Positions 1 through 31,106 of a stretch of 31,106 nucleotides of DNA are shown piece by piece; position 1 is the stretch's first letter; each line of letters begins with the position of its first letter. A model generated the notes under the pieces. That model saw only the letters and a list, made by a program, of their open reading frames with translations, was not told the DNA's origin and did no database searches. Source of the stretch: a virus; IMG/VR virus record IMGVR_UViG_3300048104_000416, positions 1-31,106 of that record. One strand, 5' to 3'. The translations under genes and the position numbers were made by a program.

Positions 1-781
1 CTAATCTTCTTTTAATGTGATCTTTATTCTTTGCTTTTTCTGCGTATTCATTAATGTTTACACTAAGAAGATTTGATCCAATTCTCTTTACAAATTTATG
101 AGCTGCCATTTCTGCGGTAATAACCACAGTGTTGGTTCCCATTTTTACAAAGTTTGCTGCATCATTTGCTAGATATATTGACTTACCAATATTTTGTTCT
201 CCGGCATATACGATTAGGTTACCTCCCTTATCATATCCACCTCCTAAAAGCCTGTCAATAAAATTATATCCTGAACTTACCTTTTCTGATTCTTTTTGAT
301 CGTGTGATTCTACATCAAAGAAATCTAAACCAAGATCAGAATTAAAACTAAGATTGTTTCTTTCATTAATAAGACCTTTAACCTTTTGGATAACAGTGTC
401 TGCGTTCTCAGGTGTTACCTTAGTAGTCTTAATAAATTCTATAGTATCTATTAGTGTGGTGTCAAAGGTGCGCCATTTAATCCAAGATTCAGCTGTAGTA
501 GTTAACCATTCTTCGTCATATTGATCAAGATCTGTTTTAAATACTAGGTCTAATAAATCTTCATTAATCTTTTCCTTTGCCCTTTCATGTCTATTAACCA
601 ATAACCATAACTGCTCTTTACTTGGTGTTTCATGAAATTTATCATAAAACTTATTAGCTAAATAACTTAACAGATCTATTTCTTCAGAAGTATAAAAACT
701 TTTCTTAATACTCTGTAGATATTTAGGCTTGATTAATGATAACCTAAAAAATATTTTTTCAAAATCTTGACCGAATTGCAT
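1..781 (-). CDS. 41: Replicative DNA helicase, T4 gp41/DnaB-like (3' end outside window)
   Basis: This is the hexameric 5'-3' helicase that unwinds the fork and pairs with gp61 primase in T4-like replication. The frame is open from the ATG at 781 through position 1, giving 260 residues; T4 gp41 has about 475, so the C-terminal part is missing because the window ends. A DnaB-type Walker A, GEQNIGKS, lies at about 181-204, preceded by a glycine-rich stretch (GGYDKGGNLIVYAG). The text after it (SIYLANDAANFVKMGTNTVVITAEMAA, in pieces) fits the helicase P-loop strand and helix. The N-terminal 190 residues are helical and diverged. It is the last gene seen in the uvsX operon, starting 10 nt after the oxygenase stop codon. 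T4 has the same order uvsX-40-41. Confidence 0.9.
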   Translation of the reverse strand, partial: MQFGQDFEKIFFRLSLIKPKYLQSIKKSFYTSEEIDLLSYLANKFYDKFHETPSKEQLWLLVNRHERAKEKINEDLLDLVFKTDLDQYDEEWLTTTAESWIKWRTFDTTLIDTIEFIKTTKVTPENADTVIQKVKGLINERNNLSFNSDLGLDFFDVESHDQKESEKVSSGYNFIDRLLGGGYDKGGNLIVYAGEQNIGKSIYLANDAANFVKMGTNTVVITAEMAAHKFVKRIGSNLLSVNINEYAEKAKNKDHIKRRL

Positions 782-791
782 ATAATGTTGT

Positions 792-1373
792 TTATCCTTC
801 TATGGTAAATTTACCAATTTGTTTACTATAAGGCTCCTCGTCCCATAAATTTATGGCCACTGCGTATCTAGTTCCTTTTGTAACTACTGTGACCTGGTGC
901 GGATGTTTACCAGCTTCGAATATAATCAGCCTATTTGGTTTAGCATAAAGTACTTCTGGTGGATTTTCATCTCCATTAGAATATATTTCTAACATTCCAC
1001 CTTCAAACTCGTCTTGGTGCGGATAATAAATAGATCCCATTATTGGGGTTTTAAATTCTCCTGTTTTTTCAAACCAAGCTTCGTCTTTATCGAAATGCAT
1101 TTCTAAATAGTCATCAAAATCTTGACCGTTTTGATTTGACTGTTGAATGCCAGTCCAATATTCAAATCCAGAAATATCATATGATGTTGAAATTGGACAA
1201 TTCTGTCCCCATGCATATTCTATAATTTTTTTAGTAGTATTATTTACCGGTGAATTCCACCAACCATCATACCACTTGTAAACACCTGGATCTTTAAATA
1301 TATCCTGTGCATTTGATTGTATCTCTTCTAAGAGATTTTTATCTTTTATAAAATCGTCAATTACTGTTATCAT
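792..1373 (-). CDS. 2-oxoglutarate/Fe(II)-dependent oxygenase, prolyl-hydroxylase-like
   Basis: A double-stranded beta-helix dioxygenase that would hydroxylate an unknown substrate using 2-oxoglutarate, Fe(II) and O2. From the ATG at 1373 it has 193 residues. The iron ligands are visible as H93-x-D95 (MHFDKDE) and a distal His in GKHPHQV (H159 by position). R169 in TKGTRYAVAINLW is the expected 2-oxoglutarate-binding Arg. The longer reading frame starts with a TTG at 1400. I prefer the ATG at 1373 because it makes a 4-nt ATGA overlap with the stop of the upstream gene. Oxygenases of this type are common in T4-like marine phages with no settled substrate. Its place between uvsX and gp41 would allow a protein or a DNA base as target; I cannot tell which. 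Confidence 0.82.
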   Translation of the reverse strand: MITVIDDFIKDKNLLEEIQSNAQDIFKDPGVYKWYDGWWNSPVNNTTKKIIEYAWGQNCPISTSYDISGFEYWTGIQQSNQNGQDFDDYLEMHFDKDEAWFEKTGEFKTPIMGSIYYPHQDEFEGGMLEIYSNGDENPPEVLYAKPNRLIIFEAGKHPHQVTVVTKGTRYAVAINLWDEEPYSKQIGKFTIEG

Positions 1374-1669
1374 GCGAATGGGTTTTGAATTATTTTCCAA
1401 GAAAGCTTGCCCTTCTCAGTGTTTACTGGTTCTACAATACCTAGATTAACTAAATCTTCGATAGATTCTAATAATTTAGATTCGTCGGTTTCTATAAACC
1501 TATATGTTTTTAGGGCATGTAAAGTAAAATTGCCTTTATGTCTATCTGGCATTCTAACACACAATTGTATCTCTTTGTAAAGTATGTCAAAGCCGGTTGG
1601 ATATTCAGGTAAATCTTTTTCTATGCCCATAACATATTTTATGGGTAGATTATCCTGATTAATTTGCAT
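1370..1669 (-). CDS. Hypothetical protein, 99 aa, between uvsX and oxygenase
   Basis: A 99-residue soluble protein that I do not recognise. It has mixed charge and a predicted alternation of strands and helices: a central stretch reading like a helix (SKLLESIEDLVNLGIVEPVN) followed by a strand (KLSWKII) suggests a winged-helix-like half, but this is only an impression. Its ATG at 1669 lies inside the last codons of uvsX (11-nt overlap), and its TGA overlaps the ATG of the oxygenase gene, so the three genes look translationally coupled. T4 has gene 40, a head-vertex assembly factor of 114 residues, at the same place between uvsX and 41. I see no sequence evidence that this is gp40. Confidence 0.75.
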   Translation of the reverse strand: MQINQDNLPIKYVMGIEKDLPEYPTGFDILYKEIQLCVRMPDRHKGNFTLHALKTYRFIETDESKLLESIEDLVNLGIVEPVNTEKGKLSWKIIQNPFA

Positions 1670-2768
1670 CCTCTTCTAATATTTCGTCTAAGTCTATTTC
1701 TCTTTCTTCAGTATTGTAATTAAAGACATGTTTGATTCTAGCTTCAATCTTTTCTAATACTTCTTGTGTGAATACTTTCTCTGAGAAGAAATCTTTATTA
1801 GGTACTGACTCATCTAAATGTTTACAGATCCAATTTCTTGCAGTTTTCTTAGGGATCTTCTCACCCTTTTCGATAACACCTTTTGTAATACCAATTTCTT
1901 CCCAATCAATATATTGTTCTAACCCAACATATCTGTTCATACCTTCTGTAAAGTGTAGGTGAAATTTAATATTATGTGGTTTTGCAAAACGATTCTTATT
2001 TGGCTTAGCAGTTACAATAATACCTGCTTTTTCACCACTAGATTCTTTAAGTTGCGCCTTTCCTAAGAATAGAACAATAGATGCTGCATATTCTGGTCCA
2101 GTTCCACCACCGGCTACTTGTCTTGAGATAAAATCTTGAGTCTGATAAGTATGGTTGGTAAAAATAAACGGTATCTTAAGATCTGCTAAAGGTGTCATAA
2201 TGATTCTAAAAATAGATTTTAGCACCTTAGATCTTGTCATATCTGCTTTTTCAGATCCTGATTTTGCATCTTCAATTTCTTTTTGTGTTGCTAAGTTACC
2301 TGCAGAATCTAGAATCATCATAACCTTTGGTGTTTTACCACCAACTCTTTTGATGTCTTGCATCTTACTAGTTAATGTAGTAACCGATGTTCTAAATTCT
2401 TGAACAGTGTTAATTGGTTGATAATTTACTTTAGTAACATCAATACCAAACTTTTCCATTTGATCTTTATCTACCGCAGCTTCACTATCATAATAGATCA
2501 CATTATATCCCATATCGATTGCTCTTTTTACTGAGTTCAATACTAAGAATGTTTTACCAGTTCCTGAGGGTCCTGCGATTGAACATGTTCTACTGTTTGG
2601 CCATCCACCGAAAAGTGAACCACTAACACATGCATTCAAGTGATAGTTACCAGTGTCAATCCACTCTGTAACTTCACTAAAAGTTGAGTCTGCCATAATT
2701 GATCCCATAGGATTCAATTGTTTTAACTCAGCGTTTATATCGTCAAAACTAAAATCTTTCTTTGCCAT
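1659..2768 (-). CDS. uvsX: UvsX recombinase (RecA/RadA family)
   Basis: The strand-exchange ATPase that forms filaments on gp32-coated ssDNA and drives recombination-dependent replication and repair. It has 369 residues (T4 UvsX has about 390). Walker A is GPSGTGKT at residues 66-73, and Walker B is the hydrophobic run ending in ILDSAG. A glutamine/histidine-rich switch strand (FIFTNHTYQTQ) and a glycine-rich loop (VAGGGTGPEYAAS) follow in the RecA order. It opens its own transcription unit: a TGAAAC-type promoter lies 23-51 nt upstream, directly after a terminator. The downstream 99-aa ORF, oxygenase and gp41 overlap or abut it. UvsX and gp41 sit together as in T4. Confidence 0.95.
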   Translation of the reverse strand: MAKKDFSFDDINAELKQLNPMGSIMADSTFSEVTEWIDTGNYHLNACVSGSLFGGWPNSRTCSIAGPSGTGKTFLVLNSVKRAIDMGYNVIYYDSEAAVDKDQMEKFGIDVTKVNYQPINTVQEFRTSVTTLTSKMQDIKRVGGKTPKVMMILDSAGNLATQKEIEDAKSGSEKADMTRSKVLKSIFRIIMTPLADLKIPFIFTNHTYQTQDFISRQVAGGGTGPEYAASIVLFLGKAQLKESSGEKAGIIVTAKPNKNRFAKPHNIKFHLHFTEGMNRYVGLEQYIDWEEIGITKGVIEKGEKIPKKTARNWICKHLDESVPNKDFFSEKVFTQEVLEKIEARIKHVFNYNTEEREIDLDEILEEDAN

Positions 2769-2790
2769 GTAATTATACTTTTTGTTTAAG

Positions 2791-2819
2791 GTTATATCAC
2801 TATAACTTCGTTTGTTTCT
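2791..2819 (-). promoter_or_regulatory. Promoter of the uvsX operon (AGAAAC-N17-TATAAC)
   Basis: On the minus strand AGAAAC (2819-2814) is followed after 17 nt by TATAAC (2796-2791). This matches the spacing of the six other sites of this type in the window. Transcription would start near 2784, about 16 nt before the uvsX ATG. It lies between the terminator of the preceding unit and uvsX. Confidence 0.65.
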
Positions 2820-2823
2820 AAAT

Positions 2824-2846
2824 AAAAAAACCGACTTACTCGTCGG
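2824..2846 (-). terminator. Intrinsic terminator whose loop carries a stop codon
   Basis: Read on the minus strand, a 5-bp stem CCGAC/GTCGG with a 6-nt loop is followed by seven T residues. The TAA stop of the 69-aa gene (2836-2838) lies inside the loop, so a ribosome finishing that gene would cover the hairpin. It ends the clamp-gp43B-small-gene unit before the uvsX promoter. Confidence 0.75.
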
Positions 2847-3045
2847 CTTCTTTTAATGTTTCTATTAAGTTTGCATTTGGAAATTCAATAGATTCAGCCT
2901 CTCTTAATTCTTGAAGATTTTTGATAAGGTCTGTTGATTCTTGACCAAGAGCACTTAATTCTTTTTGAATTTGGTTTAATCTATTTAAAATATATTGATA
3001 CTGTTCAACATATTCTTTTTGCCTAGTTGTTAATTCTACGTGCAT
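2836..3045 (-). CDS. Small coiled-coil protein, 69 aa
   Basis: An unrecognised 69-residue protein, mostly one amphipathic helix from about residue 5 to 52 (heptad-like Leu/Ile spacing in QYQYILNRLNQIQKELSALG), followed by an acidic tail ending KEADE. It starts 1 nt after the stop of the 51-aa gene, so it belongs to the gp45-gp43B transcription unit and is its last gene. The stop codon is inside the terminator loop. No function can be assigned. A structural or polymerase-accessory role would be only a guess from position. Confidence 0.75.
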   Translation of the reverse strand: MHVELTTRQKEYVEQYQYILNRLNQIQKELSALGQESTDLIKNLQELREAESIEFPNANLIETLKEADE

Positions 3046-3046
3046 G

Positions 3047-3202
3047 TTATTCTTCCGGAAAATTAATTTTTAATTGATTTGGATCTGATGCTTCAGCTGC
3101 ATCTAATTTCCAAATTAATCTTCTTACTGCATTACCTAGTTCCATGTCATTAGGTGTTTGCTTTGTTAAACTTAAAATAGTTTCGTAAAATGTTGGTGTC
3201 AT
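3047..3202 (-). CDS. Small hypothetical protein, 51 aa
   Basis: A 51-residue ORF from the ATG at 3202 to the TAA at 3047, packed between gp43B (11-nt gap) and the 69-aa gene (TAA-C-ATG junction). The protein starts MTPTFYETILSLTKQ and ends KINFPEE; it is helical and amphipathic with a basic middle (NAVRRLIWKLD). Tight packing on both sides and normal codon use for this genome support it as real. I do not recognise a family. Confidence 0.65.
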   Translation of the reverse strand: MTPTFYETILSLTKQTPNDMELGNAVRRLIWKLDAAEASDPNQLKINFPEE

Positions 3203-3213
3203 AATGTTTTTTT

Positions 3214-4422
3214 TTAAAATAACGACGATGCGTAAATTAGATTAGTGTCCAGTGTTTGTAGACCAATTGCTGTCAATACTCTATTAAGAGGATCAATCAT
3301 TGCTTTTTCAAATTGAGTGTCGTAATCAATTTCTGGAGCAATTTCATAAGGGTGTTCATTTGGCATATATGCATATACTTCAGATATCGGTGATTTACAG
3401 TTATAAATCTTTAGCTTTTCACCGTTACCAATAACCTTATATTTGTTTTTATACTTTTTATTGTTATTTAGTAGATAGTTATAATATCCTGCGGCTTTAA
3501 CATTGGCTGGACATTTTAGTCCTATCTGAAATTCTGTCTGATCATCTACAATATACTTATCGATATTGTTGGTTCTTCTATTAAATGAAATCTCATCAAT
3601 ATCTGCTAGTTTAAATTGTTTCTTGGTTTCCTTCATAAAAACAACCAATGATTGTAGATCTTCTGCAGTTGGAGTTACTCTACTTTTAAAGATAATTTTA
3701 AGTGCTTCTACTAGTTTTTCTCTAACAAATTTGGGTGTTGAAGATTGAATCGTATCAAACCCAATTGTCTTAATTTTCTTCAATGATTTATGACGGTCTG
3801 TGATCTCTAACTTATCGTCCCACGCTATGTTTTGAATATACTTTTTCTTAGACATCCAAATACCATTGTATGCGAGTGCCTCTAGTTCGAACATTAAATA
3901 ATTATCTGTGTTTCTTTTCTCTGCGTATTTTTCCATGGTTTTAGATATGTAATCTTTTAATCTAAATCCATAAAGTGCTAAAATAAACACATCAATTTCC
4001 ATCTTCTCTGTTTCTTCTGGCCAAATTATTGATTCATACAAATCTTGGAACTGTACGTAACATGAATCTGTATCAATATAAATTACTGCAGGTTTTTCAA
4101 TTTTACCTTTTACTTTAATGCCGAAGTGTGAGTGGACTGCTGTGTCTTTGTGCCAAAACTCATTAACGTATTTATTGAGAATTGTTTCTGAGTAGAGAAT
4201 TGCATTTTTGCCTTGTTTTGTAATTGACTCGGCAATGTCAATATTAAAAAAGTGGAACCACTTATTACCGAAGGCTCCGTAGATCGAGTTTAGTGTTAAC
4301 TTAACTGCTTGTTCATATGCTGTATATTTGGCTGAAAGCTGCTTGTAGTGATCTACAAGCAGCTTCGCCTCATTATCAGTTAATTCCTCGATAGATTTAT
4401 TTTCTAGCGCTTCGATATTCAT
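3214..4422 (-). CDS. 43B: DNA polymerase gp43, C-terminal part (palm motifs B and C, thumb)
   Basis: The second piece of a family B polymerase. Motif B, KLTLNSIYG, is at residues 41-49 counted from the ATG at 4422, and motif C, the catalytic DTDS, is at 117-120 (YIDTDSCYV). The thumb follows, and a hydrophobic C-terminus (LIYASSLF) fits the clamp-binding tail. The exonuclease domain and motif A are absent here and sit in the ORF at 9028-10443. The two parts (402 + 471 residues) add up to about the length of T4 gp43 (898). The longer frame starts with TTG at 4440 inside gp45. I prefer the ATG at 4422, two nt after the gp45 stop. The first 40 residues are helical and would complete the fingers with the tail of the other half. 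Both halves must assemble for activity. Confidence 0.92.
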   Translation of the reverse strand: MNIEALENKSIEELTDNEAKLLVDHYKQLSAKYTAYEQAVKLTLNSIYGAFGNKWFHFFNIDIAESITKQGKNAILYSETILNKYVNEFWHKDTAVHSHFGIKVKGKIEKPAVIYIDTDSCYVQFQDLYESIIWPEETEKMEIDVFILALYGFRLKDYISKTMEKYAEKRNTDNYLMFELEALAYNGIWMSKKKYIQNIAWDDKLEITDRHKSLKKIKTIGFDTIQSSTPKFVREKLVEALKIIFKSRVTPTAEDLQSLVVFMKETKKQFKLADIDEISFNRRTNNIDKYIVDDQTEFQIGLKCPANVKAAGYYNYLLNNNKKYKNKYKVIGNGEKLKIYNCKSPISEVYAYMPNEHPYEIAPEIDYDTQFEKAMIDPLNRVLTAIGLQTLDTNLIYASSLF

Positions 4423-4424
4423 AC

Positions 4425-5168
4425 TTATGCTGTTTGACAAGTTGAAACAGTTAGTAATGTATCTGTGTCATTAGAGTTGAAAACAACCTTTGATCCTGAA
4501 ACATATACTGTTTGTTCGTCTTTGTCAAGTAAGCTTAAGTACTTTTTATAAACTGTTACTTCACCGTTTCCGCTTGTATCTGGATTGATTACAACGCTAA
4601 ATGATTTACCACTTACACTTACACCTGATACATCAGATTTAATGCTAAATGTTTCATCTTTATCTAGTGAAAATAGATTTTTAACTTTACCTATCATGTG
4701 AGTATCAAAGCTAAAGTCAAATTTACTATCTTCTCTTGCAAAGATTGCATCAATTTGATCTTGTGTAAGATCTTTAAAGCCAAGTGAAGGCTCTGAACAA
4801 GCTAAAGTAATTTCTAGCTCATCATTGAAAATACGTAGCGAAGATGCTACTAATTCATTGTCGTTTTCGATGAATTCAATTTCACCTTTAATTGCATCTG
4901 CATCAAAGTGCTTAATAGCTTCGATTACTTTGTTACCTTCAAAGAATGCAATTTTCATTTCTTTGTCAGTTTTTGGCCATTCTTCTACTTGAAAAATAGT
5001 ACTTACTTCTACTGAGTGATGTTTTACTGCATCTCTTTGTGGAAGATAAACTGTTGAATTAATTGTTCCATCTGCAATTTTCATGTAAATGAAAGAGTCA
5101 ATCGGTTTTACTCTGTTGATGAATGCTGTCAAAGCATGCTGGTCAATACGATCTAATTTAAGTTTCAT
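4425..5168 (-). CDS. 45: Sliding clamp gp45-like
   Basis: The processivity clamp, a trimeric ring in T4 that holds gp43 on DNA and also acts in late transcription. It has 247 residues (T4 gp45 has 228), begins MKLKLDRIDQHAL and is rich in beta strands with acidic and polar loops. The assignment relies on length, the T4-like N-terminus, fold-like pattern and immediate coupling to the polymerase C-terminal gene, because clamps have few fixed motifs. It opens a unit with its own promoter (5198-5226) behind the terminator of the outer-membrane protein gene. The clamp-loader genes 44/62 and regA, its neighbours in T4, are not in this window. Confidence 0.82.
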   Translation of the reverse strand: MKLKLDRIDQHALTAFINRVKPIDSFIYMKIADGTINSTVYLPQRDAVKHHSVEVSTIFQVEEWPKTDKEMKIAFFEGNKVIEAIKHFDADAIKGEIEFIENDNELVASSLRIFNDELEITLACSEPSLGFKDLTQDQIDAIFAREDSKFDFSFDTHMIGKVKNLFSLDKDETFSIKSDVSGVSVSGKSFSVVINPDTSGNGEVTVYKKYLSLLDKDEQTVYVSGSKVVFNSNDTDTLLTVSTCQTA

Positions 5169-5197
5169 AAATATTTGTTTTTTGATAATGATTTATT

Positions 5198-5226
5198 ATT
5201 ATACTTTGTCTTATTAAAATGTTTCA
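5198..5226 (-). promoter_or_regulatory. Promoter of the gp45-gp43B unit (TGAAAC-N17-TATAAT)
   Basis: Minus strand: TGAAAC at 5226-5221 and TATAAT at 5203-5198 with a 17-nt spacer. The upstream box abuts the T-run of the preceding terminator. The expected start is near 5191, about 23 nt before the gp45 ATG. Confidence 0.75.
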
Positions 5227-5228
5227 AT

Positions 5229-5260
5229 AAAAAAGCCCGAGATCCTAGAAACTCGGGCTT
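5229..5260 (-). terminator. Intrinsic terminator after the outer-membrane protein gene
   Basis: Perfect 9-bp stem AAGCCCGAG/CTCGGGCTT with a 10-nt loop, followed on the minus strand by a T-rich run (TTTTTTATT). It isolates the outer-membrane protein gene from gp45. Confidence 0.92.
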
Positions 5261-5285
5261 ATAATTTAACCAAATCAGTTTTAGT

Positions 5286-5702
5286 TTAGAACTTTAAACC
5301 AAAGCCGATTTGAAGGTTAGTTGTCTCAGTTCCTAAATCGTAAACGATTTTTGGATCTACAAACATAGATCCTTTATGGAATGCGAACATTTTACCTACG
5401 CCTAATTGAAGTTGATCGAAATCAAAATCATTAAGTCCTACATATCCAAAAAACCCTTTGTGGAAATATCTTCCTTCTAGGCCTAAAGACATGTCTTCAG
5501 TTGAATCTGCCTGTGAAAGGCTCATTCCCACCATGTAGTTATCTGCAAATGCATAACCGATTGTTGGTTGGATTGATAATTCAGTCCAAGCCGTGTTAGT
5601 AATATCGCCAGTACCTACGTACCAGTCACCTTTTGCATTCTGTGCATTTGCACCGAATGTTGTCAATGCCGCAAGGGCTAATGTTAAAATAAAATTTTTC
5701 AT
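5286..5702 (-). CDS. Secreted outer-membrane beta-barrel-like protein, 138 aa
   Basis: A small host-like envelope protein. Residues 1-21 form a clear signal peptide (MKNFILTLALAALTTFGANA, then Q). The rest alternates polar and aromatic/aliphatic residues in strands with Gly and Asp turns, and the C-terminus LQIGFGLKF ends in Phe, as outer-membrane barrels do. At about 117 mature residues it would make at most an 8-strand barrel. It has its own promoter 140-170 nt upstream, a long leader, and its own terminator, so it is a single-gene unit among replication genes. That layout suggests an acquired cargo gene. Superinfection exclusion, receptor masking or envelope remodelling are possible; none is shown by the sequence. 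The host phylum guess leans on this protein. Confidence 0.85.
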   Translation of the reverse strand: MKNFILTLALAALTTFGANAQNAKGDWYVGTGDITNTAWTELSIQPTIGYAFADNYMVGMSLSQADSTEDMSLGLEGRYFHKGFFGYVGLNDFDFDQLQLGVGKMFAFHKGSMFVDPKIVYDLGTETTNLQIGFGLKF

Positions 5703-5741
5703 ATTAAAATGTTTTGGTTAAAATAAATCTATCAGTCTGTG

Positions 5742-5790
5742 ATAACAGTTCTAGGAGTAAAGATAGATGTGCTGCTGTTATTTTTAGCAG
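5742..5790 (-). other. Leader of the outer-membrane protein mRNA with two competing stems
   Basis: The region 5703-5838 is the untranslated leader. It holds a 7-bp inverted repeat (5742-5748 with 5775-5781) and a 5-bp one (5772-5776 with 5786-5790). They share two bases, so only one can form at a time. This could be regulatory, but the stems are short. I see no ORF here. Confidence 0.35.
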
Positions 5791-5844
5791 TCTTTGTTAA
5801 TAAGTATAATGAAGTTGTGTTCATTTTTCTTTGTTAATTGGTCT

Positions 5845-5873
5845 ATTATACCATGTAAACAAAAAAGGTTTCA
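5845..5873 (-). promoter_or_regulatory. Promoter of the outer-membrane protein gene (TGAAAC-N17-TATAAT)
   Basis: Minus strand: TGAAAC at 5873-5868 and TATAAT at 5850-5845, 17-nt spacer. The expected start near 5838 gives a leader of roughly 135 nt, longer than at the other sites of this type. Confidence 0.75.
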
Positions 5874-5920
5874 TTTTTTATCTAAAATAATTAACATTTG
5901 ATTGTTAATATGATAATTCT

Positions 5921-5962
5921 TTATAAAAAGCGAGGCCAGACAGTAGCGATACGTCTGGCCTC
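5921..5962 (-). terminator. Intrinsic terminator after nrdA
   Basis: Perfect 10-bp stem GAGGCCAGAC/GTCTGGCCTC with an 11-nt loop, followed on the minus strand by GC and five T residues. It is GC-rich against a very AT-rich background and lies about 57 nt after the nrdA stop. Confidence 0.9.
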
Positions 5963-6006
5963 TTTCCGAGAACTATCCCGGTCCTAAGACGTGGTCTTCA
6001 AACCAC
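5963..6006 (-). other. Two further stem-loops in the nrdA 3' untranslated region
   Basis: Between the nrdA stop and the terminator are a 5-bp hairpin (5991-5995 with 6002-6006) and a 6-bp hairpin (5966-5971 with 5976-5981). The second contains one pair that is G-U only in the minus-strand RNA and would be an A-C mismatch in plus-strand RNA. That favours structure in the nrdA transcript. With the terminator this makes three hairpins in about 75 nt. A 3'-UTR-derived small RNA or an mRNA stabiliser is possible. Confidence 0.45.
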
Positions 6007-6018
6007 ACCTTTTTATTT

Positions 6019-7851
6019 TTATCCGTCACACGCTGCACAGTCAGGATCTGTAGCGGATGCAGCAATATCTCCTCTAAGTACACTTTCAGTTCTCATATAG
6101 TAAAGTGTTTTTACGCCCTTTCTGTATGCCTCTAAATGTACTTGATTAATAAATTTAGGTTCAGCTTCTTTTGGGAAAGCTAGATTTAAACTTGCAGCTT
6201 GATCAACATATTGTTGTCTAATACCCGCTTGTCTTACTAGATCTAATTGATTAATTTCCTTAAATGTTCTAAATACATCTTTCATAGGAATATAATCAGC
6301 TTGCTCTAAAGTTGGTAATTTTTCTAATTGTCTTTGAGTCAATGGTTTTTGAATACCTGCAGTTCCATCGTTATCTGAAAACGAGGAAACAAAATAATCT
6401 TCAATCCATGGTAAACCTAAAACCGAGCCGCCATCTTCTAATATCTTGTCCCATGTTGATTTAGTATTTTTACCGATAGTTTCCAAAACCTTTTCTAATG
6501 TTGGGTTTTTTCTAATGAAAGTGCCTTTAGCTGTTTGTTCTGTTAATAGATTTGCTGCCCATGGTTCAATACCTGGTGAAACATTTCCACTGAGTTTTGA
6601 ATTAGTTACTGTAGGAGCAATAGCTCTTAGGTGTGTGTTTCTCATTCCAGTCCCTACACACCAAAGTGGTTCACCATATTCCGTAGCTAAATCTCTAGAT
6701 GCTCTTTCAGATTCTATCTTTAATTGTGAAAATATTTTACGTGTTTCAAATTGAGCCGATAGAGAATCAAACGGAATGTTCTTTTCTTGTAAATATGTAT
6801 GCCATCCTAATACACCAAGTCCCAATGCTCTTCCTTTTTCAGCTGATCTAATTGAGTTTTCAAAACCTCTCATAAATTTAGCCTTTTGGATAAATTCTTC
6901 CATAACGCCATCTAAAAACCAAGTCGCAGTGTAAATAAGATCAGTATCTTTCCATTCGTTGTATTTTGCTAGGTTTACAGATGATAAACAACATACGAAT
7001 GAATGCGATTCATCTGTGTGTAATGTAATTTCAGAACAAATATTGGTCATATAAACTTTTAATCCATTTTTGTGATATGCTTCTGGATTAGCTCTATTTA
7101 CATTTCCTTTATACATGATATATGGTTCTCCTGTAGATCTACGCTTTCTTAAAAGTGCAGCCCATCTTTTACGAGATTCCTTATCACCTGCTTCTACTTT
7201 TTGCATAAAACCATCTGGAACAACAGCACATTGATGTAGATTTAAAGATTGTCTATTTACATCACCTTTAGGTTCTCTAATTTCTAGCCATTCCCAGAAA
7301 TCATCATGTTCAATATCAATATTAACTGACGCAGCTCCACGTCTGACAGACCCTTGGTTAGTAGCAAGGATTGTAGAGTCATATATTTTACAGAACGGTA
7401 CGACTCCGTCGCTTGTTCCATTACCTGTGATTTTTGCACCCGCTGGTCTAATTTGATTAATACCTAGTCCAACACCTCCACCATGCTTAGCGAGTAACAT
7501 CATTTCTAAGTTTTTAGCTCCAATGTCATGAATAGAATCAGCGACATCAATACCAAAACATGAAATAGGAAGTCCTCTTTCTAGCCCAGTGTTTGAAAGA
7601 ACCGGTGAGGCTAGATTCAACCAACCTTTCCATATATAATCAAAAAATTTCGATGCAAGTTCAGGTTTACCTAATCTTTTAGCAATTGTAGTTGCAACTC
7701 TCCAATATGCATCTTTTGGCGTTTCATCTTGGTAACAATATCCTTTGCTTATTGTCTTAACGTATATCTCTGTGTTTCCCCATGTTGGGAAATCAACACC
7801 TAGCTCCCAACCTAATGAAGCTCCATAGTTTACTTTATTTTCTTTACTCAT
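6019..7851 (-). CDS. nrdA: Class I ribonucleotide reductase, large subunit, lacking the ATP cone
   Basis: Reduces ribonucleoside diphosphates to dNDPs with NrdB. All catalytic landmarks are present: C98 (ISCFG), the N270-x-C272-x-E274 triad (TNICSEI), a partner Cys at 287/288 (CCLSSVNL), the radical-transfer Y584-Y585 (LYYMRT), and the C-terminal redox pair C605/C608 (CAAC). At 610 residues it is shorter than T4 NrdA (about 754). The chain begins almost directly with the catalytic barrel region, so the N-terminal ATP cone that mediates dATP feedback inhibition is missing. It follows nrdB by 14 nt and ends before a three-hairpin 3' region. Loss of the cone should make dNTP supply insensitive to overall dATP shut-off (inference). 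Confidence 0.96.
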   Translation of the reverse strand: MSKENKVNYGASLGWELGVDFPTWGNTEIYVKTISKGYCYQDETPKDAYWRVATTIAKRLGKPELASKFFDYIWKGWLNLASPVLSNTGLERGLPISCFGIDVADSIHDIGAKNLEMMLLAKHGGGVGLGINQIRPAGAKITGNGTSDGVVPFCKIYDSTILATNQGSVRRGAASVNIDIEHDDFWEWLEIREPKGDVNRQSLNLHQCAVVPDGFMQKVEAGDKESRKRWAALLRKRRSTGEPYIMYKGNVNRANPEAYHKNGLKVYMTNICSEITLHTDESHSFVCCLSSVNLAKYNEWKDTDLIYTATWFLDGVMEEFIQKAKFMRGFENSIRSAEKGRALGLGVLGWHTYLQEKNIPFDSLSAQFETRKIFSQLKIESERASRDLATEYGEPLWCVGTGMRNTHLRAIAPTVTNSKLSGNVSPGIEPWAANLLTEQTAKGTFIRKNPTLEKVLETIGKNTKSTWDKILEDGGSVLGLPWIEDYFVSSFSDNDGTAGIQKPLTQRQLEKLPTLEQADYIPMKDVFRTFKEINQLDLVRQAGIRQQYVDQAASLNLAFPKEAEPKFINQVHLEAYRKGVKTLYYMRTESVLRGDIAASATDPDCAACDG

Positions 7852-7865
7852 TTTTATTATCTGTA

Positions 7866-8876
7866 TTAGTCGAACAAGTCATCCTCGTCCCAATTCTCGT
7901 CTTCTCCTGCTTTTGCGTAATCAGTAGGTCTGATAGCAAAAAAGTCGGTGTGTGTATGTCCACCTGTTAGGTGATAAAACCAATCTAAGTTACTTGCTTT
8001 TTCATCATCTAATTCCATAAAAGGACCATCGGTGTATCCAAGCTCTGCAATCTTTTCATTAGCTCTTTTAACAATAAAATGTTTTAGATTTTCTGCTTCC
8101 ATATTTGCAAGATCACCTTGCTCAAACATTTTATCAATAAACTTGTGTTCCATTTCAACCATCAATCTAGCAGCTTCTAAAACTTCTGATTCTACTTGAT
8201 CCTTTAATTCTGGATACTCTGTACACATGTGTCTGAATAACTGGCATCCCATTTTTGAGTGCAAAGACTCATCTCTTACTGACCACTTCATTTGTTGGCC
8301 AATTCCTTTGAGTAAGTTTCTCATTTGGAAACTATATAAAACCGCAAAAGAACTGTAGAGTGAAACACCTTCAGCAAATGCTGAGAAAATAGCTAATGAC
8401 CTAGCGACTTCTTTTCTAGCATCTTCATTAACTGCTAGATCTTCATGCGTGTAATCTGCAGAAGTTGAAGTTAATAGGTCAAACTTTTCGGCAATTGTAG
8501 GTTCGTGTAAAAATGCTGCAAAATCCTCTAAGCCCAACGTTTCATTAAGATATGAATATGCAACTGCATGTATTGTTTCTTGTGATCCAAACATCATAGC
8601 CATTTGTCTAATCTCATGTTTAGGAAACCAACTCGTTACCATATTAGTCCAATAGTCTGAAACTGCACATTCGGTTTGAGCAAAACCCAAAAGAATATTA
8701 CCTACAAGGTTTTTTTCATGTGGCATAAGATTTTCATTCCAATCTTTTACATCACCTTGCATTGAGATTTCAGTGTGTAACCAAAAGGCTTGGGCCTGTT
8801 TAAGCCAACCTTCGTTATAGTATTCAGGATATTCGAACGGTTTGTATTCTAAGCGTTCTTTAAAGAGATTTGACAT
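7866..8876 (-). CDS. nrdB: Class I ribonucleotide reductase, small (radical) subunit
   Basis: Ferritin-fold subunit that makes the tyrosyl radical for NrdA. The 336-residue chain shows the metal ligands E69 (AQTECAVSDYW), E100 and H103 (SQETIHAVAY), E169 (FAEGVSLYSSF), and E203 and H206 (RDESLH). The radical tyrosine position, Y107, is four residues after H103. This is the classical class Ia/b arrangement, with no sign of the Phe substitution seen in class Ic. The acidic C-terminus (DEDDLFD) fits the tail that docks into NrdA. It heads the nrdB-nrdA pair and has a structured leader upstream. Confidence 0.95.
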   Translation of the reverse strand: MSNLFKERLEYKPFEYPEYYNEGWLKQAQAFWLHTEISMQGDVKDWNENLMPHEKNLVGNILLGFAQTECAVSDYWTNMVTSWFPKHEIRQMAMMFGSQETIHAVAYSYLNETLGLEDFAAFLHEPTIAEKFDLLTSTSADYTHEDLAVNEDARKEVARSLAIFSAFAEGVSLYSSFAVLYSFQMRNLLKGIGQQMKWSVRDESLHSKMGCQLFRHMCTEYPELKDQVESEVLEAARLMVEMEHKFIDKMFEQGDLANMEAENLKHFIVKRANEKIAELGYTDGPFMELDDEKASNLDWFYHLTGGHTHTDFFAIRPTDYAKAGEDENWDEDDLFD

Positions 8877-8917
8877 ATTGCTATTATTTTTTTAAGTTTT
8901 TTTACAGAATCCGGTTA

Positions 8918-8950
8918 AGACTACAATGGGCCTTATGTAAGACCCAGTCT
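8918..8950 (-). other. Stem-loop in the nrdB leader
   Basis: A 7-bp stem (8928-8934 with 8939-8945, one G-U pair in the minus-strand RNA, 4-nt loop) is enclosed by a second stem AGACT/AGTCT (8918-8922 with 8946-8950). It sits 40-75 nt before the nrdB ATG and has no T-run, so it is unlikely to be a terminator. It may affect translation or stability of nrdBA mRNA. Confidence 0.45.
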
Positions 8951-8973
8951 AATCTATTTAGATGTAAGAATAA

Positions 8974-8987
8974 TAGCAGCGCTGCTA
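8974..8987. promoter_or_regulatory. 14-bp perfect palindrome upstream of nrdB
   Basis: TAGCAGCGCTGCTA is a perfect 14-bp palindrome with a GC-rich core in an AT-rich spacer, just downstream of the possible nrdB -10 box. It could be an operator or the foot of a 5' hairpin. No partner protein is identified. Confidence 0.4.
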
Positions 8988-8993
8988 GGATTT

Positions 8994-9022
8994 TATATAT
9001 CATGCTACTATTTCTTTTTTCT
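8994..9022 (-). promoter_or_regulatory. Possible promoter of nrdBA (AGAAAA-N17-TATATA)
   Basis: Minus strand: AGAAAA at 9022-9017, 17 nt, then TATATA at 8999-8994. It is a weaker match to the phage consensus but has the same spacing and is located between gp43A and nrdB. Transcription would begin near 8987, at the palindrome. Confidence 0.35.
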
Positions 9023-9027
9023 AAAAA

Positions 9028-10443
9028 TTAGACCTTAATTTTTTTCTTTAATTTTTTTTCTAGTTCATGTGCTTTTTCATAATACTCGTAAGAAGTTCTT
9101 TTATAGTCCTTTCTTTGACCATATAAATCTGCTAGTATCTTTTTGAGAATACTATCTTCTTTCTTATATACAACACCATTTTCACAGACAATGACATCTT
9201 TGTCTTTTCTTCTTTCTGGAATATCCATTTCATTCACTTGTTCAATAAATGCATCCGGAGATATATTAAATTGACGCATGATTGATGGATACAGAGATGC
9301 AAAGTCAAACGCAGAAACTCCAGAGTAATAGCCTACAATAGGCTGTTTAACAAATGCTCCTTCGAATTTGCCATCTTTTTTAGCATCTTCTTTATTCCAT
9401 TCCATTCCAATTTTTTTATTCTGACCTATTAGCTTTCTAGCTATAAGTGCTTCAGTTACTGCCACTGGAGATGCTGCTTTATAAAGCGGCATTCTTGTGA
9501 TAGTTGCCAATGTCAATAGTACTTCCATGGATCTAAGTTGTTGATCTATGTAATATACCAGACAAGAATCGACTACGTTATAGTAAATGTACTTTTGAAA
9601 ATTATCTTCATAAAGTTCTTGTAATCCACCGGTGTATTTGATTTTTGCAACATCTAATACTGAGCTCGATACAAAATCTAAAGAATTAGATTCTTTTACT
9701 GCAACTGATCTATCATATTTATCATATAATTGCATGTAATCTAGAATACCCATGTGCAATGGTCTACTATCATTTCGATCTAGCGATCCAGTGATAGCCA
9801 CATCAGTCAGGTCGATTTGTAATCTCTTACATCTGTTTACTATATACTGCCAGTCATAGTTAATGAAGTTCCAACCAGTCATCATTGGGAACTTAGGTAA
9901 AAACTTATGTAAGAAACTATAAACCATGTTATACTCGTCGTCAAACTTGTAATAACTAAATTCCCAATCTTGATCATAATCTTTGAAGTGTTTATTGGTA
10001 TCTTCTTCAATTTTCTTGATCTGATCAGAACTCATGTCTTCTAAACCTAAAACAATTGCTTTGCGCTCAGGTGTAATAATAGAAAACGATAGAATTCTGG
10101 TTTTTGCTTCTTCTGCTTTTGGGAATCCATCTACAATTTCAGTTTCAATATCCACAAAGTATGTACGTGGCATATTAAATTCAAAGATTTCTTCTTGATC
10201 TTTTTCAGGCAATGAATCCATGAAATAGAGCAGGCTAAATTTATTAAAACTTCTAGAGATAGATCTTTTAATAGGTCTATTATCCCAATTCCTAAACTTA
10301 ACATCTTTCCAACGATCCTTTTCTTCAGTAACTACCCAATTTTCAAATTTATTTACAGAATATCTTTTAAAGGAAACTTTACCTTCCTTATCGTAGTAAC
10401 TAATAATAACTTCGTTTTCTTTTTGCTCTATGTCTAGTAACAT
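9028..10443 (-). CDS. 43A: DNA polymerase gp43, N-terminal part (exonuclease and palm motif A)
   Basis: First piece of the family B replicative polymerase. The 3'-5' exonuclease motifs are present: Exo I D98-x-E100 (FVDIETE), Exo II (NFINYD) and Exo III (YNVVDS). Palm motif A with the first catalytic Asp (FDFASLYPSI) follows at about residue 378. The chain then enters the fingers (YGQRKDYKR) and stops after a lysine-rich helix (KKLKKKIKV). Motifs B and C are missing; they lie in the ORF at 3214-4422, about 4.6 kb downstream on the same strand. The break is in the helical fingers region, a place where some T4-like phages (Aeromonas phages, for example) are known to have split gp43. The ATG at 10443 is 18 nt after the dUTPase stop. 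Confidence 0.94.
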   Translation of the reverse strand: MLLDIEQKENEVIISYYDKEGKVSFKRYSVNKFENWVVTEEKDRWKDVKFRNWDNRPIKRSISRSFNKFSLLYFMDSLPEKDQEEIFEFNMPRTYFVDIETEIVDGFPKAEEAKTRILSFSIITPERKAIVLGLEDMSSDQIKKIEEDTNKHFKDYDQDWEFSYYKFDDEYNMVYSFLHKFLPKFPMMTGWNFINYDWQYIVNRCKRLQIDLTDVAITGSLDRNDSRPLHMGILDYMQLYDKYDRSVAVKESNSLDFVSSSVLDVAKIKYTGGLQELYEDNFQKYIYYNVVDSCLVYYIDQQLRSMEVLLTLATITRMPLYKAASPVAVTEALIARKLIGQNKKIGMEWNKEDAKKDGKFEGAFVKQPIVGYYSGVSAFDFASLYPSIMRQFNISPDAFIEQVNEMDIPERRKDKDVIVCENGVVYKKEDSILKKILADLYGQRKDYKRTSYEYYEKAHELEKKLKKKIKV

Positions 10444-10461
10444 ATTATGTGTGTTGTTTGA

Positions 10462-10926
10462 TTAATATCCTCGCTCTTGTCTATCGTGATTCTCAGCATT
10501 CTTTGCCATGTACAAGTTAACTATATCTTTACTTGTCATACCAATAGAAATTGCAAAGTTCATATAAAAATGAAGACCATCAATCCACTCATAAAATAAT
10601 TCTAGCTTATCTTCTTCGCTAAGATCTTCGATTTTCATTTCAGGAGTCTTAACATTGTCCTTCTTCCAGTATTTCCAACCTGCGTTTCCAATACCGTCAT
10701 TAATTCCGCCTAGTGCATCAAACATTTCATTAAGCTCATCGCTCATTGCATGTTTGTTTACCATCCAGAAATCTGCAATCTCTTTAATGCTCCAACCTTC
10801 AAAGTTAAAGCCCAATCTAGATTGCAATTCTTTTTGTTTGTCAAAGAGTAAACCAAAAGTATCTTTAGTATCTTTGTGATAATCTTGAATATCAAGATCT
10901 GCGCATTTGTTGTCTATGTTTGCCAT
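10462..10926 (-). CDS. All-alpha dimeric dUTPase-like pyrophosphohydrolase
   Basis: A 154-residue all-helical protein of the dimeric dUTPase/MazG superfamily, expected to hydrolyse dUTP (or a related dNTP) to the monophosphate. The metal-binding helices show E64xxE67 (DELNEMF) and E113xxD116 (FYEWIDGLHF). The C-terminal signature NHDRQERGY matches the family's N-x-x-R-Q-x-x-G-Y ending. It has its own TGAAAC-type promoter (10945-10973) and runs into gp43A with a 19-nt gap. It could keep uracil out of DNA or feed dUMP into thymidine or modified-thymidine synthesis. Substrate preference is not certain. Confidence 0.85.
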   Translation of the reverse strand: MANIDNKCADLDIQDYHKDTKDTFGLLFDKQKELQSRLGFNFEGWSIKEIADFWMVNKHAMSDELNEMFDALGGINDGIGNAGWKYWKKDNVKTPEMKIEDLSEEDKLELFYEWIDGLHFYMNFAISIGMTSKDIVNLYMAKNAENHDRQERGY

Positions 10927-10944
10927 ATTTTTTTGTGTATATTA

Positions 10945-10973
10945 ATTCTATGATCTTTAGTGAGATAGTTTCA
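10945..10973 (-). promoter_or_regulatory. Promoter of the dUTPase-gp43A unit (TGAAAC-N17-TAGAAT)
   Basis: Minus strand: TGAAAC at 10973-10968 and TAGAAT at 10950-10945 with a 17-nt spacer. The -10 box deviates at one position from TATAAT. It starts 4 nt after the stop of the PLP enzyme gene. The expected start is about 12 nt before the dUTPase ATG. Confidence 0.6.
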
Positions 10974-10976
10974 GTA

Positions 10977-11873
10977 TTATTTGTCCATTTCTAAAACTTC
11001 TCCCCATTCTCTTTTTGAGTTTGTTTTTTCTTTAGTTTCTTCTGATTCTGGGTAAGGTTGTCCACCTACATTCCAAAACCAAGCCCCTTGATTTCCATGT
11101 TTAACCATAAATTCCCAAGCTTTTGCATCGTAGTTCATTGCTGATGGGAAAGGGGGAGCAAATTCTGGTTTTACATCTGAAGCAAAAGCTTTAGGATGTG
11201 ACCAAACTTTAGCTCTACCTAATTCACCGGTCTGTATATTTCTAGAAACCGCGACTGCATTAAATTCAGCATCTGGCCATGCAATTTGTAAAGATCTAGA
11301 TAAAACGCCAGTAGATATTGCTGACCATACTTCTTCTGGATAACCATGTTTTTCTGCTACATCATATGCAACCTTTACTGCGGCTGCAGTTACTAGTTCG
11401 TGTTTAAGTCCTAATGGAATAAATGTTGCATTGTTATCTTCTGCCCATTGTTTTGCAATTCTATTTAAATTAGGCATTGCTGCAATTCTTCTAAATTTAG
11501 GTATTGCTCCTCTCTCAATACATATTGCTTGATGATCTGATATTACTTTGCCCGATGGCATAAATAATACCAGTTTCTTATTATATTTTTTGGCTAAATA
11601 TGCAAGAGATATTCCTGCAAAACCAAATCTGGGTTGTACGTATACCAAAGTATCTGTTGGAGCCTTTTGAACTAGAATATCACCAAATCTGCATTTAGAT
11701 CCAAAGCCCATCATATCATCTCTTACTACATTAAATCCTTCATGATTCACAATAACTGGATCATCTAGTGGATCTTGCCAATCACCGGCCAAATCTAACC
11801 ACGCCTGTCTATTTGGCATCATTAGATTTAAATCTTGATTCATTGTGCTTGTCGTGTGTTTATCGTGTGCCAT
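10977..11873 (-). CDS. PLP-dependent enzyme, fold type II (possible DNA-hypermodification enzyme)
   Basis: A 298-residue member of the tryptophan-synthase-beta/ACC-deaminase fold. K60 in MGFGSKCRFGD is in the position of the PLP-binding lysine (compare GGNKxR in the ACC deaminase and D-cysteine desulfhydrase group). The segment FGFAGISLAYLAKKYNKKLVLFMPSGK resembles the substrate-domain helix (key residues only). STGVLSR fits a phosphate-binding loop. It follows two genes resembling thymidine-hypermodification transferases. In phages such as ViI and M6, PLP enzymes act after amino-acid transfer to hydroxymethyl-dU, processing the attached amino acid. I infer the same type of role here. Generic amino-acid metabolism is the alternative. 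It is shorter than cellular relatives (about 330-340 aa). Confidence 0.75.
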   Translation of the reverse strand: MAHDKHTTSTMNQDLNLMMPNRQAWLDLAGDWQDPLDDPVIVNHEGFNVVRDDMMGFGSKCRFGDILVQKAPTDTLVYVQPRFGFAGISLAYLAKKYNKKLVLFMPSGKVISDHQAICIERGAIPKFRRIAAMPNLNRIAKQWAEDNNATFIPLGLKHELVTAAAVKVAYDVAEKHGYPEEVWSAISTGVLSRSLQIAWPDAEFNAVAVSRNIQTGELGRAKVWSHPKAFASDVKPEFAPPFPSAMNYDAKAWEFMVKHGNQGAWFWNVGGQPYPESEETKEKTNSKREWGEVLEMDK

Positions 11874-11876
11874 ATT

Positions 11877-12983
11877 TTATTCGTTTGGATAATCTCTACC
11901 CCATAAATGTCGAGTAGTGTCTGCGTTAACATTAATTTCTTTATCTGGATGTTTAGCTAAATTAAAGTTACCATCGAATATCCAAGTATATGGAATTCTC
12001 TTTGTAGGTGACTTAATGCCATGACTAATCGCAATGTGTTTATAGAAGAAACATGTTTTATCTTCTACATTTAAATACTTTTGACTTTCCATTGGATTAT
12101 TTGGATGATTTACGAGTACATCCATTTGTCTTAGCCATTCTTCAGCGTGTTTGTTTTCTGCAATAAATTGACCATCTTTGTCAATCGTGTATTTTACTTT
12201 TCCATTTAAATTAACTCCTCCAAATATTTGTTGCATGCCATCAAAGTGTCCAGTTCCTCCAAATAAAATAGATTCTGGGTCAACCAGATCTGGTCTACTC
12301 ATTGCAACATATCTTGCTGTGTTTTTACATGGATATAATGGTGACCTAAATCCTTGATGTTCTTTAAAATAAGCTTCTAATAATTTAGCAAATTCCATCA
12401 TTGTATATGGTCTTTCTAAATCTTCTAGAATATGAGCCATGTCTTTAGCTGCTTTTTTAGGTCCTTCAATTAACCAATCTTTAACTATTGTACCTTTAGG
12501 ATAATAGATCTGAAATAAATCATTTCTTGCATGTCTGTTTTCTACAAAATGTGCCCTAGTCTTTTCTTCACCTTCATTAATTAAGCGAGTTATTGTACCC
12601 CAATGTTCATTTGAAAAAGAGAAAACAATGGTATAATAAAGTAGCTTCTCTAAGTCTGTTTCTTTTTGCATCATATAACAATAAGGATGCTCGTGCCAAT
12701 GTAGTCTATGAGAAAATATCTGATAATCTTCTAACAAAAGTTTATCTTCTCTCTTATCAAACTCGTGACAAAATTCAAAGAACTTTGCTAGCCTCATTTC
12801 TTCTGACCAATCTTTCATCCAACTTTCTGCTGGCTTTTTCTTTTTAAATGCAACATTTGTAGAAGTACCATCATATGTAATATTTCTATACTCTTGTGTA
12901 ACATCGTCTTCAAACGTAAACAAAACACCCAGATCAGGTGTTTGTTTAGCTACTTTTTTTATTTCTTTTATAGTGTTACTCAT
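11877..12983 (-). CDS. Putative thymine-hypermodification transferase-like protein A, 368 aa
   Basis: A 368-residue soluble protein that I tentatively relate to the alpha-glutamyl/putrescinyl-thymine pyrophosphorylase and amino acid:DNA transferase group. The relation rests on helical-bundle composition, conserved-looking segments (FRSPLYPCKNTARY, FGGTGHFDG, CFFYKHIAISHGIKSP) and the neighbourhood. It is rich in His, Trp and Cys at probable active-site positions. It overlaps the upstream 402-aa gene by ATGA (12980-12983) and is followed 3 nt later by the PLP enzyme, so three proteins are translated as a coupled set. No kinase for 5-hydroxymethyl-dU is seen in the window, so the pathway cannot be completed from this sequence. 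The family call is from memory and may be wrong. Confidence 0.55.
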   Translation of the reverse strand: MSNTIKEIKKVAKQTPDLGVLFTFEDDVTQEYRNITYDGTSTNVAFKKKKPAESWMKDWSEEMRLAKFFEFCHEFDKREDKLLLEDYQIFSHRLHWHEHPYCYMMQKETDLEKLLYYTIVFSFSNEHWGTITRLINEGEEKTRAHFVENRHARNDLFQIYYPKGTIVKDWLIEGPKKAAKDMAHILEDLERPYTMMEFAKLLEAYFKEHQGFRSPLYPCKNTARYVAMSRPDLVDPESILFGGTGHFDGMQQIFGGVNLNGKVKYTIDKDGQFIAENKHAEEWLRQMDVLVNHPNNPMESQKYLNVEDKTCFFYKHIAISHGIKSPTKRIPYTWIFDGNFNLAKHPDKEINVNADTTRHLWGRDYPNE

Positions 12984-14188
12984 ATTTTTGCTACCATTTT
13001 TTTGTACTCTTCAACTGATACTCCAGCGCTTTGTAATATTTTATCGTCTGATGGAAATGAAGTCATTCCATTAAATGTTTTTACAAGCCCCAAATCTAGC
13101 ATTGCTTTTTGTCTGCCATATGGATGGTCTTTAATTTCAGAAGAATTCCAAAGAGTGTCCATATTAATATGCGCATAGTCTGCACCTGGCCTTAAATAAT
13201 TTTCAATCCATCTAATAAAATCACAAGCAACATCTTCTGCGTTATACGGTAAAGACCCAGTATCTTCGTATATTTTTGTCATAACAGCATCTAAGAATTC
13301 TTCACTCTTTTTACCTTTCTTTTCTACAGGATCTGCAAGATAACCGATGCATTCTACTGCATTAGTACCATAATAGAACATTGATTCTCTATTCATAAAT
13401 TCTGGGTACCAGTCACATACATCTGCAATAACTGCAGCATATTGGAATCTATAAGCTCTTAGGCCGTTGTCTGCATTCCACTTAAACATCCACTCGCCCA
13501 ATTCTCTTAAATCTTTTTTGCCACCCTGTCTTAAAAAGTTTGCCATGTCTCTGGCCATTCTTGGTGCAAATTCACATAAGAAATAATCTCCACCTCTTTT
13601 GTAAACATATTCTGGTTTACTAAAATTTGCCATGCCTACAAAAGCATCTTCATTTATTTCTGGTTTTGGTGGTTTTGGAAATGCTGGAAATTGATAACCA
13701 ACTGAGGTGTAAAACGGAGTTGGGTGATGTTTAATAACTTCACACATTTCTTCAATAGTAGAACACTCGTGTAAATTAAAAAGAATTGTGTTATGATAAC
13801 CAGATGGTTTAGTAGCGTAATTAATAGCAGAGCCACATACTCTGTGAAGAATAAAAATATAAAGCCATTCTTCTAGGCCAAATTCATTTCTTTTATTGTT
13901 CCAATTGGTAGCAACCTCTTTTCTCTGTGGTGTGTATAATCCCTCGGTCATTCTTGACCAATATGGATGATCTGGATTCCAACCATAAAAGCAATCGTTT
14001 ATTATCTGAGAAAACCCAGCAAATTTACGCTCTACGACATCATATAATTCGATATGATGCATTAGCTCATCATTTAATTTTGATTCTGCATGTGGGACAT
14101 GACCAAGATTACTTAAATCTTGCTGTTTTTTAGCTAGATCAAAATATCTTAAAAACTCATCGTAATACTTAGTCGTTGTTATCTGCAT
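12980..14188 (-). CDS. Putative thymine-hypermodification transferase-like protein B, 402 aa
   Basis: A 402-residue helical protein. Its core reads HRVCGSAINYATKPSGYHN at about residues 112-130, which I compare with the G-S-G/G-Y-x-N pattern recalled from amino acid:DNA transferase-type proteins of hypermodifying phages. Other landmarks are SVGYQFPAFPKP, RGGDYFLCEFAPRMARD, RFQYAAVIADV and MFYYGTNAVECIGYL. It is the second member of a 4-gene run (49-aa ORF, this, 368-aa protein, PLP enzyme) with gaps of 1 to 4 nt or overlaps. In known pathways a kinase activates 5-hydroxymethyl-dU in DNA and such transferases attach an amino acid or polyamine. I infer this kind of reaction and do not know the donor. 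An unrelated helical enzyme is possible. Confidence 0.55.
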   Translation of the reverse strand: MQITTTKYYDEFLRYFDLAKKQQDLSNLGHVPHAESKLNDELMHHIELYDVVERKFAGFSQIINDCFYGWNPDHPYWSRMTEGLYTPQRKEVATNWNNKRNEFGLEEWLYIFILHRVCGSAINYATKPSGYHNTILFNLHECSTIEEMCEVIKHHPTPFYTSVGYQFPAFPKPPKPEINEDAFVGMANFSKPEYVYKRGGDYFLCEFAPRMARDMANFLRQGGKKDLRELGEWMFKWNADNGLRAYRFQYAAVIADVCDWYPEFMNRESMFYYGTNAVECIGYLADPVEKKGKKSEEFLDAVMTKIYEDTGSLPYNAEDVACDFIRWIENYLRPGADYAHINMDTLWNSSEIKDHPYGRQKAMLDLGLVKTFNGMTSFPSDDKILQSAGVSVEEYKKMVAKI

Positions 14189-14189
14189 A

Positions 14190-14339
14190 CTAATCTATAA
14201 TTTTCCAACCGAATGCTGGTCTATTTCTTTGATATTGTCCCATAGACCACTCGATGTCTTTGGTTTCTATTTCAATTATTTCAACTTCTTTCGATGCTGC
14301 GTAAGTAATTTCTATTTTGAATTTTTCGTCTAGTTTCAT
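14190..14339 (-). CDS. Small hypothetical protein, 49 aa
   Basis: A 49-residue ORF from the ATG at 14339 to the TAG at 14190, one nt before the ATG of the 402-aa gene. It begins MKLDEKFKIEITY and ends in a conserved-looking aromatic/basic stretch (WSMGQYQRNRPAFGWKIID). The N-terminal half reads as two acidic beta strands. Tight packing between two larger genes supports it. No family is recognised. By position it could be an accessory of the putative modification enzymes. Confidence 0.65.
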   Translation of the reverse strand: MKLDEKFKIEITYAASKEVEIIEIETKDIEWSMGQYQRNRPAFGWKIID

Positions 14340-14340
14340 A

Positions 14341-15402
14341 TTAAAATAATGACAGTGTTTGTTTAATTAAGTTCTTATTTGGTTCGTTTGTTTCCATGTT
14401 CCATCTGTAATACTCTCTAGAGATGTGTACTGATTTTGGTTTTTCCATTACATCGAATGTTAGTTCTCCAATCGCATTAAAATAAACCTCCGGGTGTTTG
14501 TAAACCTTCCAGTTATTTCTTTCAGCCATATCGTCAATGCCTTCGTTAATTTGTTTTACTAACTCTGTTCTTTCTGACCATGTGCCCATAAATGGAGTTC
14601 CTTTATAATAGCCGGTTTTTGGTAGAGGTCTAGATTCATTTTCAATTGGCAAAACATGTACTATCTCAATGTCACTGATACCTAAACCAATAAGCTCTTC
14701 TTCGTATTTTTTTAGAAGTGTTTTTACAGAATTAGCCGGATTTGGTTGTCTCATTAAGTGATGTCTTACATCAATATTACCCATATAAACTGTTAAGCTT
14801 TTAATCCATGGATATACATAACTTTGTAAACCTCTTTTTAATGCACCGTGCATAGTCAAACCATCATGTCTTTGACACATATATCCTTCTTGATACATTC
14901 CAAAAGAGTGACTATCTCCAAAGCATAGTTTTTCTGTTTTATCTACATGATCTACTCTTTGTATATTCGTACACAATTCCGTTGCTTCTTCAATTCTAGC
15001 TTCAAGTGTTTTAAATAAATCAGTTCCTGCTTTAAGCCTAGTTTGAATCAAATTACCAATATCTGGCATATCGTGATGTAGGGAATATTTTTTAACGGGG
15101 GAAAATAACCTCATAAGTTGATGATATAAATCATCGTTAGAGCCTCCAAAAATATTAAACGTGCCTTTAAATTCCATACCATGATCTATAAGAATTGCGT
15201 CATAGTCATTCCAATCGGTTTGATTAGATGTGATTACTTCGGCATTAGAATAGCCCGCATTTTGCAATTGATTACATAGCATGTGAGCCCAAGCACCCTT
15301 GTGTGAAGAGATCTTTGGACTAATCTTACCTACCAAGGCACATATACCTACTTTAATGGACTTGTCGGTTTCCTGTTCTGTAAAAAATGTTAGTTCTGTC
15401 AT
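14341..15402 (-). CDS. SGNH-hydrolase-like protein, 353 aa
   Basis: Two parts can be seen. Residues 17-110 look like a Rossmann-type domain (VGICALVGKIS, then SSHKGAWAHMLCNQL, AEVITSN, DAILIDHG), similar in pattern to the N-terminal half of a GT-B glycosyltransferase. Residues 157-345 look like an SGNH/GDSL fold: block I GDSHS at 162-166, a GNID at 208-211 as the Asn-containing block, and a late His in KSVHISREYYRW. Known SGNH enzymes cleave esters or remove acyl groups. It precedes the hypermodification-like genes with 1-2 nt spacing, so it may act on a modified nucleotide or sugar. This is inference, and the substrate is unknown. The ATG at 15402 is 3 nt after the DUF6378-like gene's stop. 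Confidence 0.65.
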   Translation of the reverse strand: MTELTFFTEQETDKSIKVGICALVGKISPKISSHKGAWAHMLCNQLQNAGYSNAEVITSNQTDWNDYDAILIDHGMEFKGTFNIFGGSNDDLYHQLMRLFSPVKKYSLHHDMPDIGNLIQTRLKAGTDLFKTLEARIEEATELCTNIQRVDHVDKTEKLCFGDSHSFGMYQEGYMCQRHDGLTMHGALKRGLQSYVYPWIKSLTVYMGNIDVRHHLMRQPNPANSVKTLLKKYEEELIGLGISDIEIVHVLPIENESRPLPKTGYYKGTPFMGTWSERTELVKQINEGIDDMAERNNWKVYKHPEVYFNAIGELTFDVMEKPKSVHISREYYRWNMETNEPNKNLIKQTLSLF

Positions 15403-15405
15403 AAT

Positions 15406-15714
15406 TTATTTAATTGGATCTTCAGTGTCTTTGTAGCCATGTTTTTCAACATAGTTATCTAGTGCACCTAAATACGCAACTGCATCTAGCAAGTTGTCTT
15501 GTTTATAATTATAAGAATGGCGACTTAATTTAAGTGCAACAAGCGCAGCATACATATCTGAGCCGTTTAGTTCTTTACCTGTCATTCCATTAAAAATCAT
15601 AGCAGCTCTTCGCATACCTTCTTCGAATGGACCGTATTGGCGTGATTTTTCTTCTGAGCGATTGTTTACTATTTCGTTAGCTTCAGATAGGATGTTGGTT
15701 TTCTTTTTAGACAT
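15406..15714 (-). CDS. MazG/DUF6378-like phage protein, 102 aa
   Basis: A 102-residue helical protein with the layout of the small phage MazG-like family DUF6378: EANEIVNNR near the N-terminus, a YG (RQYGPFEEGM), then a helix with AAMIFN, then MYAALVALKLSRHSYN, and a final helix LLDAVAYLGALDNYVE. The family is thought to bind or hydrolyse nucleotides, but the activity of this type is not established. It has its own promoter (15730-15758) and opens the unit that continues with the SGNH-like and modification-like genes. That supports a nucleotide-metabolism role. Confidence 0.75.
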   Translation of the reverse strand: MSKKKTNILSEANEIVNNRSEEKSRQYGPFEEGMRRAAMIFNGMTGKELNGSDMYAALVALKLSRHSYNYKQDNLLDAVAYLGALDNYVEKHGYKDTEDPIK

Positions 15715-15729
15715 ATGAAACGTTTAGTA

Positions 15730-15758
15730 GTTATACACACAAACTTGAGTTTGTTTAA
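15730..15758 (-). promoter_or_regulatory. Promoter of the DUF6378-like/modification unit (TTAAAC-N17-TATAAC)
   Basis: Minus strand: TTAAAC at 15758-15753, 17 nt, TATAAC at 15735-15730. One mismatch in each box against the consensus, but the same spacing. A small inverted repeat (AAACTCAAGTTTG) overlaps the spacer. The expected start is about 9 nt before the ATG at 15714. Confidence 0.6.
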
Positions 15759-15823
15759 TTATTTATTTAACTCTTTTGGTGCTGCACTCGCGCTGATGGA
15801 TGCGAAGCTGCATTTTATTAGTA

Positions 15824-16126
15824 TTATACTCGTGTGGGTTTAGATAGGTTATAGATCATAGCACAGTAGAACCTGACAGCGTGCATATTAATATTATCTG
15901 CAGATGCCATTGTTTTACTTAGATTATTATCTATAACTGATTGTACAAATCCTCCTCCCATGTCACTGACATTCCATTTTTTACACATGATCTGTGTACC
16001 AGTGGTGACAATATGATTTTCTTCCCAAGAAATAATATCATTGTCGTGAATAAATTGTTCTGCATTCTCGTCAAAGAATTTTTGTACTGATTCCTTAACT
16101 ATTTTTATTTTATCAAATGTATTCAT
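15824..16126 (-). CDS. Hypothetical protein, 100 aa
   Basis: From the ATG at 16126 the protein has 100 residues (MNTFDKIKIVKESVQKF...). The longer frame starts with a TTG at 16153 that overlaps the preceding gene, so I reject it. It has an N-terminal helical region, a central beta-like segment (HIVTTGTQIMCKKWNV) with one Cys, a GGG turn, and a C-terminal helix with YCAMIYNLSK. No family is recognised. It ends a four-gene run of small proteins that starts at 16733. The stop is followed by about 100 nt before the next promoter. Confidence 0.65.
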   Translation of the reverse strand: MNTFDKIKIVKESVQKFFDENAEQFIHDNDIISWEENHIVTTGTQIMCKKWNVSDMGGGFVQSVIDNNLSKTMASADNINMHAVRFYCAMIYNLSKPTRV

Positions 16127-16137
16127 ATTATATAATT

Positions 16138-16302
16138 TTAGTTTCGTTTCCAACCATATCCTGCAATTTCGCCCTTATTAAACATTTTAATAAGATTTTT
16201 ATATGCCTTTGTTGCTGCGGGTCTTTTGCAGTGTTTTACCGCGTAAATAATTTCTGGAGAATATTCGTCTTCCCTTCTTAGAAAAAATGTAGTTCTATAC
16301 AT
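16138..16302 (-). CDS. Small basic hypothetical protein, 54 aa
   Basis: A 54-residue ORF from the ATG at 16302 to the TAA at 16138. The sequence is basic (MYRTTFFLRRED..., AVKHCKRPAATKAYKNL) and ends GYGWKRN. It overlaps the end of the upstream gene by 8 nt and ends 11 nt before the next ATG, which fits the tight packing here. The basic helix could bind nucleic acid (inference). Not recognised. Confidence 0.6.
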   Translation of the reverse strand: MYRTTFFLRREDEYSPEIIYAVKHCKRPAATKAYKNLIKMFNKGEIAGYGWKRN

Positions 16303-16555
16303 GTGTCACTGTATTACCGGTTAATTGAATGTACATTTCAATGGCTTTTTTTAGGCCTTTGATTTTATTTTCTATTTCTTTACTTACACCAACTTCAATT
16401 GCTTTAGGCAATAGATTATCGTACAAATATCCATCAAAAAGGCCATATGCCATATTTTTCAGTGAATTGTCTTCGGTTGCTTTAATAATGTCCATTGTCA
16501 TTGTCATCATTTCTGACGTAAAGCAATCATGTCTGTTAAATCTCTTATAGTTCAT
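16295..16555 (-). CDS. Hypothetical protein, 86 aa
   Basis: Starting at the ATG at 16555 (MNYKRFNRHDCFTSEM), one nt after the previous gene's stop, the protein has 86 residues. A farther ATG at 16579 would overlap the upstream gene and is less likely. It is all-helical, with a Met-rich helix (EMMTMTMDIIKA) and a lysine-rich C-terminal helix (KEIENKIKGLKKAIEMYIQL). No family is recognised. Confidence 0.6.
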   Translation of the reverse strand: MNYKRFNRHDCFTSEMMTMTMDIIKATEDNSLKNMAYGLFDGYLYDNLLPKAIEVGVSKEIENKIKGLKKAIEMYIQLTGNTVTHV

Positions 16556-16556
16556 A

Positions 16557-16733
16557 TTATTTAATATTAGTTGTACCATGCATTCTAAATCCTAAAACCG
16601 GAGTGTGACCAGTTATTTTATTCTTACGCTGTTCTATCATGTTTCTTGTCATGATCAACGTTTCGACGTCAGTTTCTGACTTTACCCAATCGGTAAATAA
16701 GTAAGTCAATAATTTTGCTTTGATTTTTTTCAT
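16557..16733 (-). CDS. Small basic hypothetical protein, 58 aa
   Basis: The open frame extends up to a TTG at 16823, but a promoter-like repeat lies at 16759-16792 inside that extension. I therefore take the ATG at 16733 (MKKIKAKLLTYLF), giving 58 residues. The protein is basic with a helix containing DVETLIMTRNMIEQRKNKI. It is the first gene of a four-gene run of small unknown genes. Confidence 0.6.
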   Translation of the reverse strand: MKKIKAKLLTYLFTDWVKSETDVETLIMTRNMIEQRKNKITGHTPVLGFRMHGTTNIK

Positions 16734-16758
16734 TTCTATTACTCTTTTAATTACTCTA

Positions 16759-16792
16759 CTAATATACCACAAATATTTGACATAAAAAAATC
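16759..16792 (-). promoter_or_regulatory. Promoter/operator repeat, copy 1
   Basis: A 34-bp sequence identical to 17198-17231. On the minus strand it contains a TATATT (16766-16761) as a likely -10 box and, just upstream, the 10-bp perfect palindrome CAAATATTTG (16770-16779). It differs from the TGAAAC promoters in its -35 region. The expected start is about 20 nt before the ATG at 16733. Confidence 0.6.
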
Positions 16793-16801
16793 TGGAGTGA
16801 C

Positions 16802-17191
16802 TTATTTTACAAAAAGTTTCCAATCTTTTTCTGCAGCGATGGCTTCTAACTCAAATGGGTGAGTATCATATTCATATCCTTCTTCATCATACATCCTCTT
16901 CATTTCTTTACCGTCTTGAAGATAGTGTGTATACTCGTGGATTAATGTTTCTAAAATCCACTGTTTGTTCTTTGCTTTAGGATAATAAATCACGATCGTA
17001 TTTTCTTCCCTGTCGTATTCTGCATCTGGGTCGCAATCACCTTCAGCATCTTCTTCACCTGTTAATCTAACATAAATATTATGGTGAAGTTCAATTGTTG
17101 GAAATTCAGATTGATGTTTAGATCTACCGTAATAATTTTTTATATCTTCGTAGACTTCTTCAATTATATTTTTACACTTTAACTCATTCAT
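16802..17191 (-). CDS. HExxH zinc metallopeptidase-like protein, 129 aa
   Basis: A small putative Zn-dependent peptidase. The motif H85-E-x-x-H89 is in TLIHEYTHYLQD, and downstream HPFELEAIAAE (about 111-121) offers the third, glutamate, ligand in the way of SprT-like and related minimal metallopeptidases. There is no signal peptide, so it should act inside the cell. An acidic loop with DxD repeats (EGDCDPDAEYD) lies at about 50-60. It has its own promoter repeat at 17198-17231, with the -10 box only about 8 nt from the ATG, so the mRNA may be leaderless. A role in cleaving host or DNA-bound proteins would be a guess. Confidence 0.75.
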   Translation of the reverse strand: MNELKCKNIIEEVYEDIKNYYGRSKHQSEFPTIELHHNIYVRLTGEEDAEGDCDPDAEYDREENTIVIYYPKAKNKQWILETLIHEYTHYLQDGKEMKRMYDEEGYEYDTHPFELEAIAAEKDWKLFVK

Positions 17192-17197
17192 ATACTG

Positions 17198-17231
17198 CTA
17201 ATATACCACAAATATTTGACATAAAAAAATC
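17198..17231 (-). promoter_or_regulatory. Promoter/operator repeat, copy 2
   Basis: Exact 34-bp repeat of 16759-16792, 439 bp away, with TATATT at 17205-17200 and the palindrome CAAATATTTG at 17209-17218. It lies directly before the metallopeptidase gene and after the terminator of the packaged-protein block. Confidence 0.6.
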
Positions 17232-17250
17232 CTGGCTCACTTTTTTTCAT

Positions 17251-17275
17251 AAAAAAAGCCCACATCGAGTGGGCT
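17251..17275 (-). terminator. Intrinsic terminator after the 301-aa gene
   Basis: Perfect 7-bp stem AGCCCAC/GTGGGCT with a 5-nt loop, followed on the minus strand by a run of T (17257-17251). It ends the large virion-protein block. Confidence 0.92.
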
Positions 17276-17301
17276 CTTCTTTTAATTCAATGATACTTAA
17301 A

Positions 17302-18207
17302 TTATCCTAATTTTTTAACAGTTGCTGTTAATTTATCTAGGGATGCTTTTACATGCTCACCATAATCTGCGTGCAAATCTTCATCTGCATCTAATGGTTG
17401 CATATCTTTCCATTCGCTGTATTTAGAGATAAACTCTTCACTAGCATCTACGATTTTCTTAATATCTGATTTTGTGTATGACTTTCCGTAATATTGAGTT
17501 GGATCTACATCCATTCTTGCAGTCTCATCTGTAAATGGATTTTTAATGTCTACACCTTCGAAATCAAATGAAAATGCTTCAAAGTTTTTTACAAATGATT
17601 CGTTTTTAGCATTCTTTTTATCTCTAGCTATTTTCTCTTTTTTTGCTTTTTTAAACTCTTCTTCTGCATCTCCTTTGCTAGCTGGAACATCTCCTGAACC
17701 ATCTGCGCCATCTACTGGTAAAGCAACCGGTCCCATACCTCCCATATTGGAAGGTGTAATATTCTCTAAAAATCTTTTAAAAGAATGTGATTTAGAACTT
17801 TCATTTAAGTCTATGCCGTCCCAGTCCCATTTGTAACCTTTACCGTCTGCACCATTACCTAAGTAACCATACATTCCTTTTTTGAAACCATCAAAGAAAA
17901 TAGCTGCACCGTATTCGCCAACGTCTTCTTTAGCATATTCTCTTGCAGCATCTTCGTCCATTGCCTGCACATGAACACTGCCTTCTTCAAACGAAAATAA
18001 AATACCTTTCTTAAAGTCTATTGAATCTCCAACCCACCATGTATCATTATCCATGTCATATGAATCGTCTTCATCTTCTTCGTCACCAAACATATCAAAG
18101 TCCGGCCATTCAGATATACCGTAGTTTAATGCTTCTTTTTCTGTTTTAAAAAAATTAATCTGAGCGTAATCTCCAGATCTTTCTCTTACGTAAAATATCT
18201 TTGCCAT
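17302..18207 (-). CDS. Putative virion-associated protein with internal targeting-like peptides, 301 aa
   Basis: I do not recognise a family. The N-terminal 130 residues form a compact acidic domain (EEDEDDSYDMDNDTWW, then GYKWDWDGID). A DLNE|SSKSHSFKRFLEN segment (residues 133-149) follows. Its LNE|S matches the (I/L)xE rule of T4 prohead protease and its F-x-x-F-L core resembles capsid-targeting peptides. Then comes a flexible Gly/Ala/Asp linker (NMGGMGPVALP), a charged helix, a second similar segment (NESFVKNFEAF, 202-212) and a helical C-terminal domain. This composition fits a head-internal protein processed during maturation. It begins 34 nt after the stop of the 655-aa gene and is the last gene before a strong terminator. 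Confidence 0.7.
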   Translation of the reverse strand: MAKIFYVRERSGDYAQINFFKTEKEALNYGISEWPDFDMFGDEEDEDDSYDMDNDTWWVGDSIDFKKGILFSFEEGSVHVQAMDEDAAREYAKEDVGEYGAAIFFDGFKKGMYGYLGNGADGKGYKWDWDGIDLNESSKSHSFKRFLENITPSNMGGMGPVALPVDGADGSGDVPASKGDAEEEFKKAKKEKIARDKKNAKNESFVKNFEAFSFDFEGVDIKNPFTDETARMDVDPTQYYGKSYTKSDIKKIVDASEEFISKYSEWKDMQPLDADEDLHADYGEHVKASLDKLTATVKKLG

Positions 18208-18210
18208 TGT

Positions 18211-18240
18211 TTAGTGTGCTTTGTTAAGAAACTCTTCAAA
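18211..18240 (-). other. In-frame FEEFLNKAH segment directly after the 655-aa stop codon
   Basis: Directly after the TAA at 18241-18243 the same frame reads FEEFLNKAH and then TAA. This nine-residue tail has the same F-E-x-F-(I/L/V) core as the C-termini FEQFVKKD and FEQFINKD of two nearby proteins. It may be a targeting tail lost by a nonsense change, or added by readthrough. Confidence 0.55.
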
Positions 18241-20208
18241 TTACCAAGCGTAATCGAATGTTTTGATTTTGTTAATTCTATCTTTAATAGATTTAGCATA
18301 GTTCTTAGCTTCTCTTTCATACCATCTTTCACCCGAACCATATTTCTTTTCAGACTCTTCAGATCTTGCTACATAATCACAGTATCTTGAGTAATCGTCT
18401 AAAATAGATGACATGTGTGAAGAAGCATCTTTTAATTTTACAGTAGAACCTCTTTTGTTTTTACCAATATAGATTTCTCCGTATTCTGTTGTCTGTCCAG
18501 CTTTTAAACCGTCTTGAATTTGTTTAGCTAATTCATCGATTGCATCTGAAACCATCTTATCTAGTGGCAAAGCAGCCGCCTTGGTAGCTAAGATTTGCAT
18601 GTATCTGTTTTTGTTTTCTTGTTTGAAGTCTTTATCAGATTTGAATGCAATCGCACCAGATTTAGCACTTGATCTTTCAGATCTTTTGTTTTCTGTAGAA
18701 TATTTTTGTTGTAATAGATCTACGTTGATAACAACTGCTCTATCTGAAACTTCTGCAATTCTCTTTACATTATAAAGACCAGTTCCGCCCCATCCTTTAT
18801 ACTTCTTAGAAATACCAATAGTATCACTTGAATTATTAGGAGTAGTTTTTAAAGTTCTGTCTCTGTCTCTGCTAGAATATCTACTAGTCCATGTGTTTGT
18901 GTAAAATTCATTACCTCCACTTGCTACAGCTAATAAGTAACCTCCACCTGGGATAACCTTGTTACTACCATACCCATCATTAGGTGCATATGGATTATCT
19001 TTCTCATTATCTGAGATATAGAAAACAATAGTGTTTGTTTGTTTTGCCTTGTACGCTGTCATTGGATCAGTATCAATAAGATCTTCATCTTGTACTTTAT
19101 CTAAAGCAACTTTAGTTTTACCGTAAAATGCACCAGATAACGCTTTATCAACTTTACCTCTAGTGTTTGTAAATAACTTAGAAAGTTTCATTGAACCAAA
19201 AGCTTCGTTTAGGTTTTCTACGAAAGATGAAAAAGATTCATGAACAAAAGAAACTGATTCAAATTGTAAAGAATCGATTCTGATATTCATTGAAGCCATT
19301 TCCATTGGTTCAGTGCCATCTTCATAGTCCACTGTTGCAAATAAATCTCCAAGTTCTATGATTTTAAATCTTCCAGGAAATCTAACGTTTTCTCCGTAAA
19401 CAGTTTCGCCGTTCTTAATTGCTTTTTGAGCTTTCTTTAATTTAGGGTGTACACCTTCATTTACGGTTTCAGCTGATTCAAATTGTAATTTATCAATAGC
19501 AATGTTCATTGAAGCCATTTCCATTGGTTCAGTACCATCTTCATAGTCTACAGTAGCCATATTACCTGCTTTATTAAAAGATAAAATCTTAAATCTTCCA
19601 GGGAATCTGATGTTTTCACCATAAACTGTTTCGCCTTTTTCGACGGCCTTTATGGCTTTCTTAATTTTAGGGCTAATACCTTCGTTTACGTCTTCTTCGT
19701 TTTCTTTAATTAGAACTGGATATGTTTTACCTTCGAATTCAAATTCTTTCTTGCCTTCTTCCTTTGCCTTTTTAGCAGCAGCGACGAATTTTCTACCTTC
19801 TTTTACCGGGTAAGTTTCACCATCAAATTCGAATTCTTTATCTCCGTTTTCTTTGGCCTTTCTTACAGCATCACCGAAAGCATTACCTTCTTCAACTTCG
19901 TCTTCTTTAACTTCTTCAGAAACGTTGATGTTATTTAAAATTCTTCTTCCAAATTTAGAAAGTGAGATACCGCCTTCAGCTACATTAAAGTATTTTGAAT
20001 TTCTTCTTAACCATCTGCCTGAATCGCTAGACATTTCTTTTAAAATGTTGTCAAACTCTTCTTGAGTTAGTGTGCCATCAGCGATGGCTTCTAAAACTTT
20101 ATTTCTAATTTTAGCATGTGTGCCTGCAGTTAACGCAGGGTGGTTTTCAGTATATCTTCTCTTTAAAGTGATTTTACCTTCACCGATGAATTCTTCGAAT
20201 TTTTTCAT
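18241..20208 (-). CDS. Putative packaged head polyprotein with duplicated modules, 655 aa
   Basis: The N-terminus MKKFEEFIGE|G closely resembles the T4 capsid-targeting peptide MKTYQEFIAE|A, including the (I/L)xE cleavage rule. Residues 108-135 and 138-165 are two copies of a 30-residue unit (KEFEFxGxTYPV). Residues 174-246 and 249-318 are two copies of a 73-residue unit (GETVYGEN, RFPGRFKI, DYEDGTEPMEMASMNI), like small SH3/KOW-type barrels. Each of the larger copies begins with VNE|G, a possible protease site. A third targeting-like peptide (SFSSFVENLNE|A) is at 324-336. The C-terminal 315 residues are one domain that I do not recognise (GGGYLLAVASGG, KGWGGTGLYNVKR). I infer a precursor of internal head proteins. 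T4-like homologues may be annotated only as structural or hypothetical. Confidence 0.75.
   Translation of the reverse strand: MKKFEEFIGEGKITLKRRYTENHPALTAGTHAKIRNKVLEAIADGTLTQEEFDNILKEMSSDSGRWLRRNSKYFNVAEGGISLSKFGRRILNNINVSEEVKEDEVEEGNAFGDAVRKAKENGDKEFEFDGETYPVKEGRKFVAAAKKAKEEGKKEFEFEGKTYPVLIKENEEDVNEGISPKIKKAIKAVEKGETVYGENIRFPGRFKILSFNKAGNMATVDYEDGTEPMEMASMNIAIDKLQFESAETVNEGVHPKLKKAQKAIKNGETVYGENVRFPGRFKIIELGDLFATVDYEDGTEPMEMASMNIRIDSLQFESVSFVHESFSSFVENLNEAFGSMKLSKLFTNTRGKVDKALSGAFYGKTKVALDKVQDEDLIDTDPMTAYKAKQTNTIVFYISDNEKDNPYAPNDGYGSNKVIPGGGYLLAVASGGNEFYTNTWTSRYSSRDRDRTLKTTPNNSSDTIGISKKYKGWGGTGLYNVKRIAEVSDRAVVINVDLLQQKYSTENKRSERSSAKSGAIAFKSDKDFKQENKNRYMQILATKAAALPLDKMVSDAIDELAKQIQDGLKAGQTTEYGEIYIGKNKRGSTVKLKDASSHMSSILDDYSRYCDYVARSEESEKKYGSGERWYEREAKNYAKSIKDRINKIKTFDYAW
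19255..19689 (-). repeat. Tandem duplication of a 73-codon module inside the 655-aa gene
   Basis: Two copies, 19471-19689 and 19255-19464, offset by 219 bp (73 codons). Blocks are nearly identical at DNA level, for example the stretches coding DYEDGTEPMEMASMN. Both copies open with a VNE|G-type site. Confidence 0.9.
19714..19887 (-). repeat. Tandem duplication of a 30-codon unit inside the 655-aa gene
   Basis: Copies at 19804-19887 and 19714-19797 encode KAKExGxKEFEFxGxTYPV. The two are clearly related but more diverged at DNA level than the 73-codon pair. Confidence 0.85.
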
Positions 20209-20245
20209 TTTTAAATTTCTATATTTTATATTCTTATACTATATA

Positions 20246-22090
20246 TTAGTCTTTCTTCACAAACTGTTCAAATGTCATAAATTTAGACTCTGCAACACCC
20301 ATAGAAACCTCTAATTTTGTCCTTAATTCATCGTACATTCCGTGAATTGGCTTAGGTGTTAATTTCTTAAATAATTTCTCATCTCCATCTAACATAGCAT
20401 TCCTGACTTGTGTTGCAGAAATATTCTTGCCAGATCTTGGAATTTCAAATAAACCAAAATCTTCTCTACAATTTAAAGATTCTCTGTATTCTGGTTTATC
20501 AACTTGATATGAGTATGTTTTTAATCTGTCTGTTCCTGTTCCCCAAAGTACTGGTTCATAACCATCGGCTCTCATTGCGTTAAACATATAATCTATTGCT
20601 GCTCTATCTAAAATATAAACTTTCTCAATTGGATATTTAGATTTTAGTTTATTAAGCATTGCTAATTGAGTTTCTTCGTCATATGGTCTTTTAAACGCAT
20701 CTTCTGCTTTTTTGGTTTTTGACTTGATTAATAAAACAACAACAGGATGTCCGTTTTGTTTACTAATAGTATCTATAACTTTAGCATGTCCTAATGTAAA
20801 GGGTTGGAAACGACCAACAAACATGTTTACTGGTTTTTTGCCTTGATCAGGATACTTAACAGTTAACCCTTCCATAATAGGGCTCACGTCTCCTGATAAT
20901 TTTTGATTAATTAAATATCTTTTAAAATCCATGACGTCTTTTTCGTTTGTTTTACCCATTACAATAGTCTCTATTTCTTCAACTACTTCGTTGATCTGAG
21001 ACAATAGATCTGAGTTAATAATATCTGTTTCTTTAGATCTTTTCTTTCTAAAAGATCCTAATGTAATTTTAAAAAGCTCTGATAAGACTTTGTTTTGTAT
21101 AAGAGATAACGTCTTTTCGTTAGACATAAATGCAGTATTTAGTTCGAAGTTTTCCCCTTCTGCAAAATCTGCTGAATCAAAATCTGCGCCTACGTACTTC
21201 GTAGCATGTTTCTCAACATATGCGTTAAATACAGAAGACATTAATTCAACATATCTAAGATCTGCATCTTCTTCTTTTAATTCTATATCTGATAAATCAA
21301 ATGCTACTAAAAATTCTACTAAATCTAATATAGAGATTTGATACATGTCGGATGGTTTTCTAACCGGCAATTGTTCTCTATCAAATCTTTCTAATTTAAA
21401 ACTTTTTGGATTTCTACCTTCATAAAAATTTACTACTAAGGCATCTATCTCTTTGTCTAAATTTAGGTTTAGTGCAGACTTGTTTCTACCATTGTCAAAT
21501 ATGCGATAAATGTCTCTAGTAAATGATCTGTCTTTGTACTTGATCTTAAATGCTTCTTCACCTAAAGACAATAAGTTTATCAATTCTTCTTTTTGATTAG
21601 ATGCTAATTGTCCTTGGAACAAAAGAGGTAATTCTTGTACTTCTAATTTCTTTGCCCACTTATCTAAAACCTTAGGATCTCTAATAACTCTTTTAACTTT
21701 AGAAGGATCGCTAGGATTTAATACTTGAATATGTGTTAATATAAGATTGTTTTTTGGCAATAGATCATATTCAATGTCTATTGTCTTTTTGTCTATCATG
21801 TAGTCAAACCCAAACTTCCAATCAAGTGGCATATCATTTAATATTTCAGCTGAAATTGTTTTAAAATGCTTTATACCATTTTCATAATACTTAACAAGCG
21901 TTCTATCAACTTTATTCATGGCAGTTTTGGAACCACTTTTAAAGAAATCAAATTCTCCAACATCAACTCTCTTTACATGAAAGCTTGAAGCTTGTACCTT
22001 TTCATGTACAACACAAATATTGTCTAATAACTTTTTAAAGTCATTAACGTTTGTAGATTCAAAATATGTTTTTAGGTTTTGTAGTGCCAT
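20246..22090 (-). CDS. Nucleotidyltransferase (NMNAT/HldE-like) fused to a large N-terminal region, 614 aa
   Basis: Residues 423-590 are an HxGH-superfamily adenylyltransferase: GRFQPFTLGH at 426-435 and ISATQVR at 557-563, the latter a clear ISxTxxR motif. The first His of HxGH is replaced by Thr (archaeal NMN adenylyltransferases have GRFQPFHNGH). Such enzymes transfer AMP or CMP to NMN, sugar phosphates or similar. Residues 1-420 are not recognised with confidence; FGFDYMID (93-100) and EGLTVKYPD (407-415) resemble ligase motifs III and IV. The C-terminus VAE|SKFMTFEQFVKKD looks like a cleavable targeting tail. The gene lies 12 nt after the KxDG protein. NAD metabolism, sugar activation or RNA/protein modification after injection are possible roles. 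Confidence 0.82.
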   Translation of the reverse strand: MALQNLKTYFESTNVNDFKKLLDNICVVHEKVQASSFHVKRVDVGEFDFFKSGSKTAMNKVDRTLVKYYENGIKHFKTISAEILNDMPLDWKFGFDYMIDKKTIDIEYDLLPKNNLILTHIQVLNPSDPSKVKRVIRDPKVLDKWAKKLEVQELPLLFQGQLASNQKEELINLLSLGEEAFKIKYKDRSFTRDIYRIFDNGRNKSALNLNLDKEIDALVVNFYEGRNPKSFKLERFDREQLPVRKPSDMYQISILDLVEFLVAFDLSDIELKEEDADLRYVELMSSVFNAYVEKHATKYVGADFDSADFAEGENFELNTAFMSNEKTLSLIQNKVLSELFKITLGSFRKKRSKETDIINSDLLSQINEVVEEIETIVMGKTNEKDVMDFKRYLINQKLSGDVSPIMEGLTVKYPDQGKKPVNMFVGRFQPFTLGHAKVIDTISKQNGHPVVVLLIKSKTKKAEDAFKRPYDEETQLAMLNKLKSKYPIEKVYILDRAAIDYMFNAMRADGYEPVLWGTGTDRLKTYSYQVDKPEYRESLNCREDFGLFEIPRSGKNISATQVRNAMLDGDEKLFKKLTPKPIHGMYDELRTKLEVSMGVAESKFMTFEQFVKKD

Positions 22091-22102
22091 ATTATTTTTG
22101 TT

Positions 22103-23374
22103 TTATCTGCCGTATTTAATAATACCCATTAATTGGTTAATAGCAGCAAAAGTACCAGTTAGTTTATATGTATGTCCTTTGTATTTGAAAACCAAGCCTT
22201 CGGTAGGTATAATAGATTCTATTCCACCGATTCTTTCTAATCTTGCAAGCTCAGCTTCTACTTTTTTAATTTGATCAATTCCACCTGATTTTTTAATCTT
22301 AGCAGCTTCAGTTCTAATTTGATTATGCAACCTTTGCATCTCTTGATCTGGAGAAGCAGCAACAAAATTTGATGCATTTTTAAGAATTATAGATCCTAAT
22401 TCTAAGAATAGATCTTCGAATGGTCTAATGTTTTCTTTATATTTCTTCTTAACGTCTTCTTTGTCAAACTTCTTAATTAACGATGCCTTATCTTTACCAA
22501 GCTCTTTGTCTAATGATCTTAAATTTAAAGTCTTCTTATCTCCATACGCCCATCTTAATAATAAACCCTCTTTGTGGTTTTGCTCTAAATCAGGGAAATT
22601 TGCATCTATAGTTTCTCTCCACCACATTTCGTGATACCTAGAAACTTCGTCAGCATCTGTTAAATTATAACGATCTCTTAATGCTTCTACTTGTTTAATG
22701 AATTTTGCTTTGTTTGCCTCGAAGTCAATATCTTTAGCTATCTTTAATACTTGAGGTGGAATTATAGTAAATGTTTTTTGTACATCTTTCTTTAATTCTT
22801 TTAATGCCCCTACTAGTTCTGTTGCTAAATTTTGAGTTCCTGTTTGATTTCCTTCACCGTCAGTTTCAACTATGTTGTGAAATTGGATAACATCTCTGTC
22901 GTAATATATTACGTTAGGGTTTTTAGAATAGATTAATTCCATGTTAACGAAATTTAATCCGTTTGCAAACATTGATTGATCCTTAAGTTTTGGTAAAGCA
23001 TCAGCTAAATCTTTTGCTGCGAAAATATATGTTTCTTCTACTAATTTAGACGCGTGACCAGTAAACATCTTAATGATACCGTTTAGGTCTATCGGATTTT
23101 TCATTTGACCCTTATTTCTAGCAAATAGTGTTTCACCATCTTTAACGGTTGCAAATAGGTTTTGACCATCTGTTTTTTCAGTAGGATCTTCTTCAAAGTT
23201 AAGTTCTCCGCTTAATCCAGATTCTATAAGCTTTTTAAAATCACCAAAGGTTAGCGACTTGTTGTCAAATGGGTGTGACATGTGGCCGGCTGCTCCACCT
23301 TCTAATATTAAATTAGATTCATTAAAGTGAATGCGCTCTGTTAAAAAGGTGTTGAAATTAGTATAAATCTTCAT
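22103..23374 (-). CDS. DNA/RNA ligase-type nucleotidyltransferase-like protein (DUF6267-like), 423 aa
   Basis: The nucleotidyl-lysine motif I is visible as K67-T-D-G70 (EKTDGQNLFA), followed by FARNKG, a motif III-like NMELIY (144-149) and motif IV EGLVFK at 392-397, with KLTGT nearby as motif V. Between motifs III and IV are about 240 residues of helical insertion, more than in standard ligases. The N-terminus MKIYTNFNTFLTE and the LILE|GGAAGHM segment (22-31) look like a capsid-targeting leader and prohead-protease site. I recall similar EGGAAGHM..KTDGQN proteins in T4-like cyanophages (DUF6267). Ligase or other nucleotidyl-transfer activity is inferred from motifs; whether it seals nucleic acid is unknown. 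A terminator lies just before it. Confidence 0.8.
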   Translation of the reverse strand: MKIYTNFNTFLTERIHFNESNLILEGGAAGHMSHPFDNKSLTFGDFKKLIESGLSGELNFEEDPTEKTDGQNLFATVKDGETLFARNKGQMKNPIDLNGIIKMFTGHASKLVEETYIFAAKDLADALPKLKDQSMFANGLNFVNMELIYSKNPNVIYYDRDVIQFHNIVETDGEGNQTGTQNLATELVGALKELKKDVQKTFTIIPPQVLKIAKDIDFEANKAKFIKQVEALRDRYNLTDADEVSRYHEMWWRETIDANFPDLEQNHKEGLLLRWAYGDKKTLNLRSLDKELGKDKASLIKKFDKEDVKKKYKENIRPFEDLFLELGSIILKNASNFVAASPDQEMQRLHNQIRTEAAKIKKSGGIDQIKKVEAELARLERIGGIESIIPTEGLVFKYKGHTYKLTGTFAAINQLMGIIKYGR

Positions 23375-23385
23375 ATCGTTTAAAG

Positions 23386-23410
23386 TAAAAAATAGAGAGT
23401 GTTACCCTCT
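23386..23410 (-). terminator. Weak intrinsic terminator after the 571-aa gene
   Basis: A 7-bp stem (23394-23400 with 23404-23410, one G-U pair) with a 3-nt loop, followed on the minus strand by ATTTTTTAC. It lies between the 571-aa and 423-aa genes and may reduce, not abolish, read-through. Confidence 0.6.
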
Positions 23411-23426
23411 AGTTTATATATTGTTT

Positions 23427-25142
23427 TTACCCCAGTGACGATTTCAATGCACCAACCATAGCACCGTAATCTCCCGAGTTTTTAGAAATTAAACCATCTA
23501 CAACTTCTTGAGCCTTAGCTTCATCAAAATCATCGCCGAATGCCTTTTGTAATACTGAGAATGCATACTCTTTAAATTCTTCGTCTGAAGTTACTTCAGC
23601 TTCGTTTAAAGCTTTAACTTTAATTTTAAAAGTTTCGTTAGATTCTTCAATATATTCTCCTAATTCTGGGTCACCCCAACCATCATCAGATGCTAATACT
23701 GATTGTAGATCTTCTCTTGAACCTGTTAATTCAACTTCTGGCCATCCGCTCGGTCCGTTATTATCAATGATCTCCATTGTAACTTTATGTTTCTTAAGTA
23801 ATTTTTTTAATACTTTAGATCCAGGATCTGTTGCATCCATAACAACCGAAGCTTCTAATACACCTTCTGCATATTTAATGGTTTCAAACATTCTAAATTC
23901 AAAGTTGTCTTTTATTTCACCTTCAAAGAAAGAGTTAAATCTATCTAGTAAATCTTGTCCCATTTTAGCAAAGCCACACTGCTCTAAGAATAATGCAGTT
24001 CCTTCTGCAATACCTTGACCTGACCATCCAGCTGCATTTGAAATTCTAGAATATTCTTGTTCTAATGCATCTTTAATTCTTGTTGATCCAATGTTTACTG
24101 ACATTTTGCCTAAACCATCAACTATTACTGGAATAGATCCTATATTACCTTTAATAGCACCTGCACATTTTTCTCTTTCTCTATGGAAATTAGCATCTTC
24201 CATTGAATCTAAGAATAATTTTTTAATTGCACCTAATAAAGTTTTCTTATCGTTAGATGCACCAATTGCATTTAATTTAGAGAATAAAATTTTATTGTAT
24301 TGAGTTACTACTTTTTTAGCATCTCTCTTACCTTCTACTTTAATAGCTTCATTAACTACTGATTCATTACACATTGAAAATAATTCTTGTGCAATCTTTT
24401 TTGCTTTAGAACCTTTATGTCCATAAGATTCAACTGTATCTAAAGCATCTTCCATTTCCATGCCATGTAATTCTCCCATGTCTCCTCCTCTTTCATCTAA
24501 AAGATCCTGTAAGATATTTTCAGCTTCTGATTCATTAACTACTGATTCAAATGCTGGTTTTAAATCTTTATCACCTGCATAAATATCAGCCATTAACCAC
24601 TTTCCTGATTTTTCATCAAAAAGGTAAATAAATTCTGCACCGGCTTTATCGCCTGCAGTTGAGATATATCTGTCAATGTTTTTAACATTACCTTTCATAT
24701 TATCTGTATCGCCATAGTAGTTCATTCCGCTTGGATCAGATTCTAAACCTGAATTATCTCCGTTTTTAAGAACCATGTTTAGTGGTGAACCACCTTTTAA
24801 ATATGTTTTCTTGATAAGCGGTAACATGTTTTCTGGATAAGAATCATAGTGAGTATATACTGATTCAATATTACCTCTTTTGTCGATTCTACCAAATTGA
24901 CCTCTAGTTCCCTCAGCAATTAAAAATGCCTCGTTTACTTCGATGCCTTTTAGTTTTGAAAAGAATTCTGGTTTTTGTTCTTCAGATAACTCTTTAATAG
25001 AAGTAACATTAAATTCTGATAGTAGCGCCTTAAAATTGCTAGCTTCAACTTCTCTTTTTGCGTTTTGCTCTTCTTGTAGTTGAGCTTTTTCGTTTTCGGT
25101 TTTGACCTTAGCAAATTGCTCAAATGATTTTAGTTTTTCCAT
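23427..25142 (-). CDS. Putative packaged head polyprotein, 571 aa
   Basis: The N-terminus MEKLKSFEQFAKVKTENEK carries the FEQF core of the targeting peptides. A charged helix leads to a first domain at about 76-200 (YTHYDSYPENMLPLIKK, GGSPLNMVL, FIYLFDEKSGKWLMADIY). Further regions are separated by sites matching (I/L/V)xE followed by a small residue: EVNE71|A, VVNE204|S, VVNE265|A and ALNE514|A. The C-terminal 57 residues (EEFKEYAFSVLQKAFGDDFD, then GDYGAMVGAL) form a small helical domain of a type that I associate with T4-like head-internal proteins. No enzyme motif is seen. I read it as a precursor cut into several internal proteins by a gp21-type protease, which is not in this window. Confidence 0.7.
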   Translation of the reverse strand: MEKLKSFEQFAKVKTENEKAQLQEEQNAKREVEASNFKALLSEFNVTSIKELSEEQKPEFFSKLKGIEVNEAFLIAEGTRGQFGRIDKRGNIESVYTHYDSYPENMLPLIKKTYLKGGSPLNMVLKNGDNSGLESDPSGMNYYGDTDNMKGNVKNIDRYISTAGDKAGAEFIYLFDEKSGKWLMADIYAGDKDLKPAFESVVNESEAENILQDLLDERGGDMGELHGMEMEDALDTVESYGHKGSKAKKIAQELFSMCNESVVNEAIKVEGKRDAKKVVTQYNKILFSKLNAIGASNDKKTLLGAIKKLFLDSMEDANFHREREKCAGAIKGNIGSIPVIVDGLGKMSVNIGSTRIKDALEQEYSRISNAAGWSGQGIAEGTALFLEQCGFAKMGQDLLDRFNSFFEGEIKDNFEFRMFETIKYAEGVLEASVVMDATDPGSKVLKKLLKKHKVTMEIIDNNGPSGWPEVELTGSREDLQSVLASDDGWGDPELGEYIEESNETFKIKVKALNEAEVTSDEEFKEYAFSVLQKAFGDDFDEAKAQEVVDGLISKNSGDYGAMVGALKSSLG

Positions 25143-25175
25143 TATGATTTTATTTGTTTCATTATGATTATTTTA

Positions 25176-26684
25176 TTATATATCTCCTTCAAATGATACA
25201 TTTTTTATATCGTATTTAAACTTCTGTTCTTTATAGATCTTTTGGCGTGCTTTAGCATGACGAATAAGGTAATTATCCCAGTCGGGTGATGATAAATCAT
25301 CTACAAAATCTATTATGTTTACACTGTCCTTTGACTTATGTTGTCTTAATCCTCTACCAATAGATTGTCTAATTATAACTTCCGATTTAAACGATTCTGT
25401 AAAGAAGATGTTATGTATTTTCTTAATCGAGATTCCTGTTGAAAACGTACCATAAGATGCAACGATAACCACTTCTTCGTTTGCTTCCATTTTCTTTTTA
25501 TATTCTTCTCTAATATCTTTATCAGTTCCACCATCGACATAGTATATGGTCTTATCACTTTCTTGCCTAAGTTTAGCATATATCTTTTTACCGTGCTCAA
25601 TACGGTGAAAAAGGACAAGACTATTACCGCGTACTCTGGAAATAATGTTAGTAACGAAGTTGAGACGGCCCTCTGAATTAATAATATAGTTTTGTTCAAA
25701 TTTAAAAACATCTTTACTTTCATATCTGTTTTGTGACATTTCTCTAAATGCGTCCTTTGCTGATTGAGGTGCATAATCCATCTTAATTACCTTAACTTTA
25801 CATTTTGCAATATGTCCTTCGTTTTGTAGGAAATTTGCAGAAACCTCAGTGATCAACGGACCAGTGTATGCCATTAGTGTAAGTCTATCTATTGTGCCTG
25901 CCTTCGGAATAGTTCCTGATAGCCCATACCTGTATTTGGCATTTACGCACTTTTGTAGTATAGTTTTAATGGATGTAGATTTAGCCTTATGTGTTTCATC
26001 AATAATCACAGCGTCAAATTGTTCAAAGTACTCTTTATTCTTTTTTACTAGTGATTGATATGTGCCTATTACTACATTTCTACCTGGTCTTATTTTCTGG
26101 CCACTGTATATTTGTTGTACTTTTATATCTACTGAGTTTCTGTAGTTATAGTCTAAGAAATCTTCACTCGCTTGTACCACCAATGAAACATTAGGTACAA
26201 TAAAAAGTATCTTTTCTGATTTCTTTTTTTCTAGCTGATATGCTACTGTTAAAAATGAAATTAGAGTTTTACCCGCAGATGTTGCAAGTTCAGAGAGGCA
26301 CTTTCTGAATTTAAGAATATTGAATGCTGCTTCTATTTGATAATCCCTAGGTGTAATTTCTGATTTTTCGAAGAACTTTAATGCCCATTCTGTAAACTCT
26401 TCCTGGTTAATAGTGGTGTCAAATAAGACTGTTATTCCATTTAGTTTAAGTTCATATCCGTAATCTTTACAGATAGTCATAACTTCTCTCCAGAGTCCGG
26501 AAGGAATCCATTTGTCATCTTTAATATAAGATATGTAGCCGTCCCATAATCCCTTCTTAACTAGTGGATTAAATCGCCATGACTCAATTCTCTTGTTAAG
26601 AGAGATGTTTAATTGTTCCAACTCCATTTCAGTTGCATCGTCAATTCTAAGCAACTGTTCATTTTCTGTTAAACTAAGCTCCAC
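25176..26684 (-). CDS. uvsW: UvsW-type SF2 DNA/RNA helicase
   Basis: A 502-residue superfamily 2 helicase matching T4 UvsW, which unwinds R-loops, recombination intermediates and stalled forks and shifts replication from origin- to recombination-dependent mode. Motif Q-like RDYQ is at 113-116, Walker A SAGKT at 136-140, DETH box at 229-232, motif III-like SGT (YGLSGTIPK) and motif VI QSIGRGLRQ near the C-terminus. The N-terminal 100 residues match the UvsW DNA-binding region in position. It follows the 140-aa coiled-coil gene by 24 nt and precedes the virion block, so it ends the gp32-primase-helicase group. Confidence 0.93.
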   Translation of the reverse strand: MELSLTENEQLLRIDDATEMELEQLNISLNKRIESWRFNPLVKKGLWDGYISYIKDDKWIPSGLWREVMTICKDYGYELKLNGITVLFDTTINQEEFTEWALKFFEKSEITPRDYQIEAAFNILKFRKCLSELATSAGKTLISFLTVAYQLEKKKSEKILFIVPNVSLVVQASEDFLDYNYRNSVDIKVQQIYSGQKIRPGRNVVIGTYQSLVKKNKEYFEQFDAVIIDETHKAKSTSIKTILQKCVNAKYRYGLSGTIPKAGTIDRLTLMAYTGPLITEVSANFLQNEGHIAKCKVKVIKMDYAPQSAKDAFREMSQNRYESKDVFKFEQNYIINSEGRLNFVTNIISRVRGNSLVLFHRIEHGKKIYAKLRQESDKTIYYVDGGTDKDIREEYKKKMEANEEVVIVASYGTFSTGISIKKIHNIFFTESFKSEVIIRQSIGRGLRQHKSKDSVNIIDFVDDLSSPDWDNYLIRHAKARQKIYKEQKFKYDIKNVSFEGDI

Positions 26685-26708
26685 ATTTAATGGGCTTTTT
26701 TATTTTAG

Positions 26709-27131
26709 TTACAGGTCTTTAATTGCCAACCTGTTTCTAACGGCAAATCCCATATTATCTAGGGTCTTTACCGATTCTTTCATAAAATCTAATTGATTTT
26801 CTAAAAGAGATAATTTTGTGTGCTCTTGCACTAGATCGTTTTCTATAAAACGCTCTTTTTGTTTTTCACCAAGTTTGTAATCATATTCGTAATATCTTAA
26901 ATATGCTTCTTTCCACCTGGAATTTATATTGTTTTTTTGTTCTTTAATTTTAGTATTTAAATATGCAATCTGTTCTACCATGGTTTGTCTAGTTGACAAT
27001 ATACCCGATATAGTTTCTTCCATTGCATTAATAGATCTTAGAGATCTAGCAAGATCTTTAATATTTTGTGACCAACTAGCCCTTTGAGAACTTAACTTTT
27101 CGTCTAATGCTAATATTTTTTCTTTACTCAT
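26709..27131 (-). CDS. Coiled-coil protein, 140 aa
   Basis: A helical 140-residue protein with long charged heptad-like stretches (LDEKLSSQRASWSQNIKDLARSL and TKIKEQKNNIN; later KLSLLENQLDFMKESVKTLDN). It has a basic C-terminus (VRNRLAIKDL). It begins right after the stop of the 75-aa gene (TAA-ATG) and lies between primase and UvsW. A replisome scaffold or loader role might be considered, but no motif supports it. T4 gp59 (helicase loader) differs in sequence as far as I can tell. Confidence 0.7.
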   Translation of the reverse strand: MSKEKILALDEKLSSQRASWSQNIKDLARSLRSINAMEETISGILSTRQTMVEQIAYLNTKIKEQKNNINSRWKEAYLRYYEYDYKLGEKQKERFIENDLVQEHTKLSLLENQLDFMKESVKTLDNMGFAVRNRLAIKDL

Positions 27132-27359
27132 TTAAAATAGTGATTTTTTGTTGGGATTAGACTTAATGTGTTTAGAAGTGGTTTGTCTCTTCTTAAATTT
27201 AGGTTTACTAAATTCCATGTCAGGTGTTTCTGGCTCATCAGGAATTTCTGCTTCGTTAAAATCAACTAGCAATTTAAACCCCTTAAAGCGGTCTCTGTCA
27301 TTATAAAAATCTTCTAGGTTATTATCAACCATATTTGTAATTTCTTCTAAATGTACCAT
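27132..27359 (-). CDS. Small hypothetical protein, 75 aa
   Basis: A 75-residue protein with an acidic N-terminal half (NLEDFYNDRDRF, EAEIPDEPETPDMEF) and a strongly basic C-terminal tail (KPKFKKRQTTSKHIK). It looks mostly disordered, like an adaptor. With the ATG at 27359 it overlaps the end of primase by 13 nt. The ATG at 27332 would avoid overlap and also fits. It belongs to the gp32-gp61-uvsW unit. Not recognised. Confidence 0.6.
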   Translation of the reverse strand: MVHLEEITNMVDNNLEDFYNDRDRFKGFKLLVDFNEAEIPDEPETPDMEFSKPKFKKRQTTSKHIKSNPNKKSLF

Positions 27360-28426
27360 AGATCTAATTGACTTGATGTAAAATAATTATTAATGTTTTT
27401 AAATGCGTCAGACTTTATTTCAAAACATTTAATCATCAAATCATTAAGATCTTTGATATTATATGTATCTAAATTACTGTCCTTTAGAAATTTAGACCAC
27501 ATAAATACGGGTCTGCCTTTCTTTAGTTTTTCTATCATTTTTTTCTTACCTGTTTCGTCATTGTCGAACATATATCTTACAGTTTCTATTTCATCAAATT
27601 CATCTGTAGATCTTCCAGCGGTAGCTAATGCCAGTGAGTTTGACATAAACTTAGCATCTAGTGGTCCTTCGAACAATGTAACTGGCCTTTGAAATGTAAC
27701 TTTCATAATGCCAAACAGTGTAGAAATCTTTGCAAGCTGATTAGATTCTGATTCACTTATCTGAAGAGGCTGACCCATTTCTTCATATAGCTTTGGTAAA
27801 TCATATGAAAGGTATCTTTGCCCATATCCTTTCATCCTTCTTGTTTGAGCGCCAATGATTTTATTATCTGTACTAAGATTTAAAATCCAAAGGCGATGTT
27901 CTTTTGCTGAATATAAAAATTCATCTAATTTTTTATGCAACAATCTATCTTTAAGCTGAAACCATATCCAATCACCCGGTTCAATTGACTTAGCTTTAAA
28001 CTTAGCTTTAAATGTATCAATGCCTATTGCGTGTTTTTGTATATCTTCAAACAGGGTAGGTTTTAATACATTCTCTGTACGCACCTGTAATTTGTTCTGT
28101 TGAATATAGTCAATTACTGTAAAAGAATCTCCACTTTTACTCAAGCGAATATCATGATCTTTTAAAAAGGTGTGTAAATTAGTATGATGGCCACAGTTAT
28201 AGCAGTGATATTGTAGTGTATCCCAAAATAAATTACCACGTTTTGCAGTATCATCTTTGTGGGAATCACCACAATAAGGGCATGCTAAGGTTATTCGCCC
28301 ATGCATGCCCTTTAGTGATTGCTTATTAGGATTTGTATGTGATTGAGTAGTTACTTGTATAAGTGCGTACTCTATCCTTTCCTTAAGCTCTTGTGTAAGC
28401 TCTATGTTATTAGATGTCGAGGTCAT
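27347..28426 (-). CDS. 61: DNA primase, T4 gp61-like
   Basis: Makes RNA primers for lagging-strand synthesis together with gp41 helicase. It has 359 residues (T4 gp61 has 342). The N-terminal zinc ribbon has C49xxC52 (ACPYCGDSH) and C75xxC78 (YHCYNCGHH). The TOPRIM domain has the glutamate in LFEGPLDAKF and the DxD in YMFDNDETGKK. The ATG at 28426 is within the last codons of gp32 (17-nt overlap, different frame), and no nearer in-frame Met exists, so the overlap is probably real and couples the two genes. Confidence 0.94.
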   Translation of the reverse strand: MTSTSNNIELTQELKERIEYALIQVTTQSHTNPNKQSLKGMHGRITLACPYCGDSHKDDTAKRGNLFWDTLQYHCYNCGHHTNLHTFLKDHDIRLSKSGDSFTVIDYIQQNKLQVRTENVLKPTLFEDIQKHAIGIDTFKAKFKAKSIEPGDWIWFQLKDRLLHKKLDEFLYSAKEHRLWILNLSTDNKIIGAQTRRMKGYGQRYLSYDLPKLYEEMGQPLQISESESNQLAKISTLFGIMKVTFQRPVTLFEGPLDAKFMSNSLALATAGRSTDEFDEIETVRYMFDNDETGKKKMIEKLKKGRPVFMWSKFLKDSNLDTYNIKDLNDLMIKCFEIKSDAFKNINNYFTSSQLDLWYI

Positions 28427-29351
28427 TCAAGAAAGAATCAAGATCATCATCTGTAGAAACAGCTGAAGTTGGAGATTCTGTCGTTGAAGTTGTCGCGACT
28501 GGAGCTGCAGCTTCAACTACAGTTGTTGCCGTAGTGTTATTAGAAGTAGTAGCTTTTTTAGGAGTAGACTTAGCACTGCTTGTTACTGCTGAAATAGAAT
28601 CACCAGGGTTTAAGTACATGCGAAGTACATCGTTTACAAAAGCTCTAGTGTCTTCGTCCCATGCCTTATAGTCATAGTTTACAAGAGATGGAGCGTTTTC
28701 TAGCTCAGCCTTAATTGCCGTCATAGTTTCTTTAGTTCTTTCTGCTGGAGCATCGCCCATTAGAATAGCAGAAGTACTTGCAGAAAACTTAGACTTGTCA
28801 TAGTTATTGTACTCACCTTGACGAGTAATGATCAATTCGAAGTTCTTACCTTCAAACAAGTCAAACACTTGTGTTGGCTCACCAAAATCTGGCTTCAATT
28901 CTGCATCGATCTTTTCTTTGATCTTGTAACCGAATTTGAAGATTTTGTAAGTACCTTCTAGTTCAGGATTTTGTGGATCCTTAATAATTTTAATTAGAGA
29001 ATAGTACTGTTGACGTCTTTTTAGTTTCTCTGATGACTTGCGATCTACTGCTGAATCTGATTTTCTCAGTTTCCAGAATACATCTGCAATTGGGCATTTT
29101 TCACCGATTGAAGATGGTGAATCTACCAATTTACCGTCACCACTAGAGTTTGTTAGCCAGTGTACGTATTTTTGAATTAGAGAATTTCTTGGATTCTCTG
29201 GATTTGGAACGAAGCGGATTAGTGCTTTATAAGTTCCGTCTTTGCCGTCATCGGCTGTTGGTTTGTAAACTTCGTTTACTGTTGTTCTTTCGGGCTGATG
29301 CGTTTCTACGTCTTCTACGCCCAAGTTAAAAATGTCAAATGATTCGCTCAT
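28410..29351 (-). CDS. 32: Single-stranded DNA-binding protein gp32, without the zinc site
   Basis: Coats ssDNA at the fork and recruits UvsX, gp61 and other partners. It has 313 residues (T4 gp32 has 301). The core shows the gp32 pattern: ENPRNSLIQKYVHWL, CPIADVFWKLRK, RRQQYYSLIKIIKDPQNPELEGTYKIFKFGYKI and QGEYNNYDKSKF (fragments). A Ser/Thr/Ala linker leads to an acidic tail (DDDLDSFLNDLDI), the usual protein-interaction tail. T4 gp32 binds zinc through three Cys and one His. Here only one cysteine exists in the whole protein, so the zinc site is lost. It has a TGAAAC-type promoter 60-90 nt upstream. Confidence 0.92.
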   Translation of the reverse strand: MSESFDIFNLGVEDVETHQPERTTVNEVYKPTADDGKDGTYKALIRFVPNPENPRNSLIQKYVHWLTNSSGDGKLVDSPSSIGEKCPIADVFWKLRKSDSAVDRKSSEKLKRRQQYYSLIKIIKDPQNPELEGTYKIFKFGYKIKEKIDAELKPDFGEPTQVFDLFEGKNFELIITRQGEYNNYDKSKFSASTSAILMGDAPAERTKETMTAIKAELENAPSLVNYDYKAWDEDTRAFVNDVLRMYLNPGDSISAVTSSAKSTPKKATTSNNTTATTVVEAAAPVATTSTTESPTSAVSTDDDLDSFLNDLDI

Positions 29352-29411
29352 AATACCTTTAAATTGTTTAATTGTTTAATACTTGAAATTACTTTAATGT
29401 TCTTTCGTTAC

Positions 29412-29440
29412 CTTATAATGTATAAATAAAAAATGTTTCA
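29412..29440 (-). promoter_or_regulatory. Promoter of the gp32-gp61-uvsW unit (TGAAAC-N17-TATAAG)
   Basis: Minus strand: TGAAAC at 29440-29435, 17 nt, TATAAG at 29417-29412. The -35 box includes the TGA stop codon of the 56-aa ORF. The expected start gives a leader of about 55 nt before gp32. Confidence 0.7.
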
Positions 29441-29608
29441 ACTAAATTTTAAAACTGCTCCACTTGGTTCCTTCCATCTATTGTTCTCTAACTTAATCAG
29501 TCCTGACTTGTTGAGTAACTCTGACGCTTCCTTTTCAGTAAGCTGGTTCGCTGCAACCATTTTATTGAGAATCTCCACTAGACGAAGGTAGTCTACAGTA
29601 ATTAACAT
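29438..29608 (-). CDS. Small hypothetical protein, 56 aa
   Basis: A 56-residue ORF from the ATG at 29608 to the TGA at 29438, placed between two promoters of the same type. It begins MLITVDYLRLVEILN and ends GAVLKFS. A helix-turn-helix-like middle (NQLTEKEASELLNKSGLIKLENNRW) suggests a small winged helix or DNA-binding fold (inference from pattern only). A plausible regulator or accessory protein; not recognised. Confidence 0.6.
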   Translation of the reverse strand: MLITVDYLRLVEILNKMVAANQLTEKEASELLNKSGLIKLENNRWKEPSGAVLKFS

Positions 29609-29635
29609 GTAATTTCTACTTTAATTATTATACTT

Positions 29636-29664
29636 ATTATATATCTTAGTTCTCTATTGTTTCA
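29636..29664 (-). promoter_or_regulatory. Promoter of the 56-aa ORF (TGAAAC-N17-TATAAT)
   Basis: Minus strand: TGAAAC at 29664-29659, 17 nt, TATAAT at 29641-29636. A second TATAAT follows a few bases downstream. The rest of 29609-29754 is AT-rich and shows no other gene or clear terminator. Confidence 0.7.
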
Positions 29665-29754
29665 TGGAGACTAAATTAAAAATTTATTTCAAAAAAATGA
29701 AACAGTTTTTCTACACGTGCATATAACAAATGTTATTTAAGTCTGGAGGAAAGA

Positions 29755-30408
29755 TTAGGTGGAGGGGTTTGAAACGTATGTAACCAAGAAATATGCATCG
29801 ACTAGGTCGTCTAACGGCTTCGGGATCTTTTTCCCAATTTCAAGATCTTTAATCATAGAATGCAGGGGACTTTGAGCCAAGATTGGGTCATCGTTCACAT
29901 TTTGTTGATATGCCTCAAACAACTGAAGCTTATTCATATTACCTTTGCCAGCAAACTTCTTAATTGTGGTAGGTGCAACAGTTAATATATCTTTAACGTG
30001 AAGTTGAGAAATCATCTGTTCTTTAAGGATCGCGGCACCTGCGGCCATATCAATTATATTGTTTGTTCCCATTTTAGAACCATAAGAAGTTCCTTCAAAT
30101 GCAATAATATAATCATTCTTAGTTTTAGTAATTCCTAAAATAATATTGATAATTTGATCAGCAGTTGCCATATACCTTCTAACCTTTGCTAACTCATTCT
30201 TAGAATAATCACCAAACGTAGTTTTCCAATCGGGTTGGTATACTAATGTAACGTCACTTAGTAGGCTAATATCTTCCTGAAGTTTTTGTTCCTTCTTAGT
30301 ACCTAAACCTGGTTTAACGTAACTTATATAATGGTGTGTATTGGATTCTGTATTAAAAATACAAATACCTGGGGAATTTAAAGAAAAATCTACTGAAACG
30401 TAATTCAT
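29755..30408 (-). CDS. RuvC-like endonuclease (RNase H fold)
   Basis: A 217-residue protein with the RuvC-type RNase H layout. D7 is in the first strand (YVSVDFSLNSPGI), E105 in the fourth (IIAFEGTSYG), and D201/D204 in the last helix (KPLDDLVDAYFL). These are the expected acidic metal ligands of Holliday-junction resolvases. T4 itself resolves junctions with the unrelated endonuclease VII, so this would be a functional replacement or addition (inference). It begins immediately after the stop of the 122-aa gene (TAA-ATG). Confidence 0.83.
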   Translation of the reverse strand: MNYVSVDFSLNSPGICIFNTESNTHHYISYVKPGLGTKKEQKLQEDISLLSDVTLVYQPDWKTTFGDYSKNELAKVRRYMATADQIINIILGITKTKNDYIIAFEGTSYGSKMGTNNIIDMAAGAAILKEQMISQLHVKDILTVAPTTIKKFAGKGNMNKLQLFEAYQQNVNDDPILAQSPLHSMIKDLEIGKKIPKPLDDLVDAYFLVTYVSNPST

Positions 30409-30777
30409 TTAGAATCTTTTACCAAGACTAGCTCCTAATGCAGCACCTACAAGTCTTGAGGTTAACAAATCAAATAATATACCTTTTTGTATACCTAATA
30501 CCTTAGCTAATAGTTTACCAACTGATTTTCCTAAAGCAAATCCAGTTAAACCACCAATAATAGAACCTAAAAGACCTTCATTAGTCATCTCTTCATTTAG
30601 TTTGTCTAAATTATAAGTACCGTCTTCGTTTTGATATGTTTTACAAAACTCTTCAATAGCGGCATCTATTTTAGATTCTAATTCAGGAGTCCACTCAGAC
30701 TGTAGATTTTCTTTAAGAACATCCATGTCATTTTCTGTGATCTTTTCCTCTACTAAGTATTTATTAAATGTTTTCAT
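30409..30777 (-). CDS. Putative packaged glycine-zipper membrane protein, 122 aa
   Basis: The N-terminus MKTFNKYLVE|E is almost a copy of the T4 capsid-targeting peptide pattern MKTYQEFIAE|A. An acidic helical middle follows (EWTPELESKIDAAIEEF), and then from about residue 68 a glycine-zipper hydrophobic region (GLLGSIIGGLTGFALGKSVGKLL and RLVGAALGASLGKRF). Glycine zippers pack helices in membranes. I infer a head-packaged protein that might act on the host membrane during ejection, but this is not proven. The other option is an ordinary small phage membrane protein whose N-terminus matches by chance. Confidence 0.7.
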   Translation of the reverse strand: MKTFNKYLVEEKITENDMDVLKENLQSEWTPELESKIDAAIEEFCKTYQNEDGTYNLDKLNEEMTNEGLLGSIIGGLTGFALGKSVGKLLAKVLGIQKGILFDLLTSRLVGAALGASLGKRF

Positions 30778-30803
30778 ATTGTATATATCTTTGATTGTTG
30801 AGC

Positions 30804-31106
30804 TTAGTCTTTATTAATAAATTGTTCAAATAACAACACGTGACTCAGTATTTTCTTAGATTCGTGGATTTCATTATCTTCATTAGAGTAAAATTTATAT
30901 CCTTTACCTTCAACAAACCCATCTTTATTGAATTTAACATAGCTTCCGCCACTTATAGGCTTCTTAAAGTAAGATGAACATCTAGTGTTTAAATTTAATA
31001 ATTCTTTTTTAGCTTTATTCTCAGACATGCTCTCGCAGAAAATTCTAGCACTATGAAAACCACTAGCTACGCGAAGACCTGAAGAAACATCTGCATGAAT
31101 ACTTTG
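30804..31106 (-). CDS. C-terminal part of a putative packaged protein (5' end outside window)
   Basis: The frame is open from the window edge to the stop at 30804 (100 codons). An ATG at 31028 exists, but the 26 codons before it are also open and read like coding sequence (DVSSGLRVASGFHSARIFCES), so I expect the true start beyond 31106. The segment includes a short beta-rich region (GGSYVKFNKDGFVEGKGYKF) and ends IHE|SKKILSHVLLFEQFINKD (split here only for reading: IHE|S site, then FEQFINKD). That tail has the same form as the end of the 614-aa protein. Function is unknown. Confidence 0.65.
   Translation of the reverse strand, partial: QSIHADVSSGLRVASGFHSARIFCESMSENKAKKELLNLNTRCSSYFKKPISGGSYVKFNKDGFVEGKGYKFYSNEDNEIHESKKILSHVLLFEQFINKD

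Follow-up and report, generated by a model that had tools for sequence, protein, structure and literature searches.

A putative T4-type capsid-targeting tag at the N-terminus, the C-terminus and inside the proteins of a T4-like phage clade

Comparison of related phage genomes indicates that the proteins of a T4-like phage clade probably carry a short capsid-targeting tag of the kind known from T4 as the capsid-targeting sequence (CTS), which can stand at any position in a protein and has its candidate cleavage sites on the side of the cargo. The presence of a short, apparently removable tag on many proteins suggests that an enzyme set is delivered into the host together with the viral DNA. The window, by which we mean the whole 31,106-base stretch of DNA that was analyzed, is a segment of a T4-like phage and matched the minus strand of a 212,342-base IMG/VR contig (G001) at 98.8% identity. 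By eye, its genes include those for UvsX, a replicative helicase, the clamp, primase, gp32 and ribonucleotide reductase, and its UvsW-like and RuvC-like proteins were confirmed by profile searches. The nearest named record to the capsid protein of one related contig was LR756500 (50.5%), followed by the Prevotella Lak, Tenacibaculum PTm1/PTm5/pT24, Chryseobacterium MA9V and Sphingomonas PAU phages, and the hosts of the tag-bearing clade are probably Bacteroidota, to judge by relatives.

The tag was counted in 15 related contigs, for which genes were called by the longest-ATG rule and proteins shorter than 60 aa were removed before clustering, giving 1994 proteins in 539 clusters. The profile was built from 77 N-termini of 29 clusters in related contigs and included no T4 sequence. 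At a profile score of at least 11, N-terminal tags (for example, MKHIKLFEEFINE|A, where the bar marks the predicted cut) were present in 143 of the 1994 proteins, belonging to 51 clusters, versus only 2 in shuffled proteins, and there were 66 internal and 6 C-terminal matches versus 16 and 0 in the shuffles. At a score of at least 12 the numbers of N-terminal, internal and C-terminal matches were 140, 55 and 1, and those in shuffled proteins 0, 5 and 0. Chance or AT-rich composition as the origin of the motif class was ruled out by these shuffles. The pattern F-x-x-F-[ILVM] was found to begin at residue 7 in 22 of the 539 family representatives (0.23 expected) and to occur among the first 21 start positions in 39 of them (4.8 expected), while close to the C-terminus it was found in 8 (4.8 expected), with no clear enrichment as a class. 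Based on these counts, the signal is general at N-termini and limited to a few families at C-termini. Since the tags used to train the profile all ended in Glu, the frequency of this residue was counted with a pattern that did not require it; of 110 N-terminal tags, 89 had Glu at +6 and 21 did not. The frames of G001 are broken, and its nine N-terminal tags at a score of at least 11 are therefore probably an undercount. At least 120 IMG/VR stretches contain a narrow DNA form of the tag. The observation of the motif is thereby confirmed, and it extends beyond the scope of the preliminary description.

When the profile was applied to the 255 ORFs of T4, the internal proteins IPIII and IPII ranked top (18.5 each), followed by gene 61.1 (16.5) and then by a score of 9.3; IPI, which has a divergent tag, scored only 3.9 and was missed, and the maturation site of gp23, AFGSFLTE|A, scored 11.7. 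No N-terminal tag was found in 50-kb stretches of PTm1 (61 ORFs) and Lak-A2 (57 ORFs), which belong to the same capsid lineage and of whose genomes these stretches make up about a fifth and a tenth, respectively, and the tag is therefore not shown to be universal in that lineage. Within the window, ORFs 1–21, which lie outside the range covered by the preliminary description, had no N-terminal score of 8 or above and none of 10 or above anywhere, and the highest score among the six ORFs at 25176–30408 was 4.8.

All of the peptides quoted in the preliminary description are present in the window, and all of the features given below lie on its minus strand. An aromatic pair three residues apart was identified near the N-terminus of the 655-, 423-, 122- and 571-aa proteins, and in the first three of these the tag ends in [IL]xE (with I, L and L at P3, respectively). 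The 655-aa protein (18241..20208) begins with MKKFEEFIGE|G (20179..20208; score 17.9) and has repeated domains preceded by VNE|G, which are possible cleavage sites at residues 174–176 (19681..19689) and 249–251 (19456..19464); a tblastn search with this protein against phage records returned no match. The tag of the 423-aa protein (22103..23374) is MKIYTNFNTFLTE|R (23336..23374; score 16.3), in which Phe10 and Glu13 were invariant among 13 sequences and which is followed by a variable linker. In the 122-aa protein (30409..30777), the tag MKTFNKYLVE|E (30748..30777; score 15.6) has the T4 length of 10 residues, and an invariant TNE|G at residues 65–68 (30574..30585), a possible cleavage site, precedes a glycine-rich second half that is glycine-zipper-like (Pfam Gly-zipper_Omp, 16.5 bits, below the cut-off of 25). 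The 571-aa protein (23427..25142) has four [VL]NE|[AS] sites, at residues 69, 202, 263 and 512, and begins with MEKLKSFEQF (25113..25142; score 9.4), which had been listed as a signal of the same kind; it has the aromatic pair of targeting residues but lacks the cleavage Glu.

Two window proteins have the tag at the C-terminus, where neither ends in [IL]xE. The 614-aa protein (20246..22090) ends in VAE|SKFMTFEQFVKKD (residues 599–614; 20249..20296; score 11.5), comprising a possible upstream site, a linker and a Glu-less tag, and a protein truncated by the window edge, of which the last 100 aa are present (30804..31106; 152 aa in G001), ends in IHE|SKKILSHVLLFEQFINKD (30807..30869; score 17.7), again with a possible upstream site and a Glu-less tag. 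Both tags, described earlier together with their upstream VAE and IHE, are conserved in relatives. The relatives of the 614-aa protein comprised 80 loci, 70 of which entered the first counts of C-termini; of the ten that were read afterwards, L004, L005, L006, L044 and L075 were tagged, L081 was untagged, and L056, L077, L079 and L080 run off their contigs and were excluded. The motif T[FY]xxF was identified a few residues from the end in 74 of the 76 readable relatives (69 of 70 in the first set) and in 44 of the 45 distinct tails among the first 70; L027 and L081 lack it, and so does the LR756500 homologue. The tail is kept in relatives down to about 50% identity, and in an alignment of 29 sequences Thr606 and Phe610 were invariant and Phe607 nearly so; the linker ahead of it varies in both length and sequence. 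Conservation of the tail at the DNA level was ruled out because its synonymous codons vary freely (ACA 36, ACG 12, ACT 8 and ACC 13; TTT 36, TTC 32 and TAT 1). Upstream of the tag, ES was present in 57 of 70 members (expected 0.107, from random stretches of the same proteins) and E[SQAT] in 69 of 70; only ES is informative, as the random expectation for the wider motif is already 0.33. Glu was present at +6 in 0 of 69 C-terminal tags of this family. The family of the truncated protein likewise combines a Glu-less aromatic pair with an upstream ES, as seen in 8 distinct sequences (10 loci, one of them partial). Contrary to a universal rule, two single C-terminal tags retain Glu. In the structural model of the 614-aa protein (mean pLDDT 83.6), a short terminal helix was predicted at residues 607–613 with low confidence (about 55). 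By analogy with T4, the C-terminal tag would thus retain the targeting residues and drop the cutting residue, there being nothing downstream to free. The case for it is a comparative one, based on conservation in particular families and not on class-wide enrichment.

The third position of the tag is internal. In the 301-aa protein (17302..18207), SHSFKRFLE (residues 140–148; 17764..17790) lies downstream of a possible cleavage site LNE|S (residues 134–137; 17797..17808), and in the 655-aa protein VHE|SFSSFVENLNE|A (residues 322–336; 19201..19245) has a possible site on either side. These copies, which had been put forward as tags, are degenerate in the window: the best score anywhere in the 301-aa protein was only 1.3, and the copy in the 655-aa protein scored 8.2 in a shifted register. 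The corresponding places in relatives have strong tags (15.5 and 17.6 for the 301-aa family in G003 and G008; 16.4, 16.4, 17.5 and 20.1 for the 655-aa family in G016, G017 and G018), and it is through these that the window copies may be read as tags. Among the related contigs, internal tags with a score of at least 14, located 40 or more residues from the start, were identified in 24 proteins of 8 clusters, compared with a mean of 2.5 in ten shuffles (range 0 to 5). Three of these proteins, from clusters 105 and 8, look like chance, and those clusters (3 of 26 tags) were omitted from the test of flanking sequences. Upstream of the internal tags, E[SN] was found in 13 of 23 cases overall and in 13 of the 15 outside clusters 43 and 191 (expected 0.21), versus 0 of 7 in cluster 43, the DUF3008 group; [ILV]xE[SANG] was found in 4 of 23 (expected 0.148 per tag) and was not enriched. 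These counts support two-sided excision in some families but give it no support in the DUF3008 group. The N-terminal tags of the 655-, 423- and 122-aa proteins conform in sequence to the proposed rule of cleavage after (I/L)xE, but at the sites upstream of internal tags only Glu before Ser or Asn was enriched.

The same cargo was found both behind an N-terminal tag and behind an internal one. G013 encodes a free 148-aa protein with the tag first, and in G007 a 98% identical copy is fused behind a DUF3008 protein, the tag marking the junction; similarly, the end of a 652-aa protein in G017 shares 94% identity over 151 aa with a 156-aa protein in G016, and the second half of the 301-aa window protein is 77% identical over 166 columns to a 163-aa protein of G004 that begins with the tag. 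As far as the tag, the DUF3008 proteins (42.0 and 41.0 bits in tag carriers of relatives, above the Pfam cut-off of 24) resembled one another at 52–63% in three pairs; behind it, the parts of the four proteins compared had no mutual match, and two phages have a version that stops at the tag. A search for literature on DUF3008 found no paper. Several internal tags retain a Met (MKHL, MKYI), and an internal translation start is therefore possible at them; those of the 301- and 655-aa families have no preceding Met. Together with the conserved 614-aa tail, the dual placement of cargoes provides comparative evidence for the earlier proposal of a tag that can act at either terminus as well as internally.

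Capsid targeting combined with cleavage by a T4-type protease, as originally proposed, is the best-supported reading of the motif in view of the protease gene, the ranking of T4 proteins by the profile and the capsid protein site. A Peptidase_S77 protein was identified in 14 of 20 contigs, all above the cut-off and G001 included, and not in the 31-kb window itself; gp23 was identified in 14 of 20, 13 of them above the cut-off. Gene order was listed for 12 contigs, in which gp23 comes after the protease; in 11 of them the portal and the protease are separated by a small tagged protein (cl41). The capsid proteins of all 12 begin, exactly or nearly, with [IL]NE[AS]EI, which is homologous to FLTE|AEI of T4. 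The order portal–cl41–protease–gp23 resembles 20-67-68-21-22-23 of T4, and 9 of the 13 members of cl41 have a tag score of at least 11. The proteins behind gp23 have similar starting letters by eye, but reached a score of 11 in only two contigs. Beyond the first 22 residues, [ILV]NE[ASG] occurred 37 times in tagged proteins (5.3 expected), 169 times in untagged proteins (83.7 expected), 10 times in core-like clusters (1.3 expected) and 20 times in the protease family (3.2 expected), while the control motifs [ILV]NK and [ILV]ND were near 1.1 in tagged proteins. For phage PAU, according to the accessible text of PMC5646251, N-terminal sequencing showed that 520 of the 585 residues of the capsid protein remain in its mature form; a cut after LME-64 would leave 521, and the reported value is therefore within one residue of an LxE site.

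The likely cargo, as judged from family and structural matches, includes an RNA-ligase-like protein, GNAT and NUDIX proteins and a 2H phosphoesterase. The N-terminal part of the 614-aa protein, for which sequence profiles gave no match, is assigned on the basis of its predicted structure to the nucleotidyltransferase fold of RNA ligases, as RNA-ligase-2-like: its best Foldseek match was T4 Rnl2 (2hvr, E 1.3e-8), and the match to the Rnl2 core 1s68 had an E of 2.8e-5 and a TM (target) of 0.54, the overall rmsd values being large because the model is multi-domain. Within the family, EK at residues 30–31 was invariant in 29 sequences, and the Lys was recognized by eye as a putative motif I nucleophile; the C-terminal nucleotidyltransferase domain matched Pfam CTP_transf_like at 33.6 bits (cut-off 21). 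The 423-aa protein, which has an invariant KTDG, may also be an RNA ligase, an identity that we do not claim, given a weak model (mean pLDDT 65.3) with T4 RNA ligase 1 as its best structural match (E 0.049). A set of 74 tagged proteins of relatives (one-piece references, with family representatives plus all members of two large clusters) was scanned against family libraries; up to four matched GNAT and one each matched NUDIX, D-Ala-ligase/ATP-grasp, the 2'-5' RNA ligase superfamily and a polynucleotide-kinase PHROG, and most had no family match. The protein of the 2'-5' RNA ligase superfamily, a tagged 185-aa protein of G010, matched 2_5_RNA_ligase2 at 32.9 bits (cut-off 27) and fell below the cut-off of 27 for the anti-CBASS family Acb1 in Pfam (22.7 bits); a PDB sequence search with the 2H-type protein gave no meaningful match. 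PADLOC matches on tagged proteins were single and weak. Such cargo may act early, for example in mending cut tRNAs or removing signal nucleotides.

We propose that [FY]xx[FY], with its aromatics three residues apart like residues 4 and 7 of the T4 CTS, would bring a protein into the prohead core, and that the encoded S77 prohead protease would then remove the tag by cutting after Glu. In an N-terminal tag the Glu would be built in (F[ILV]NE|cargo); in a C-terminal tag, which is Glu-less, the site would lie upstream (cargo-E|S-linker-FxxF-end); and in some families sites on both sides of an internal tag would release two cargoes from one tag. As the genome comparisons show, joining of domains at the tag lets unrelated cargoes swap in, and each genome would therefore have its own set of head-packaged proteins, many of which are probably injected with the DNA. 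We lean, by a little, towards a fuller version of this scheme in which loading is independent of position, two aromatics suffice, the protease site always lies towards the cargo, one internal tag can load two cargoes and the tag serves as an exchange joint for a changing set of takeover and repair enzymes. The injection proposed earlier is an inference, as some of the tagged proteins, encoded in the capsid gene cluster, may belong to the core and stay out of the host.

An extension of that last point, that the tagged proteins serve in the head core or in assembly, either remaining in the head or leaving it, and are not delivered to the host, is possible but rather unlikely; it agrees with the presence of tagged proteins in the capsid cluster and with the missing family matches for most tagged proteins, but the enzyme domains found on tagged proteins (GNAT, NUDIX, 2H phosphoesterase and ATP-grasp) are atypical of core proteins. 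As it shares the targeting step with our main reading and differs on the later fate of the proteins, its share is counted within that reading. It is unlikely that the signal is confined to the N-terminal motif, as in T4, and that the other copies are fusion remnants or an unrelated motif without targeting. The initiator Met that several internal copies keep from a once-free gene, and the barely enriched C-terminal class, would fit such a history; a remnant would decay, however, and the 614-aa tail has persisted behind a variable linker in nearly all readable relatives, the second C-terminal family also keeps its tag, and the internal tags of the 301- and 655-aa families lack a preceding Met.

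We give very little credence to a role of the C-terminal tail in binding a replication protein, be it the sliding clamp or another. Short peptides at C-termini are among those that can bind the clamp, and the tagged window genes lie among replication genes, but a different C-terminus, LF, was found in 10 of the 539 clusters (2.0 expected), including a polymerase-like one, and these LF ends presumably bind the clamp, by analogy. Since LF fits the clamp role, and since a clamp tail would not explain why the 614-aa tail matches N-terminal tags, this reading was set aside. That the motif serves only as a longer recognition sequence for the prohead protease, with head entry by other means, we regard as quite improbable: the gp23 maturation site of T4, which is not known as a targeting signal, does resemble the motif, and most N-terminal tags have the Glu, but the C-terminal tags of the 614-aa family lack it throughout, and T4 mutants split targeting (residues 4 and 7) from processing (8 and 10), according to the accessible text of PMC9026906.

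If a position-independent targeting tag is the correct reading, the head-packaged proteins of these marine phages would be readable from sequence alone, and scanning a genome would reveal what is delivered into the host alongside the DNA. Many uncharacterised proteins would then be flagged as active within the first minutes after infection, perhaps in countering host defences. The T4-based tools for protein packaging, in which the accessible sources describe the CTS as used N-terminally, would be widened by a C-terminal loading tag. The natural loss of Glu with the aromatics kept would be an independent evolutionary test of the inference drawn from T4 mutagenesis.

In the accessible literature, capsid targeting is described for N-terminal segments, and a search of open-licence titles and abstracts, with most subscription journals outside its scope, found no C-terminal or internal capsid-targeting sequence. 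The closest known system is the T4 CTS. According to the accessible text of PMC9026906, its residues 4 and 7 act mainly in targeting and residues 8 and 10 in processing, and Asp at position 10 stops processing and not targeting; residues 4 and 7 correspond to the aromatic pair described here and residue 10 to the Glu. As in the proteins described here, the CTSs of IPII and IPIII have aromatics three apart (Y4 and F7), end in [IL]xE and are cut, in T4 by gp21, and the two systems share an S77 protease and a matching site in the capsid protein, the T4 tags being found blind by the profile. Unlike the T4 CTS, the common form here has three additional residues (MKHIK-LFEEFINE), marks many unrelated families per clade and is also found internally and at C-termini, where it lacks Glu. 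T4 Alt is cut by gp21 at both ends, after ITE-6 and LTE-619, and the role of its C-terminal propeptide is given as not established in the accessible text of PMC5694885. Removal of a C-terminal peptide from a head protein is thus common to Alt and the proteins described here, but the Alt propeptide lacks the motif (best score 2.3), a score that gives no support to a hidden C-terminal tag. In the accessible sources, Alt and the proteases of giant phages represent C-terminal cuts without an established targeting role. The propeptides of SPN3US and phiKZ and the signal of P1 DarB resemble the tag in being terminal segments thought to act in head loading, and the propeptides are removed by a protease; as far as these sources describe them, they differ in being N-terminal, in the mostly greater length of the SPN3US propeptides (111–254 residues) and in the lack of a shared consensus in P1 Dar. 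In Sphingomonas phage PAU, which is available from a culture collection (PMC5646251), 15 of 59 proteins of one stretch, including ones annotated as internal capsid protein and scaffolding, begin with MK[TS][LI]xxL[YF]E, which is shorter than the tag described here and has a different aromatic spacing. On these comparisons of sequence, the N-terminal tags would join the known T4-type CTS kind, and the C-terminal and internal tags appear to be new; since they are not N-terminal, we class them as a variant of the CTS and not as members of it.

The profile, which was trained on N-termini from related contigs with T4 sequences left out, gave the start of the 54-aa T4 gene 61.1 product, MKTFKEFIKE/D (slash, proposed prohead protease cut after Glu; positions 18966-19130 of the T4 stretch L337), a score of 16.5, placing it third among 255 T4 ORFs, after the internal proteins IPIII and IPII. 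Judged by its sequence, T4's own gene 61.1 product is predicted to be a head-packaged protein. In the 122-aa protein of the window (30409-30777), an invariant TNE/G precedes a glycine-zipper-like half, and cleavage at this site would free a 55-residue peptide of membrane-active appearance.

The prohead protease of the related contigs is far larger than T4 gp21 (212 aa), at 615-820 aa in those with a full ORF (e.g., G006, 75716-77698), and it is enriched in [ILV]xE[ASG] (166 versus 57.8 expected). No separate gp22 was found ahead of gp23 in the contigs listed, except for one small ORF in some. The richness of the protease in these sites is as would be expected of a fused, cut-up scaffold.

By eye, two ORFs of the window (471 aa, 9028-10443; 408 aa, 3214-4440) make up a split DNA polymerase, with ribonucleotide reductase genes between them. 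A C-terminal LF (SLF, KLF), by analogy possibly a clamp-binding tail, occurs in the window (3214-4440, 14341-15402 and 27132-27359) and in relatives, ending 10 of 539 protein clusters (2.0 expected), including a DNA-polymerase-like one.

In Sphingomonas phage PAU (stretch L336, 90000-139900), MK[TS][LI]xxL[YF]E or a near variant starts 15 of 59 proteins, among them ones annotated as scaffolding and internal capsid protein; this motif is analogous to the tag of the window's phage group, yet it is a different tag.
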